Origin: Sedimentisphaerales bacterium
GTDB taxonomy: Bacteria > Planctomycetota > Phycisphaerae > Sedimentisphaerales > Anaerobacaceae
Direction of reading: 5' to 3'
Length of the DNA stretch: 57,380 nucleotides
Assembly: GCA_016933295.1 (NCBI GenBank)
Contig: JAFGBG010000227.1
Location: 1 to 57,380 of the forward strand
Made by a program: the position numbers and the translations under genes. The notes beneath the pieces are model-generated. The model saw nothing but the letters and a program-made list of their open reading frames with translations, was not told the DNA's origin and did not search any database. Below, in pieces: positions 1-57,380 of this stretch (within the stretch, counting starts at the first letter, position 1; every line of letters begins with the position of its first letter).

Positions 1-2
1 AA

Positions 3-68
3 AATGTTATTAAAGTTTCTCACGATAAAAAAGTTATTCGCCGCCTGGAAAAACTCCTCGCGGCATAA
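3..68 (+). CDS. C-terminal end of an unidentified protein, cut by window edge
   Basis: Reading frame 3 is open from the left edge and ends at TAA (66-68). It encodes 21 residues, NVIKVSHDKKVIRRLEKLLAA, which look like an ordinary amphipathic protein C-terminus. The gene would run rightwards and converge on the minus-strand fucosyltransferase that ends 16 bases further on. Nothing can be said about function. The fragment is so short that chance openness of the frame is a real alternative. Confidence 0.35.
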   Translation, partial: NVIKVSHDKKVIRRLEKLLAA

Positions 69-84
69 AATCGGTCAGTTTGAG

Positions 85-1164
85 TTAATTAGTAAGCCAG
101 CCAAAATATTTTTCGGCAATTGTTGTATCTTTGAAAGGCTTGAATGACTCAGATGCTAAAAATTCCCGTATATTCTCCCGATATGCTTTCCATTTTGTAT
201 GCGTCATGCTTTGTATATAATCCCATAGTTCGGCGAAAGATGTAAACCGATGGAAGTCGATGAAGCATTCCTGACGTACATAATCTGTTATGTCGGGCGC
301 ACCGAGATAGACCGGTACGCAACCGGCGAAAAAACCATCAAAGATTTTTTCTGTGATGTATCCCGGAAAAGCACAGTTTTCAAAGCATAAAGCAAATTTA
401 TAATTTTCCATTATCTGAAGTTTATCTTTGCAGGCCTGTGGTTTATGGACGAATCTGACATTTTTAAAACGCGGCCAGTGTTTAATGGCGGCATCCCACC
501 CTTTTCCGAACAGCCGGAATTCGGATTTTTCTGCATATACTTCTATTGCCTGTAATCGGATTTCATTCAAATCTTCGACTTTGAGAAAAGGATCAATTCG
601 ATCATGAAGTATTTGCTTGAAAATTCTAACTGGCTGGAACAATCGTGACCGCCAGCTTGCCCAGTTGGGCGTATTTCTCGCCTTGCTTGATACGATCATA
701 CAGAGCAATGAGCGTTGATTCCATGGCAGTCCTTCGGCCATTTTCCTGCCGTTGCACGGCCAGTAAAAGTGCTCGAAATTCCCGGTTGAACAACGTTCCT
801 TAATCCCGTGGAAAAGACATGAATACTTGAACAATCTGCTTTGCTCCGGCAGATTATGGTAGAATTTCCAGGCTACATTCGGTGATTCGCCGCTGTTTAA
901 TACCTTCGGTTCAACGCCCGCTTTAATAAGTTGAGGTAGCAGTGAAGTTGCTTCATTGGATAGACAAACAGCACGACTAAAGCCGGGGTGACGGGAAAGA
1001 AATACATCGGCGGTCATCATATCCCAATCAGCTTTCCGAGCTATGTTGCGCAGGCACGGAATAACGGAGGCACCGGGAAATTGTGATGCATAAGCCGAAT
1101 CAAGAATCCGATTATTTTTAAATGGAGGTAATTCTACATCAAATACGATCAGTTTTTTATTCAT
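85..1164 (-). CDS. GT10 family alpha-1,3/4-fucosyltransferase-like glycosyltransferase
   Basis: A 359-residue cytosolic or peripheral-membrane glycosyltransferase. The C-terminal third (about residues 255-300) has the GT10 fucosyltransferase signature: CFENCAFPGYITEKIFDGFF, followed by AGCVPVYLGAP. This is the GDP-fucose-binding part of the family (FucT, FutA, FUT). The family moves L-fucose from GDP-fucose onto GlcNAc or Glc residues. It is the last gene of the long leftward polysaccharide operon, 54 bases after a GT2 gene, so it probably decorates the repeat unit. No GDP-fucose synthesis genes (gmd, fcl) lie in the window, so the donor must come from elsewhere. The family call is firm; the acceptor is unknown, and transfer of a different GDP-sugar cannot be excluded. 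Confidence 0.88.
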   Translation of the reverse strand: MNKKLIVFDVELPPFKNNRILDSAYASQFPGASVIPCLRNIARKADWDMMTADVFLSRHPGFSRAVCLSNEATSLLPQLIKAGVEPKVLNSGESPNVAWKFYHNLPEQSRLFKYSCLFHGIKERCSTGNFEHFYWPCNGRKMAEGLPWNQRSLLCMIVSSKARNTPNWASWRSRLFQPVRIFKQILHDRIDPFLKVEDLNEIRLQAIEVYAEKSEFRLFGKGWDAAIKHWPRFKNVRFVHKPQACKDKLQIMENYKFALCFENCAFPGYITEKIFDGFFAGCVPVYLGAPDITDYVRQECFIDFHRFTSFAELWDYIQSMTHTKWKAYRENIREFLASESFKPFKDTTIAEKYFGWLTN

Positions 1165-1218
1165 GGATCCGGTTTTCTTAAATTATCTACTTATTATAAG
1201 GCTGCTCGGCCTTATGAA

Positions 1219-2304
1219 TCAGGTGAGTTTGACTTTAAGTCTTCGTTGTTTCCATTGGGCAAGTAATTTGCTCTGTAAACGGGCTATAATTCCACCGAAA
1301 CCGAGCTGTGTACATCCCCAGAGAATCCAGCCTGCCCAGATAAAAACACGATCCCTCAATTTAGCTGGTTTCGGGCGTCCGCTTATAAGGGCTTTATGTA
1401 TTTTATTTTTCGCCTCGGACACATGATGGTCCGTAAAGCAATTTCGAGCTATACGCAAAAGGTCGATACTGCGAGAGACGTTCAATGCTCGCAGGGCATC
1501 TGTAGAAATTTTTTGTGCTACATCGGTCGTAGCCAGAAAGTGATCGTAAACTTTGAATATCGGCAGAGGTCGATAATGATAAATGGAACGTCCGCGGTAA
1601 CTATCCTGATTGTTACTTATACGCCTGAAAAAAAGATGTTCCTGGATTATACCTATTGGCGCTTCAGTAGCCAATCTGAACCATTGGTCGTAATCTGAAG
1701 CCTGTTCGTATTCGGCTCTTGGGCCGCCGACTTTTTTATATACAGAGCGTCGCGTCATTAGAGTCGGGCACATGATAAAAGCGCCGTATAATAAAGTTGA
1801 TTCAAATAATGCCGAAAAATCGAATAGCTCGATGTGACGTACTGGTTTAGGAAGAGGACGAGGCTGGCCGTAGCAAAAATCGCCGTTTTCGTTAATAATT
1901 CGACCGAGCGTAAAGACTGCACCGGCTTGCGGATATTTATTCATGAAGGCTGCTTCCTTCGATACAATATAGGGTTCATAGACATCGTCGGCATGAAAAA
2001 TACATAACAATTCACCTTTGCCGTAATCCAGCAGCGTATTTCCGTGAGCACAGGAAGACAGAGAAATGGAAAGAGGGTCTCCGTCCGAATCCGGCGGAGG
2101 TACGGGACATGTGACGAGGCTTATGCGAGAATCGGAATAACTTCTTACTATATCTGCAGTATTGTCTGTCGAATGATTATCCGAGACGATAATTTCAAAT
2201 TCTACATTTCTCTGAGCCAGCAGGGAATCGAGAGTTTCTTTAATTGTTGCGGCAGCGTTGTATGCCGGTACGATGATTGTTACGAAGGAAGAATTATTCG
2301 TCAT
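1219..2304 (-). CDS. GT2 family glycosyltransferase
   Basis: A 361-residue GT-A fold glycosyltransferase. The N-terminus has the GT2 nucleotide-binding start (IIVPAYNAAATIKETLDSLL, about 10-29), then VSDNHSTDNTADIV. An acidic pair in the FHADDVYEP stretch (about 104-111) is the DXD-type metal and sugar-nucleotide site. No strong transmembrane helix is evident, so it should act at the inner face of the membrane on the lipid-linked repeat unit. It lies between the polymerase gene and the fucosyltransferase in the same leftward transcription unit. Donor and linkage cannot be read from sequence. Confidence 0.88.
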   Translation of the reverse strand: MTNNSSFVTIIVPAYNAAATIKETLDSLLAQRNVEFEIIVSDNHSTDNTADIVRSYSDSRISLVTCPVPPPDSDGDPLSISLSSCAHGNTLLDYGKGELLCIFHADDVYEPYIVSKEAAFMNKYPQAGAVFTLGRIINENGDFCYGQPRPLPKPVRHIELFDFSALFESTLLYGAFIMCPTLMTRRSVYKKVGGPRAEYEQASDYDQWFRLATEAPIGIIQEHLFFRRISNNQDSYRGRSIYHYRPLPIFKVYDHFLATTDVAQKISTDALRALNVSRSIDLLRIARNCFTDHHVSEAKNKIHKALISGRPKPAKLRDRVFIWAGWILWGCTQLGFGGIIARLQSKLLAQWKQRRLKVKLT

Positions 2305-2412
2305 TAGTTTCTTTTAAGATAGTAAAATATTGTTTTTGCTTTGGAAAAATAACAGAGATCGGGCTTAAAGAGCAAGGTTCGGATACACTTTGTGTTTTTT
2401 TGCCGGGCTGAA

Positions 2413-3768
2413 TTAGTAGGCCCACTTAAATTTATATCTCCGTGTAATTATAAATGATGAAACAGACCCCCAGAAAAGAATCCAGGAGACATAATCGCCG
2501 GTCGAGAAATTATTGTGGCAATGCATCATGGTAGAAAATATTATCGAAAGACAGATTGCGGCAATTGGATCGTAATATTTCAGACTTGACATCCAGCATG
2601 CGCCCATAAGCCATCCTAAAAAGTACAAAAACACGATAGAGCCGGTAAAGGTGAAATCCGATGCTATCCATGGATACATAGTAATCCAGAGAGATCTGGA
2701 AAAGCCATCTTCATTCTGAAGTCGATAAAAATAAGAAAGGTTATAAAGGTCTTTATCCTTGAAGAATCTTGATATATTTCGCAAAACTACTGTCGAACTG
2801 CCCATGCCCCACCCAACACCCTGAAAAGGTTTTTCGAGGCATCTTGCTAATCCGTCATACCCGTGCCCGAGGTAATATGTGGCAGATATGATACCGGGAC
2901 TGAGCGAGTCGGGTAAAATAGAAAGAAACGGATGGTCTTTTTTTACAGCCCTTGAATATTCAGGGATAGTCAGTAGTTGTTTTACATATCCCGAAGATGT
3001 TGTTTGGTTTCTTGATATTCTTACTTTGGTACAATACGACAAAAACAAAAGCAACAACAGGCAAATAGAAATTGCAAACGTCTTGAGAGATATTTTTATC
3101 CGTTTCGATATAATAGCTGATAATGCCACTATGAAGGCAATAGTGAAAATGGAATAAATGCCGCTCCGACTGCCGCCTCTGATACCATCTGATATGTAAA
3201 AGAAGATCAAAAAAATCAGCAAAAGCTTTTTGCGTTTGTTGATGCGGTTCCAGTAGGCGATAGAAATTGATATATAAGGAATAATAAAAATTGATAATAT
3301 GAAGAAAAAGTGATTTTTTAATCCTCCCTGACTATGTATCCAGTTTTTTCGTGCCTGGTCTAAATCTGAAAAGGACAGTGAAAGTGAGGTTCTGCTGCGT
3401 ATCAAGTTCAAAATCGAGAAAAATAGAAAGATTGTTACGCCGGTTGTGATTATTCCGATTAATTTTTCGTTTTTAATCAATAACAGAGGTTGTTGTTTTA
3501 TCATCGGGCTTCTGACGCCTCTGAGGTAGCCTAATATGAAGAATACATGAACAAAGAGTAAGTACACATACAGAATAATCTTGGATTTACCTGAGACATT
3601 ATAGGTGAAAAAAAATACACCGTATTCATAGCAGGCTATGGTTAAAAGAGAAAAAGCTATCCAAATCAGGAGCGGCAAGATTCGTTTGAATACGCTTGGC
3701 TGTATGTCGTTAAGGAGTATTTGATTATTTAATGTTTGGCTGTTTGTTGGTATAGAGTGATTATGCAT
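2413..3768 (-). CDS. wzy: O-antigen/exopolysaccharide polymerase-like membrane protein (Wzy type)
   Basis: About 451 residues, mostly hydrophobic, with roughly 10-12 predicted membrane helices (for example LLIWIAFSLLTIACYEYGVF and IILYVYLLFVHVFFILGYLRG) and one large loop (about 240-340) on the non-cytoplasmic side. This layout matches oligosaccharide repeat-unit polymerases of the Wzy/EpsG class, which join repeat units in the periplasm. Sequence conservation in that class is poor, so the call rests on topology and on its place between Wzx and several glycosyltransferases. I chose the ATG at 3768; an in-frame TTG at 3795 is possible, and neither has a clear ribosome-binding site. A second polymerase/ligase-type gene at 21753-24278 leaves open which one polymerises. 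Confidence 0.7.
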   Translation of the reverse strand: MHNHSIPTNSQTLNNQILLNDIQPSVFKRILPLLIWIAFSLLTIACYEYGVFFFTYNVSGKSKIILYVYLLFVHVFFILGYLRGVRSPMIKQQPLLLIKNEKLIGIITTGVTIFLFFSILNLIRSRTSLSLSFSDLDQARKNWIHSQGGLKNHFFFILSIFIIPYISISIAYWNRINKRKKLLLIFLIFFYISDGIRGGSRSGIYSIFTIAFIVALSAIISKRIKISLKTFAISICLLLLLFLSYCTKVRISRNQTTSSGYVKQLLTIPEYSRAVKKDHPFLSILPDSLSPGIISATYYLGHGYDGLARCLEKPFQGVGWGMGSSTVVLRNISRFFKDKDLYNLSYFYRLQNEDGFSRSLWITMYPWIASDFTFTGSIVFLYFLGWLMGACWMSSLKYYDPIAAICLSIIFSTMMHCHNNFSTGDYVSWILFWGSVSSFIITRRYKFKWAY

Positions 3769-3920
3769 TTGTGAAAGCTGAAAAATGGCTTGCAAAATAT
3801 TGACCGAGTCCGAATGGAACGGAACAGAAAAAGATTATTGTCACGATGTTGTTATAGCAGACTATGTATATAGGATTTTATATTTGACGCAAAAATATTA
3901 TTTGTGTTGAAGGCTGAGTT

Positions 3921-5105
3921 TCATGTATAGGGATTCTTGTATAAATCGCGCAAAACTTCAATCATTGATTGCAATCTTGCCTGCCATGTATGTTCGCGAA
4001 GAGAACGTTGCCGTGCTGCATTTCTAATAATCTGGCATTCTTGGGGATGCATAATAGTCCAGGCGATTAATTCTTCACATTCTTCCATGGAACTATAACA
4101 CAGAATTTCTCTGCCGATGTTAAAAAAATCGCATAGTTCGGGATTGTACGATGTTAAGTATAAAGCACCGCACATCGGTACTTCGAAGTCCCTGCCTTTT
4201 AAATGTTTTACTTCCGACATGTGCCCTACTCCGCCGAAGCCGAGAACCACATGTGCACGATTAAAAAGACGAACCATCTCTTCGGAAGATACCAGGCCAT
4301 TGGGCCAACCGTAACCAAAACAATCTACTGGTATTCCTCTTTTAATCAGGTGGTTAACAAAACGTCCGCGATATCCGTAATTTGCGCCGATAAAGACCAC
4401 ATCCAAATCCCGTTTTAGGCCGAGAGGTCGATAAAAATCAGGATTTGCCGCTTCTCCGTTGTACCATGGATTACCACCGGTTTTTTTTACGATTTGTGTT
4501 CCAACTTTCCATGTTGACCAATATAAATCGACTTGTCGAGCCACTCTTAATTGGTGGGATTCACCAGTAACCGGGTCAACCGGGTAAGAAAACTGATGTT
4601 TGTCGTCCAGGCTCATGATTACTGTCCGAATGCCGCGGTAGTGAATTTCCTCTATCAGCTCATCCGAAATATGACGCCCGGAATGATAAAAAAAGGCTAT
4701 GTGAACGGGCGTAGTTTTATCTATAGCATCTATAAATTTTAAGAATCCAACCGCTTTGAGTTTGCGTTCATGCTCTTGTGATATTGCATTGGGAAGTCTC
4801 TCATTTGGCACTTCATAAAAATGAAAATCTGAAATAGAGCGAAATCCCGGCCATAATCCATCCCGTTGCCAGGAATCGTTGGATCCGAAACAAACAATAG
4901 TCGGCTTTGTCCCTGTCGGCGGCCAAGGTCGTCTGGCTTTTTTATTAGCAGAACAGGATAATCGCATATCCGAATGTTCGCTTGCTTTTTGAATAGAAGG
5001 TTCGTTTGTTGTAAATTGGTATTGTGAAGTCAGTTTGTGAAATCTGCGTATTTGCCGCCTTTGACTCAAGCAATTCCTGAAATTTCGGTGAAGTAACAGA
5101 TTCAT
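3921..5105 (-). CDS. Glycosyltransferase of the CgeB / group 1 type
   Basis: A 394-residue GT-B fold protein. The C-terminal domain (about 225-390) has the layout of glycosyl transferases group 1 of the CgeB type: DVVFIGANYGYRGRFVNHL, then FNRAHVVLGFGGVGHMSEVK, GRDFEVPMCGALYLTSYNPE and a final CYSSMEECEELIAWTI stretch with the acidic residues that hold the nucleotide sugar. The N-terminal 60 residues are basic and unlike the family, so the true start may be further in. It sits 12 bases upstream of a GT2 coding end in the same transcription unit. It presumably adds one sugar of the repeat unit; the donor is unknown. Confidence 0.8.
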   Translation of the reverse strand: MNLLLHRNFRNCLSQRRQIRRFHKLTSQYQFTTNEPSIQKASEHSDMRLSCSANKKARRPWPPTGTKPTIVCFGSNDSWQRDGLWPGFRSISDFHFYEVPNERLPNAISQEHERKLKAVGFLKFIDAIDKTTPVHIAFFYHSGRHISDELIEEIHYRGIRTVIMSLDDKHQFSYPVDPVTGESHQLRVARQVDLYWSTWKVGTQIVKKTGGNPWYNGEAANPDFYRPLGLKRDLDVVFIGANYGYRGRFVNHLIKRGIPVDCFGYGWPNGLVSSEEMVRLFNRAHVVLGFGGVGHMSEVKHLKGRDFEVPMCGALYLTSYNPELCDFFNIGREILCYSSMEECEELIAWTIMHPQECQIIRNAARQRSLREHTWQARLQSMIEVLRDLYKNPYT

Positions 5106-5117
5106 ACGTATAATCCT

Positions 5118-6128
5118 TTATCTTTTGCGAATTTTACGACGCAGTATTCTAATCCAAAGCAATGGAATAAGCGAAAAACGCGGCAAAAAACTGATCATCA
5201 TCCAAATTGAATTCAAATCTATAACTCTCTCACAATTCAACCTTTTAGCGAGAATCAAAAGATTATCGCTACGTTTGCCGCAGGCTTTATCCATGACATA
5301 CATCGGAGCATGAGCACGAAATATAGTACGAATGGAATCCTCGCATAATGTTTTAGAATATCCCCAGTTGATGGCTTGATGCATTACCGGTACGGCATAA
5401 TCAATCCAGACTCGACTGTTGATGCGTTTATCGATACCGTTCGGCTGTACGTTTTCCCATCGGGCTTGCACTCCGACTCGTCCGGCGATTGCACAAGGAA
5501 CGTTTTTGATGGCATTCAAAATTATGAGGATATGAAACCAGTTGTTGAGATTTGGCTGAAGTTCGTTGAGCGAATCCAGCCATAATTCTCTGCGTATTAA
5601 ATTTGAGCCGTAAAATCCAAGCAATCCGACAATTTGTCCGTCATACGCCTCAAAAAGTATTTTGCCGGATTGATAAAAACAATCATTTATTATCCCTTTT
5701 GGTTGGACCCCAGTGGAGGTCGGGCTTAAGTCCTGATTAACCAATTTACGCGGCATAAAAACATAACATAGCTCCGGATGAGTTTGTACAATATCCAAAA
5801 CATGATCGCATATACCCTCGGTTAGCGGGTCATCATCGCCTAATAACCATACGTATTTGCCGGAAGATGCGGCTATAGCCTGACAAAGATTTCTTTCGCC
5901 ACCTATATCTGTTTTATTGCGAATATATCGGATTTTTATTTCATTATGAAAGTGACAAACAACGTCTTTGGTATTGTCATAACTGGCATTGTCTGATATT
6001 ACAACTTCAAAGGCGGCACTGGAATTGGATAGATTATTTTTAATAGAATACAAAGTCTCCTCGAGATACGTAGCCCTGTTGTACGTGGGAATGCAAAGAC
6101 TGATAACCGGGAGATTTGTTGTGCTCAA
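5118..6128 (-). CDS. GT2 family glycosyltransferase
   Basis: A 336-residue GT2 enzyme: SLCIPTYNRATYLEETLYSI near the N-terminus, VVISDNASYDNTKDVV, and the metal-site motif WLLGDDDPLTEG at about 94-105. A short hydrophobic, basic C-terminus (FLPRFSLIPLLWIRILRRKI) probably anchors it to the inner membrane. It resembles abequosyl- and rhamnosyl-type transferases of O-antigen clusters. With rfbF/G/H in the same operon, transfer of a CDP-dideoxysugar is an attractive inference, not something the sequence proves. It lies downstream of wzx across a 182-base gap. Confidence 0.85.
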   Translation of the reverse strand: MSTTNLPVISLCIPTYNRATYLEETLYSIKNNLSNSSAAFEVVISDNASYDNTKDVVCHFHNEIKIRYIRNKTDIGGERNLCQAIAASSGKYVWLLGDDDPLTEGICDHVLDIVQTHPELCYVFMPRKLVNQDLSPTSTGVQPKGIINDCFYQSGKILFEAYDGQIVGLLGFYGSNLIRRELWLDSLNELQPNLNNWFHILIILNAIKNVPCAIAGRVGVQARWENVQPNGIDKRINSRVWIDYAVPVMHQAINWGYSKTLCEDSIRTIFRAHAPMYVMDKACGKRSDNLLILAKRLNCERVIDLNSIWMMISFLPRFSLIPLLWIRILRRKIRKR

Positions 6129-6310
6129 TGTATAACTTTCAAAAAAATGAAGATTGTATCGGAATCAGACGGCTGTTTAATATTTTTTACGCCTGTTATT
6201 GTTTTATATTTTATATAAGCTAAATTTTTTAATCTGCCACAGCAGCAAATAATAGATGCTGACTGGTTTCATTTAGTTTCGACGGCAGACAATATATATC
6301 GTTTTTGGTT

Positions 6311-7846
6311 TTATGTTGCCGTTCTTCGTAATCTTGAGAAGACATTCCCCAGATAAATATGAATGTCCTGGAAATCAGCTTTATCCAAACCAACGAGTGC
6401 GATACTCGTTAAAGTTATAAATATAAAGATCGAAAACCATATAATGAAGGATGGTAAATTTGCGGGTATATTTTCTTTAATAGCGTATATAACTATAGGG
6501 ATAATAAAGCAGTTGGCAGTTATTGCCGGCATGATTGAATTACGCCATATGTAAATAAAAGATATATTCATAAGCCTCATGCAGTAAATCCAGAACATTA
6601 TCATCACAATTACTTCAATAACGGCACTTGCAACCATTACTCCTTCCAGACCCAGAAGTGTTCCTAAAAGAAACGACAGAATCAAATTCGCTATTCCGCC
6701 GATAATCGAAATTATCGATAGATATCTGACGGCTCCATTTGCAACCATTATAATCGCATGGACATGGTTGATAATCGTGGCTATTGCAAACACAGATAAC
6801 GATACTGTCATCAAATCTCCCGCATATTGTATCGATCCGACCCACAATGTTACCATATTTCGATTGAAAATTAATAATCCTGAAGCCAAAGCAAGACCGA
6901 GAAGCATGCTGTATTTTAATAGACGCATATAGTTATTGGTCAAACGTGCGACATTCTTTCGGGCGTAAAGCTCGTTTATTGCCGGACCGGCATTGTCCGC
7001 AATCATCCAGATAAACGCAATAAGAATAAAAGCTGGCATTTGAGTTGTATAATAAATCGAAGTTTTTGTGCCGCCATATAACATGCCGACGACAAGGTTA
7101 TCCGATTGAAACGCCAGGCGACCTCCAATAATAACAAAAAGATATCCGAGTCCGAACTTCATCATTTCACCGAATAGTCGCCAATTGGGAATGCCCCAAC
7201 TGAAATTTTCATCTGGATAAATTCTCTGGTAGTACCAACGATGTATGATGTAGGTAACAGCTTCGGCTATAACATTGCTGATCATTAGACCAATCAATCC
7301 CATGCCTGCTATTACCGTGCACAGCGACAATATCAATCTCAGTGAGTTTCCAATCATGTTTATTATATTTGCCGCAGCCATATTTTGGGTTGCTGTCAGT
7401 GCTCCCCCATATACGGCGAAAGGTACTCTGATAATACTCCAGGATGCGAGTATCCATAAACCGATTTTAGCCTGTGCTTCTATTGTGTGGCTGAATGAGA
7501 AAATACTGCCGATATGATAGCTGAGAATAAATGCCAAAAGAGCGAATATTGCATTACTGAATAAAAAGTGGGTTCGCCCCGTTTCGAACACTTCACGAAA
7601 TTGTCTGCCGTTGTCATCATGGCCATGAGCCTGAGCCAGATATCTGCTCAGCGCAACTCCGAATCCAAGGTCAACGAGTGCGAGATATGCAATTACCTGC
7701 ATCAGGATCGAATATGCACCCAGTGTTTCCTGGCCGGCAACCCTCAGAACCAAGGGTGAAAGGGCCGCTTGAAGGATTATCCGCACGCTAAACTGAATGA
7801 AGCTTGTCAATGTCCCGTTAATAGCTCGAGATTTTCGGTTGCTCAT
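6311..7846 (-). CDS. wzx: Polysaccharide repeat-unit flippase (Wzx, MOP superfamily)
   Basis: A 511-residue integral membrane protein with about 12-14 hydrophobic helices spread over its length. It starts with a charged segment followed by FIQFSVRIILQAALSPLVLR and LGAYSILMQVIAYLALVDLG, typical of Wzx/RfbX flippases of the MATE-like MOP superfamily. Its role would be to move the undecaprenyl-linked repeat unit across the inner membrane. The length fits the family. It is flanked by glycosyltransferases in the leftward operon, which together with Wzy, the Wzz-kinase and the OPX lipoprotein gives a complete Wzx/Wzy-dependent assembly line. Confidence 0.88.
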   Translation of the reverse strand: MSNRKSRAINGTLTSFIQFSVRIILQAALSPLVLRVAGQETLGAYSILMQVIAYLALVDLGFGVALSRYLAQAHGHDDNGRQFREVFETGRTHFLFSNAIFALLAFILSYHIGSIFSFSHTIEAQAKIGLWILASWSIIRVPFAVYGGALTATQNMAAANIINMIGNSLRLILSLCTVIAGMGLIGLMISNVIAEAVTYIIHRWYYQRIYPDENFSWGIPNWRLFGEMMKFGLGYLFVIIGGRLAFQSDNLVVGMLYGGTKTSIYYTTQMPAFILIAFIWMIADNAGPAINELYARKNVARLTNNYMRLLKYSMLLGLALASGLLIFNRNMVTLWVGSIQYAGDLMTVSLSVFAIATIINHVHAIIMVANGAVRYLSIISIIGGIANLILSFLLGTLLGLEGVMVASAVIEVIVMIMFWIYCMRLMNISFIYIWRNSIMPAITANCFIIPIVIYAIKENIPANLPSFIIWFSIFIFITLTSIALVGLDKADFQDIHIYLGNVFSRLRRTAT

Positions 7847-7933
7847 TTCTATTTATAACTATATCTATCTGCAATAATTGATAGCGGCTATCGTCGGCAA
7901 AGAGTAATTTATTCGTTCTTATCCAATTACAAA

Positions 7934-8671
7934 CTATATATTTGAATTTTTAGACAGGCTCTTTGTGGAAAGAAGATACCAACCGAATTCAATCCCCTGA
8001 AGAAGCACTTTTTCGTTGAAGGAAGAATTGGAAAAAACATAGACTATAGGTATTTCCGCCGCACTCATCTTTTTTCGCATACACAACGCCAATGCTTCCA
8101 TGTGAAAATCGAATGCTTTTGATTTAAGTTTGGAGTATGCAATCAGCTCCGCAGCTTTCCTGCTGTATCGGCGGAAACCACTTGTGCAATCCTTCAATTT
8201 TAGACCGGTGAATTTGAAGTAGGAATCGGTTAAGGAGTAATTGACTATCATCGCGGCCATTTTTGTAATAGCTTTTCGATAGAGAGGGACATTTTTTGTA
8301 TCCTTTCTGCTGCCGATAACGACGTCAACTGTCGGATCAAATTGAAAGAAATTAGGTAACATTTCAGGATCGTGCGATAAGCCGGCGTCCATTGTGACAA
8401 GAAAATCATAGCCACTCTCAACGCCGAATCTGAGGCCGTCCTGGATACCTTGAGGGATATGTGATGATTTTAAATGAGTTATTATATTTAATTGATTAGA
8501 ATATTTTCCTGCTTCACATTCTTTTCTGATTTCATGCAGTATTTCAGATGTGCTGTCCCGGCTTCCATCATCGGTTACGGAAACGTCCGCATATTTTAGC
8601 GCGCTTGTTACAACTTTTTCTATCGTTTCTTCTTCGTTATAGGCGGGTATAACGACTAAGTTTCTATTCAT
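7934..8671 (-). CDS. GT2 glycosyltransferase, dolichyl-phosphate-mannose-synthase-like
   Basis: A 245-residue GT2 enzyme of the DPM1/polyprenyl-phosphate type: NLVVIPAYNEEETIEKVV at the start, SVTDDGSRDSTSEIL, and VTMDAGLSHDPEMLPNFF (the D-x-D/H region, about 92-110). It ends without the membrane helices some relatives carry. Such enzymes load a sugar onto a polyprenyl phosphate, or act as ordinary soluble GT2 transferases. The usual VVDDGS is VTDDGS here, which keeps the acidic pair. It follows the SDR gene across a 182-base gap in the same direction. Confidence 0.82.
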   Translation of the reverse strand: MNRNLVVIPAYNEEETIEKVVTSALKYADVSVTDDGSRDSTSEILHEIRKECEAGKYSNQLNIITHLKSSHIPQGIQDGLRFGVESGYDFLVTMDAGLSHDPEMLPNFFQFDPTVDVVIGSRKDTKNVPLYRKAITKMAAMIVNYSLTDSYFKFTGLKLKDCTSGFRRYSRKAAELIAYSKLKSKAFDFHMEALALCMRKKMSAAEIPIVYVFSNSSFNEKVLLQGIEFGWYLLSTKSLSKNSNI

Positions 8672-8853
8672 GATATTATCCTGTTTTTATGGAGTTTAAA
8701 ATATACGAAGTGGAATAACGCTATGTAATGTTCGTTTTTCGTCGGAAGCTAACCGACATATTAATTGATGCAAAAGTTCAAAACGCCGGTTGAAATATAA
8801 ACCTTTATTAATATGCCGGCCTCTGCATTGTATATGACAAATTATTTTGAATA

Positions 8854-9816
8854 TCATACAAGATGCAAAGGCATTATATGCTTGCTCAAAATGTGTTTTG
8901 ATTCCTGGCTAATTGTGTCCATTGAGCTGAATTGCGGCTTATAACCTATACTGACTGCATTATTATACTTTGAGAAGTAAATGTTTTTTGAACCTGTTGG
9001 GCTTATATGGTTTAAAGACCGGTTTATCTCATACTTCAAACCGTATTCCGATGCAAAATAATCAAGAATTTCCCGCTTTTCCACAGGCTTCGTGCTGAAA
9101 ACGTCAAACGCCGTGTTTATTTTTCCGGCATATATGCATTTTAAGATTATCGAAAAAAGGTCTTTAGAATGGATATAATCGCGAATGATATTTGCGCTAT
9201 CGGTTATGAGTATCTTCTGATTTAAGATGCAATCCAGAACTTCAGTGACAAAATAGCCGTCGGTTATGTCGATGAATCTGCTGAAGTAGGAAAATATTCT
9301 AAGATCGACGATTTTTAGATTTTTGAAAGATCTGTGCTTAGCCTCGGAATTGAGTCTGGCAATAGCATAGTAATCTTCCGGAGTGATATTGTTTGCCTGG
9401 ATACTGTTTGTTGTGTGTTCTTCGGCAGGGGCTGAGCATTTCCTGCCGTAAACGGCTCCGCTGCTGAAACTGATATAAAGGGTTACGGGATTTTTAATCA
9501 GGTACTCAATAATCAGATTGTCATATTTTTCGGTCACTGTAAAATAGCTGCTGTGATTGTTTCCGGGTTTTCTCAGGGTTCCCACTCCGACGCAGTTTAT
9601 TACGACAGTGTATGAACATTTTAAAAAGTCATTGTAACCTTCATGAATTACACAATTTTTGCCGTTGGATTTTCCAATAGAATCGAGAAAAGCCTCGACT
9701 TTTTCCGAAGATCTCGTGAAGAGATGCAGATTGGACCGGTCGTCTTCGATAAAATTTTTAATAAGTCCCTTTGCTATGTGAGAAGTGGAGCCTAATATTG
9801 CGATTGTATTTTTCAT
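8854..9816 (-). CDS. NAD(P)-dependent sugar epimerase/reductase (extended SDR)
   Basis: A Rossmann-fold SDR of 320 residues: AILGSTSHIAKGLIKN at the N-terminus (nucleotide-binding turn), SFSSGAVYGR with the catalytic Ser, and the active-site Tyr in EDYYAIARLNSEA. The usual YxxxK Lys is Arg (codon AGA). I chose the ATG at 9816 because AAGAAGG lies just upstream; the frame stays open to 9855. In a cluster making a CDP-4-keto-3,6-dideoxysugar, the natural guess is a 4-ketoreductase or epimerase finishing that sugar, like AscF, PrtS or RfbJ. It could serve another nucleotide sugar, and the Arg substitution makes catalytic competence uncertain. Confidence 0.75.
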   Translation of the reverse strand: MKNTIAILGSTSHIAKGLIKNFIEDDRSNLHLFTRSSEKVEAFLDSIGKSNGKNCVIHEGYNDFLKCSYTVVINCVGVGTLRKPGNNHSSYFTVTEKYDNLIIEYLIKNPVTLYISFSSGAVYGRKCSAPAEEHTTNSIQANNITPEDYYAIARLNSEAKHRSFKNLKIVDLRIFSYFSRFIDITDGYFVTEVLDCILNQKILITDSANIIRDYIHSKDLFSIILKCIYAGKINTAFDVFSTKPVEKREILDYFASEYGLKYEINRSLNHISPTGSKNIYFSKYNNAVSIGYKPQFSSMDTISQESKHILSKHIMPLHLV

Positions 9817-9879
9817 AAACCTTCTTTCGCCTCTTGCCGGAATCGATCGGAACAACTTCTAAAGGCATTTTTACTCTTT

Positions 9880-10857
9880 TTATAGGATCTCCAATGCCGC
9901 TTTCTTAATCAGGGCTACAGTCGGCTTTGGTTTAAGGTTTAAGCTCCCAATATGTTGTAAAACCTCTCTGTACTGCCAACCAACGATGACGGCAATCCCT
10001 CCGACCGGCTGTGTAATAAGTTGCTCGGGAGGTACTACCGGCTTATGGGTGACATGCGTATATTTATGTTGTTTTTCTGTGAACGAATCTACAATGTAGG
10101 GTATCTTATCCAGGCGTTCCATCATAGTCAACATCATCAGCGTTTGGTGGCCCGCCTCCCAGATCGTTGCCGACTCAAAACTGGCGACAAAATTATCGAT
10201 ATCCCTGACTAATTGTTTCTGGTTCTCTATAAATGGTAAAGCTGTTAATGGCTGCCGCTTCTTTACTACTGCCGATAAGCTGGCCCCTTCCCAGATTTCC
10301 TGTATCCGCAGGACATCAAAACCGCTGGCCTCACAGATGAATCTGAGAGTTTGTCGTGTGAAGTAAAACAAATGATCAATAATAAACTCACCAAAAATAC
10401 GGTCACGAATTATCTCGTCGAAATTCGGAACTTCTACTATCCCTACCCCGGGTTCTTCCAGGTTATTATAAATTTGAGTTAAGGTCTTCCTCGGTTCCGG
10501 GAAGTGTTCCAGGTAGTTGAACATCAGGAACGCGTTGTAGGTATCTGGTTTTGGCTCTTCCTCAATAGGCATAATCCGTTTATCCGACAACTGGAATTCC
10601 TCAACAAACTGCTCCATCTGTCTTTTTCTGAAAGGATCGGTATCCCACGATGGTGAACGAATAGCATGTGAATAATAAGAAACTGGTTTAGCCGGTACCT
10701 GGACCGTGCCGCAGGCCATACATTGATAAATTTCTAGCGGTATTCCCAGGTCGTACGGTATCGTTTTAGAATCTGGAAAATACTGAGCGGCTTTGGGCAT
10801 TTTATTATAGGCAAGTAAAGAATCAAGATTACCGTCACAAATTTTACAGTTTTTCAT
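9880..10857 (-). CDS. Sugar C-methyltransferase-like protein lacking the SAM-binding core
   Basis: Resembles C-methyltransferases of deoxysugar pathways. An N-terminal zinc-binding region has CKICDGNL and YQCMACGTVQ (two CxxC pairs, within about residues 4-52). The later methyltransferase part is present (FNYLEHFPEPRKTLTQIYNN, VEVPNFDEI, DHLFYFTRQTLRFICEASGF). A C-terminal domain begins IWEAGHQTLMMLTMMERL and includes YTHVTHKPVVPPEQL. The glycine-rich SAM-binding motif normally lying between the QFVEEFQL region and the NYLEH motif is absent: only about 20 residues separate them, where relatives have roughly 70. At 325 residues the protein is shorter than the usual 400. The frame is intact, so this looks like an in-frame deletion. 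The protein may be non-catalytic or a decaying gene. Confidence 0.7.
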   Translation of the reverse strand: MKNCKICDGNLDSLLAYNKMPKAAQYFPDSKTIPYDLGIPLEIYQCMACGTVQVPAKPVSYYSHAIRSPSWDTDPFRKRQMEQFVEEFQLSDKRIMPIEEEPKPDTYNAFLMFNYLEHFPEPRKTLTQIYNNLEEPGVGIVEVPNFDEIIRDRIFGEFIIDHLFYFTRQTLRFICEASGFDVLRIQEIWEGASLSAVVKKRQPLTALPFIENQKQLVRDIDNFVASFESATIWEAGHQTLMMLTMMERLDKIPYIVDSFTEKQHKYTHVTHKPVVPPEQLITQPVGGIAVIVGWQYREVLQHIGSLNLKPKPTVALIKKAALEIL

Positions 10858-10998
10858 AAGAGTCCTTTTTCATTCTATTTTCTTTTATAAAGTTCTTATC
10901 CCATGTCGTTAAAGATAGTTTACCAGAGATTCTCATATCTCTCTGTTTAACTTAATTAGACTCAGATGGGATTTTTAATTGTTGGATAGAAATGTAAT

Positions 10999-11490
10999 TT
11001 ATATATACTTTCTATAAACTTCGTGAGCTTTTAAAAAATTATCAGGGCAAAAATTATGCCACTTTAAGAATCCTGCATCTGTTTCTTTTAAGCCTTTATT
11101 TCCCGGCACGAAGTTGTTCGGAAGATTACATAGATAAAGAAAAGAAATAAAGTGACCTCTTATCTTTTGCTTTAGGAATATTTCGTTTATGGCTATAGGG
11201 TTCGGCTCGAAATCGATTTTTGAGCCGATTTCCTTGTCTGCAACTTCGAGAATTCTCGTGTTTAATTTCTCCTTGAATCGTACGATACCGCCGGGTAAGT
11301 GCCAGCCTTCTCCACAATATCGATCCTTTCTCCATGCCAAAAGCGTGTCGTTCTTTTCGTTTTTCAAAAGAAGATCGACATTAACCAAGGGCGTAATTCT
11401 GCTGACAAAAAGAAATAGCTCTTCAGGCAAGCCCTCCGCAGGATTATGGATATTCTTGTCGAGAATTGCTATGGCATCGATAATGTTCAT
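10999..11490 (-). CDS. Nudix hydrolase, GDP-mannose mannosyl hydrolase-like
   Basis: About 163 residues. The stretch LPEELFLFVSRITPLVNVDL and the following WHLPGGIVRFKEKLNTRILE are the beginning and Nudix-box region of the GDP-mannose mannosyl hydrolase (Gmm/NudD) group. As in that group, the classic REUXEEXGU part of the box is degenerate (EVADKEIGS here). Gmm enzymes hydrolyse GDP-mannose or GDP-glucose to GDP plus the hexose by attack at carbon. I chose the ATG at 11490, preceded by AAAGGA; an in-frame GTG at 11514 is also possible. The gene starts 32 bases after the radical SAM gene's stop, so the two are probably coupled. Its substrate here may be a different NDP-sugar. Confidence 0.78.
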   Translation of the reverse strand: MNIIDAIAILDKNIHNPAEGLPEELFLFVSRITPLVNVDLLLKNEKNDTLLAWRKDRYCGEGWHLPGGIVRFKEKLNTRILEVADKEIGSKIDFEPNPIAINEIFLKQKIRGHFISFLYLCNLPNNFVPGNKGLKETDAGFLKWHNFCPDNFLKAHEVYRKYI

Positions 11491-11521
11491 GAATCCTTTG
11501 ATCAATTCCGGCACAAGAAAG

Positions 11522-12625
11522 TCAAACCAATTGGTAAATTTTATCCTTCTTATTGAACGGAATTTTAGTTTTGTCTTCGTCTGTGAAGACTTCAGTCCAT
11601 AGGACCGGCAGGGGTTTATTATATGTCCTGCCCACTATGTATTTTTGAATAAAATCCCTGTCTTCCGCGATAAGACATGTATGGACATGTTCGCCGAAGT
11701 ATTTAATATCCAGACCTCTTTGAATAATATCCTTCAAAGACTCCTCAAAAATATTCCCGATAGATACGTGAATATACGGGCAGGGTAGTACATCGCCGTA
11801 TTGTGTTACGGAGATCATTCCTTTGACGGCTATACATCTCATATTCAGACCGTATGCGGCGGTCAGATGGGTAAACAGCCTGTACTTTTTCTCAAGGCTT
11901 TCCAGGTATTCCATGTCGTCCTTATCAACCAGAACATCGAAATTACCTTCCCATGAACCGACCGGTTTGGCGTAAGTCACAAAGACGCCGATTCCTTTTC
12001 TGTTAAAATATTCTACAAATTCAATAAATTCATCCGTGTGAAGTCTCTGTTTAGAAACAACTGTTTGCACGAAAATATCAAGACCCGCATCCATGGCTGC
12101 ATCAGCGGCATTCATGGCCCTCTGATGTGAGCCTTGGGCTTGTCTGAAGCTGTCGTGTTCGGCGGCATCGAGACTGTCTATACTTAATTGAATCCTGTCA
12201 ACTCCGATGCTTTTTAAATGTCTGGCTCTTGTTTTATCCAAAAACCATCCGTTCGTATCGCAGTTGATATAGAATTTTTGAGGGTCGATGGCTTCTACCA
12301 CTTCGTCAAAATCCTTGAATATCAGTGGTTCGCCACCGGTAATTACGAAACGAGCGAGTCCCATTTCATCAGCCTGTCGCGACAGATCTTTTACATCGGC
12401 TATTGTAAACTGCCGCCCGTCTTTTCTGCCCTGGAACCTTTTGACTGAGCAGTGTTGACATCGGAAATTACAGGTGTAATTGTATTGGAACTGGATAATA
12501 GCAATGCTCTCACCTCGACTATTTTTTGCTTGAAATTTCGAAATTTTCTCATAGACATAGGGCTTTTCTTTTTTGAGTTTGTTTCTCTTGTTTGTTTCGT
12601 CTGATTTTTTAATTGGGTTTTCCAT
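11522..12625 (-). CDS. Radical SAM protein with SPASM-like C-terminal region
   Basis: A 367-residue radical SAM enzyme. Cys52, Cys56 and Cys59 in YNYTCNFRCQHCSVKRF form the CxxxCxxC site for the 4Fe-4S cluster. VITGGEPLIFKDFDEVV is the SAM-binding GGEP motif, and QLSIDSLDAAEHDSFR the usual strand after it. The C-terminal part has further cysteines (MRCIAVKG, DVLPCPYIHVSIGN, VHTCLIAED), as in SPASM/twitch proteins that bind extra clusters. Radical SAM enzymes in sugar clusters can deaminate, epimerise or dehydrate sugars, but many act on peptides. The substrate cannot be told from sequence. It is transcribed between the ThDP enzyme and the Nudix gene and probably belongs to the same sugar pathway. 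Confidence 0.83.
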   Translation of the reverse strand: MENPIKKSDETNKRNKLKKEKPYVYEKISKFQAKNSRGESIAIIQFQYNYTCNFRCQHCSVKRFQGRKDGRQFTIADVKDLSRQADEMGLARFVITGGEPLIFKDFDEVVEAIDPQKFYINCDTNGWFLDKTRARHLKSIGVDRIQLSIDSLDAAEHDSFRQAQGSHQRAMNAADAAMDAGLDIFVQTVVSKQRLHTDEFIEFVEYFNRKGIGVFVTYAKPVGSWEGNFDVLVDKDDMEYLESLEKKYRLFTHLTAAYGLNMRCIAVKGMISVTQYGDVLPCPYIHVSIGNIFEESLKDIIQRGLDIKYFGEHVHTCLIAEDRDFIQKYIVGRTYNKPLPVLWTEVFTDEDKTKIPFNKKDKIYQLV

Positions 12626-12709
12626 AGTAATATCAGTCCTTTCCCAAAAGGTTTATAAGGTTTTCAGTTGTTCAGAAAGACTTCCGGTAATTGAACTTAT
12701 TTCGGATAT

Positions 12710-14515
12710 TCATGCTTCGGCAACCGGAATCAGCATGTTAGACAATAATTCTTCGCGGTCAAGAAACGGCCACAAATCCTCCATTGGTTTTGAAACCATT
12801 CTACCGTCGGGCAAAGCCTGCGAAGACATTTTCGGAGCGGTAGGAACCTCCGGATTAACCATAACTTCACAAATCATTGTTCCTTCGCAATCCAGAACGT
12901 CCGAAATCTCTTCGTACAAATTATTTTGGTTGATGATTTTTGTTGTTTCCAAACCGTATGCCCGGGCTATTTTGCAGGTATCCGGCAGGGTCAGGCCGCT
13001 GTCCGGATCACAACCGACAAAATTGCCCTGAAAATGAGATCTTTGCATATTGCGTATAGATGCGTATCCATTGTTATTTAGAATAAATATTTTCAGAGGA
13101 AGTCTTAAGCGGGAGATTGTTTCGAGTTCCTGAATATTGTGCTGCAGACCTCCGTCACCTATGATACTGATAGTTCTGCGACCAATGCTTGCAAGGCAGG
13201 CTCCGAAACATGCCGGTAATCCGAATCCCATAGCTCCGAGCCCGGGAGTATTCAGTATTCGCTGTCCTTTTTTGAGACGAAACGCCTGCTGGGTTATTTC
13301 CGCGCTGATTCCTGAACTTTCCGGCACTATTAGGTCGTTTTCTTTTAGAAGGTCCGACAAAGCATCAAAAAAATAATAGGGATTGACATATTCCGCCGGT
13401 TGCCTGTATTCGTCGAGTATCACCGGATACTTGCGTTGCCACTGTTTACATCGCGTAAGCCAGGGAGAATAATCGTGCAATTCTACTTTAGCCATCGCAT
13501 CTGTTAACTCTCTCATAAATATACCGGCATCTGCACATACGGGAACATCGATAAATGTTTTTATTTTTTTTAGTTCATTATTATCGATATCAACGATGAC
13601 TTTTTTAGCTTTGTGGGCGAAATTTGAATAGTTATGGCCGATCTGACAAAGATCGAGCCTCGCACCAATAGAGATTAACAAATCTGCATTTTGTTGTGTA
13701 AAGTTTGCGCCACGTTGGCCGATAATGCCGGGTTTGCCGCAATACAGTTCATGCTCTTCCCATAAAAAGTCGCTGGCTTTCCATGTTAAAAGGACGGGAG
13801 CTTTTATTTTATGAATCAAATCGCTGAATTGCCCGATTTCATTACATAGGCGAATGCCATTACCGGCCAAAATGACCGGTCGGCTGGCCTGGGACAGCAT
13901 ATCCGCGGCCAATATAGCCCGATTTTTAATTTCATCGACTGATAATCCCTCGGAAAGAGTACCGTCCGGCGTATATTCCTTGAGTGTACTTTCGTCAATA
14001 ATGCTACCCTGAACATCGAGCGGTAAATCAATCCATACAGGCCCTTTTCTGCCGTGCCTGGCCAGGTAGACGGCTTTTTGAAGATGATACTTAATCATAT
14101 CAGGATCGGTAACCGTCACTACGTATTTGGTAAGGGATTTCACAATAGATTGTATATCAACTTCCTGGATACCCATTTGCCTTACGCCGCTTGCTCCGAT
14201 CATATCGGAACGTTTTACCTGGCCGGATATGATGAGAAGAGGTGTTGAATCAATCCATGCGCCGGCGACACCGGTAATTGCATTCGTTGCCCCGGGGCCG
14301 GTTGTGACTAAGGCAACACCGAGATTATTTGTGTACTGACTGTACGCTTCGGCGGCGATAGCGGCGGCTTGTTCATGGAGACAACATGTTTTTTGTAAAT
14401 GATTATTTTTTCCGAGAGAATCAACCAGGTGCATGCAACCGCCACCGGGAAGATAGAAAACGTGCTGAGTTCCTATTTCGGCAACGAAATTGAATACATA
14501 ATCGGAGAGTTTCAT
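12710..14515 (-). CDS. Thiamine diphosphate-dependent enzyme, acetolactate-synthase-like (YerE-type context)
   Basis: A 601-residue ThDP enzyme with the three acetohydroxyacid-synthase domains. The N-terminal PYR domain has the catalytic Glu48 in CCLHEQAAAIAAEAYS and ALVTTGPGATNAITGVAGAW. A middle domain follows, then the C-terminal PP domain with the ThDP motif ISIIGDGGLQHNIQELETI ending in NNNGY. In nucleotide-sugar clusters with rfbF/G/H, such proteins (for example YerE of yersiniose synthesis) transfer a two-carbon unit from pyruvate to a CDP-ketosugar, giving a branched-chain sugar. The order here fits that role. True acetolactate synthase is the alternative, but no ilv genes are near. 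It is 22 bases downstream of the nucleotidase gene. Confidence 0.8.
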   Translation of the reverse strand: MKLSDYVFNFVAEIGTQHVFYLPGGGCMHLVDSLGKNNHLQKTCCLHEQAAAIAAEAYSQYTNNLGVALVTTGPGATNAITGVAGAWIDSTPLLIISGQVKRSDMIGASGVRQMGIQEVDIQSIVKSLTKYVVTVTDPDMIKYHLQKAVYLARHGRKGPVWIDLPLDVQGSIIDESTLKEYTPDGTLSEGLSVDEIKNRAILAADMLSQASRPVILAGNGIRLCNEIGQFSDLIHKIKAPVLLTWKASDFLWEEHELYCGKPGIIGQRGANFTQQNADLLISIGARLDLCQIGHNYSNFAHKAKKVIVDIDNNELKKIKTFIDVPVCADAGIFMRELTDAMAKVELHDYSPWLTRCKQWQRKYPVILDEYRQPAEYVNPYYFFDALSDLLKENDLIVPESSGISAEITQQAFRLKKGQRILNTPGLGAMGFGLPACFGACLASIGRRTISIIGDGGLQHNIQELETISRLRLPLKIFILNNNGYASIRNMQRSHFQGNFVGCDPDSGLTLPDTCKIARAYGLETTKIINQNNLYEEISDVLDCEGTMICEVMVNPEVPTAPKMSSQALPDGRMVSKPMEDLWPFLDREELLSNMLIPVAEA

Positions 14516-14537
14516 GATTTCTTTTACCTTTATGTTA

Positions 14538-15119
14538 TTATAGCGCGGAAATAGACTTTAAAACATCTTCTATAGATTTGCTTTTTTGTGAATTCCAGGG
14601 TCTTGGGAACAATATTCCTTTAACTCCGGCAGCTTCGGCATCTTTAATATTGTCTTCATTATCATCAACAAGGTAATCCACCTGTTGAATTCTTTTAAGA
14701 TATTCCTGTTTGTTTTGATCATAGGTCGGAATGTGACTTTCAGCCCGATACGAGGGAACAAAATGATAAGTTCTTATCCATTGTCCAAAATGTGTTATTA
14801 CCCAACTCGCCGAACTTGCTGCCGCAACAAAAGGAACAGATGTTAGTGCTATGTGCCGAAAACGATGACCATGTAGGATAAACCAATCTTTTACCGCAGA
14901 TACGGGGGTCATCCGGCAATAAGATGGATCGGTACGAAAGGTATCCAGCGATTCAAGATATTGTTCTTTGGGAACATTAAGAATTCGGTGCGGAGGATTT
15001 TCAGACAGATTTTTGTAGTCGATATTACATTCCGGATGTGTTGCTTTCCATGTTGTATTAAACCACTGGAACATCAGGTCATTAAGCACATCATCGACGT
15101 CCCACGCAATCGTTATCAT
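14538..15119 (-). CDS. HAD-superfamily 5'-nucleotidase-like phosphatase (NT5C type)
   Basis: A 193-residue HAD hydrolase. It opens with IAWDVDDVLNDLMFQWFN, where D7, D9 and D10 are the nucleophile, acid and metal ligand of HAD motif I. It ends with motif IV (YLVDDNEDNIKDAEAAGVKG). This is the layout of the C-type 5'-deoxynucleotidases. The start is well supported: AAGGA lies five bases before ATG. The gene is 11 bases downstream of the NeuB-like gene, so the pair is co-translated. NeuB-type pathways need a phosphatase when the condensation product is a sugar phosphate, so a sugar-phosphate phosphatase role is a plausible inference. Confidence 0.78.
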   Translation of the reverse strand: MITIAWDVDDVLNDLMFQWFNTTWKATHPECNIDYKNLSENPPHRILNVPKEQYLESLDTFRTDPSYCRMTPVSAVKDWFILHGHRFRHIALTSVPFVAAASSASWVITHFGQWIRTYHFVPSYRAESHIPTYDQNKQEYLKRIQQVDYLVDDNEDNIKDAEAAGVKGILFPRPWNSQKSKSIEDVLKSISAL

Positions 15120-15130
15120 CGCCGTCCTTC

Positions 15131-16660
15131 TTAATTAATGGGCTTTTCCAGCCAGTCTATCCAGAATGTCATATATGTTTTTCTGTTCTCGGTTTTATCG
15201 ATTAACGGATCATCGTAGTAAGAATCCGCTTTAATGTGTGTTGTAGAAACCTCTTCGAGTATTGCACCGTCATTAGTCCCGAAACTATGAGGGACGTTTC
15301 GTTCGACCGTGAGAAGGTCGCCCGCCGCAAAGTTCCTTGTTTCGCCGTTAAGTTTAATCCATCCGTTTCCATAGAGAATGTGAAACGTCTCTTCTTTAAT
15401 TTTGTGAGTATGTGTCGGGTTTCCCTGACCGGCCAGCAGCAGAATAAGCTTTTTGCAGTATTCCCGGTTTATTATATTCATTATTGTACAGCCGTACTGA
15501 TGGAATTGGTCTATGCCGTAATGATGTGACAATTCAAAATCAATTTTGTTTTGAAGTTTTATCCCGCTCTCCAATACTAATCCCTTGATGTCCTTGATAA
15601 TATTCAAAACCTTATCTCGTGAGTCAGTCATTTGTATGTTGTTTGACAAAAGCGGCTGGAGTGCGGGGATGTCTTTTTGAGCAACGATTTCCAGATATTT
15701 CGAGAGAGAATTAGCGACAAGCTGATCCTGGAAATTGGGGATGGCATAAAATATTTTATCGCCGGTGATTATTTCTCCGGCCTTTATATCGGTCTTTGCA
15801 AAGACACCTCGTTGAAGGCCGCGAAGGTCGTTCTGTTCTTTTTGAGAAATATCTCTGCGTCGGTTGCTAACGCCGCATATATCATAAGCTTCTCTGGCTG
15901 CTGAAAGCCATTTTGATATCTGTTCCGGCGTAGACGAATAGGCGTTAAGCTTATATTTTTCGTTTTGGATGCCCACGTGTCGTTCAAAAACAGCAGCACC
16001 TTTAGCAACGGCGATTTTTATTGCTTCCAGGTTGTCCGGCTCTTCGTGGGTGGAATATCCGATTAATATCTTCGGATATCTGGATTTGAATAAATCAATC
16101 TGATTCAATTCCAACAAATTATCAGGTGTGGGGTAAGAACCGACGCAGTGCATTAAAACGAACTGTTTCTGCCTGTGCTCGAAAAATGAGACAACCTTAT
16201 CGATATCTTCGAGAGAAGCGCCAGCCGTAGAGCCTATTATCGGTTTGTGTGTTTCGGAGATGCGTTCCAAAAGCGGCCAATCTGTGATTGAGCAACTGGC
16301 GATTTTTATTATCCGGTAATCGTGTTCTTCGATTAAATCAACAGAAGTCTCATCGAATGGAGTGCAGACCGATATAAAACCACAACGCTCAAACTCGTCT
16401 TTCAGTTGCTTAAAGGCTTCTTTTTCAATTCTTGTTTCGGAAAATCGCTTGATATATTTATAGTCGTGATTGTTCTTATATTGCGGATGTATAAAAGTAT
16501 CCAGATTCCGATATTGAAATTTGAAGCCGAATGTAAATTCGCGGAAATTTTTAATGACCTGCGAGAATTCCCTGATAATAGTTTTGCCGTGGTCAATATC
16601 ACCCATGTGATTGTTGGCCATCTCAAAAATAAACACAGGTTTGTCGAAAAGATCGTTCAT
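15131..16660 (-). CDS. NeuB-family sialic/nonulosonic acid synthase fused to a cupin
   Basis: About 509 residues. The N-terminal TIM barrel (about 5-245) carries NeuB landmarks: FIFEMANNHMGDIDHG, IIKIASCSITDWPLLERI, IIGSTAGASLEDI and LMHCVGSYPTPDNLLELNQI. It is followed by an antifreeze-like SAF domain (GLQRGVFAKTDIKAGEIITG). The C-terminus (about 405-490) is a cupin with GNPTHTHKIKEETFHILYG and AAGDLLTVERNVPHSFG, which hold metal-binding His and Glu. NeuB enzymes condense PEP with an aldose to give a 2-keto-3-deoxy nine-carbon acid. I chose the second ATG (16660) because AAAGGA precedes it. No cytidylyltransferase or epimerase of the sialic-acid route is in the window, so the substrate is unknown. 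Confidence 0.85.
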   Translation of the reverse strand: MNDLFDKPVFIFEMANNHMGDIDHGKTIIREFSQVIKNFREFTFGFKFQYRNLDTFIHPQYKNNHDYKYIKRFSETRIEKEAFKQLKDEFERCGFISVCTPFDETSVDLIEEHDYRIIKIASCSITDWPLLERISETHKPIIGSTAGASLEDIDKVVSFFEHRQKQFVLMHCVGSYPTPDNLLELNQIDLFKSRYPKILIGYSTHEEPDNLEAIKIAVAKGAAVFERHVGIQNEKYKLNAYSSTPEQISKWLSAAREAYDICGVSNRRRDISQKEQNDLRGLQRGVFAKTDIKAGEIITGDKIFYAIPNFQDQLVANSLSKYLEIVAQKDIPALQPLLSNNIQMTDSRDKVLNIIKDIKGLVLESGIKLQNKIDFELSHHYGIDQFHQYGCTIMNIINREYCKKLILLLAGQGNPTHTHKIKEETFHILYGNGWIKLNGETRNFAAGDLLTVERNVPHSFGTNDGAILEEVSTTHIKADSYYDDPLIDKTENRKTYMTFWIDWLEKPIN

Positions 16661-16706
16661 GGCGGATCCTTTCATATTTTTAATGCTTTGTTTATTCAGA
16701 TATTTC

Positions 16707-18059
16707 TTAATCAGCTGTTTTGCCTGCCGGACAGTATGATAACTTTTGTTTCAATCCCGGAAATTCGGCAATAACTTCCATCGTGTACTTAATTTGTTTT
16801 TGGCACATTCCCGGATATGTTCCCAGAAAGAACGTGTTATTCATGATATAGTCCGTGTTAATCAAATCACCAATCTTGCGATGAGGAATATTCTGATAAG
16901 CAGGTTGTCGTAGGAGATTTCCGCCGAAGAGGTTTCGTGTTTCAACCATATTCCTGTTCAGATAATCTGTTAATTCCGTTCTGGTAAAATTGGCATCATC
17001 CCGTATGGTAACAGGGAAAGCGAACCACGCCGGATTTGAATTATCGGTTGCATCCGGTAAAATGAAATCATTCTCAAATGGTCTAAAGGCGGTTTTCCAT
17101 CGTGAAAAATTATTGCGACGTGCCCGGCAAAAATCGTCGAGTTTTCTCAATTGCTCTACACCTACTGCGGCCTGGATATCCGTCATCTTAAGATTATATC
17201 CAATGTGTGAATATACGTATTTATGGTCATATCCGTAAGGTAAAGCTCCGAATTGGCTGGAAAATCTTTTACCGCATTTATTGTTCTGCCCCGGGCCGCA
17301 GTTGCAGTCTCTGCCCCAGTTTTTAAGCGACTCAATGATCTTGGCGAGTGTATCATCCGATGTGAGTATGGCCCCGCCTTCACCTGTCGTGATATGATGT
17401 GCCGGATAAAAGGAACATGTCGATAGATGGCCGAATGTTCCCGTCTGTTTTTTTTTATATAGAGAGCCTAATGAATCGCAGTTATCCTCGATAAGATATA
17501 AATCGTACTTATCGACTATTTTCATTATCCCATTAATATCGAACGGATTACCCAGTGTATGAGCCAGAAAAATAGCACGAGTCTTTTTGCTTATCGCGGC
17601 TTCGACTTCACGGATATCAGCGTTATAGGTGGGGATATCGACATCCACGAAGACCGGTGTAAGACCGCTTTGAATAATTGGATTGAGCGTTGTGGGAAAA
17701 CCCGCCGCTACGGTTATAACCTCGTCCCCCGGCACAAGTCTTCGTTCACCTAACAGATGTGAAGTCAGAGCCGTAATCGCCAGTAAGTTTGCAGAAGAAC
17801 CCGAGTTTACAAGAGATGCATATTTAACACCTATTTTTTTTGCGAGCTCGCATTGGAATTCCTGAGTAAAACGGCCCTCGGTCAGCCAAAAATCAAGACC
17901 GGCATCTACCACATTTATTAATTCGCGGTTGTCAAATACCCGGCCTGCATAGCGCACCGGTGTTATTGTCGGTTTGAATTCTTTTGCCGCAAATGCCTCG
18001 TTATAGTATTTACTTACAAGGCGGAGTATTTCTTTTCTTGTCTCTGAGGCTTCGTTCAT
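16707..18059 (-). CDS. rfbH: CDP-4-keto-6-deoxy-D-glucose 3-dehydratase (E1, RfbH)
   Basis: A 450-residue PMP-dependent enzyme of the DegT/DnrJ/EryC1/StrS fold. The position of the PLP-binding Lys is occupied by His in TCSFYPAHHITTGEGGA (His221), the mark of the E1 dehydratase. The four cluster cysteines are C194, C252, C254 and C262, that is C-X57-C-X-C-X7-C, exactly the spacing known for the E1 2Fe-2S site. It removes the 3-hydroxyl of CDP-4-keto-6-deoxyglucose, the committed step to CDP-3,6-dideoxysugars (abequose, paratose, tyvelose, ascarylose, yersiniose). The partner flavoprotein reductase E3 (AscD/DdhD) is not in the window. It follows rfbG by 12 bases. Confidence 0.96.
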   Translation of the reverse strand: MNEASETRKEILRLVSKYYNEAFAAKEFKPTITPVRYAGRVFDNRELINVVDAGLDFWLTEGRFTQEFQCELAKKIGVKYASLVNSGSSANLLAITALTSHLLGERRLVPGDEVITVAAGFPTTLNPIIQSGLTPVFVDVDIPTYNADIREVEAAISKKTRAIFLAHTLGNPFDINGIMKIVDKYDLYLIEDNCDSLGSLYKKKQTGTFGHLSTCSFYPAHHITTGEGGAILTSDDTLAKIIESLKNWGRDCNCGPGQNNKCGKRFSSQFGALPYGYDHKYVYSHIGYNLKMTDIQAAVGVEQLRKLDDFCRARRNNFSRWKTAFRPFENDFILPDATDNSNPAWFAFPVTIRDDANFTRTELTDYLNRNMVETRNLFGGNLLRQPAYQNIPHRKIGDLINTDYIMNNTFFLGTYPGMCQKQIKYTMEVIAEFPGLKQKLSYCPAGKTAD

Positions 18060-18071
18060 TAAAGCTTCCCA

Positions 18072-19265
18072 TCAATATGTGGGAGAAACATCATAATCCC
18101 TGATACGAGGTGATACCGACTTAATCTGGTTTTGCTCATAGTACTCACCCTTATCGGCCCATTTTTGTCTTTTGTGTTTGGCCTGTTGATGGTATGCCAA
18201 AATCTGTTTTCGGGTAATTTCCGCCGTTCTCTCAGCATCCGGCCGATGTTCAACTTTTTCACGATACCAGTGCATAGTCTCTTTGACTGTCGTCTCGAAA
18301 TCCCAGACCGGGCGCCAGCCCAAATAATGCCAGGCTTTATCCGTGTTCAGGCTCAGAAGGTTTGCCTCGTGAGGCTCATTGGCGCCGGATTGTATTTTCC
18401 ATTTTCCCGGCCAGTGACGACAAACTTCTTTGACGAGAGATTCTACGCTTTGATTAGACTCGATACTCGGTCCGAAATTGAATGATGAGCACAATGTTTT
18501 ACCTTTGGCAGCGTTAATATCTGCATAAATATGCTGAGCAAGTACAAGGTAGCCGGAAAGCGGTTCGAGAACATGTTGCCACGGACGCGTTGCATTTGGA
18601 TTACGGATAACAATACTTTTTTCCTCACTCAAAGCGCGTATGCAATCCGGCAGAATTCTGTCTCTGGCCCAGTCTCCTCCCCCGATGACATTGCCGGCAC
18701 GAGCGCTGGCTATTGCGACCTGGTTAGATGACTTTGTCATAAAAAACGACTGTCTAAAAGATTGGACCGCCAGCTCGGCGCAAGCTTTGCTCGAGCTATA
18801 AGGATCGCGTCCTCCCAGTGGGTCGTTTTCGCGATAGCCGTACAGCCACTCATGATTTTCATAGCATTTGTCCGATGTAATAATTACAACGGCACATGGT
18901 TTTTCGAGAAATCTCAAAGCATTAAGAAGATAGACAGTACCCAGCACGTTCGTTTCGTAAGTCAGAGAGGGATTCACATAAGATTGTCTGACCAAAGCTT
19001 GTGCCGCCATATGAAAAATAATATCCGGCTTGGCCGCTTGTATACTATCAGCCAATATATCGGGACATCGAATATCAGAGATCTGATGCTCTAAACGCTT
19101 TTCCAGATTCAATTGCTTAAAGAGCGAAGGATTTGTCTCGGGTTCAAGACTATATCCGATTGGATACGCTCCAAGTAAAAGAAGCCATTCGGAGAGCCAG
19201 CTACCCTTGAAACCGGTATGGCCTGTTATTAAAACTTTCTTATTTCTGTAAAAATCGTCGAACAT
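18072..19265 (-). CDS. rfbG: CDP-glucose 4,6-dehydratase
   Basis: A 397-residue extended SDR. VLITGHTGFKGSWLSEWLL is the NAD-binding start with the FKGSW variation typical of RfbG. IITSDKCYENHEWLYGYREN carries the catalytic Thr-Asp-Lys, and GGRDPYSSSKACAELAV the YxxxK pair. It converts CDP-D-glucose to CDP-4-keto-6-deoxyglucose, the substrate of the RfbH encoded next. The ATG touches the rfbF stop (TAA immediately followed by TG of the start on the minus strand), so translation is coupled. The C-terminus runs about 35 residues beyond the usual end with a polar tail. Confidence 0.96.
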   Translation of the reverse strand: MFDDFYRNKKVLITGHTGFKGSWLSEWLLLLGAYPIGYSLEPETNPSLFKQLNLEKRLEHQISDIRCPDILADSIQAAKPDIIFHMAAQALVRQSYVNPSLTYETNVLGTVYLLNALRFLEKPCAVVIITSDKCYENHEWLYGYRENDPLGGRDPYSSSKACAELAVQSFRQSFFMTKSSNQVAIASARAGNVIGGGDWARDRILPDCIRALSEEKSIVIRNPNATRPWQHVLEPLSGYLVLAQHIYADINAAKGKTLCSSFNFGPSIESNQSVESLVKEVCRHWPGKWKIQSGANEPHEANLLSLNTDKAWHYLGWRPVWDFETTVKETMHWYREKVEHRPDAERTAEITRKQILAYHQQAKHKRQKWADKGEYYEQNQIKSVSPRIRDYDVSPTY

Positions 19266-20099
19266 TTAAGATAATTGGTAAGAGCTATTTGCTTTTGAAT
19301 GAATTTCATCCGGGTAATAATTTATCTCGGTATCCCATACTTTCCAGGGAGCTTTGCCGTTTGCCCACAATTCCTCAAGCCTAACTTTATCTCGCATAGT
19401 GTCCATAGCCAGCCAGAATCCACGGTGTTTGAATGCACAAAGTTGTCCTTTGGCGGCCAGTCGTTCAAGGGGTTCTCTTTCCCATATTGTATTATCATCC
19501 CTGACATAATCTATAACTTCAGGCTCAAGAACAAAAAATCCGCCGTTAACCCACGCACCGTCGCCTTTGGGCTTTTCGTGAAACTGCCGGATTAAATCGC
19601 CTTCGATATTTAGTGCTCCATATCGGCCCGGCGGCTGGATAGCCGTCATGGTAGCAAGACGGCCGCTCATACGATGGAATTCGATCAGAGAATTGAGATC
19701 TACATCGGATACGCCGTCTCCGTAGGTGAAACAAAAAGATTCGTTATCGAGATACGGTGCGATGCGTTTCAGGCGGCCTCCCGTCATAGTGTCGAGGCCC
19801 GTGTCCAGAAGAGTCACTTTCCAGGGTTCACAATGATTGCTGTGAACCTCCATTTCGTTATTTCGCATATCGAAGGTCACGTCCGACATGTGCAGGTAAT
19901 AATTCGCAAAATATTCTTTAATGTAGTAACCTTTGTAACCCAGGCAAATGATGAATTCGTTGATATTATAATGAGTAAAAAGCTTCATGATGTGCCACAG
20001 TATCGGTTTCCCGCCTATTTCTATCATAGGTTTAGGCCTGAGGATGGTTTCTTCGCTTATTCTTGTTCCTAAACCTCCCGCGAGAATAATCGCTTTCAT
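19266..20099 (-). CDS. rfbF: Glucose-1-phosphate cytidylyltransferase
   Basis: A 277-residue nucleotidyltransferase. MKAIILAGGLGTRISEETI, LRPKPMIEIGGKPILWHIMK, the YGDGVSDVDLNSLIEFH metal site and VNGGFFVLEPEVIDYV are all diagnostic of RfbF. It makes CDP-glucose from CTP and glucose-1-phosphate, the first step of the CDP-6-deoxyhexose route. The start is supported by AAAGGGG five bases before ATG. It is the first gene of the tight rfbF-rfbG-rfbH block and lies 94 bases downstream of the WecA-type transferase gene. Confidence 0.96.
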   Translation of the reverse strand: MKAIILAGGLGTRISEETILRPKPMIEIGGKPILWHIMKLFTHYNINEFIICLGYKGYYIKEYFANYYLHMSDVTFDMRNNEMEVHSNHCEPWKVTLLDTGLDTMTGGRLKRIAPYLDNESFCFTYGDGVSDVDLNSLIEFHRMSGRLATMTAIQPPGRYGALNIEGDLIRQFHEKPKGDGAWVNGGFFVLEPEVIDYVRDDNTIWEREPLERLAAKGQLCAFKHRGFWLAMDTMRDKVRLEELWANGKAPWKVWDTEINYYPDEIHSKANSSYQLS

Positions 20100-20193
20100 G
20101 ATCGCCCCTTTATGTTTGTCTGTTAGTCGATACTGATAAATATGTTTTCAAATGGAACTACTATTAAAACCCTGAAATTACAGGTGCTTGTTT

Positions 20194-21642
20194 TTATCTT
20201 GAGAGATTTGTTACACTGTGTTCTTCTAATAAACGGGTGAATAATGTCAGGCGTCGTCCGGCGGATTCAAGAGAGCCGTTAGTATTTACCTGGACCTCCA
20301 AGTTAAGCGGTGGTCCGGAGCGGCGGTCACGGAGAGACAAAGAAGATTTGAGTGTGTCATTTATCCCAAAATCTCCGTTGCTTCTTTCCCATGTTAACAT
20401 GCGCTGTGTCCCATCACGATTGGTTAACGGAAGTAAGCTCCTGACGAATCCCATTTTGTCGGCGGCGAAACAAACCGCCTGCCACCATTGCTCGAACATC
20501 TGAGCGTTTCGAAAATAAAGCTCGATTTGCTCGAAATTTTCGATCTCCAGTTTAGTTTGCCGGGCAATTTCGTATTTCTGTTTGAGGCCGGCCAATATTT
20601 CCCTGAATCTGATAGCACCTACAGCTCTGAATACAAGGACCAGCAGGAGCAGAATACAGATAAAGACTATTATAGTCTGAACATTACGGGTGACTAACAT
20701 GAACATTCCAAGTCCGACAGTGACTAAAGTCAGGCCATAAGCAATAAGCACTGCGTGGCGCTGGTGAAGACCGAGAGCTAAAAGCTTATGATGAAAATGG
20801 CTGCGATCCGGCGAAAACAACGACCTGCGTTCGAGAAATCTTCGCATAATACTGAAAAAAGTATCAAAAACAGGTATTCCTAAAGCAAGAACCGGTAATG
20901 CTAATCCGACAAGTGTTTCGGTTTTTGAGGCGCAGAATATGCTTGAGGTTGCTATGGTAAATCCCAAAAACAGACTTCCCGAATCTCCCATAAATACTTT
21001 GGCGGGATTGAAATTGAAGAAAAGAAAACCAGTCAGAGCACCGAGTATAGAAAGCATTATTAACGTCATAACCTGAATTTTAAAATGCAGAGTTAGTATC
21101 GTTATAACTCCACATGCGGCTACGCAAATTCCTGCCGCAAGACCATCAAGACCGTCAATTAAATTAATGGCATTTGTCAGACCGACAATCCAGAAGATTG
21201 TTACCGGCCATGAAAACCAGCCGAAATGGATGATAAACGTATCGGTGATAGTGATTGAATCTATTCGAATCCCTACCTGACATACTATCAGTGATGCTGT
21301 GATTTGAGCGAAAAGCTTTATTTTTGCCTTCATACCGTAAATATCGTCGATAAGGCCGACAATAAAAATCAGGAATACCGCTGACAGCAGGAACAAACCT
21401 TTGTAGCCGGTTAAATATATATTGTTTCTGCCGATTTCTGTTAACAGCAATAAAGGTATGATTAGGCTCATTGTAGATATAAAAATTGCGACTCCGCCGA
21501 TTCGTGGAACTGGTTTTGAATGAACCTTGCGAATATCGGGTGTATCCATAATACTGGATCGACGACCGATACGAATTATCACGGATGTGCTTATGATTGA
21601 AAGAACGGCTGAGCCGATATATACTGATACGAAAGTATTCAT
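20194..21642 (-). CDS. WecA/TagO-type undecaprenyl-phosphate sugar-1-phosphate transferase with extra C-terminal domain
   Basis: A 482-residue membrane protein. The first 345 residues are a MraY/WecA-family enzyme with about 10-11 helices and the conserved cytoplasmic motifs FIVGLIDDIYGMKAKIK, NAINLIDGLDGLAAG, KVFMGDSGSLFLGF and DRSHFHHKLLALGLHQRHAV. The family moves a HexNAc-1-phosphate (or related sugar) to undecaprenyl phosphate and starts repeat-unit synthesis. After the last helix (about 345) come about 135 soluble residues, beginning LAGLKQKYEIARQTKLEIEN and probably coiled-coil at first. WecA and TagO end before this. The extension does not match a domain I can name; a regulatory or docking role is possible. 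Confidence 0.9.
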   Translation of the reverse strand: MNTFVSVYIGSAVLSIISTSVIIRIGRRSSIMDTPDIRKVHSKPVPRIGGVAIFISTMSLIIPLLLLTEIGRNNIYLTGYKGLFLLSAVFLIFIVGLIDDIYGMKAKIKLFAQITASLIVCQVGIRIDSITITDTFIIHFGWFSWPVTIFWIVGLTNAINLIDGLDGLAAGICVAACGVITILTLHFKIQVMTLIMLSILGALTGFLFFNFNPAKVFMGDSGSLFLGFTIATSSIFCASKTETLVGLALPVLALGIPVFDTFFSIMRRFLERRSLFSPDRSHFHHKLLALGLHQRHAVLIAYGLTLVTVGLGMFMLVTRNVQTIIVFICILLLLVLVFRAVGAIRFREILAGLKQKYEIARQTKLEIENFEQIELYFRNAQMFEQWWQAVCFAADKMGFVRSLLPLTNRDGTQRMLTWERSNGDFGINDTLKSSLSLRDRRSGPPLNLEVQVNTNGSLESAGRRLTLFTRLLEEHSVTNLSR

Positions 21643-21752
21643 TTTATACTAATCTGTTTTGCGCAAACTCCGTCCCCGTCGGTGTCCCGACATAGGAGTC
21701 CATCCTAAACCTTTAATTCTCTCAGCGAACGCAGTTCCCTTTTGCTAATAAA

Positions 21753-24278
21753 TTATTGCTGAAGAGAATCTTTATTCCATGTTGCCGGATTAACGGAAAA
21801 ATCCGCCACGAGCATCTGGGCTTCCCTGGAATCGGGAAGCAATCTCAGACATATTCTTGCCTCGTGCATCGCCTCAGGCATCATCTTCATTTCCGCCAGT
21901 AGTTTTGTTAGTTCAATTCGCCAGCGGACCTGACCATAATCGAGAATTAAAGCGCGACGATAACATTCGATCGCCGCCTCGTTATTATGCTGTTCTTTAT
22001 AAATGTTGGCTAATGAAGCAAGGGCCGGGGCAGGTGCATCGGGGCTGGAGCACATCTGCTCAAGTAGATTTTTTATTTTCTCCCGACATTGCTGTGCAAG
22101 GTCTTCATATTGGCCTTCTGTTAGTACAAGAGCGACATGACTTAGCCGACCGAGATCGTCACCTGCAAGTGTTATTGCTTTACGGGGACAACTAAGATAA
22201 TCTACGTATATGCTAACTACATCATTAAAAAGTCCTCCGTCGAGTTGTACGGCTTTTTCGAATTTTGCAAAACATTGTTCATATCTGCCCTCCAGAATAT
22301 CGAGATAGCCTGCAACAAAACAGACTATCGGATCGCAAGGAGCAAGGAGATATCCTTTTTCAATTTTTTCAGCGCCGGCCTCATCATTGAGAAGAAATTT
22401 TTCTATTTGCCCGACAAAACTATAGAATGGTCCGTAAGTCGGACAGTGCATACGAGCTATGTTGAGCTGGCTGACAATATCACGAACAACCGGCATTGAA
22501 TTTTTTGCTATTTTCGCATCTGCAATATTTGGATTTGCGGTTTGGTTTATTGACCGCCATCGATACACGTTGAGCCAATATATATATCTTACATTCTCGG
22601 GTTCATATTTCGATGCCGCAGACGCATGAGATAGTAAATCCGAATAGACGGCATTTGTTCCCTGCCAATCTTCTTCGGCGAGATTTTTCGCGATAGATTC
22701 GACTTTGTTCCATTCGGCTTCGGCGAGGCGACTGTTATTGGCGCCTATAATCATCCACATCCAGACGCAAAGTGCTCCGGGAAGCAGGGCCGTTTTTATT
22801 ACCTTGATTCCATGAATTGGAATTTTCTTCGTATTACATTTTTCGGTTTTTTCCTGGCGGGACGAGGTTATTAACAATGCACAGAACATTATAGATAAAT
22901 ATGCATTTGCGGGAAGGTGCTGGCCAAAATCACAGAAGCTGTGGATAAGTATTGCCATCAGACCGAAGCCGAGGCCGTAAGCCGCCGAGCACACAGGCTG
23001 ACCGGAGCGTCTTATATTCCGAAAAAAATGAAAACCAATAATTGCCGCAAATATAATGAGAAGAATTAGGCCTATTAGTCCAGTTTCCTCGGAGACCTGG
23101 GCGTATTCGTTTTCAGCATGTGTAGCTAAGGCCGTGATTGTGGAATGATCAAACATCGGGTACACTACTGAATATGTTCCCAATCCGGTTCCGAGCAGGG
23201 GGAACTTAGACCATGCGGTAGTCGTATCTTTAAGCATTTGAAGCCGGACAGCTCCGGCATCATGTAAATCCCTTAAAGTTGCCAATCGGTTGTAAACAGC
23301 ATCGAAACCTATATACAAAATACAGGTAAATGCGATTAATGCTATTGTCACCATTGTCCAGCCATTGCTTCTTAGTTGCCGTTTGGATGAGATAAGCAAT
23401 GTGGTGAAACCCATGGCAATAAGCATACTAATCATACCACCTCGTGTAAGAGAGATGAATATCGTTGCTGTTCCAGCACCGACAAAAGCAAGAAACGGCC
23501 AGAGCCATATCGCGGAATTAGAGCAGAAGTATTCAAATACCGTCGGAAGTGTTACTTTCTTGTTGTGAAAAACTTCGTGCAGTTTTACCATAACAAAACC
23601 AAGTGTTGCTCCGATCGATAAATTTATAAATTGTCCGTAGTGGCTGCGGTTGACAAATGGACCCGAGTATCCTTTGTAATACTTTTTGGAGATGAACCAG
23701 TATATTTTATTATTTCCGAAAAGGTTTTGTGCAAGGGCAATAAAGGCAATTAGAGCTCCGATTAATGCTATGGTCCTCAAGAGGCGTTTAATTTGCTCGG
23801 GACGGTGGAATACGTTAAGGACAACTACAAACACTCCTGCAAGTGCCAGTACCAGCCGAAGATCGTGTTTTGTTGCATGTGGGTAAAAGCTTATCGTCAT
23901 AGTGTTGAGTGCCGCATCCGTATATTTCAGGTCATCCAGAAGTTCTCTTTTTAGCTCTGCCGTGTTCGGCGATATACTGCCGACAATCCATGCAGGTATG
24001 GGGATGAGTTGGAATATTATAAGAATTAGAAATAAAACCAACGGCACATAGGCCCATGTCCAGATTATACGCTGATTGTCGAATATTAGAAATTTTAGCA
24101 GGAAACAGATAACGATCGCTCCCGAAATAATAATGACGACTTCCTTGCTCCATGCATGTACTACACCGAAGACAAGGGGCATAAAAACCAGGAGGCTTAC
24201 AAGTAAACATTCAATCGCAATGTCGAGCTTGTTTGTTGGTGTATAGTCGGTAAAATTTATCCGATTAACTTTCGGCAT
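21753..24278 (-). CDS. O-antigen ligase/polymerase (Wzy_C) with C-terminal TPR region
   Basis: An 841-residue protein. The first 480 residues hold about 12 membrane helices and the O-antigen ligase-family loop: FPLLGTGLGTYSVVYPMFDH, then THAENEYAQVSEETGLIGLI, where the His and Glu are the conserved residues of WaaL/Wzy_C proteins. The last 300 residues are soluble and helical with TPR-like repeats (ANIYKEQHNNEAAIECYRRA, ALILDYGQVRWRIELTKLLA). The TPR part would face the periplasm. It may ligate the finished chain or act as polymerase; the separate Wzy-like gene at 2413-3768 favours ligation or a second polymer step. The start overlaps the phosphatase coding end by 14 bases, so the two are coupled. 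Confidence 0.85.
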   Translation of the reverse strand: MPKVNRINFTDYTPTNKLDIAIECLLVSLLVFMPLVFGVVHAWSKEVVIIISGAIVICFLLKFLIFDNQRIIWTWAYVPLVLFLILIIFQLIPIPAWIVGSISPNTAELKRELLDDLKYTDAALNTMTISFYPHATKHDLRLVLALAGVFVVVLNVFHRPEQIKRLLRTIALIGALIAFIALAQNLFGNNKIYWFISKKYYKGYSGPFVNRSHYGQFINLSIGATLGFVMVKLHEVFHNKKVTLPTVFEYFCSNSAIWLWPFLAFVGAGTATIFISLTRGGMISMLIAMGFTTLLISSKRQLRSNGWTMVTIALIAFTCILYIGFDAVYNRLATLRDLHDAGAVRLQMLKDTTTAWSKFPLLGTGLGTYSVVYPMFDHSTITALATHAENEYAQVSEETGLIGLILLIIFAAIIGFHFFRNIRRSGQPVCSAAYGLGFGLMAILIHSFCDFGQHLPANAYLSIMFCALLITSSRQEKTEKCNTKKIPIHGIKVIKTALLPGALCVWMWMIIGANNSRLAEAEWNKVESIAKNLAEEDWQGTNAVYSDLLSHASAASKYEPENVRYIYWLNVYRWRSINQTANPNIADAKIAKNSMPVVRDIVSQLNIARMHCPTYGPFYSFVGQIEKFLLNDEAGAEKIEKGYLLAPCDPIVCFVAGYLDILEGRYEQCFAKFEKAVQLDGGLFNDVVSIYVDYLSCPRKAITLAGDDLGRLSHVALVLTEGQYEDLAQQCREKIKNLLEQMCSSPDAPAPALASLANIYKEQHNNEAAIECYRRALILDYGQVRWRIELTKLLAEMKMMPEAMHEARICLRLLPDSREAQMLVADFSVNPATWNKDSLQQ

Positions 24279-25095
24279 TACTATGCTCCTTTTGTCGATT
24301 GATTGGAGCGGTCAATATATCTCGACCCTCTAATATCCTGAGAGGATTTTCCTTGCATAACAAATGAGCGATTGGCTGCCCCATTTCCATATTGATATTT
24401 CTGAAGGCAGCTTTCATTCGGGGTCTGCGGCGGCTTGTATTGTGCGAATCTGTTGCAACAAACGAGACCCATCCTTCTTTTAGGAATTGCCATGCGGCTT
24501 TTTCTGCCGAACGACCAAAATCACCGAGCAGGCTTCCGGCTGTGATTTGTATAAAAGCCGATTGGTTTAGCCATTTTGGTATGATGTCATAATGCCTGTT
24601 TAGAATGAAGTGCCGTTCAGGATGCGAGATGATTGCTTTGACGTTACGGCAGGCCAGGTCCGCGAGTAACGGTTCGATGTCTATAAGGACCTCTGACGGG
24701 AGTTCAAGGAGGATATATTTGCCCCCATCTGCGAGAGTCGTTATCCTGTCGTCCTCAAGAAATTTGCAAATCCGTTCGTCTAATCTGACGTCTCCTCCCG
24801 GCGTGATAGTAAGAGGTATGTGGTGTGCTTCCAGTTCCTTGTTAAGCATGGAAACCGCTTCTCTGATTTCTTTGGCTTCATTGCAGCCGTCAAATTGACC
24901 AAGCTGATGCGGAGTTGCAATGACAGTGGTGATTCCATCTTCAATGAGCATCCGGCATAGGGTGAGGGCGTCATATATAGTTTTGGGACCGTCGTCAATA
25001 GCAGGCAGGCAGTGGCAATGTATGTCGATATACTCGTCATTGTCCGATTTTTCCATGTTATTGATTTTTATATTTTCATCTCCGAACTTAGTCAT
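24265..25095 (-). CDS. PHP-family tyrosine-protein phosphatase (CpsB/YwqE type)
   Basis: A PHP-fold metal-dependent phosphatase of about 276 residues. YIDIHCHCLPAIDDGPKTIY is the first metal motif. TVIATPHQLGQFDG, PGGDVRLDERI, IISHPERHFIL and FVATDSHNTSRRRPRM give the other metal-binding His and Asp residues in family order. Enzymes of this type dephosphorylate the tyrosine-rich tail of the autokinase encoded immediately upstream, and so set polymer length and export. The start is uncertain: I give the ATG at 25095. A TTG at 25131 and an ATG at 25056 are in frame, and none has a good ribosome-binding site. Confidence 0.88.
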   Translation of the reverse strand: MTKFGDENIKINNMEKSDNDEYIDIHCHCLPAIDDGPKTIYDALTLCRMLIEDGITTVIATPHQLGQFDGCNEAKEIREAVSMLNKELEAHHIPLTITPGGDVRLDERICKFLEDDRITTLADGGKYILLELPSEVLIDIEPLLADLACRNVKAIISHPERHFILNRHYDIIPKWLNQSAFIQITAGSLLGDFGRSAEKAAWQFLKEGWVSFVATDSHNTSRRRPRMKAAFRNINMEMGQPIAHLLCKENPLRILEGRDILTAPINRQKEHSNAES

Positions 25096-25218
25096 GATTT
25101 TGTCCGACTCAGAATCCAAAGAAACCTGCAAATTGGAAAGCAGGCATTTTTCCGGTATCTCAATTTGCTATATAAGTGTGATGTCGATAAATATCACAAA
25201 AAACCCCCAAAGCTTCAT

Positions 25219-27678
25219 TCATACGCATACTTTTTGTTCGTATTCCGGATGGTTTTCAGAATTAATGTCCTCGCCGTAGTAGTCTCCATAACCACCATAT
25301 CCGTAGCCGCTATGATATCTGCCGTAACCTCCGTAGCGTCCGTTTTTATGTGCTACATCGTTGACAATAGTTCCGAGCAAACGTCCTCCGACACTCACGA
25401 TATTGTCACGTGCTCGCAGAATAAGTCTTCTTGTTGATTTTTCCGCCCTGACAACTAACAGCACGATGTCGCATCTTGCCGCAATTACCTGGCTGTCGGC
25501 AACAGGAACGACAGGCGGCGAATCTATCAAAATGCGATCGTAACATTTAACCAGACTTTCTAAGACTCGTGCGAATGTCTCGCTGTTAAGTATTTCTGAA
25601 GGATTAGGTACTTGCGGTCCGCATGGTAATATATCGAGTCCCTTGACGGGGCCGGGCTGGACTGCCTCATCGAGCCTTGTGGTTCCTGCGAGAACGCTGG
25701 TAATACCCGGTTCGTTATTAACGTTAAAGATTTTATGCTGTTTTGGTTTTCGTAAATCCGCATCGAGGATCAATATTCTTTGCCCGGCTTGTGCCATAGC
25801 GATAGCCAGATTGCTGACAAGTGTGGTTTTGCCGTCACTCGGAGCAGGAGAAGTTATAAGAATAGTTTTAGCTTTATCTTTGGGAACTCCAAAAAATACG
25901 GAAGTTCGTATTGTTCTATAAGCCTCGGCTATAATCGACCTCGGCTGTAGCCGTACCAATTGGCCGCGTTTGAATATAGCCTGTACTTCGGAATTTATAT
26001 CGTCTTTTTGGGATTTTGAAGTAACGGAAGCAGCTGAATGTATTTTTGTTACATCGGAGGCTCGTTTGGCTCGGTACGTTTTTGCTTGGGCCATAAGATT
26101 CTGTTTGTTAAGCATTTTTTTGGACCTTATCGGAGTAGTGAGCTTATTAATTTGCGCCGTTCGGAATTTGTCTGTAAGGATAGATTTAATCTTGAACAAC
26201 AGTTCCTGCCCTCTGTTTGTAACTACTCTTTGCTCTTCAGACATTGCCGGTACTTCGCCGAGAACGGGAATGCCGAGTAATGCCGAGACCTCTTCGGAAG
26301 AATGTAGGCGATAATCCATCCAGTCACGCAGGAAAGCCAGGCATGTTCCGAATATCAGCCCAAAAGCCAGAGCTATTGTCATAATTCTTGCCTTTTCCGG
26401 TTTTGAAGGGAACTCAGCCGGGCGGGCGACTTCCAATATACTAATATTGAGTGCTCCGGTATCTTCAGTGACATTAAGTTCCTTAATGCGATCATCCAGA
26501 ATTTCGCAAACTCTTTCCGCTCGCTTTAATTCGGATTGCAGAACGGCATATTCGGCGGCTTTAACCCCCAGTTCCCTTGCTGCTTGATGTTCGCTTTCGA
26601 AGGATGTTTCTAATTCTTCTTCTCTTTGTTTGGCTACCAGCCATCTTAGCCGCATTACTTCAATGTAGGCGTCGGCAAATTGACGGTTTTGTTCGTTTAG
26701 CTCCTGTTTTATGCGTCCGATTTTAGTTTGTATTGCCTGATTGGACGGATGATCTTCCGTGCAGTAATAGCGAGCATTCTCCAAATCCATCTCGGCTTTT
26801 CTAAGTTCGGCTCTTAACTGATTTTCCCTTTCACTTCCGAAGACATTAACATTTAAACCTGCTGAAGCGCCGGCGAACTGGCGAATTTTTTCCGGTTCGT
26901 TTACCATACTTTTGGCGGCCTCGAAATCCGCCTTGGCGTTCAAAGCGACAAGTTGGGCGTCATTTAATGCGCTTGATATTTTCGCTAATCTCTGAAAAAT
27001 TATATTGCCGCCGTTGTTGTCGAAGGAGACAACTCCGTTTTCCTTGGTAAACGCCAGCAGTTCCGAGAATTTGTCCGATAGGTCCTGGTCACGCTTGGCT
27101 TTTTCCTTCTGTATAATTTTTAAAACTTCCGAGACTGTACTTCTTTTGCGAGCTGAGTGGTAGCTGACATACGAGTCCACTGCTGCATTGACTAAAAGAG
27201 CAGCTTCTTCAGGATATGGTGATTCACAGGAGACCGTTATGATATCATCATTCCTGCCGACGGAAACTTGTAGCTTGCCCTTGAGGTAACCGACTAAATT
27301 ATCGACATTTTCAAAGGTTTTCAGGTGTTTTATGGTGGCATCGTTTGCAACACCGGAGACAATCGGTGTGGATTTAATAAGTTCGGCCTGAGTTTGAAGG
27401 TAGTTGCTGGACTGAGTCATAATACCTTCGAATTCGTTGATAATTTTGGGGCCGCTTTGTTCAACGTACAGTCGTGATACGCTTGAGAATATAGGCGTGG
27501 TTCTCATAATATAGATGAATCCCACAATAAGAAATGCGATTGTGGTCAAGAGGATTGTCCAGCGATGGCGTAAAAAAATCAGCAAAAGCGGCAGGAGATT
27601 AAAACTGTCTTGCATTTGGTTATCTGTATGCCCCTGTATTATATTCGAATTTCTATTTCCAAATGCTTCTTTATTCAT
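25219..27678 (-). CDS. Polysaccharide co-polymerase / tyrosine autokinase (Wzc, BY-kinase)
   Basis: About 819 residues. A Wzz domain is bounded by two helices (FLRHRWTILLTTIAFLIVGF and MTIALAFGLIFGTCLAFL) with a long periplasmic coiled-coil part. Then comes a cytosolic P-loop BY-kinase: LITSPAPSDGKTTLVSNLAI (Walker A), ILILDADLRKPKQHK (Walker A') and ILIDSPPVVPVAD (Walker B). The C-terminus is a Tyr/Gly-rich tail (GRYGGYGRYHSGYGYGGYGD) for autophosphorylation. It controls chain length and export with the OPX lipoprotein. I chose the ATG at 27678, preceded by AAGGA; the longer frame to 27777 would overlap the upstream gene. A linker of about 100 residues between the second helix and the kinase is longer than usual. 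Confidence 0.92.
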   Translation of the reverse strand: MNKEAFGNRNSNIIQGHTDNQMQDSFNLLPLLLIFLRHRWTILLTTIAFLIVGFIYIMRTTPIFSSVSRLYVEQSGPKIINEFEGIMTQSSNYLQTQAELIKSTPIVSGVANDATIKHLKTFENVDNLVGYLKGKLQVSVGRNDDIITVSCESPYPEEAALLVNAAVDSYVSYHSARKRSTVSEVLKIIQKEKAKRDQDLSDKFSELLAFTKENGVVSFDNNGGNIIFQRLAKISSALNDAQLVALNAKADFEAAKSMVNEPEKIRQFAGASAGLNVNVFGSERENQLRAELRKAEMDLENARYYCTEDHPSNQAIQTKIGRIKQELNEQNRQFADAYIEVMRLRWLVAKQREEELETSFESEHQAARELGVKAAEYAVLQSELKRAERVCEILDDRIKELNVTEDTGALNISILEVARPAEFPSKPEKARIMTIALAFGLIFGTCLAFLRDWMDYRLHSSEEVSALLGIPVLGEVPAMSEEQRVVTNRGQELLFKIKSILTDKFRTAQINKLTTPIRSKKMLNKQNLMAQAKTYRAKRASDVTKIHSAASVTSKSQKDDINSEVQAIFKRGQLVRLQPRSIIAEAYRTIRTSVFFGVPKDKAKTILITSPAPSDGKTTLVSNLAIAMAQAGQRILILDADLRKPKQHKIFNVNNEPGITSVLAGTTRLDEAVQPGPVKGLDILPCGPQVPNPSEILNSETFARVLESLVKCYDRILIDSPPVVPVADSQVIAARCDIVLLVVRAEKSTRRLILRARDNIVSVGGRLLGTIVNDVAHKNGRYGGYGRYHSGYGYGGYGDYYGEDINSENHPEYEQKVCV

Positions 27679-27706
27679 ATCTTGTGATTCCTTGTTATTT
27701 AGTGTT

Positions 27707-28540
27707 TTAATCGTATGAGTAGCGGCTTTCTGCGCCGACCGTAATATGAAAGACATCAGACATAAACTTATTGACACGCGTACGAAGGGTGTGATCTACG
27801 TATATGAGGTCACCAGGTTGTATGGTAAATTTGTATGCGTCGGATAAAGATTTGCTGTCAACTCCCATAGTGGCGATCAGTACTTGTCCTGAATCGTCCT
27901 GGCGGTAAATTTTCAGATAGCGAGGATCTGAAACCATATCGAGGCCGCTGGCAAATGCCAGGGCTTCCATTAGGTTATATTGGACGTCCGCTGGATACGG
28001 ATAAATACCCGATTTGTTTACAAGACCGATTACGGCAAAAACCCGCTCGCTTTCTCTCTGGTATTTTTCTATTTCACAAACCACCATTGGGCGGTTAACT
28101 ACATACTTGGGATAATATGCATCTACGATCGACGCCTCGATCTGCGAAAGTGTTTTACCTGCGACATTAATTTCTCCGATGATCGGCATAATGATAGTGC
28201 CGTCCTGACTTACCCTGACAAGATAAGGTTCGAATTCTGTTCGTCCGTAGGTTGGTCTTAGCCATTCCGGCAGGTCGGATGATATTACGCGTAAAACGGC
28301 GGGCATTTGAAATTCGATCACATCGCCGGGTATGACACGATACGGTCCAAGATAACTTTTTACACCTATTGGGTATCCTAAGTTCTTTTCAGCGTTTATA
28401 GGTGCGGCGTTATTAAATTTTTCTAATTCCGCGGGTGTGGATAAAGTTGGGCCGCAACCACCTGAAAGCAGGCCGATAAATATACAAATAGAAATAAAAA
28501 CAATCTTAATAAATAAGATTCTCATCTTTTGCTTGTGCAT
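27707..28540 (-). CDS. Outer-membrane polysaccharide export lipoprotein (Wza/OPX family)
   Basis: A 277-residue protein with a lipoprotein signal (IVFISICIFIGLLSGGCGPT, acylated Cys about residue 29). A poly-saccharide export domain follows: YLGPYRVIPGDVIEFQMPAV, then LVRVSQDGTIIMPIIGEI and VAGKTLSQIEASIVDAYYP. A SLBB-like region (RVFAVIGLVNKSGIYPYPAD) and a final IQPGDLIYVDHT complete it. The protein forms the periplasmic/outer-membrane channel for polymer export together with the Wzz-kinase. It is the first gene of the leftward operon, so the operon promoter should lie in the spacer to its right. The third copy of a GGGGG motif lies 7 bases before the ATG and may double as its ribosome-binding site. 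Confidence 0.9.
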   Translation of the reverse strand: MHKQKMRILFIKIVFISICIFIGLLSGGCGPTLSTPAELEKFNNAAPINAEKNLGYPIGVKSYLGPYRVIPGDVIEFQMPAVLRVISSDLPEWLRPTYGRTEFEPYLVRVSQDGTIIMPIIGEINVAGKTLSQIEASIVDAYYPKYVVNRPMVVCEIEKYQRESERVFAVIGLVNKSGIYPYPADVQYNLMEALAFASGLDMVSDPRYLKIYRQDDSGQVLIATMGVDSKSLSDAYKFTIQPGDLIYVDHTLRTRVNKFMSDVFHITVGAESRYSYD

Positions 28541-28547
28541 TAGATGA

Positions 28548-28595
28548 CCCCCAATTAGACTTAGACAACCCCCAATTTATTTGTCCCCCCAATTA
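28548..28595 (-). repeat. Three copies of an AATTGGGGG motif upstream of the export operon
   Basis: On the minus strand the motif (T/A)AATTGGGGG appears at 28548-28557, 28569-28578 and 28585-28595, at spacings of about 17-21 bases. The arrangement of near-identical direct repeats just ahead of the first gene suggests binding sites for a regulator, or a G-tract-driven leader element. The same motif recurs in other spacers of this window (31711, 32433, 33170 and 34686). That it is an operator is inference. Confidence 0.5.
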
Positions 28596-28957
28596 GCAAC
28601 CACAAATTGGAACAACTCTAAAAATTCCTGTTCTATTTGAAAATCTTTATCGGCCTTTATACAAATAGAGCATTAACATTTTTTGTTCTATCGTGTTCAT
28701 GATATGTGATTATGTGTGTGTTATTTCAGACAGTAATGAAATTATTATCGGCTTGTAATATTGATATTATGATATTTCCGGACCTTAATTAAGAAAAAGA
28801 CTTGCATCCGTAATTATCATTTCTGTGTCTAATAATATCTGCCATTGCTCTGTTTATAACGGCTTTTTTTCTAATCCCCGTGAATATTATAGTCATAAAT
28901 TGATTGTTCCATCATTTTGGGCCTGTTGATAAGCGTGATATTAGAACGCATAAGTAC

Positions 28958-28986
28958 TTGACAAAAAAACATAGAAATGTTAAGAT
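28958..28986 (+). promoter_or_regulatory. Sigma-70-type promoter for the aspartic-protease lipoprotein gene
   Basis: TTGACA at 28958-28963 is a perfect -35 box, separated by 17 bases from TAAGAT at 28981-28986 (4 of 6 matches to TATAAT). Transcription would start near 28993, leaving a leader of about 140 bases before the start codon at 29135. No other gene start follows on this strand. Confidence 0.7.
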
Positions 28987-29134
28987 AGGCAATATATCTT
29001 ATTTCGTGGGTTTGTACAGGAGGGTACTCTCATTATTTTAAACTTCATTGGGCAAGTGTGCCAAATCTGCCTGGTTTAATTAGGAGAAGCAAATTTCCTT
29101 ATAGGATTTGGCATCATTCAGGAGGGGGAAATAC

Positions 29135-30241
29135 ATGCGTTTTGTTATATTTTGTAGTCTTATCGGCTTGATTTGTTTCTTTGGATCAGGCTGTGCCGTC
29201 GGTCCGATTTTGCATGTCCAAGCAGATGATATAAATTCTAAGGAAACTGCCGAGGTGCGTTTGTTACGCTCAGATGGCAGAACAAATTTGTCAGAAAATT
29301 TGCTCCATGACTATATAAATCCTGATGTAGTTCATAATTCTTCCACACAAATACCTGAACATAAGATATGCCGCATTAAATACCATGAACAGTATTATAA
29401 AAATCGCTATATGGTTGTCGAAGGTCGAATTGGACTTCAGGGTCGTCGATATCCTGTTGTTCTGGATACAGGGGCGTCGCAGCCGATTTTCTTAAATGTT
29501 ACCCACGTTTTAGATAACAAAATACCGATCTATTCTATGGAAGGCGCAGTTTCAGAATTGAATGGTCATAGACTCGGCCTTTGTTACCTTCCTTTGCTTG
29601 AAATTGGTGAAATAGTCTTTACTAATAGGCCGTGTTTCTACCTTGAGCCGCCTGAGACTTTAAGTTTATTCGGTATTCAAATTGCCAGCAGAAATCCCAA
29701 TAGTGATACTGTTATTTTGGGATTGCCTGTATTAAGAGAATTTAATTATGTCATGTTTGACAATATCGATAACGAAGTGGAGTTTTCATATAATGAAACA
29801 TTTAAGGTCAGCGATGAAAGTCTTTGGGAAAGATACCCGTTATCTATAGAAGAAGATTTTCATGGTAATGTTTTTCTTTTTGTATGGATTTCAATCGCCG
29901 ATGAGAATATCGAGCTTCAATTCGATACCGGAAGCGGCAGGGGTCTGGCGGTAGGAGAAAAACTCTGGCAACAAATAAGCTCTGAAATCAAAGAATTGGC
30001 TCTTAAGAAAGGTAAGGATTTTTACCCTTATATTGGACGTCTGGAATGCAAAAGAGGAATTATTGAAAGATTTAAGGTTGGTGACAGAGTTATTAAGAAT
30101 GCGGAAATTTCGATTTTTCCGGATGACAGTCCGCTGCTTGATGAGTGTGATGGATTGTTGGGTATGCAGTATTTCCGGGATACTGAAGTAATTCTTGATT
30201 TTGAGAGATCTTTGTTATGGGTTAAGAAGCAGGATCTCTGA
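29135..30241 (+). CDS. Lipoprotein with two retropepsin-like aspartic protease domains
   Basis: A 368-residue protein. A lipoprotein signal (FCSLIGLICFFGSGC) puts the acylated Cys at about residue 20. The first DTG is in YPVVLDTGASQPIFLN (D111) and is followed by the family's closing VILGLPVLREFNYVMFD. The second is in IELQFDTGSGRGLAVG (D264), closed by CDGLLGMQYFRDTEVILDFE. Each half thus has its own D-T-G and hydrophobic-hydrophobic-Gly motif, so one chain could form a pepsin-like two-lobed active site. Substrate unknown. I chose the ATG at 29135, which follows GGAGGGGG by six bases. It is monocistronic and divergent from the export operon, suggesting an envelope role linked to it. Confidence 0.8.
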   Translation: MRFVIFCSLIGLICFFGSGCAVGPILHVQADDINSKETAEVRLLRSDGRTNLSENLLHDYINPDVVHNSSTQIPEHKICRIKYHEQYYKNRYMVVEGRIGLQGRRYPVVLDTGASQPIFLNVTHVLDNKIPIYSMEGAVSELNGHRLGLCYLPLLEIGEIVFTNRPCFYLEPPETLSLFGIQIASRNPNSDTVILGLPVLREFNYVMFDNIDNEVEFSYNETFKVSDESLWERYPLSIEEDFHGNVFLFVWISIADENIELQFDTGSGRGLAVGEKLWQQISSEIKELALKKGKDFYPYIGRLECKRGIIERFKVGDRVIKNAEISIFPDDSPLLDECDGLLGMQYFRDTEVILDFERSLLWVKKQDL

Positions 30242-30247
30242 AAAAAA

Positions 30248-30273
30248 GCGGATACTGCCGTAACAGTATCCGC
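30248..30273 (-). terminator. Rho-independent terminator for the secreted-protein gene
   Basis: A perfect 10-base-pair inverted repeat, GCGGATACTG with CAGTATCCGC around a six-base loop. On the minus strand it is followed by a run of T (the A7 just left of it on the plus strand). It lies 83 bases past the stop of the minus-strand gene at 30356-31582 and 7 bases past the stop of the plus-strand protease gene, so it may stop transcription from both sides. Confidence 0.82.
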
Positions 30274-30355
30274 AATTAGGTATGCAATTAAATTTCTTGA
30301 ATCGGATCGACAATTGATCAAAGCCCGATTCGATTATTTCCCTGTGATTCAGCTC

Positions 30356-31582
30356 TTATGGAGTAACCGGACTACGTGATTTGCCGCCGCCGTTCGAGTT
30401 ATTTTCGGCTATAGCAATACCTCCGGCGGTTGCGCCCGCAAGACCGGTAACATGAGCGGCAGTACCTATTCCATAACCTGCCCATGCAGGAGCCATAGCT
30501 ATTTTCATTCCCTGCATAGCTGGAATGCTTTTTGCCAAAATGGTTCCGATGCTCCCTATTTGTCCCGCCGAGACAATAGTGCTATAACTCTGAAGTGCTA
30601 CTGTTCGTGCAACCGGTAAACAAACAGTGACCACGGGATTTATGGCTCCTTCACAGGAAGACGCTGCACAAATATTGCCCACCTGTGCGGCACGCAATCC
30701 CTCGGATCTGGCCCAGCGAGGCAGAGGTGTTTCCTTGACTACTTCCGTATCCTTGCTTGATAGGCCCACTTTACGGATGAATTTTTCAAAATCCTTACTT
30801 AAACCGTTCATATTGACAGCAACTCCCTTGGAATCGGTTTTATACGTTGCTACCTCATGACGAAGTTTTTCGTTGGAGCTTTCGATATCACCAGTTGCTT
30901 CAAAGACAGATATGCTCAAATAAATATCTTCGATCTCAGAGTCGAAAAGGTAAGCGGCACGAATCCTTGATTTAACATCTTTCATGCCTTCCTGTGCTTT
31001 TACCACCTTGATAACAAATGGTTCAGAAAGTGCTCTGACAGCGATCATCTTTCCGTATGTATCAGTATTTTCTTCAATTGCCGTTAGTGTAAAGGTCAGC
31101 TTTTTAGGAAGTGAATAATCAAAAGATGATAGATCGAAGGTTTGCTTCCACGTCTTTCCGATGTTCTCTTTTGTGACTTTTTGGAGCGAATTTTGACAGT
31201 AGTTATGTACTTTCTCAAGAAGTGTCAGATCACGTCCGCCGGATGAAATACGTTTGCTTTTTTCATCTATTATGAATGAAAGCTCATGGGAATCCCGGTC
31301 AGTATTTGTATCGATACCTGAAAGGTCGAAATCCTTTGAGGATACCGAATATCTCACTTTATCCTGAGATAGATAGTCCTTTTCAACTGTCAATGTTGTT
31401 TCCACCTGATGCTTGAACTGCCCCTGGCCGGAATACTCCACGGTTGAAAGCATTTTATAGTGTTCTACCTCCTGATCCTGTTCATATATACCGGCTATAC
31501 AGAACGGAGTCCACAAGATTGCACACAAGGCGATTATAAATCCAAAATCTAATTTTAAACAAAGAAATCTTGCCTTTTTCAT
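30356..31582 (-). CDS. Secreted protein of unknown function with Gly/Ala-rich hydrophobic tail
   Basis: A 408-residue protein I do not recognise. A signal peptide (LDFGFIIALCAILWTPFCIA) is followed by about 250 residues of polar beta-type sequence (for example MLSTVEYSGQGQFKHQVETT and TKENIGKTWKQTFDLSSFDY). The last 120 residues change character, with three cysteines (NICAASSCEGAINPVVTVCL) and then a hydrophobic Gly/Ala-rich stretch (AWAGYGIGTAAHVTGLAGAT). It ends in a polar Ser/Gly/Pro tip. The tail could insert into a membrane or self-associate. I chose the ATG at 31582, which AAAGGAG precedes by five bases. It has its own terminator and carries a GGGGG motif about 130 bases upstream, like the export operon. 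Confidence 0.75.
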   Translation of the reverse strand: MKKARFLCLKLDFGFIIALCAILWTPFCIAGIYEQDQEVEHYKMLSTVEYSGQGQFKHQVETTLTVEKDYLSQDKVRYSVSSKDFDLSGIDTNTDRDSHELSFIIDEKSKRISSGGRDLTLLEKVHNYCQNSLQKVTKENIGKTWKQTFDLSSFDYSLPKKLTFTLTAIEENTDTYGKMIAVRALSEPFVIKVVKAQEGMKDVKSRIRAAYLFDSEIEDIYLSISVFEATGDIESSNEKLRHEVATYKTDSKGVAVNMNGLSKDFEKFIRKVGLSSKDTEVVKETPLPRWARSEGLRAAQVGNICAASSCEGAINPVVTVCLPVARTVALQSYSTIVSAGQIGSIGTILAKSIPAMQGMKIAMAPAWAGYGIGTAAHVTGLAGATAGGIAIAENNSNGGGKSRSPVTP

Positions 31583-32432
31583 TTTTGCTCCTTTCAAATC
31601 CTCTCATTTTAAGCGACTTTTTAAGGCACTGTTTTGCGGGGGAATCATACTGATATTTCAAGAATTAATTAGGTTTAATATATATTTCTTCTTTTTCGTG
31701 CAAATCTGCACCCCCATTTATTTATGACCTGCACAATATCGGCATTATTGTTATACCGACTTGAATTAAATTAAAAGCTCTATAAGAGGGTAAATGCCTT
31801 TATGCAATTAAATAACGTTTTTTTTATTAAAAGCACATTGAAGTGCGTATAATACTTAGAATGATATGCGTAATATGCTGATATTTTTTAGATATTATTT
31901 GAACTTTTCCAAGCGTTTGTTGGTATTCTGAGTTTGTTTGAATCGGCCCGTTACCATCAATTTCTGAGGTTATTTTTTACCTAACGCCAGCGGCTATATT
32001 ACAAGCTTTTTTATCCGGAAAGTTAAGTTGTGTTTCTGCATTTTGAAGCTCGCATGACTGTCAATGTTGTCTATTTTAAAGTGTATGTACGGATATTCGT
32101 ATATAGATCGGAAAGTGCTTTTAGTAGTACCTGCACGGACTTTGGAAAGCAGGACCTTCGAACTTTGACAATTGCTGATATATTTGGATTGACCTCTAAA
32201 CTTTTTAAAAAGTCACAATAACAGGTATCTCGTGGATATCGACGTCTTATTGTTAAACATATTTGTTATATTTATAGTAGTTTGTATATTTCTTATTATA
32301 AATATTCATAATGCATAGTTATTTTAATTCTTATTCTGATATTTCTTCTTTATGAGGACATGAAATAATAAAAAGCTAAAGGTAAGGCGTCGGATATGCC
32401 GATTTACCGATATAACGACGAAAGACTTACTT

Positions 32433-32453
32433 TTCCTGAAATGGGGGTTTTAG
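32433..32453 (+). repeat. TTCCTGAA-TGGGGGTT motif, copy 1
   Basis: TTCCTGAAATGGGGGTTTTA here matches TTCCTGAATTGGGGGTTCTTA at 34686-34706 apart from one substitution before the G-tract and changes after it. Two such matches of about 18 bases in non-coding DNA 2.25 kb apart are unlikely by chance and mark a shared regulatory site. No gene starts shortly after this copy, so it may drive an untranslated RNA such as the structured element at 32658. Confidence 0.45.
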
Positions 32454-32657
32454 TAGTGTTTCGGATAGGAATTGGTCGGCTTCATATAAGGTTTAGATCT
32501 ATAATATTATAGGATTTTCGAAGCTAATATGTGGGAATATCCTATCATTGCGTTACCTTTTTTTTGCCGATGATTAAAAATAGTAGTAATGGCTTAAGCC
32601 AAAATGAACTTTTGGAAGTAGGAGTAGGTTGTGAATTTAGGTTGTTTGTGTTTTGGG

Positions 32658-32751
32658 TGACTATGGGGGGAACCCAATCATGAGATGATTGGAGAGCTGC
32701 TTCGCCGAGGTCAATTCATAAGGTGGCTCATAGTTAATGCCAAATTGGCAT
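32658..32751 (+). ncRNA. Candidate structured RNA of unknown class
   Basis: TGACTATGGG (32658-32667) can pair with CTCATAGTTA (32727-32736) over ten positions, two of them G-U. This closes a domain of about 79 bases. Inside it is a perfect eight-base-pair hairpin, CCAATCAT-GAG-ATGATTGG (32674-32692), and a G/C-rich junction (GAGCTGCTTCGCCGAGGTC). Right after the domain lies a second hairpin, ATGCCAA/TTGGCAT (32737-32751). The G6 tract within and a C6 tract at about 32764 could pair in an alternative fold. It matches no riboswitch class I know. The next plus-strand gene begins about 550 bases on, so a stand-alone small RNA is as likely as a leader. Confidence 0.45.
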
Positions 32752-32857
32752 GATAAAAAAATACCCCCCTTTAGTTTTATAATTTTTTTATGATCAAATC
32801 ATCTGATTATGTGAAAAAGATTATTTAACTATAATAGTCGATTTAATAAACAAAGAC

Positions 32858-32912
32858 ACACTCTCGCCGGAAGTGTCCCTAATCCCTGTTCAACTTTACC
32901 GGTAGAGAGTGT
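32858..32912 (+). repeat. Long stem-loop in the spacer
   Basis: ACACTCTC (32858-32865) pairs with GAGAGTGT (32905-32912), and CCGG inside each arm pairs as well, giving a stem of about 12 base pairs with a small internal bulge around a loop of about 30 bases. No T-run follows on either strand, so a simple terminator is unlikely. It may be part of an untranslated RNA or a protein-binding site. Confidence 0.45.
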
Positions 32913-33303
32913 ATGTATGTTGTATTGGATGGCAAATGATAAAGAATCTTTTGCTATTAATGCGGGTAGATGAATAAAAACTTAAAAATCGTGATTTTAA
33001 TATATATGAATTTGACGAATTTACATGAGGGGGCAATTCCTTAAGCTATTCTTTTGTTGGTATTTATGGAATGCGGCATACATAATAAATATGTCTTGCC
33101 GTAAAATATTTTAACTACCTTGTTCAGAATTGCCGATTATCTTTATAGGTATTGATTAAAATTATCTTCGTATGGGGGTATAGGATAATTTAGACTCAAA
33201 CTGACCTTATTCGCGGATGTTAAGTTTTGGCAGAAGCCATATATTTATTAAGTACATTACTGAATTTAGTTTACATCGCGATTGCGAATGAAGGGATATT
33301 ACA

Positions 33304-33687
33304 ATGGATCAATTAACTACCATTTTGGTTATTGAGGATGAAGAGCGTATTCGGAATATTCTCAAATATAATCTCGAATTGGATGGTTTTGAGGTTTATT
33401 TGGCAGAAGACGGTATAACAGGCCTGGAAATTGCCCGTGAAAATCCGCCGGATCTTATTCTGTTGGATTGGATGATGCCGGGGTTGGACGGACTTCAGGT
33501 ACTCTCCGAACTAAGACATGACGACAGAACAAAGGATATTCCTGTATTTATGCTGACGGCAAAAAGCATGATGGCTGAAATAGGGCGTGCTTTGTACGAA
33601 GGCGCCGATGACTATATAACAAAGCCATTTGATGTTGTTGAATTGGGGCAGATTTTGAAAGAAAAACTGGAGAGGGCTAAAGCATAA
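33304..33687 (+). CDS. Single-domain response regulator (CheY-like receiver)
   Basis: 127 residues forming one receiver domain: acidic pocket in VIEDEERIRN (E11/D12), phospho-acceptor Asp55 in LILLDWMMPGLDGLQV, the conserved Thr in FMLTAKSMM and Lys107 in DDYITKPFD. There is no output domain, so it should act through protein contacts or as a phosphate relay. AAGGG lies eight bases before the ATG. It lies in the same direction as, and 113 bases before, the NarL-type regulator. An ATGGGGGTA motif about 130 bases upstream may be a control site. Confidence 0.92.
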   Translation: MDQLTTILVIEDEERIRNILKYNLELDGFEVYLAEDGITGLEIARENPPDLILLDWMMPGLDGLQVLSELRHDDRTKDIPVFMLTAKSMMAEIGRALYEGADDYITKPFDVVELGQILKEKLERAKA

Positions 33688-33800
33688 ATATGTTTATGGA
33701 ACTTGAAAATCGAACGTCATATCGACGTAAAATTTTATCCGATTGTTTGCACATAGTTTATGCAATTCAAATATTATTGATTTAACTGCTGGAATATGGA

Positions 33801-34460
33801 GTGGAAGATAACGGAAAGATAAGAATATTATTGGCCGATGATCACAAAGTTATGCGTGATGGTCTGAAAGCCCTATTCAACAATCACCGCGAGATAGAGA
33901 TAGTGGGCGAAACAATGTGCGGTGAATCGGTGCGGGTGGCGGTGCAGGAATCGGGGCCTGATATTATTAACCTGGGAATTAATATGAACGGTTCGGAGAG
34001 TATTGAAACCGTACGAAATCTAACTAATGAATTCCCGGATATTAAAATTATTGCTCATTCAATGTATCTGGAAAAAGCATTTATTTCAGAGATGTTCAAG
34101 GCCGGCATATTTGCATACGTTCATAAAGGACATGGTTTTAATGAGCTTTTAAATGCTATTAATGCGGCTGTGAAAAATGAGGTATTTCTTTGTAAAAAAG
34201 TTGCCGGAATTTTAATGAACGGCTATATCCAGGGTCTTTCAAGTAAAGCTGATACAGAAGCTTCGTTAACGGATCGAGAATATGAAATTCTAAAACTTCT
34301 GGCAAACGGTGGGTCCTCTAAACAAATTGCTCTGGAGCTTCACATCAGCACCAAAACCGTCGATACGCACCGTCGTCAGATAATGAACAAGCTGGACGTT
34401 TTTAGTTTGCCGGAGCTTACTAAATATGCAATTCGCTGTGGTTTGACATCGGTTAATTAG
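33801..34460 (+). CDS. NarL/FixJ-type regulator with a receiver lacking the phospho-acceptor Asp
   Basis: 219 residues. The receiver domain (about 7-122) has the acidic pair in LLADDHKVMRDGLKAL (D13, D14) and Lys109 in FAYVHKGHGF. The usual VVLMDINMP phospho-acceptor segment reads IINLGINMN, so Gly59 replaces the Asp. A LuxR-type helix-turn-helix follows (SLTDREYEILKLLANGGSSK, then QIALELHISTKTVDTHRRQI). It should bind DNA but not be phosphorylated in the normal way. The start is GTG at 33801 with only a weak GGA upstream. A plausible target is the repeated G-tract motif in the nearby spacers. Confidence 0.88.
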   Translation: MEDNGKIRILLADDHKVMRDGLKALFNNHREIEIVGETMCGESVRVAVQESGPDIINLGINMNGSESIETVRNLTNEFPDIKIIAHSMYLEKAFISEMFKAGIFAYVHKGHGFNELLNAINAAVKNEVFLCKKVAGILMNGYIQGLSSKADTEASLTDREYEILKLLANGGSSKQIALELHISTKTVDTHRRQIMNKLDVFSLPELTKYAIRCGLTSVN

Positions 34461-34685
34461 TAGAGATAACCTTTCATCGACTTTTTTTCATATTTCATAG
34501 CATTTGGTTCTCCTCGATTTTTTAATTTTTCTGATTTATACTCATACGATAGGCTATTAACTGTCTAATCATAAGCTCAGTATTCATATAAGGCTCATTC
34601 TGATATTTAGCTCAGGAATTTACTCGTTAACATCTTTATTTGTTTAGTCGAAAGACGTGTGTATATATATTGAATAGTCATTCTA

Positions 34686-34706
34686 TTCCTGAATTGGGGG
34701 TTCTTA
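34686..34706 (+). repeat. TTCCTGAA-TGGGGGTT motif, copy 2
   Basis: This is the second copy of the motif described at 32433-32453, about 250 bases ahead of the histidine kinase start and immediately before the large inverted repeat. Together with AATTGGGGG at the export operon it suggests a common regulator. The function is inferred from position and recurrence only. Confidence 0.45.
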
Positions 34707-34716
34707 ATTGCTAACG

Positions 34717-34789
34717 GATAGTACCGCTGCCCACTACGATACGTTTGATATAAAACACAACCAGGCTATTGTGGGCAGTTGGTACTATC
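34717..34789 (+). repeat. Large inverted repeat / stem-loop ahead of histidine kinase gene
   Basis: The arms GATAGTACC-gc-TGCCCAC and GTGGGCA-gtt-GGTACTATC are complementary apart from a one-base bulge. The loop is 36 bases. It could be a folded leader RNA of the kinase transcript, the terminal repeats of a very short non-autonomous mobile element, or a two-sided protein site. No target-site duplication is obvious at its edges. Confidence 0.6.
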
Positions 34790-34954
34790 TCTGTATTAGT
34801 GTGAAAATAATCAGACCGTGACTTCTCGCGGGTGAAGTAATGCAGGTTGTTTATTGTCTTACTTGGAATTTTAGGTTCCGAAAAATAAGAATTTTGTAAA
34901 TCGGGCGAGAGTTGTCGTTTTATCGCGGATTAATTTTCAATTAGGTTTAAAAAT

Positions 34955-36511
34955 ATGGAAGCTGCAGGGTGGAAAGTGTTGCTGATAGAAGACGACAAAA
35001 TAGACCAGCAGGCTTTTAAAAGATTGATCAGGGATGAAAATCTCGATTATAATTATACTTTGGCGGGAACTATAGCAGAGGCAAAAAGCATTCTCGATAG
35101 GGAGGAATTTGATGTAATAATTGCCGATTACCTGCTCAGAGACGGTACGGCTTTTGATATCCTGGATTCGTTACGAGACACTCCTGTTATTTTTGCTACT
35201 GGCGCCGGAAATGAAAAACTTGCCGTTAAAGCCATGAAAGCTGGAGCTTATGATTATCTGATAAAAAATCCTGAACGCAGCTATCTTGCAGTTTTACCAT
35301 TGATAATTAAGAACGCTGTAAACCATGCTAACATGCAAAAAGAAGTCAAGAGCTATCACGAAAATCTGGAAGGCCTGGTAAAAGAACGTACAGAACAGCT
35401 CGAAGCGGAAAAAGAGCTTTTATCAGTGACTTTTGCGAGTATAACGGACGGGATTATTGTTGTAGACGCTAATAAAAGAATTGTCCTGTTTAATAAAGTG
35501 GCTGAGATTCTTGCCGGTGTCAAACTTGAAGATGTTAAAGGCAAGGAGATCGATGATATTTTTCGGCTTGTTCACGAAAGGTCGAGAGAAATTGTTAAAA
35601 ATCCTATTGATTTGGTGTTGGCTTCTGGTGATGTTCAGACCACGATTGAACCGGACATTATTATCATAGGGAACGGACGTGAATACCCTGTTTCCGCCGC
35701 GGCGGCTCCCATTCGCAAACCTCATGGCCAAATCGGCGGAGTTGTTATGTTGCTTCATAATTTATCGCAGGAGCGAGAAATTGACCGTATTAAAAGGGAT
35801 TTTGTTTCGTCTGTTTCGCATGAATTACGAACTCCGCTGACATCGATAAAGGCGTATGTCGAAACAATCCTGCGGGATCGGAACATGTCCGAGCAGACTA
35901 AACATGAATTCTTGTTGGCTGTTGACGATGAGTCAAAGCGTTTAACTGAGCTGGTCAACGGGCTTCTTGAAATTGCTCAACTTGAATCCGGAGGTATCAA
36001 TGTGCTTAAACAATGCGTTGATATCCAGGTCGTTATCAAGCAGGTTGCATCATCTCTGCAGCAGGCGGCAAAAAGCAGGAAAATAAAAATTCAGGTGGAT
36101 ACCTTCGAGACGACTCAGCAGTTATTGGGAAATGAAAGCAAGATCCGTTCGTTGATATCGAACCTTGTTAATAATGCCATTAAGTTTACTCCGGAAGGAG
36201 GAATGGTGCGGGTTGGCATGCAATATCAACATGGAGGTATTGTTATTTATGTCAGTGACACGGGCATTGGAATACCGAAGGAAGAAATACCTAAAATCTT
36301 CGACCGTTTTTATCGTGTCCACAGATCGGGCAGGCAAATTCATGGAACAGGCTTAGGGCTTGCTATCGTAAACGAAGTAGCCGTTATACATGGCGGAAGA
36401 GTAGAAGTAGAAAGCGAATTGGGGCAGGGTACAACTTTTAAAGTCTTCTTGCCGTTGTTTGATCGGAATGAATTTGAAACTTCTGGTGCGAAGAAATGCA
36501 CAGCAAATTAG
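34955..36511 (+). CDS. Soluble sensor histidine kinase, REC-PAS-HisKA-HATPase
   Basis: 518 residues with no membrane helix. An N-terminal receiver (about 6-120) has Asp58 in DVIIADYLLRDGTAFDIL. A helical linker leads into a PAS domain (about 150-265, ASITDGIIVVDANKRIVLFN). The dimerisation domain carries the phospho-accepting His289 (SVSHELRTPLTSIKAYVET). The ATPase domain has NLVNNAIKFTPEGGMV (N box), YVSDTGIGIPKEEIPKIFDR (G1/F box) and GTGLGLAIVNEV (G2). It probably receives phosphate through its own receiver and passes it to the receiver encoded at 33304. The ribosome-binding site is weak (AGG ten bases ahead), and a big stem-loop lies in the leader. Confidence 0.93.
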   Translation: MEAAGWKVLLIEDDKIDQQAFKRLIRDENLDYNYTLAGTIAEAKSILDREEFDVIIADYLLRDGTAFDILDSLRDTPVIFATGAGNEKLAVKAMKAGAYDYLIKNPERSYLAVLPLIIKNAVNHANMQKEVKSYHENLEGLVKERTEQLEAEKELLSVTFASITDGIIVVDANKRIVLFNKVAEILAGVKLEDVKGKEIDDIFRLVHERSREIVKNPIDLVLASGDVQTTIEPDIIIIGNGREYPVSAAAAPIRKPHGQIGGVVMLLHNLSQEREIDRIKRDFVSSVSHELRTPLTSIKAYVETILRDRNMSEQTKHEFLLAVDDESKRLTELVNGLLEIAQLESGGINVLKQCVDIQVVIKQVASSLQQAAKSRKIKIQVDTFETTQQLLGNESKIRSLISNLVNNAIKFTPEGGMVRVGMQYQHGGIVIYVSDTGIGIPKEEIPKIFDRFYRVHRSGRQIHGTGLGLAIVNEVAVIHGGRVEVESELGQGTTFKVFLPLFDRNEFETSGAKKCTAN

Positions 36512-36607
36512 TATAATAAATATGATATCTGTTTGTTGTGCAAAAGATAATATTAAAGTTAATAAAAGAGATGTAATTAGAATTATGTCCGGGGATTTAG
36601 AGAGGAC

Positions 36608-36937
36608 ATGATTAGAAATTTAAGACTATTACTTGTACTTCAGATTCTTACTTTAGCAGCTGCAATTGTAGGTGCATCGGCTTACATGGTTAATGAAACT
36701 CGAAGTAGCAAGGGCATGGTAAAGGGAATCCTTTATACCGGGATTGACTCTTCCGTTATGATAGACAATCAGGTGCTTAAAGAGGGGGATACTATATATG
36801 GTACTAAAGTTGTAAAAATATACCCTAAGAAGGTTGAGTTTGAGAAAGATGGTAAACGCTGGACACAGCGTATATGCGAATATCCCAATCCTGCCTGGGG
36901 AGCATCGGAAAAAGCGACGCAAAGACCGTCCAAGTAA
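36608..36937 (+). CDS. Small membrane-anchored GspC/PilP-like protein
   Basis: 109 residues. One N-terminal helix (LLLVLQILTLAAAIVGASAY) is followed by a short periplasmic domain (about 38-90), GILYTGIDSSVMIDNQVLKE then GDTIYGTKVVKIYPKKVEFE. This pattern, hidden-residue beta strands with GD and a final VEFEKDGKRW, is that of the HR domain of type II secretion GspC/GspB and of type IV pilus PilP. Such proteins link inner-membrane assembly proteins to the secretin. It overlaps no gene and is followed 38 bases later by a prepilin-like gene, which supports the assignment. The other machine components are not in the window. Confidence 0.65.
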   Translation: MIRNLRLLLVLQILTLAAAIVGASAYMVNETRSSKGMVKGILYTGIDSSVMIDNQVLKEGDTIYGTKVVKIYPKKVEFEKDGKRWTQRICEYPNPAWGASEKATQRPSK

Positions 36938-36975
36938 TAAATATACAGTTTCTTTTATACTTGAGGCCAGTTGTT

Positions 36976-37599
36976 ATGACCGGAATAAAACAGATGAGAG
37001 GCTTTAGTCTTGTTGAATTGCTTATGGCATTGACTGTCATGGTTATTGTTCTTGCCGCGGTAGTAACGCTCTCATACGCTCTTAATGTAGCATTCGATGG
37101 CGCAAACGACATAAGTGAAAAGCAGGCGGAAGTACGTTACGCCACATTTCGATTAACCGAATTGATTAAACATAGCAGGCTTGTGTGCGCTCGGTTACCT
37201 GGGGATTTGGTTGTTTGGCGGGCGGATGACAATGGAGACAATCAGATCAATGTGAGTGAAATAGTATATATTGAGACGGGATACTCCGGCGAGTATATAC
37301 GGCTTTTGCAGTTTTATCCGGGCAACGAAGACTTCGATATATCACTGGGACCGATTCAGTGGTGGTATAAAAATATATTTATTTACAGGTATCCAAAGCT
37401 TCGGACAACTTTAGTGAATGAATGCAGTGGAGTAGAGATTACGTTGGATAATAATCCGCCATATACGACTTTTGTCAGCATTGTATTTGATGTCGAGGAA
37501 AATAACCAGGTTCGCACATATCAGATTAGCTCGACTCTGCGTTGCTGGGCGGGTAATCTGCTCAGAGATTTTTATACACTTGTAACCGACGACGATTAA
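36976..37599 (+). CDS. Prepilin-like protein (type IV pilin / pseudopilin, PilW/GspJ-like)
   Basis: 207 residues. A short basic leader (MTGIKQMRG) precedes the prepilin cleavage site and hydrophobic stalk: FSLVELLMALTVMVIVLAAV, with the conserved Glu at position +5. The remaining 165 residues are soluble and contain a calcium-style acidic patch (WRADDNGDNQINVSE). Large minor pilins of this sort (PilW, GspJ) sit at the pilus or pseudopilus tip. I chose the ATG at 36976, which places the leader at normal length; the frame is open further upstream into the previous gene. It presumably forms a pair with the GspC/PilP-like protein. Confidence 0.82.
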   Translation: MTGIKQMRGFSLVELLMALTVMVIVLAAVVTLSYALNVAFDGANDISEKQAEVRYATFRLTELIKHSRLVCARLPGDLVVWRADDNGDNQINVSEIVYIETGYSGEYIRLLQFYPGNEDFDISLGPIQWWYKNIFIYRYPKLRTTLVNECSGVEITLDNNPPYTTFVSIVFDVEENNQVRTYQISSTLRCWAGNLLRDFYTLVTDDD

Positions 37600-37981
37600 G
37601 GGCATATTTTTCCTTGTTTAGACGATAATGCACGTCTCCACACTCTGATATCAAATTATATTTGAAGGTTCGGGAAAGAAGTATTCTTTAAATTCACTAA
37701 GAACACGCCGCAAATATATATCTGTGATAATCTGCATAATAATAAATGTTGCTTAGAGCAGCTTAATGTGAATTGTTTCATGATAAGCCTCCCGGTTATG
37801 TTTGCAGAAGGGAAGCAATAAAACGGTTAAAGTTGTTCCCGGGCACAAGAGTATAATTGAAACTATCAGATTCACTTATTGAATAATTCTACTGTTTACG
37901 AAGTAAAGAAGTGTAGTCGTCGGCGTATTGTTTTAGAAATAGGTATTTTTTGGTCTTAGCTTTTGGGAAGATAAAAAATAT

Positions 37982-38011
37982 TTGACGATTTATTCTCAGA
38001 TTCGTTATACT
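37982..38011 (+). promoter_or_regulatory. Strong promoter ahead of the tRNA fragment
   Basis: TTGACG (37982-37987) and TATACT (38006-38011) match the sigma-70 consensus at 5 of 6 positions each with an 18-base spacer. Transcription would begin about a dozen bases before the tRNA 5' end at 38031. Retention of a good promoter supports the view that a real tRNA gene once stood here. Confidence 0.7.
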
Positions 38012-38030
38012 GCTGGCAGTTATGTGTGCA

Positions 38031-38073
38031 GCGCCCGTAGCTCAGTTGGATAGAGCAACGGATTTTTAATCCG
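38031..38073 (+). pseudogene. 5' half of a tRNA-Lys(UUU) gene, truncated after the anticodon arm
   Basis: The sequence gives a normal acceptor 5' strand GCGCCCG, TA, a D arm GCTC-AGTTGGATA-GAGC, and an anticodon arm ACGGA-TTTTTAA-TCCG whose loop carries UUU (Lys). The last stem base is A instead of T. After this point no variable loop, T arm or acceptor 3' strand follows, and none was noticed elsewhere in the window. A break exactly at the anticodon arm is typical of integrase attachment sites, so this is probably an island junction, with the intact tRNA restored elsewhere. It cannot make a tRNA as it stands. Confidence 0.75.
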
Positions 38074-38504
38074 AAACGGCCCTTTATAAGTATTTGTCAG
38101 TAAATGATTAATAATTATTAATTAAAGGCTTATGATACTGATGGTAAATAAAAGTAGAACCAAAGTAGCACCAAAGGTGCAAACTTGGGACGCGGCTTCA
38201 GTTCACACGATATATTCTCAACAAGAATATCCCGATATTTGGGGGGAATTTCAAAGCCAAGGTATTCAAGGGTCTTTGTATTCAAAGTATGGTTTTAGAT
38301 TAGTCACTCATTATTTCCCTCTTCAATAATGATTATGACCTGCTGTGGATTGATTTTTCTATCTGGTCTTTACTTAATAGTGACTATCGAAAAGTCCGGT
38401 ATAAGCCCTTAAGTCCATCAATGCTTTGTTACATTCTACTACAAATTAGAACTACAATAAATCTATCATCCTGACTGATTTGAATCTTAGCTATGAAAAT
38501 GTCA

Positions 38505-41417
38505 TCACATAGCATCAAGTTCAACAACAAATACGCGGTCGCCGGAGATAGTATTCAAAACATTGTTGGCTCTACCACTGCTGCCGCTAACATAAGCAGT
38601 GCCGTCGGTGTAAGGATTTCCGCCGGGAGCGCTATCTCCAATACCTGCGATTTCGAAGAACAGGTCCGCGGGATATCCACTAGTTAGAATACCAAGCAGG
38701 TCAAAGCCATACTCAGTATTGGCCGAAAGAACCACAGGTACACTGAAGGTAACGTGAATCCACTCACCTGTTCCCTGACTAGTTGTATATGTAGAGGGGA
38801 AGATATTAGACTCTTCGCCTGTGATAATATATATTGCACTATTTATAACAAATTCATCTGAACCGGATGCAGAAGGATCCGTCACACGTATACCAAGCTG
38901 ACTACCGGGCGGTGTCATATATATGGTAGTTTCACCTTGTGGATATAATACATGCTGGATCCAGAGACCAGTCATGGAATAGCCGGCAGCGTTGTCACCA
39001 GTAAGAAAAGTCTGGCCCTGTGCCGGCCTACTCATTGAAACAAGCCTGTTATCATCGCCACCGCTAATATTCTCAGAGTCTTTAGTTGGACCGACAAAGT
39101 TGGATATATCATCAGTACCAGGCGTCGGGGCTGTTGTGACAAAGTCCACCGTGGCCAATGTCTGTGAAGCAGGTGCTATCCTATACAAAGCTATATCGTC
39201 GATAAACACCATACCTGAGCCACCGGTTGATCCGATTTTCTCAAAACCAATTGTTACTTCCTTGACATTACTAAGATTAATGCCCAGATCTTCCAGGTCA
39301 ACTCTGAAACTCTGCCAGCCTTCCTGAGAAATGTTGCCGCTGAATATCTTCTTGACGCCGTCAATCTCAACATATATCTGTTCTGTGGTAGAATTATCAG
39401 AACTGCCATAGAGCCAAAGTATCAGAGCCTCGGGAGAGCCTTTGGTCCAGTCAGATCCACACGGCAGATTGGACGTGTTCGCTGTAACCTCCGATATGTT
39501 TGCCGTGGTGTTATCGTATTGCAAAGGTACCGAGAATGTGCCGTTGTGTATTGTGTCAATCTCAAGAGAAGAACCTGAGACATATCCCATTGTTGAACCA
39601 TTTACTGTCGGATTATCATATCCGTCAACCCAGGTCAAATAGACCACGTTACTGCCTTCCTGTCCAGCCTCAATGTCATTGTAGGATTCGAAATCATCCA
39701 CAAAAATATAATCGGCTGTCGTGAAATTCCAGATATCACCTTCCCAGACAGCAGTGGCATTAGCATTGTTGACCTCGTCGACTCTCCAGAAATAAGTATT
39801 GCTTAAATCAAGAGAAGGGCTGTAGTTGGCTTGATTAACGGTTGCCATTGATGCCGAACCATATTCTACCGCCTGCTGGTCGGTACTAATCAGAACATTA
39901 TGTTGCACCGCTCCCCTTCCAGCTTTCCAACCAAGAGTCATATCAATGGCAACATCCGTCTGTCCGGATTCCGGGTTGGGATACTTAGCAAAAACAGGGA
40001 TCGACCTAAATTCGACCTCGCTCAGACCATACTGGTCTAAAAGTCCGTTGCTCCAGTTGCTTTCTGCTGTAAGCCTGACATATTTTACCGAAAAATCACC
40101 AAAAGAGACTGTGATATCACTGGCATAATTTTTAGTGCCAGGAGCCTTGGTAAATTCTGAAACATTATCCAGTTGCACCCAGATTTCGCCATCGACAGAA
40201 TATTCGATCGAAACTTGCTTTAAGCCATTCCAAGAGAGAACAGTTTCTCCATTGTAATTCCATACTAACATCTCATGCAATTTATAAGCTTTGTCAAATT
40301 CATACTGAATCCATGGCAATCCGGATTCACCTTCGGCAGAAAGCCACATAGTATCAGTTTCTTTTGAATGCATATTATTGGCATCAATGCCTGAACGGTT
40401 AATAGTGTTTTCAGGGCCTTGGTCTTCCGACTGACTTGATGCCATTACAGTTATTTTTCCTTCGGGAATCGGGTATGTGAAGGATTCTATTGTGAAGTTC
40501 CAAACAGCCCCTTTAAATACTGTGTTGTCAGGTGCAGAATTAACTTCGTCAACACGCCAATAATAAGTCTGATCATATTCCAGACGGCCTGCATCAATAC
40601 TATTAATATCCTGGGCCGGACTAACCAATAGCGGGCTACTTGTATCGGCATTGGTAACATCATCGAAATTTGTGCCTAAATACACATTATGTTTGTCGGC
40701 ATATTTTCCCGGCGCCCAGCTGAGAACAACATCTCTGGCTACTTCGGTGTCATCAGGAGATGGACTTGGTTTTGATGCGTTTCCCGTGGGTTCTGTATAT
40801 TCACCCTCAAGTAAAGAACCCCCTCCTTCTTGATCAGTTGTTATAAGAATAGTGTTGCCACCCACAGCGGGCGCAAACATAAATGCTACATAGCCATTTG
40901 TATCGCTGTTGAGAAAATCCGCCAGTGCCTGACTTATTTCAGTTGACTCCCTTACTCTCACAGGCGAGGTAAATGTTAATAATATGTCGGTTACATCATC
41001 CAGATCCAGTTGAACAGGCTGATCAATAGCAGGAGTAGGATCGTTCATAAGGCCGGGTGCCGTATTCCAGGTCATACCTTCACTAACAAGATGCTCTTGC
41101 GACTCCAGCACTCCGTACACGTTCACTACGCCGCCGATGTCATGGCCTAAGTTGCTGATGCTAATATCCGAGAAAGTACACTTTAATGCACTGAGCTGTT
41201 TGAGATCGTAAGCTAAGAATCCGACATTGCGCCGTGATACAACGTCGCGGATATGCATACCTATCGCAACTTCGCTTTCGTATCTATCGGGCCCCTCATA
41301 GGTGTCATTGGAGACATAAGTATCATAAACGGGGGCTAAGCTAAATTCTTTAGCCTGAACACTGCCTTCAATAATTAGAAAAATAAGAGGGGATAAGAAT
41401 AGGAATTTCTTTAACAT
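38505..41417 (-). CDS. Large secreted multidomain protein with discoidin-like and beta-sandwich modules
   Basis: 970 residues after a strong ribosome-binding site (AAGGAGG). A signal peptide (FLFLSPLIFLIIEGSVQA) leads into a DNRLRE-like domain (about 25-195, YDTYVSNDTYEGPDRY). Then comes a beta-sandwich ending YYWRVDEVNSAPDN and an F5/8 type C (discoidin) domain (about 317-470; WIQYEFDKAYKLHEMLVWNY, VSIEYSVDGEIWVQL). A second sandwich ends YFWRVDEVNNANAT. After it lie a jelly-roll domain (575-745, YIFVDDFESYNDIEAG) and an unrecognised C-terminal domain. No catalytic domain is visible, so polysaccharide binding or cell-surface attachment is the likely role. The architecture is common in Phycisphaerae. 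It begins the pectin locus on the tRNA side. Confidence 0.8.
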   Translation of the reverse strand: MLKKFLFLSPLIFLIIEGSVQAKEFSLAPVYDTYVSNDTYEGPDRYESEVAIGMHIRDVVSRRNVGFLAYDLKQLSALKCTFSDISISNLGHDIGGVVNVYGVLESQEHLVSEGMTWNTAPGLMNDPTPAIDQPVQLDLDDVTDILLTFTSPVRVRESTEISQALADFLNSDTNGYVAFMFAPAVGGNTILITTDQEGGGSLLEGEYTEPTGNASKPSPSPDDTEVARDVVLSWAPGKYADKHNVYLGTNFDDVTNADTSSPLLVSPAQDINSIDAGRLEYDQTYYWRVDEVNSAPDNTVFKGAVWNFTIESFTYPIPEGKITVMASSQSEDQGPENTINRSGIDANNMHSKETDTMWLSAEGESGLPWIQYEFDKAYKLHEMLVWNYNGETVLSWNGLKQVSIEYSVDGEIWVQLDNVSEFTKAPGTKNYASDITVSFGDFSVKYVRLTAESNWSNGLLDQYGLSEVEFRSIPVFAKYPNPESGQTDVAIDMTLGWKAGRGAVQHNVLISTDQQAVEYGSASMATVNQANYSPSLDLSNTYFWRVDEVNNANATAVWEGDIWNFTTADYIFVDDFESYNDIEAGQEGSNVVYLTWVDGYDNPTVNGSTMGYVSGSSLEIDTIHNGTFSVPLQYDNTTANISEVTANTSNLPCGSDWTKGSPEALILWLYGSSDNSTTEQIYVEIDGVKKIFSGNISQEGWQSFRVDLEDLGINLSNVKEVTIGFEKIGSTGGSGMVFIDDIALYRIAPASQTLATVDFVTTAPTPGTDDISNFVGPTKDSENISGGDDNRLVSMSRPAQGQTFLTGDNAAGYSMTGLWIQHVLYPQGETTIYMTPPGSQLGIRVTDPSASGSDEFVINSAIYIITGEESNIFPSTYTTSQGTGEWIHVTFSVPVVLSANTEYGFDLLGILTSGYPADLFFEIAGIGDSAPGGNPYTDGTAYVSGSSGRANNVLNTISGDRVFVVELDAM

Positions 41418-41998
41418 AATAAGCCTCCTTCAAAATATTTAGAAAAACGTAATTTCAATATCAATAATTTATTACTTACTTACAGAAAACCACGTGTTTA
41501 CTCGTGGATGAATGCCAAAATCCTTGTCTCTGTGGATAGCAGAGGTAAGGTCGGTTTCAAAGAAACCGTTACAGTAAGTGCCCCGGGCTTGCCCGGGGGA
41601 ATCTACTTAGACTATTATGATATTCAGCCTCATGATATATTTTGGGCCTGATTTAACCTCCTGCTTTTCATAATACCCCATATGTAAAGGGTACAAAATT
41701 ACTCCCATGAATTTATTAGCTAAGTGAACTTATGTGTATAGTTTTACATTAATGGTCTTCACTTTTGCCTATGTATAAATTGTGATATACTAAATTTGAT
41801 TTCATTATATCAGGATTTCTTCTCAATGTCAATAATTCCGGCTTGCACTTACTTTTCGGTAGTACTGTCTCATTTTCATTTGAACAACAACTGGTTACAT
41901 CGAATTTGTTGACCAGACAAGCAGGCCAGCACAGTGGGTGAGTCAGAGATATTAACCGTCAAACAATTCGGGGATGCAGTACAAAAGAGCAACATTAG
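41418..41998. other. Spacer with a cluster of three hairpins
   Basis: About 580 bases without a gene. Between 41490 and 41598 three hairpins lie in a row: CCACG/CGTGG (41490-41507), CGGTTTC/GAAACCG (41552-41568) and CCCCGGGC/GCCCGGGG (41581-41598). The rest is AT-rich and featureless to my eye. It separates the large secreted protein from the decayed esterase. Confidence 0.6.
41490..41598. repeat. Triple-hairpin element, REP/IS200-end-like
   Basis: Three consecutive imperfect palindromes within 109 bases, the last one (CCCCGGGC-TT-GCCCGGGG) very GC-rich in AT-rich surroundings. Such arrays are seen as REP/RAYT units and at IS200/IS605 ends, and can act as folded RNA. No transposase is next to it. 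Only one copy is in the window, so its class cannot be proven here. Confidence 0.45.
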
Positions 41999-42824
41999 TC
42001 ATTGAAATAATGGCACGCCCTTCAACCAGTTTAGTCGATCCTGCCAATTGGCTGTGGGTTCAGTGCGCAGAAATTCACCAAAAGCATTATTCGGCAAGCC
42101 ACGCATAGCAGTGATTACAATCTGAGCGTTGATTTCCACTCCAACCCAGCTGGAATTAACATACTTATCTACAAACAAGGACATAATTGTTTCCTGGCCG
42201 AACTCCTCGTAGCGTCGAGCAATAAGCTCGTGCAAATTAATTAGTGGTTTTTTTCCCCTATTGGGCCACAAGAAGTGCCCAGTTAGCGTGGCTGTCAGGT
42301 GAATGCATAATTTTGCCCTCACGCCAAATATTCCGTGGTATCATGGTGCAAATGACGGCAGTCGCACCTTTGCCCCGAGTATCCGTAAAATACTTGCGAA
42401 GGTACCAACCAAATATATGGACTGTTTCTGTCTCGCCGTTCGCATTCTGATGTTCCTCAGTTTCTTCGCCGGTTCGGTGACGAGCTCCTACTTTACGATT
42501 ATCGTTGTGACCAAACTGAATCAAAACATAGTCACCCGGCTGGACACGAGCCAGGAACCGCTCTCAGTGCCCCTCAGTGATATATATCCGGCAACCGCGA
42601 GCGCCTATAGCCGTATTGACGACCTTGATCTTGTTCGGATCGAATAGTTTGGCAAAAGGCTTGCCCCAGCCGATTGCGTCGGATTTACCCCGCTGGGCTG
42701 TCGAATCCACCGCAATAAATATTGTGCGTAGCGTCGAGCATTCGATATCATTTGTGTCCGAAGTTTGATCCGTTGAATTCGCGCTGAGGAAAATCAGGAT
42801 AATAAATGGGAAAAAAACAATCAT
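41999..42824 (-). pseudogene. Decayed rhamnogalacturonan acetylesterase (SGNH/GDSL hydrolase)
   Basis: Three open pieces in order make one SGNH esterase of the rhamnogalacturonan acetylesterase type: signal peptide and IFIAVDSTAQR (block I), VVNTAIGARGCRIYITEGH, then DYVLIQFGHNDNRKV (block III) and NGETETVHIFGWYLRKYFTD, then LHELIARRYEEFG and VGVEINAQIVITAM. A TGA stop (42564-42566) stands where relatives have Trp after TEGH, in the same frame. A one-base shift at a run of seven A/T (about 42248-42254), with a TAG at 42258-42260, breaks the second junction. GDS of block I is VDS, and the catalytic His expected before EINAQ is missing. The enzyme removed acetyl groups from rhamnogalacturonan I; this copy is dead. 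Confidence 0.85.
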
Positions 42825-42926
42825 CGAATAGAAACGCTAAATTTTAGGGGCTAATAGGTTCAAAGCTAATACTAACAAAAGGAACGGACATCAAGATTTA
42901 CATGAGAGACTCATCTTTCTGTATCC

Positions 42927-44831
42927 TTATTTCATATTCTGTGATTCATTCAATTCCAAGCGGATGTAGTCGTAAATTACACCATTGTTGATAGGTCCAG
43001 CCGGTACTGTCAGAGTCAAAACATTTTTGCCTTGTTTCATCAGTGAGGCATCAAATGACAGTTCCCGTTCATACCAGATTCCATGTATCTGATGGAGAGT
43101 TATGACACTATCTCTGTAACCGAGCTTTAACGGTCCAACAGGTGTACCGTTAACTGCTACTTCTACTTGTTTCGTTCCTGTGCCGCATATGGCAAGACGC
43201 AGTGTTGCCGTTCCCCGTGGAACTTCGGCCAACTCGAAGGTAATCGTATAGGGATTGGCTATGCCTTCACCGACAACACCCCGGTAAGGAACAACGTTGG
43301 CATTGCCGTCTATGTTGTGTGGTATGTGTTGAAAATACCAGTCTTTGCTGAAATCGCTCTTGCCGATAATGAAATTGACTTCATCTGGAAAAAGTTTGGG
43401 ATATTCCAGTTGAATGCCGGGCTTGAAGTATTTATCCCCATTCATGAACTCGGTAGCTGTGCGGTTGGCAATACCGATATCCCAAAGTTGCTGACCACAC
43501 CGAACTGGTATCCATTCAAGCTGACCCAGATCAACAGATGTACCACCTGATTCAACCGTGATACTGTTTTTTACGAATTCTCCGAGAACGCCGTCAGCGA
43601 AAGCATAAAGAGAGTATGTCCCGGGTCGAACATTGGGAATACAGAAGCATCCGCTTGGATCGTCAACCTGCACCCAAAACTGATAATGTTTGGCGTTCAA
43701 TTGCCAAGTGATTTCACGGGTACCCCCAAAAATGGACGGTGCCAAGTAAGGAGGGGGGGCCAGACCGATCATTAGTTTACCAACAAACCTGCTACCTCCG
43801 GGCATCAATGGATCCTTCAATATTATTTTTCCGCTAATCGTGCTACGCTCGTTATGGGAGGGGTAATCGCAACCTGCTACCCACGCGTATGGCCATTTAT
43901 TGCTTTCCTGTTTCGCTTGCTCTTTTGCATCTTTCCACATAGCATTCGGGTCACTGCCTGTATTAATATACATGAAGAATGGCCCAATAACCTTAGTCCA
44001 GTATTCTCCGTCGGTAACCGTAACGCTGGCTCCGCCATAATGGCTGCTTCGCCAGTAATTAAGCACAACCGGCGCTGCATTTTTATCTGTGTGACGATGG
44101 CATAGAAACTCAACTTTAGTCGGTCCGCCGCTTAGATACTCTACCGATGGATTAATCATCCACCAACCGAGGTTTTTTGTTGTGCTGGAAAATCCATACG
44201 CCCGATTTTCCCACTGGTTTGCTATATATACATACTTATCCTCTTCAGGAATCGGCTCCGGATAATATTTATTGCGTTTTTCATCTACGGTGATCCAGTC
44301 GAAAATCTTTGTCAATCCCGCACAATATCGGGCTTCAGTCATCGACTGGGCAGGATAATCCGGCAAGTGCTCAAATATGCAATAGGTATAGATGCCGCAT
44401 TCGCTTTTTCCCATACTATAACGGATGTCTATATCAGCAGGAAAATCGCCATCTTTTTCAGCACCAGGCCCAAAACCCAATTTTTTGCCACCAGAAATCG
44501 CTTTAATTGAGATCTCACCTCGCATTCCATTGTTGGATTTAGGATCGATAGTTACTCGAGTGATTGTTTCAATTGCTTCGCGTGTATCATGTGACCAATA
44601 TCCGCCGGAAACTGTTTCCGTCCCTTTATATATAAGTGAAATCATACTACCGCTTTGCTTGGAAATTTGCGCTGTAACGATGCCGTTAGATATTATAAAT
44701 ATAGTATCGTTTTCTTTTATCGTCACTGGTGAAATAGGTGTTGTTTTGAAATGAGCGAAGCTTAATGTTGAGCATGCCAAATAAAACAGACATAGACTGG
44801 TTGTTCCAATAGCTTTCTCTATTTGGCTCAT
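42927..44831 (-). CDS. Rhamnogalacturonan endolyase-like polysaccharide lyase (PL4 type)
   Basis: 634 residues with a signal peptide (TTSLCLFYLACSTLSFA). The N-terminal 320 residues are a beta-sandwich catalytic-type domain of rhamnogalacturonate lyase (IFIISNGIVTAQISKQSGSM, GGYWSHDTREAIETI, IKAISGGKK). A fibronectin-type middle domain follows (GCFCIPNVRPGTYSLYAFAD). The C-terminal carbohydrate-binding-like domain has VEVAVNGTPVGPLKLGYRDS and ends LRLENE-like. This three-domain order is that of PL4 lyases, which cleave the rhamnose-galacturonate backbone of pectin by beta-elimination. It is probably secreted. It lies in line with the GH140-like gene and the decayed acetylesterase, all on the minus strand. 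Confidence 0.82.
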   Translation of the reverse strand: MSQIEKAIGTTSLCLFYLACSTLSFAHFKTTPISPVTIKENDTIFIISNGIVTAQISKQSGSMISLIYKGTETVSGGYWSHDTREAIETITRVTIDPKSNNGMRGEISIKAISGGKKLGFGPGAEKDGDFPADIDIRYSMGKSECGIYTYCIFEHLPDYPAQSMTEARYCAGLTKIFDWITVDEKRNKYYPEPIPEEDKYVYIANQWENRAYGFSSTTKNLGWWMINPSVEYLSGGPTKVEFLCHRHTDKNAAPVVLNYWRSSHYGGASVTVTDGEYWTKVIGPFFMYINTGSDPNAMWKDAKEQAKQESNKWPYAWVAGCDYPSHNERSTISGKIILKDPLMPGGSRFVGKLMIGLAPPPYLAPSIFGGTREITWQLNAKHYQFWVQVDDPSGCFCIPNVRPGTYSLYAFADGVLGEFVKNSITVESGGTSVDLGQLEWIPVRCGQQLWDIGIANRTATEFMNGDKYFKPGIQLEYPKLFPDEVNFIIGKSDFSKDWYFQHIPHNIDGNANVVPYRGVVGEGIANPYTITFELAEVPRGTATLRLAICGTGTKQVEVAVNGTPVGPLKLGYRDSVITLHQIHGIWYERELSFDASLMKQGKNVLTLTVPAGPINNGVIYDYIRLELNESQNMK

Positions 44832-44918
44832 AATTTATCCCCGAGAATGAAAAATACAAATTTTCAGTATATGTTTCAATATTACTGCTTTTTTTGGATC
44901 AATCTTTCTGTACCAGCT

Positions 44919-46367
44919 TTAATTACCTGGGATGGGAAATTTTTTCGATGCATCGTCCAGAATCAGAACCCAATCGTTTCCGTCAACTTTTTCTCCGGGC
45001 GCGTCGAAAGTTTTAGTCCCTTTGTTATCAAATTTACCTAAAAACTTCGAACTGCCTTCCCGCGGATTGAACCAGAATGCGTTTATTTTTTCGCCGGTAA
45101 TTTTTCCAAGAGAGACCTCAAATTCCCTACCGGTATAGGTATAGATTAAAGCGTAGCTTTTTCCGCGAGTTGCAATAACGTAATCATATCTCTCGTTGTT
45201 GTCGATAATAGGGGATGGATCGTATACCCTTTCGTAAAATGGTCGCGATAGCATGAGTTTTTTCAAATGTTGCATTTGGCCGCCGCCGGGATCGTTGATG
45301 GCATCGTACCAGTAACCTCGCACGCCAAAAGTATTTGGACGAGAATCTGGTTTGCGCATATACATAATGACACCGTTTCCGTAGGTATGTCCGAATGCAC
45401 CTGCAAAAACCGCCCAATAAGCATACCGTCTGGCATCTTGGGCTTCCCATAGGGGTTGTTTTGGTATCAGGCCTTGTGGAATGTTTTCGTAGGAAGGTTC
45501 ACCGTCGATGGTCGGCTTCGGCGGTTTTTTGGCATAATCTTCCAGCACATATTTCCAGTTATCTTCTCCCTTCCATTTCGACATATCAGTATCAGGTCTT
45601 CTCTGGTCATATCTTTGGTGGCCGGACTGAAACATATTAAAGTCCAGCCAGTCCTCGTTGTGAAACCAGGTGGAAGATTGTGTCCTGCCGAACGGATGAA
45701 AGGTCATAAGATGGTTCTTATCTTCTTCATGCAGTGTGGTTCCCAGAGCCTGCCAGATTTCCGTTCTTAGATCTCCTGTTGTATCACCGCCCATAATCCA
45801 GATGATATTAGGTTTATCTTTGTAGCGTTCGGACAGCCATTTGGCATACGTTTGAGCTTTTTCTATCGTGAAACGCCCGCTTTTTACAGAGCTTCCCCAT
45901 GTCGGTAGCATTGCGATATAGATTCCCTTCTGTGCAGCGGTTTGAACAACAAAATCGACATGGTCCCAGTAATCATATTCCGATTCATTATCCGGATTGT
46001 TTCCCGGCGTTGTCAAAGGTTTACTCGGATCATCTTCTAACAGGGCTGAATCTCCATACGCGTTTAATTGCGGTATTGACCAAATAGCTACAGCCTGAAT
46101 GACATTAAATCCTTTACGACGTCGATTTTCGAGGTATATCTGGACTTCGTCGCGATCGAGCTTTCCGAATAGTAGCCAGCCTGTGTCGCCCAGCCAAAAA
46201 AAGGGTTTCCCATTCTCATGTTGCAGGAACCTGTTGTTTTCCGAGACAACTAAACGGCCGTTGTCCCAGGGTTTTTGACACTGCTTAGTGTGAAGTGTAC
46301 TGCATCCGATTGTTACTGAAAATATCGATAACATTAATAAAAGCCTAATTTTCAGTAGGTATATCAT
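44919..46367 (-). CDS. DUF4038 / GH140-like apiosidase, lipoprotein
   Basis: About 482 residues. A lipoprotein signal (LLLMLSIFSVTIGCSTLH) is followed by a TIM-barrel glycosidase of the DUF4038 family: GKPFFWLGDTGWLLFGKLDR, YLENRRRKGFNVIQAVAIWS, YWDHVDFVVQTAAQKGIYIA, KPNIIWIMGGDTTGD and VTIDGEPSYE-like text (PTIDGEPSYENIPQ). A C-terminal beta domain follows (YDYVIATRGKSYALIYTYTG). Characterised relatives (GH140) release apiose from side chains of rhamnogalacturonan II, but the family is broad. I chose the ATG at 46367, five bases after AAGGAG; the ATG at 46370 is adjacent. It lies 88 bases upstream of the PL4-like gene, probably in one operon. Confidence 0.82.
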   Translation of the reverse strand: MIYLLKIRLLLMLSIFSVTIGCSTLHTKQCQKPWDNGRLVVSENNRFLQHENGKPFFWLGDTGWLLFGKLDRDEVQIYLENRRRKGFNVIQAVAIWSIPQLNAYGDSALLEDDPSKPLTTPGNNPDNESEYDYWDHVDFVVQTAAQKGIYIAMLPTWGSSVKSGRFTIEKAQTYAKWLSERYKDKPNIIWIMGGDTTGDLRTEIWQALGTTLHEEDKNHLMTFHPFGRTQSSTWFHNEDWLDFNMFQSGHQRYDQRRPDTDMSKWKGEDNWKYVLEDYAKKPPKPTIDGEPSYENIPQGLIPKQPLWEAQDARRYAYWAVFAGAFGHTYGNGVIMYMRKPDSRPNTFGVRGYWYDAINDPGGGQMQHLKKLMLSRPFYERVYDPSPIIDNNERYDYVIATRGKSYALIYTYTGREFEVSLGKITGEKINAFWFNPREGSSKFLGKFDNKGTKTFDAPGEKVDGNDWVLILDDASKKFPIPGN

Positions 46368-46639
46368 CATTACTCCTTTTGGATGTACGAATTTCATCAC
46401 GGCTTAACAAACCGAAAATCAGTGCTAAGTTTTCACTTATATATATTTTCTCGGCAATTAAGTCAATATTATTTCTTGGTTTCACATGGGTGTCCCTTGG
46501 GCATCTAAGTCAACCAGGTGATTTAACTTGACACAATTTAGATTCAACGCCATATTCTATCTAATCGACGGTATAAAATATTTTTAGCTGGGACTTGGAA
46601 AATGAGTTCTGTTAAGCAAATTTAAAAGTGAGGTCATGT

Positions 46640-48955
46640 ATGTGGCAGTCAAGTAAATATAGAGTGATAGCGGTTTGTTTATTTATCTATGTGAAATCAA
46701 TGCCGTTATATGCGGGTGACAAAGTCGAACAAATCGTAACAGATCCGAATGGCAGTTTGAGTGCTACCGAAAAATCTACAGTCATGGAGAAAGAATCTTT
46801 GGGCAGTCTTTCATCTGTTATTCGCCTGGATATCGGCGCGAATGCCAAACGAAATGATACCGGTGCCATGAAATGGCAGGAATGGCCTGTCGATAATAAT
46901 GTGAATTCCTCGCAATTGAAGGTCGGCGACGTGACTATAACACTTCGATCAATCGGGGCATCCATACTTGAATCAAAGATATCTAAGATCGAACTGGCCT
47001 ATAACGCGCAACTTGCATGCGATGGTGTATTTATCAATGAGCCGAAAAAAGACACGGCGCTCGAAGTAGCGATTCAAGGTCTTGCTGCAGGCCCACATAC
47101 GGTGACTACATATCATAATTCGCTTTGGCCCAAAAAAACGGTCGGCCAGTACCGCATATCCATAGTGGGGACAACACACGAAGCAGCGGTATCACCACCC
47201 AAAGATGTTAAGCATGATGACGATGTCAGTTCAACGCACATGTCATTCGTGGCACCGGAAAGCGGCGAGGTTCTGATCCATATAGAATCGGCCGCACCGG
47301 GCGATGCGAATAATATCATCCTAAACGGCCTGATGATTGATGGGCAGGATCCGAAGCGACAGGTCCGCAAGCCTGTACCTATTGATGGTGACGAACATGT
47401 TGACGGTGATAATGGATACGTGGAACTTGGCTGGACGCCGACACAAGGGGCAAAAGCGTATCACGTGTACGTTTCGTGCAGTCATAAGCTTGAAGAAGCT
47501 GTCGAGGCGCTTTCCATTACAACTCCCGAGCATTCGCTTTTAATTGGCACGGTGGCTGAACCACGATTTTCTGCCGACATCGTGGATAATGACAGCCTAC
47601 TGCACTATGCGTGGCGAGTTGATGAAGTCAATGCCGATAATGTGGTGACTCCCGGTAGAGTATGGACCTTTCGTGTGCGACATCTGGCATTTCCAGGAGC
47701 CGAAGGGTATGGCCGATTCGCTCTCGGCGGACGTGGAGGACGCGTGTTTCGTGTCACCCAGCTTGGAGATAGCGGTCCAGGCAGTCTGCGTGAAGCAGTC
47801 GAGGCAAAGGGACCTCGCACCGTCGTCTTCGAGGTTGGCGGACTTATTTCGCTAAAAAGCCGCCTGCTCATTCGAAATCCCTACATTACTATCGCTGGCC
47901 AGACCGCTCCAGGAAAAGGTATCTGTGTGCGGAACTACTCTTTTGGTGGCTTTGGGAGCCACGATATCATCAAACGCTTTGTACGAATCCGCCTTGGGGA
48001 TCTTGCCGGTCATTCCATGGATGGAACGGGCCTTGCCAGTTGTGATAACAGCATTTTCGATCACCTTTCGATCAGTTGGACACTGGATGAAGCAGTAAGC
48101 ACCCGTGGTGCCGGGAACATCACGCTGCAAAGAACTATTATCTCAGAGGCGCTGCTCAATGCTCCCAAGTACAGCGGCGGCTACGCTGGCTCGATCGGCG
48201 GCGACGTTGCAAGCCTCCACCATAACCTGCTCAGTCACAACGCTGGCCGCAATTGGTCACTCGCCGGCGCGCTCGATCAAGCCGGTCACCACCAAGGACG
48301 TCTTGATATACGGAACAACGTGGTCTACAACTGGTACAAGCGAACATGTGACGGCGGCGCAATGATTGTTCAGTTTGTCAACAACTACTACAAGCCAGGC
48401 CCGGCATCGGTCGTGTTCCACGTGCTGATGCCCGAGCGTAATAACATTGCTGGATTCGGACCACAAGACTACTATGTCAGCGGCAACATTATGGAAGGTA
48501 AATATAGCGCGGACGAGGCATGGGGCGGTATTGTCAAGCCGAAGGACGAAGAACTCTCCGCCTTTATTTATCCAAAGCCGTTTTTCGAGCCGTACGTCAC
48601 TACGCAAACCGCGGCCGAGGCATTCGAGAATGTTCTGGGGGATGTTGGCTGCAATGTGCCTATGCTTGACGAACACGATCAACGCATTATCAGGGAAACA
48701 CGAACCAATACAACCTCGTCTATTGGTAGCTTGACTAAAACACCCGGCGTGATCAATACGCAGAAAGATGTAGGAGGCTGGGACGAATACCCCGAAGTTC
48801 ATCGGCCAGAAGGCTGGGATACCGACGGTGATGGTATCCCTAATGCTTGGGAAACCGAGCATGGTCTAAATCCAGAAAACGCAGCCGATGGTGCCCTATA
48901 TCGCGACGGCGATGGTTACACAGCACTCGAGGATTATCTTAATTCACTCATATGA
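46640..48955 (+). CDS. Secreted pectate lyase-like protein (PL1 type) with dockerin-like Ca-binding tail
   Basis: About 771 residues. After a signal peptide and a beta-sandwich N-terminal half that ends YAWRVDEVNADN, a right-handed beta-helix begins at about 350 (AFPGAEGYGRFALGGRGGRV). It contains LGDSGPGSLREAVEAKGPRT, ITIAGQTAPGKGICVRNYSF, SIFDHLSISWTLDEAVS and TIISEALLNAPKY, the pattern of PL1-type pectate lyases in Planctomycetes and Bacteroidetes. The last 45 residues are a calcium-binding repeat (DTDGDGIPNAWETEHGLNP). It should cut polygalacturonate outside the cell. I chose the ATG at 46640, six bases after GAGG; a GTG at 46628 is in frame. It is transcribed away from the GH140 gene. 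Confidence 0.83.
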   Translation: MWQSSKYRVIAVCLFIYVKSMPLYAGDKVEQIVTDPNGSLSATEKSTVMEKESLGSLSSVIRLDIGANAKRNDTGAMKWQEWPVDNNVNSSQLKVGDVTITLRSIGASILESKISKIELAYNAQLACDGVFINEPKKDTALEVAIQGLAAGPHTVTTYHNSLWPKKTVGQYRISIVGTTHEAAVSPPKDVKHDDDVSSTHMSFVAPESGEVLIHIESAAPGDANNIILNGLMIDGQDPKRQVRKPVPIDGDEHVDGDNGYVELGWTPTQGAKAYHVYVSCSHKLEEAVEALSITTPEHSLLIGTVAEPRFSADIVDNDSLLHYAWRVDEVNADNVVTPGRVWTFRVRHLAFPGAEGYGRFALGGRGGRVFRVTQLGDSGPGSLREAVEAKGPRTVVFEVGGLISLKSRLLIRNPYITIAGQTAPGKGICVRNYSFGGFGSHDIIKRFVRIRLGDLAGHSMDGTGLASCDNSIFDHLSISWTLDEAVSTRGAGNITLQRTIISEALLNAPKYSGGYAGSIGGDVASLHHNLLSHNAGRNWSLAGALDQAGHHQGRLDIRNNVVYNWYKRTCDGGAMIVQFVNNYYKPGPASVVFHVLMPERNNIAGFGPQDYYVSGNIMEGKYSADEAWGGIVKPKDEELSAFIYPKPFFEPYVTTQTAAEAFENVLGDVGCNVPMLDEHDQRIIRETRTNTTSSIGSLTKTPGVINTQKDVGGWDEYPEVHRPEGWDTDGDGIPNAWETEHGLNPENAADGALYRDGDGYTALEDYLNSLI

Positions 48956-49657
48956 GTATCTAAGGCTGCAAAATTTTGGTACCCATAGGAAATTAAAGCC
49001 CAGTTATACTCTGCCGCCCCTTGAAGATTTAATAGTTTTTTACCTTCAAAGGTGAAAGGTGCAACTACGATATGGTGAGTACATTTGTTTATTAAGCAGT
49101 ATTTGAAACAGATCTTAAAGCGGATAGTGATACCTCAGCTTAAGCTGCTCTCCACTCTGATAGTAGGGAATCTCTTTCGAAAAAAGATCGTTAAGACAAT
49201 GCTATGAGCTATTTAGTAAAGCAATTGAATGTTCCATAGTAGGCTACGACGATTTCTCAGTCGCTGAAAGCCATTGCACGATCAAAGCATAGCTTTTGAT
49301 TCTCTAATTTTACAACGGATGACGCACTGGAGTATCATTTACCAATAAGAATTCCATTAAGGCAATAGACGAAGTGGCAATGGCCAGCTCTCCTTATTTT
49401 AACCAGTGACAGAGCGGCCAGTTCTACAACCGAGTAAGAGACAACATGATTGTGTTTCCCGGCCTCCTGAGCTTTCTATAGCTCGTAGAAGCCGTATATC
49501 CTAATCCTTCTCAATGGGATACGATGTTCATGGGATATCTCAAACGGATTTTATAGAAGATTGACTTCAGAGTAAAAAGGTTGTATGTTAATTCCTAAAA
49601 TCGATGTCCATATCATAAGATGGATTTTCAACATTATGTTTCAATAAGGGACAAAAT
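48956..49657. other. 700-base spacer, probably decayed sequence
   Basis: No frame longer than about 50 codons looks coding on either strand. Base composition is like the neighbouring genes and not like the AT-rich spacers to the left, which suggests a decayed gene or insertion remnant. I could not match any piece to a transposase family. I see no promoter or terminator beyond AAGGGAC, the ribosome-binding site of the next gene. Confidence 0.5.
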
Positions 49658-51775
49658 ATGAGTTTCCTCAAGACTTTTCTGCAAATTTCTATGTTTTGTG
49701 TGTTTATTGTAGTTAGTTTGATGTTCTGGCCGCTTGTGGCACATTATAGTATACCAAGAGATTGTGTAAATATCGAATTGACTGCTCAGAACCATCTGCA
49801 ATCTTCGTATTCCACTAATATGTTGACATCTTTGATTTCTACGGTTTACCTTTGCTCGACATCGGAAACAAAAGCCGTTGAAGCGAAAGCGCCTCGAATC
49901 GAAAATCCTGTTGCTCCTACGGCAGTATCAAGTATAGGTGGTTTTATCAGAACACGGCTGGATGCCAACAGGAACGGTTATCTGCATACTTTCGATATCG
50001 ATACTCATGTTAAAATGTTTGAGGAAAAGACGCATCGGGATTGGTGGTGGCCAGGCGAGCAGGCCGGCAAATGGCTTGAATCGGCTGTACTGACCGCCGA
50101 ACAATCCAGAGACAAGAAACTTCGTGGTGAGACCGAGAGAATTTTTTTTCGCCTTGTTGCGTCACAAGAACCAAGCGGTTACTTGGGGATTACAGATCCG
50201 GCGATACGTACGGACAAACTCCCTTTACGGGGTATGGACGCATATGAACTTTACTTTATGCTGCACGCTCTGTTGACAACACACGAATTGTGGAATGATG
50301 ACGCCTCACTAAAGACCGCTACGCGTCTTGGTGACTACTTTGTGGACAAGATTGGACCAGGCAAGGCCGAATTCTGGCCAAAACCTAAAAACGAGACAAT
50401 CGCCGGCCACGCTGGACATGCCAGCCTTGAAGGAACATTGCTTACCGATCCAATGCTTCGACTGTATTTGGCTACGGGCGATCGCAAATATCTGGAATGG
50501 TCTCAATGGGTTATTGGCAATATCGATAAGTGGTCGGGATATAATACATTCTCGAAACTTGATTCGGTGGCAGATGGCAACTTGGGCGTTCACCAGTTAC
50601 TTTCCGGCCGCGGTATCCACGCGCATACACTCCACATGAATCTGCTTGGGCTTCTTCGACTCTACCAGGCCACAGGGGACGAGTCGCTGCTTCGTAAAGT
50701 ACAGGGAGCATGGCGTGATATCGCTAATCGGCAGGCTTACATCACCGGAGGCGTCAGTTCCAATGAGGGCTACTGGGCAGGTAATCAGCCGCCGCTTGTT
50801 CCTCAAGCGGTCGAGACCTGTTCGACAATGTCCTGGATGCTAGTCAGTCAGTATTTGCTGGAATTGACTGCTGATAACGTTTATGCGGACATGATCGAGC
50901 GATCGCTTTGGAATCATCTGCTTGCGGCACAGACCGTTGACGGCGAGGCCTTCCGATATTTTACACCGCTTAACGGAAACAAACCGGCAGGGTATTTCCC
51001 TAAAATCAGTCCGAACTGCTGTACGGCAAGCGGGCCCAGGATTGTATCTATGATACCTCTACTCATTTATGGAGTCGGCAATGAGGCAGTGTTCGTCAAT
51101 CAGTTTGTTGATTCTACGGTTGAAATCAAACTTGACTCGGGCAATATTGTATCCCTGAAGCAAGAGACGAATTACCCGAGCGACGGGACGATTGTAATAA
51201 AAGTCCATCCAAAGAAACCGAGTTCGTTTACTTTGTATGTGCGGCTTCCTGCCTGGTGTCAAAATCCGTCGCTGAACGTAAATGGACAAGCTGTCGGAGA
51301 CTCGGGACCGGGGACCTATGCGAAACTTGATCGCAAATGGAAGGATGGAGACAGTGTCACTTTGTCATTGCCAATGCGCCCTAAATGGGTCAAAAGGTTG
51401 AACAATGATGAAGAAGTGTGGGCGTTAACGCATGGACCGCTTGTTTATGCGATAGATACTATATGGTGGGACAAGAGTCTTTCAGAGGCACTTGGTGACG
51501 TCCCCAATGATTTGTCCGACGTAGTGAAGTTGGCAATTTACGAATCCGGTCCTGATGCCAGTTTGAAATTAATCGATGCACCCGCAGGTACTCTTGGTCC
51601 GGCTTATAGTGTGGTGATTACACTTACTAACAACCGGCGGGAAATGGTATCGATATTGCCGTTCGCTAATGTGGGATGCTGGTATGCCGATGCCGCCAAC
51701 AAACCTGATCGCAAGGAAAATTGCTATGCGTATGCCATTTGGTTGAGTAGAGCTGCAGATTATATTCGGGATTAA
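49658..51775 (+). CDS. GH127-family beta-L-arabinofuranosidase-like glycoside hydrolase
   Basis: 705 residues with an N-terminal hydrophobic anchor (TFLQISMFCVFIVVSLMFWP). An (alpha/alpha)6 barrel holds the DUF1680/GH127 motifs: ITGGVSSNEGYWAGNQPPL, then VETCSTMSWMLVSQYLLELT with Glu386 and Cys388, and ISPNCCTASGPRIVSMIPLL with Cys454 and Cys455. These form the zinc-binding Cys3-Glu centre known in GH127. A beta-sandwich C-terminus follows. The family removes beta-L-arabinofuranose from arabinan and extensin-type chains, here probably from pectin side chains; other DUF1680 specificities remain possible. AAGGGAC lies five bases before the ATG. A stem-loop (51820-51840) lies just after it. Confidence 0.88.
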   Translation: MSFLKTFLQISMFCVFIVVSLMFWPLVAHYSIPRDCVNIELTAQNHLQSSYSTNMLTSLISTVYLCSTSETKAVEAKAPRIENPVAPTAVSSIGGFIRTRLDANRNGYLHTFDIDTHVKMFEEKTHRDWWWPGEQAGKWLESAVLTAEQSRDKKLRGETERIFFRLVASQEPSGYLGITDPAIRTDKLPLRGMDAYELYFMLHALLTTHELWNDDASLKTATRLGDYFVDKIGPGKAEFWPKPKNETIAGHAGHASLEGTLLTDPMLRLYLATGDRKYLEWSQWVIGNIDKWSGYNTFSKLDSVADGNLGVHQLLSGRGIHAHTLHMNLLGLLRLYQATGDESLLRKVQGAWRDIANRQAYITGGVSSNEGYWAGNQPPLVPQAVETCSTMSWMLVSQYLLELTADNVYADMIERSLWNHLLAAQTVDGEAFRYFTPLNGNKPAGYFPKISPNCCTASGPRIVSMIPLLIYGVGNEAVFVNQFVDSTVEIKLDSGNIVSLKQETNYPSDGTIVIKVHPKKPSSFTLYVRLPAWCQNPSLNVNGQAVGDSGPGTYAKLDRKWKDGDSVTLSLPMRPKWVKRLNNDEEVWALTHGPLVYAIDTIWWDKSLSEALGDVPNDLSDVVKLAIYESGPDASLKLIDAPAGTLGPAYSVVITLTNNRREMVSILPFANVGCWYADAANKPDRKENCYAYAIWLSRAADYIRD

Positions 51776-51819
51776 GTATATGTGTAAGGTTTACGTTCGA
51801 AAATTCTGCCGGTCTTGTA

Positions 51820-51840
51820 GGTCAGGCAATGGCCCTGACC
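51820..51840 (+). terminator. Possible terminator hairpin after the GH127 gene
   Basis: GGTCAGG and CCTGACC pair over seven bases around a seven-base loop, 45 bases after the stop codon. No T-run follows on either strand, so it may instead be a small REP-like repeat. It lies between the converging GH127 and esterase genes. Confidence 0.35.
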
Positions 51841-51980
51841 ACCATAGGTGACAGGTCTCTGATTTCAAGAACAACCAAAGCGTGTAATAGCAACAAAAGG
51901 TCTGACTATTCACATATCCATATAAACAGAAGTACTGAGCGATTCCGGCTATTCAAGTGCAATTCATTTTCTCGTCTGTT

Positions 51981-53231
51981 TTAGTTTCCTGTTTGCAGTG
52001 AACGCAATGTTTCTTCGATAGCCTCCGGCGTCTTCAGTGCATCTTCCGGGAGGGGGTGCGCCTCGTCAAACACCAGTAATTTTTCGCGATCAAACGGGGG
52101 TAGCCACTGCTCCGTGATATTTCCCTGAGCATCCTGAACGGCGCTGAGATCAAGCTTCAGATGCTTTGCCAGGAATGGATAAACCGCCGCCCGCTTGTCG
52201 ACGTTATAGTCATGTCGTCCTTCGGGGAAATGAACGTTTTCCACCATATCAGGCACGCCCATCAAAGTGTAGATGTGCTTAATGAATGGGAATTCTATAT
52301 CCGGCGTATTGACTGTCCAGTCACCGCCGTCGGATACGAGGATCATCGGACGAGGTACCGCTAGAGCGGCGATCACCACATTGTTGATATCATGCCGGCT
52401 GCTCTTATGAATCGGAAGTCCGCTCTCGCACATACATCCACCGAAGAAAAAGGATGACACCATTGCCACCGGTGCGCTCAGGTCGATTCGGTCATCTAAA
52501 GCCGCTGAAACAAACGTCTGCGTTCCGCCTCCGGAGCATCCCGTCACGGCAATACGGTCTTCATCCGCGCCATCGAGTGTCAACATAAAATCGATCGCCC
52601 GCATTACGTTCCAAACCTGCAGCTTCATCGAGGTCGAGGATCGGTGGAGGGAACTTGGTACTGGGGATTCTCCCGCGCCGACCATATCCACAGTTAACGC
52701 GATCGCGCCCATCCGTGCCTGAGCTGCGGCACGCGCATCTATACCTTCTCTTAGTCGTCCGGCGCTGCCGTGTCCGTGGGGATTAATAACCACAGCATAC
52801 GGACCGGATTTCGTCGGGCGGTAGAGATTGCATGTCACGTAATAGCCCGGGATACTCTGAAAGACTACATTCTCAACCGTATAGCCATCCATGACACGCT
52901 TGCCGCGAATCTTCGGTTTCAGCGGCGTTCTTTTTGGTAGCGGATCCATTCCCATCCCTTTTAGAATTTCATCCCGGATAATGGGCACATCCCGCTTCCA
53001 TGCTTCCAGCGTCGGATACTCAGCCAGCTTTTTCTTCATATACTCAGCTCCCTCCTCCGGCGTGAAGAACCTACCCTGACGCAATATCACCTCGGTTGAC
53101 TCTTGCTTCTCAGTTGCTTTACCCGCCGAGATTATTAAGGTAATCCCCAGCAGGGCAATCAGCAACATCTGCATCCGTTTTCGCAGTATTGCACGACAGT
53201 ATTTCTTGATGAATGACTTACATGTGTTCAT
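51981..53231 (-). CDS. Secreted alpha/beta-hydrolase, acetylxylan-esterase-like
   Basis: 416 residues with a basic N-terminus and hydrophobic signal (MLLIALLGITLIISAGKATE). The alpha/beta-hydrolase core shows YAVVINPHGHGSAGRLREGI (oxyanion region), VTGCSGGGTQTFVSAALDDR with nucleophile Ser233, PMILVSDGGDWT (acid) and FPEGRHDYNVDKRA with His340. This is the arrangement of large planctomycete esterases annotated near acetylxylan esterases. It probably removes acetyl or other ester groups from plant-type polysaccharide, partly replacing the dead rhamnogalacturonan acetylesterase. Exact specificity is unknown. The start is well supported: AAGGAG lies seven bases before the ATG. Confidence 0.78.
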   Translation of the reverse strand: MNTCKSFIKKYCRAILRKRMQMLLIALLGITLIISAGKATEKQESTEVILRQGRFFTPEEGAEYMKKKLAEYPTLEAWKRDVPIIRDEILKGMGMDPLPKRTPLKPKIRGKRVMDGYTVENVVFQSIPGYYVTCNLYRPTKSGPYAVVINPHGHGSAGRLREGIDARAAAQARMGAIALTVDMVGAGESPVPSSLHRSSTSMKLQVWNVMRAIDFMLTLDGADEDRIAVTGCSGGGTQTFVSAALDDRIDLSAPVAMVSSFFFGGCMCESGLPIHKSSRHDINNVVIAALAVPRPMILVSDGGDWTVNTPDIEFPFIKHIYTLMGVPDMVENVHFPEGRHDYNVDKRAAVYPFLAKHLKLDLSAVQDAQGNITEQWLPPFDREKLLVFDEAHPLPEDALKTPEAIEETLRSLQTGN

Positions 53232-53659
53232 TTTAATACTCCTTTTGAAACCGGATTAACTGATAGGAAATTTGATTTCCAACGACAGGCATGATTATAT
53301 CACCTGTAGACAATGTGATTCAAGGAAGAAAATAGTAGTTTGCTTTGGGTCCGAATTTTCAATCCTTATATTGTAAAAGCGATTTTATAATTGTTTGGTT
53401 TGGTATTGTTGGCGGCGTTGATGACTGGCTGAAGCTAACAAGTCATATTAGACATCGTAGTAGAGTCGGCCTGAAAGTCTGGGAAAAGCTGGTTTTTCAA
53501 ATTGGAGGTACTGTCTTAATCGCTTTATTTTTATATACAGATTTTGTCGTACTTGATACCAATGGTAAGCTGAGGCAGACTGCTGATCAGATGAGGCTTG
53601 AATCAAAGCATTGGTTACAGGAAAAACGTGGGAAGCAAAACGCAAAGCAGAAACCAACC
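53232..53659. other. Spacer between esterase and GH2 genes
   Basis: About 430 bases. A plus-strand frame opens here (from 53345, starting MGPNFQSLYCKSDF) and runs into the antisense of the GH2 3' end. Its first 100 codons lie in this spacer and show no recognisable domain, so I read it as chance or a gene relic. No terminator or promoter is apparent. Confidence 0.5.
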
Positions 53660-56347
53660 TTAAGGCGAAGCCACACTAAACAAGGAAACTTCAGAGGTCT
53701 CGAGGCCATCAGATTGCACCCTCAGTATAATGGTACCGGGAGTATCGGCTTTCGTACGCACGATGACGAGCGCAAGGCCGTTGTAAGCTTTGCGTTGTTT
53801 GGCTTGGAACGGTTCAAAGCTCGTTGCGTCACCGTTGTCTACTCCAATGATTTCTCCCGGGCCTGTCAGTTCAAAACGCACAAGGTTTTTCGAACGCGGC
53901 ACAAGCCAGTCTTCAGAATCCGCAATGGTTACTGTAACGAACGATATATCTCGTCCATTAGCCTTGAGGACAACGCGATCGGGCTTTAATATAACCTTGG
54001 CAGCAGCGCCGGTGGTACGCACAATATCCTCAGCCCATTTTTGACCTTCTCGGTATGCGACAACACGCAACTCGCCAGGTTGGTATATGACGTCATCCCA
54101 ACGTAGACGGTATTCGAACTGACCGCGTTTCTTTCGTCCGAGTGACTTGCCGTTTAGAAAGAGTTCGGCCTCATCGCCCGAGGTATAGACAAATACCGGA
54201 GTGACCTTACCATCTCGTTCCAGCCAGTTCCAGTGGGGTAGGATATGTGCCATCGGATAATCAGGACGCCAACGTGCTTGGTAGAGATAATAACGGTCCT
54301 TGGGAAATCCCGCGAGATCGAAAATACCGAAATATGAGCTACGTGAAGGTACCAGGATTCGCCCAAGTTCCTTAAGTTCCTTTGCCTTAAGTTTCTCTAC
54401 GGCTTGATCGGAAAACTTGAGCATGTGCGGGGAATCGGAAAAATACGGAATCGGTTCGCCCAAATAATCGAATCCCGTCCACACGAATTCGCCGAGGGTG
54501 TACGGTGCTTTATCCAATTCCCGGAATTGCGAATCCGGCGACGCACCCCACGCCGGTTTACAGAGGTCGTAGGAACTTACCTGGAAATCGACTAATCCGT
54601 TCCCACCTTTGCCTTCGCTATCGCCGACAGGGAAGAAGTACTCACCTCGCGAGCTTACGCAGGATGCGGTCTCGCTGGCGAGGATCGGAACCATCGGATG
54701 TACAGCGTGATATTTCTGGTATTGGGCGGGTTGGTAATTATAGCCTGTAACATCCACAGCCGTCTGGTAGCCATTAAAGCCGGAGGCGGTTCCGCACAAC
54801 GTATAGGTAATCGGCCGTGTACGATCCTCCTGACGCACAATGCCCGACAGCTCTTTCGCATATTTCCAACCGTCGGTGTAAAACTGCTCCAGCAACTCGT
54901 TGCCTATACTCCAAAGGATGACACAAGGGTGATTACGATCACGGCGAATCAACGCACGCAAGTCTCGTTCGTGCCAATCGTCAAAGAGGCGGCCATAGTC
55001 GACATAACGAGGATTCGGAGACTTGAGACTCGATCCGGGCGCATGTTTCTTACCTCTGTGCCAGCAATCGAAAGCTTCGTCCATTACCAAAAAACCTAGT
55101 TTGTCGCACAGATCGAGTAACTCGGGCGCAGGCGGATTGTGACTCGTACGAATCGCATTGCACCCCATAGTCTTCAGTAACTGTAATTGTCGTTCGAGCG
55201 CCCGCGTGTTAATGGCCGCACCGAGTGCACCTAAATCATGGTGATTGCAAACACCTTGCAACGACACTCTTCGACCGTTGAGAAGAAAACCATGTTCCGG
55301 ATCAACCGCAATGGTACGGATTCCAAAGGGCATAGCATATTCGTCTACAACCTGGTTATCATTGACCACTGTAGTCACCGCAATATAACGATGCGGCGAA
55401 GCCACATCCCAAAGCTTAGGATTCGGCACAGTGACATGATTGGTCCGCAACGCTTCGCGAGCACGCTTCGGATCCATATATACCAAGGTAGTCGAAGATA
55501 CTCCAACTGGCTCAGGATTGTGTTTGTCATCGAGTCCAAGCTCATAGACTTTGGTAGTGACTTCGAGCGTAGCCGGTTCGGAGCTGCGATGCTTAAGCTC
55601 AAAATCGATATTCACAAGGGCCTCATCATCGGAAATACGCGGAGTTGTCACAAACACACCCCAGTGCGCGAGATGTATCCGTGAAGTTTTCACGAGCCAG
55701 ACATTACGATATAAACCACTGCCAGGATACCATCGCGATGAGTTGGGTGGATTATCCAAGCGGATGGATAGAATATTCTCTCCGCCGAGTTTCACATAGG
55801 GCGTAAGATCTATACGAAAAGAGGAATAGCCATAGGGCCAGCCGCCTACGAACTGACCATTGAGCCATACGGTAGAGTACGCCATGGCCCCGTCAATGTC
55901 GAGAAAAACCTGACGGTCGGTGTCAGTGGTCGGCAGAGTGAAATGCTTGCGATACCATCCCACTCCGGCCCATGGCAACTTACCAACCGGCCCAGGTAAA
56001 TCTTGGTTAAAGGCTCCCTCAATACCCCAGTCGTGCGGCAGATTCAAGAGACGCCACGTACTATCATCAAATCCAGGCTGTACGTAAGATACGTTGCCAC
56101 CTGGATTTCCACAGGGAAGCTCCGGGCGTACTCGGCCAATACCAATTAATTCAATCCCCGTAGCGAGAATCCATGGCTTGAGGTTATCATACGTCAAACG
56201 CTGTCCCGCATCCTCGGGATCCCCAAGTGTGAATCGCCAGTTGGCATTCAGTGAGAGACGCTCTCGCGGCAATGCCTTGGACTGGCTATCAACAGGTTGG
56301 GCTGCTATGGGCAACACGAATAAAAGCAGGAGTAGGGGAATAGCCAT
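53660..56347 (-). CDS. GH2 family beta-galactosidase, secreted
   Basis: About 895 residues. The sugar-binding N-terminal domain has LNLPHDWGIEGAFNQDLPG, GVGWYRKHFTLP and GSGLYRNVWLVKTS. An immunoglobulin-like domain follows, then the TIM barrel with the acid/base Glu484 in VILWSIGNELLEQF and the nucleophile Glu559 in ILASETASCVSS. After the barrel come a DUF4982-type domain (FVYTSGDEAELFLNGKSLGR) and a last beta domain. Such GH2 enzymes act on terminal beta-galactosides, here probably galactan side chains of rhamnogalacturonan. I chose the ATG at 56347 because it begins an ideal signal peptide (MAIPLLLLLFVLPIAAQ); the frame is open 54 codons further, to 56509, with no better ribosome-binding site. 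Confidence 0.88.
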   Translation of the reverse strand: MAIPLLLLLFVLPIAAQPVDSQSKALPRERLSLNANWRFTLGDPEDAGQRLTYDNLKPWILATGIELIGIGRVRPELPCGNPGGNVSYVQPGFDDSTWRLLNLPHDWGIEGAFNQDLPGPVGKLPWAGVGWYRKHFTLPTTDTDRQVFLDIDGAMAYSTVWLNGQFVGGWPYGYSSFRIDLTPYVKLGGENILSIRLDNPPNSSRWYPGSGLYRNVWLVKTSRIHLAHWGVFVTTPRISDDEALVNIDFELKHRSSEPATLEVTTKVYELGLDDKHNPEPVGVSSTTLVYMDPKRAREALRTNHVTVPNPKLWDVASPHRYIAVTTVVNDNQVVDEYAMPFGIRTIAVDPEHGFLLNGRRVSLQGVCNHHDLGALGAAINTRALERQLQLLKTMGCNAIRTSHNPPAPELLDLCDKLGFLVMDEAFDCWHRGKKHAPGSSLKSPNPRYVDYGRLFDDWHERDLRALIRRDRNHPCVILWSIGNELLEQFYTDGWKYAKELSGIVRQEDRTRPITYTLCGTASGFNGYQTAVDVTGYNYQPAQYQKYHAVHPMVPILASETASCVSSRGEYFFPVGDSEGKGGNGLVDFQVSSYDLCKPAWGASPDSQFRELDKAPYTLGEFVWTGFDYLGEPIPYFSDSPHMLKFSDQAVEKLKAKELKELGRILVPSRSSYFGIFDLAGFPKDRYYLYQARWRPDYPMAHILPHWNWLERDGKVTPVFVYTSGDEAELFLNGKSLGRKKRGQFEYRLRWDDVIYQPGELRVVAYREGQKWAEDIVRTTGAAAKVILKPDRVVLKANGRDISFVTVTIADSEDWLVPRSKNLVRFELTGPGEIIGVDNGDATSFEPFQAKQRKAYNGLALVIVRTKADTPGTIILRVQSDGLETSEVSLFSVASP

Positions 56348-56604
56348 CTGGTGAAATCGGATACTGGCGTTACCACAGCAATGTTTTAAATTCGTATTTA
56401 GAAGAATACAAAAAAGTTGCACTATAGTTTGGCGACGCAGATTAAAAAGCGCACGGTCTTCGGTATGAGAACACACATCCTTGTGGCGATATTGAATTGA
56501 ACACATCAATACTCATGTCCCGTGATATATATAATGCTATCAATATTTTATAAGAGCAGGTGCCTGCATTGATCCCGCCCTAACACTGTTCAGGCACAAA
56601 GAAT

Positions 56605-56626
56605 GGGCGGGCCTATAGGCCCGCCC
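56605..56626 (-). terminator. GC-rich perfect palindrome after the LamG-protein gene
   Basis: A 22-base perfect palindrome with arms GGGCGGGCCTA and TAGGCCCGCCC, placed 49 bases after the stop of the minus-strand LamG gene. On the minus strand it is followed by ATTCTTTG, a poor T-tract. On the plus strand it is followed by five A, then GTACTTTTT. It probably stops the minus-strand gene, but it could act as a folded tail. Confidence 0.6.
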
Positions 56627-56674
56627 AAAAAGTACTTTTTCTCAATCGCACAGCATTGAATTACTGAACGATTT

Positions 56675-57380
56675 TTACAAAGCTTCCACCTTCATGGCTG
56701 ACAGGTAGCCATAAGAACCAGACACAACTGAAAAAGTCACCTGGATTTCTCCATTCTCATTTGGCGTTACAGGTTCAGTTACAAGAATGGTACTGTCATT
56801 TCCATTTGGGTATTCCGGGACACTACCGATACCGCTTCCTGATGTTTGCAGTGTACCTGAATACGCATTAGCCCCTTGGATGTCATATTGGGTAATACGC
56901 TCTTCCTCGGTATCACGGCCGGCATAAAAACTAAACACATAGGTTTTCGATTGATCCAGCCCTGTCAACAGGAACGATATCGGTGCCATACCGTAGTTTG
57001 CCAGGAGTTGTACATGATAATCCCCGGTTGCTGTTCCAACGGCCAAATCACCGAGTAAGCTGGGATCAGGATTAGCTAGTGCACCACTATTTGTTTGATA
57101 GGAACCGGTTACTAAAACCAAGTTTACATCAGTAGGATTGTTCTGAGCATCAACCAGGTTTCCAGTAGCTGAACCGGCATCAGTATTCACTACATTGTTC
57201 CAATAGTTCCCGTTAATATCGGGTCCCTCTGTTAGTGCAGAATTCCCAAAATCGAGAAACATAGTAATAGGAGCTGCAGGCTCAACTGGAGCGACTACCG
57301 GACCAGCGGCGAATTTAGCCGCTACGTCTGCCGGGTTGAGAGCCTTGTCATAGATGTTGAACTCCTGAATCGAACCTATC
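56675..57380 (-). CDS. C-terminal part of a LamG-domain protein, cut by window edge
   Basis: The frame is open to the right edge; an internal ATG at 57262 is not the start. The first residues visible (GSIQEFNIYDKALNPADVAA) are the closing strand of a LamG/concanavalin-like lectin domain. A short Pro/Ala/Val linker leads into a beta-rich domain of about 190 residues (MFLDFGNSALTEGPDINGNY, then ISFLLTGLDQSKTYVFSFYA and VTFSVVSGSYGYLSAMKVEA). I know this domain type from planctomycete and verrucomicrobial surface proteins but cannot name a function. It was probably secreted, with the signal lying outside the window. It is the last visible gene of the pectin locus. Confidence 0.8.
   Translation of the reverse strand, partial: IGSIQEFNIYDKALNPADVAAKFAAGPVVAPVEPAAPITMFLDFGNSALTEGPDINGNYWNNVVNTDAGSATGNLVDAQNNPTDVNLVLVTGSYQTNSGALANPDPSLLGDLAVGTATGDYHVQLLANYGMAPISFLLTGLDQSKTYVFSFYAGRDTEEERITQYDIQGANAYSGTLQTSGSGIGSVPEYPNGNDSTILVTEPVTPNENGEIQVTFSVVSGSYGYLSAMKVEAL

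Follow-up and report, generated by a model that had tools for sequence, protein, structure and literature searches.

A G-rich leader box, a promoter-like element and a conserved candidate RNA at a polysaccharide export locus of a Sedimentisphaerales bacterium

The window, that is the whole stretch of 57,380 nucleotides analyzed from a Sedimentisphaerales bacterium, carries a polysaccharide export gene and a gene for a secreted protein of no named family on the minus strand, and genes for a stand-alone receiver protein, a LuxR/NarL-type response regulator and a hybrid sensor kinase on the plus strand (Table 1). Orthologues of the secreted protein were found in 10 of the 40 other genomes. The receiver of the NarL-type protein has a Gly at the position of the phospho-acceptor Asp (NLGINMNG), while D stands there in eight of nine aligned homologues and E in the ninth. 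A response regulator without a phosphorylation site is thus kept beside the candidate RNA gene described below.

Table 1. Features of the locus, with coordinates in the window.
Feature	Position	Strand	Basis or remark
Polysaccharide export protein (Poly_export)	27707..28540	minus	Pfam PF02563, E 5e-14
Three tandem G-boxes AATTGGGGG	28547..28594 (copies at 28548, 28569, 28586)	minus	Export-operon leader
-10-like GCCGATAA of export operon	28647..28654	minus	CCGATAA enrichment
-35-like TAATG of export operon	28671..28675	minus	Same spacing in G101 orthologue
Secreted protein of no named family	30356..31597	minus	No Pfam or NCBIfam match
G-box B AAATGGGGGT	31710..31719	minus	Secreted-protein leader
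-10-like GCCGATAT of secreted-protein gene	31736..31743	minus	G101 block, 78% over 50 nt
-35-like TCAAG of secreted-protein gene	31760..31764	minus	Conserved in G101
-35-like TAAAG of candidate RNA gene	32377..32381	plus	Conserved in G011, G018, G024
-10-like GCCGATTT of candidate RNA gene	32398..32405	plus	Element alignment and spacing scan
Predicted conserved structured RNA gene, ~370 nt	32410..32778	plus	End-to-end alignment with G011, G018
G-box C TTCCTGAAATGGGGGTTTTAGTAG...CGGATAG	32433..32468 (copy 32441)	plus	5' part of candidate RNA gene
3' domain D, GGGGGG...GCTGCTTCGCCGAGG...CCCCCC	32655..32778	plus	Folding z -3.5
GCCGATTA, partial promoter-like element	33132..33139	plus	TMAWS absent at 21 nt
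G-box E ATGGGGG (ATGGGGGTA)	33172..33178	plus	132 bp before response-regulator gene start 33304
Stand-alone receiver protein, Asp present	33304..33687	plus	PF00072, E 5.8e-29
LuxR/NarL-type response regulator without phospho-acceptor Asp	33801..34460	plus	Alignment with 9 homologues
G-box F TTCCTGAATTGGGGGTTCTTAATTGCTAACGGATAG	34686..34721 (copy 34694)	plus	Between response regulator and sensor-kinase gene
Strong hairpin directly 3' of G-box F	34716..34790	plus	-35.3 kcal/mol, z -5.7
Hybrid sensor kinase (receiver-PAS-HisKA-HATPase)	34955..36511	plus	Domain search

The spacers of region 28541-34954 contain eight WTGGGGG boxes in 2,994 bp. The original prediction had reported copies ahead of the export operon, the secreted-protein gene and the response regulator, and at 32433 and 34686; all of these were recovered, together with a further copy, ATGGGGGG, at 32663. 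It had also described the copies as pointing toward the gene they precede, and a strand check found all eight in sense orientation toward the next gene. The tandem copies of the export leader are direct repeats spaced 17 and 21 bp, the proximal one occupying the Shine-Dalgarno position of the export gene (start at 28540), and comparable boxes were found ahead of the export gene in genomes G101, G083 and G012. On the minus strand AAATGGGGGTG lies at 31711, about 130 bp from the start of the secreted-protein gene (ATG at about 31582). The sites at 32433 and 34686 take the form TTCCTGAA-WTGGGGGTT, and in both CGGATAG follows exactly 14 nt downstream of the G run; TTCCTGAAWTGGGGG occurs only at these two sites in the genome and was found in none of the 40 other genomes. 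Only the copies at 32663 and 28586 have GGA directly in the box.

Over the whole window the bare WTGGGGG occurs at chance level (13 copies, 12.3 expected), as would suit a low-information G5 motif that clusters by chance in A+T-rich spacers. In twenty comparison stretches of the same genome the spacers (34,082 bp) had 6 copies and the ORFs (256,209 bp) had 28, and the motif thus withstood the objection that it might be equally frequent inside genes. The longer pattern AAWTGGGGGT is found eight times in the 4.24-Mb genome, as is its reversed control pattern. Since five of its eight copies lie within 6.2 kb of this locus and the other three are inside ORFs, the motif is locus-specific. A genome-wide regulon was rejected on these counts, with no upstream enrichment outside the locus. 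The same concentration of copies, and the conservation of box C and its GTAG flank in four genera at a fixed place in the candidate RNA gene, refute chance for the cluster as a whole, for which it is extremely improbable; for single copies such as 33172 it is possible.

The copies at 32441 and 32663 both lie inside the one candidate RNA gene. Its 5' end was placed from the promoter-like element and its 3' end from the strand of helix P1 that carries the C-run. Helix P1 belongs to domain D, and the copy at 32663 forms the 5' strand of the helix. Window positions 32390-32800 can be aligned along about 380 nt with G011 and G018, where the order of promoter-like element, G-box C and domain D is kept, the distance from G-box C to domain D being 208-228 nt in the three sequences. 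Homologues were clear in three other genera (G011, G018, and G024) and weaker in two further genomes (G005 and G014), and all five adjoin LuxR-type response-regulator genes. The counterparts of G-box C are AAATGGGGGTTTTGGTAG in G018, AAAATGGGGGGTTGGTAG in G011 and AAAATGGGGGCGTGGTAG in G024; G014 and G005 have no 5' G-box. At the G024 place, the regular expression for the promoter-like element, run independently of the RNA model, gave its sole spacer match in 40 newly fetched loci.

A covariance model of domain D built from three sequences found G024 (29.3 bits, E 1.8e-6) and G005 (21.6 bits, E 9e-4). G014 scored weakly (12.6 bits, E 0.26-0.57) and is counted as a homologue by shared sequence, not by score. 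A candidate copy on contig C1 of the same genome (14.2 bits, E 0.13) lacked the signature and was not counted. In domain D 90% of cells pair, compared to 84% in shuffles and 33-62% when slid. Among the three sequences only, five pairs were changed on both sides, a number as high in 25 of 500 shuffles, and the covariation score was reached by 3 of 500. Domain D of G024, with the borders used, folded no better than shuffles (z -0.64) and lacks the C-run. Rfam gave no match in the whole window, none relevant in 28400-35000 up to E 5 and none in four homologous loci up to E 1. Known riboswitches, including the c-di-GMP riboswitch, were accordingly rejected for the window and for 28400-35000. Literature searches and Rfam yielded no description of the RNA or of the module. 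Altogether, the alignments and the model give good support to a conserved structured RNA gene, undescribed so far.

The candidate RNA gene, the export-operon leader and the secreted-protein leader have a bipartite element in common, TMAWS-N16-GCCGATAW, with a WTGGGG box 26-62 nt downstream in all three cases. The element upstream of box E lacks TMAWS, and no GCCGAT lies within the usual distance on the upstream side of box F (34694). In 13.1 kb of spacer upstream of export and secreted-protein orthologues, CCGATAA was the top 7-mer (17 copies, 1.8 expected, p 1e-11; 15 compared to 1.6 expected without the window). TMAWS, a -35 pattern chosen after viewing the sites, precedes the GCCGAT box by exactly 21 nt in 7 of 19 sites, with 0.22 expected per offset. 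The list of 19 sites and one recount without the window left out the sister genomes (L125 and L134), and the locus scans for the element left out the window and own-genome copies (L001-L011), the spacing comparison also L041. The N16 spacing gave nine matches, seven in spacers and five followed by WTGGGG within 60 nt, while 16 other spacings together gave 49 matches, nine in spacers and one followed by WTGGGG. WTGGG was found within 70 nt of CCGATAA at 7 of 12 sites; the corresponding counts were 244 of 2762 for spacer windows and 52 of 326 for other windows in these leaders. The element was absent from distant export paralogues, and two export orthologues that belong to another family, L200 and L201, gave no information.

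The cited part of one source gives sigma-28 (FliA/WhiG) promoters as TAAAGTTT-n11-GCCGATAA (PMC2859248). GCCGATAW matches the -10 octamer, the -35 start is TMAAG, and in the genome two sigma genes of the FliA/WhiG type, on contigs C152 and C270, score above the TIGR02479 cut-off. Unlike in the E. coli consensus, the spacing is 2 bp longer (TMAWS-N16, not N14, to the -10 octamer); the -35 octamer at spacing 11 was not found, TMAWS being at offset 21 and not 19. The element also differs in being followed by a G-box, and the classical form was absent from the spacers examined: of 32 matches in the search for TAAA-N15-GCCGATA in 30 fetched loci, three fell in spacers and none of these three had the N15 spacing, and N15 from TAAA was not enriched in spacers, so classical TAAA-N15 promoters were rejected. 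GCCGATAAA has 166 copies genome-wide and its reversed control 104. CCGATAA as a genome-wide operator was rejected, with one spacer place outside the locus among 30 fetched places. A sigma-54 promoter (GG-N10-GC with TTGC) was also rejected; by eye, only box F and the G101 box had TTGC at the spacing.

TMAWS-N16-GCCGATAW is probably a promoter read by a sigma factor of the sigma-28 family (FliA/WhiG-like), with longer spacing. It could instead be a bipartite operator with halves two helical turns apart, as the 21 bp between half-sites and the presence of several CCGATAA copies ahead of a single gene, in G012 as in the window, would allow, but the match of both halves to the sigma-28 octamers in the cited part of PMC2859248 and the two sigma-28-family genes make this somewhat unlikely.

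The relatives compared were uncultured Sedimentisphaerales/Phycisphaerae of the Planctomycetota. Upstream of their export and secreted-protein orthologues, with the window left out, WTGGGG occurred 21 times (7.7 expected) and the full WTGGGGG just seven times (3.4 expected, p = 0.06). Conservation of the motif upstream of orthologues, one of the checks set for the original prediction, was found in part. The boxes in relatives had a sense bias of 17 to 7 (p = 0.06), and GGGGG was as dense upstream as elsewhere in the spacers of these loci, at 2.36 per kb in either set.

The export, secreted-protein and two-component genes had been placed under one regulator, plausibly the local NarL-type protein. 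The linkage by motif holds for these genes, while the genome-wide regulon does not, and the NarL-type protein fits poorly as the binder. The boxes of the LuxR-type proteins GerE (RWWTRGGY) and MalT are asymmetric and rich in G. The G-boxes share with them the form of G-rich asymmetric direct repeats, in those systems read by a LuxR-type HTH, but differ in lying downstream of a promoter-like element. The likeness speaks for the G-box as a DNA operator of a LuxR/NarL-type regulator, whether encoded at this locus or at another, as do the locus specificity, the tandem repeats before the export gene and the LuxR-type genes that adjoin the RNA homologues (five genomes) and the secreted-protein gene (G102, G070, and G006). 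We consider such an operator unlikely, since the phospho-acceptor Asp is missing from the local protein, the elements are retained in G101 and G012 with no NarL-type gene in the fetched 20 kb of the export locus, boxes downstream of the promoter-like element and running into a start codon would make a poor activation site, and one of the copies forms one strand of an RNA helix.

Six of the eight boxes have ATG, GTG or TTG 7-9 nt after the G run (background 0.17), and the export-gene copy, like those of G083 and G012, lies 6-8 nt from the start. Most of the boxes might thus serve as G-rich Shine-Dalgarno sequences, for the export gene and for short ORFs in the leaders, without any separate regulator. 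This is quite improbable: the putative leader ORFs are tiny (2, 4, 12, 18, and 37 codons), just 2 among 200 first starts of the genome have GGGGG ahead of them, one being that of the export gene, and the candidate RNA gene is left unexplained.

Because two copies lie in the candidate RNA gene and the others in leaders, several of them behind the shared promoter-like element, the locus resembles a local module of RNA and promoter more than a protein-binding regulon that spans the genome. We lean slightly toward the G-box being part of a local expression module of promoter-like element, RNA and leader boxes, in which the element would drive the export operon, the secreted-protein gene and the RNA gene. 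The layout of element plus box is conserved in relatives, and the WTGGGG(G) box would fall inside the transcript near its 5' end. As it follows the element in each case, the box would be common to the RNA and the messenger leaders, and the last box of the export leader would be its Shine-Dalgarno sequence. The box most likely acts in RNA. The RNA and the leaders may compete through the shared site for one translational regulator in the Gac/Rsm manner, or the box may be a ribosome-access element freed or blocked by the C-run of the RNA.

In Gac/Rsm (GacA - RsmX/Y/Z - RsmA/CsrA), which governs exopolysaccharide, RsmA acts on the psl 5' leader according to the cited part of PMC2984543. The present locus is similar in having a LuxR-type regulator gene beside the candidate RNA gene and the same G-rich motif in the RNA and the export-operon leader, once at the Shine-Dalgarno site. 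It differs in that the box is WTGGGGG and not ANGGA, the RNA sequence is another and the receiver has no phospho-acceptor Asp; ANGGA motifs in hairpin loops were not found in the G-boxes. The icaR 3'-UTR reportedly base-pairs with the Shine-Dalgarno sequence through a UCCCC/C-rich stretch. It represents RNA pairing in a polysaccharide system of Staphylococcus in the cited part of PMC3868564. The C-run of the candidate RNA could likewise pair with the G-rich ribosome site of a polysaccharide system, but unlike that of icaR it is paired within the RNA's own helix P1, and computed RNA-leader duplex energies were uninformative. A separately evolved Planctomycetota counterpart of Gac/Rsm, in which an RNA encoded beside a LuxR-type regulator would be transcribed from the sigma-28-like promoter type of the export and secreted-protein genes, with their translation controlled by the RNA through the G5 box and an RNA-binding protein and the regulator no longer dependent on phosphorylation, is a speculative and distinctly unlikely extension.

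To our knowledge, small RNAs and promoter classes have been little studied in Planctomycetota. If the local module is real, it would provide an RNA gene with a covariance model, a sigma-28-like candidate promoter with a consensus and a shared leader box, and a response regulator lacking its phosphorylation site would have been retained next to the RNA gene. Exopolysaccharide export, a secreted protein of an unnamed family and the local signalling genes would then form one testable circuit.

The G-box, WTGGGGG (W is dA or dT), was not in excess in the window as a whole (13 copies vs. 12.3 in shuffles). Its clustering was strong, with eight copies in the 2,994 bp of spacer within 28541-34954, whereas 20 stretches of the same genome had six copies in their spacers (34,082 bp) and 28 in their ORFs (256,209 bp). 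All copies listed in the original prediction were found at the positions given there, and a further one, ATGGGGGG, was identified at 32663. The longer form AAWTGGGGGT had eight matches genome-wide (4,238,465 bases), a total also given by its reversed control; five were at the locus and the three outside it were all within long ORFs. Both TTCCTGAA-type copies have CGGATAG in common at equal distance, and no third such copy was found in this genome or in 40 relatives.

Features of the locus and of related loci
Feature	Coordinates	Strand	Remark
Poly_export gene	27707-28540	minus	first gene of operon
Sigma-70-like promoter match	28958-28986		of aspartyl-protease-like gene; TG ahead of -10
Aspartyl-protease-like gene	29108-30241		divergent to export operon
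Secreted-protein gene	30356-31597		~400 aa; follows aspartyl-protease-like gene
G-boxes B, C, E, F	31710, 32433, 33172, 34686	minus, plus, plus, plus	
RNA gene	~32410-32778	plus	predicted; domain D (3' part), 32655-32778
LuxR/NarL-type regulator gene	33801-34460	plus	
Box F and hairpin	34686-34790		strong long hairpin directly after box F, ahead of hybrid kinase gene; -35 kcal/mol, z -5.7
Broken export-gene piece, G101	L117 ~7976-8220	minus	N-terminal; with leader
Promoter-like element, G155	L208 ~2548-2580		
74-75-codon ORF	L298 ~5148-4924; L301 ~6975-6748	minus	

The minus-strand operon continues after the Poly_export gene with Wzz/BY-kinase and CpsB. Of 89 family genomes, 20 (with this one counted) have an orthologue of the export gene, and orthologues of the secreted protein were identified in 10 of 40 other genomes. 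The secreted protein had no match in Pfam or NCBIfam; it has conserved cysteines and a Gly-rich tail, belongs to no named family, and its gene adjoins the export operon in several genera. The position of the aspartyl-protease-like gene beside the export operon is also conserved in relatives. Next come plus-strand genes for a stand-alone receiver, the LuxR/NarL-type regulator and a hybrid kinase. The neighbouring genes at 38505-51775 (rhamnogalacturonan lyase, apiosidase-like enzyme, GH127-type enzyme) may form a cluster for the use of plant polysaccharides.

Export orthologues were fetched with flanking DNA, and an unbiased 7-mer count compared the spacers ahead of export-gene and secreted-protein orthologues (13.1 kb from 25 loci, including the window) with 65.6 kb of other spacer. 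The top 7-mer was CCGATAA (17 vs. 1.8, p 1e-11), and CCGATA, TGGGGT and GGGGTT ranked near the top among 6-mers. Recounting without the window gave 15 vs. 1.6 for CCGATAA, 21 vs. 7.7 for WTGGGG and, when all five G of WTGGGGG were required, only 7 vs. 3.4; GGGGG alone was equally dense in other spacers of the same loci. WTGGG followed within 70 nt at 7 of 12 CCGATAA sites, two of the seven being from sister genomes, compared to 244 of 2762 spacer windows.

Of 19 upstream sites, seven had T[AC]A[AT][GC] exactly 21 nt ahead of GCCGAT (0.22 expected per offset), and the runner-up offset had one site. Both halves of this promoter-like element, TMAWS-N16-GCCGATAW, resemble the sigma-28 octamers TAAAGTTT and GCCGATAA as presented in PMC2859248, but two more bases separate them than in the sigma-28 promoters described there. 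The genome carries two FliA/WhiG-type sigma genes, both above the family cut-off. As the pattern TMAAG-N16-GCCGAWWW was initially spotted by eye, and the loci had been fetched around genes like those of this locus, the fair control is to compare one spacing with another. This pattern had nine matches in all fetched loci, seven in spacers and five followed by WTGGGG within 60 nt, while 16 other spacings pooled gave 49 matches, nine in spacers and one with a WTGGGG box; N15 and N17 gave six and three, none followed by the box. No classical TAAA-N15-GCCGATA promoter was found in the spacers of the fetched loci. In G155, from another family of the order, a spacer contains TAAAGTTT...GCCGAAAA, again with the 21-nt offset. 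On the simplest reading, one sigma-28-like promoter type would serve the export operon, the secreted-protein gene and the RNA gene.

The nearest export orthologue (G101) has its N-terminal piece duplicated, and ahead of the duplicate are GCCGATAAA and AAATGGGGGTTGTTAATTGC, in the order seen in the window and at a nearly equal distance (57 vs. 62 nt here). This second, broken piece and its leader are located upstream of the intact gene. A G5 box is found 6-8 nt ahead of the start codon in two relatives (G083 and G012), likewise for the proximal copy in the window; only 2 of 200 first starts of this genome have GGGGG at the Shine-Dalgarno position.

The predicted RNA gene is a new element of the locus, and it had no match in Rfam. 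The signature GCTGCYTCGCCGAGG, next to a GGGGGG...CCCCC pair, is present at 32663 and in loci of two relatives (G011 and G018) that had been fetched with the regulator. Region 32390-32800 can be aligned over ~380 nt with both, and the order of promoter-like element, box C and domain D is constant; box C is AAATGGGGGTTTTRGTAG in the window and G018. A covariance model of domain D, built from these three sequences and run on 170 sources, matched G024 (29.3 bits, E 1.8e-6), G005 (21.6 bits, E 9e-4, a single site covered by two overlapping loci) and, with a weak score, G014 (12.6 bits). In domain D 90% of cells pair and five pairs have both sides changed; folding z-scores were -3.5, -3.9 and -2.8, and -0.6 for G024 with the borders used. 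The sole spacer match of the promoter-like regex in 40 newly fetched loci was at the G024 RNA. In G014 and G005 the promoter-like element is degenerate and box C is absent. The five RNA homologues directly adjoin LuxR-type regulator genes, most loci examined having been fetched around such genes, and the RNA gene of the window is one gene away from one. A conserved 74-75-codon ORF with ITPKG close to its end, perhaps encoding a small winged-helix protein, follows the RNA in G024 and G014; it was not seen after the RNA in G005, G011, G018 or the window.

The motif observation of the original prediction was right, with stronger evidence than the sequence reading alone gave. The proposed regulon of export, secreted-protein and two-component genes is likely as local co-regulation, not genome-wide, and the NarL-type protein is unproven as its regulator and lacks the phosphorylation site: the phospho-acceptor Asp is replaced by Gly (NLGINMNG), at a position holding D in eight of nine aligned homologues and E in one. 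The homologue with Glu (G102, L120) adjoins the secreted-protein gene. It is possible that the G-box is a DNA operator for a LuxR-type protein. Boxes E and F fit the promoter-plus-box layout only in part.

We favor a reading in which the G-box, lying 26-62 nt downstream from where the -10-like element begins, would act in the transcript. Alternatively, the C-run of the RNA could act by base pairing, but the RNA's own helix occupies the C-run and duplex energies gave no help. Given that the predicted structured RNA and the export gene's ribosome site share the G-box, the best analogy for how the locus may work is titration of a putative translational regulator, as in Gac/Rsm.
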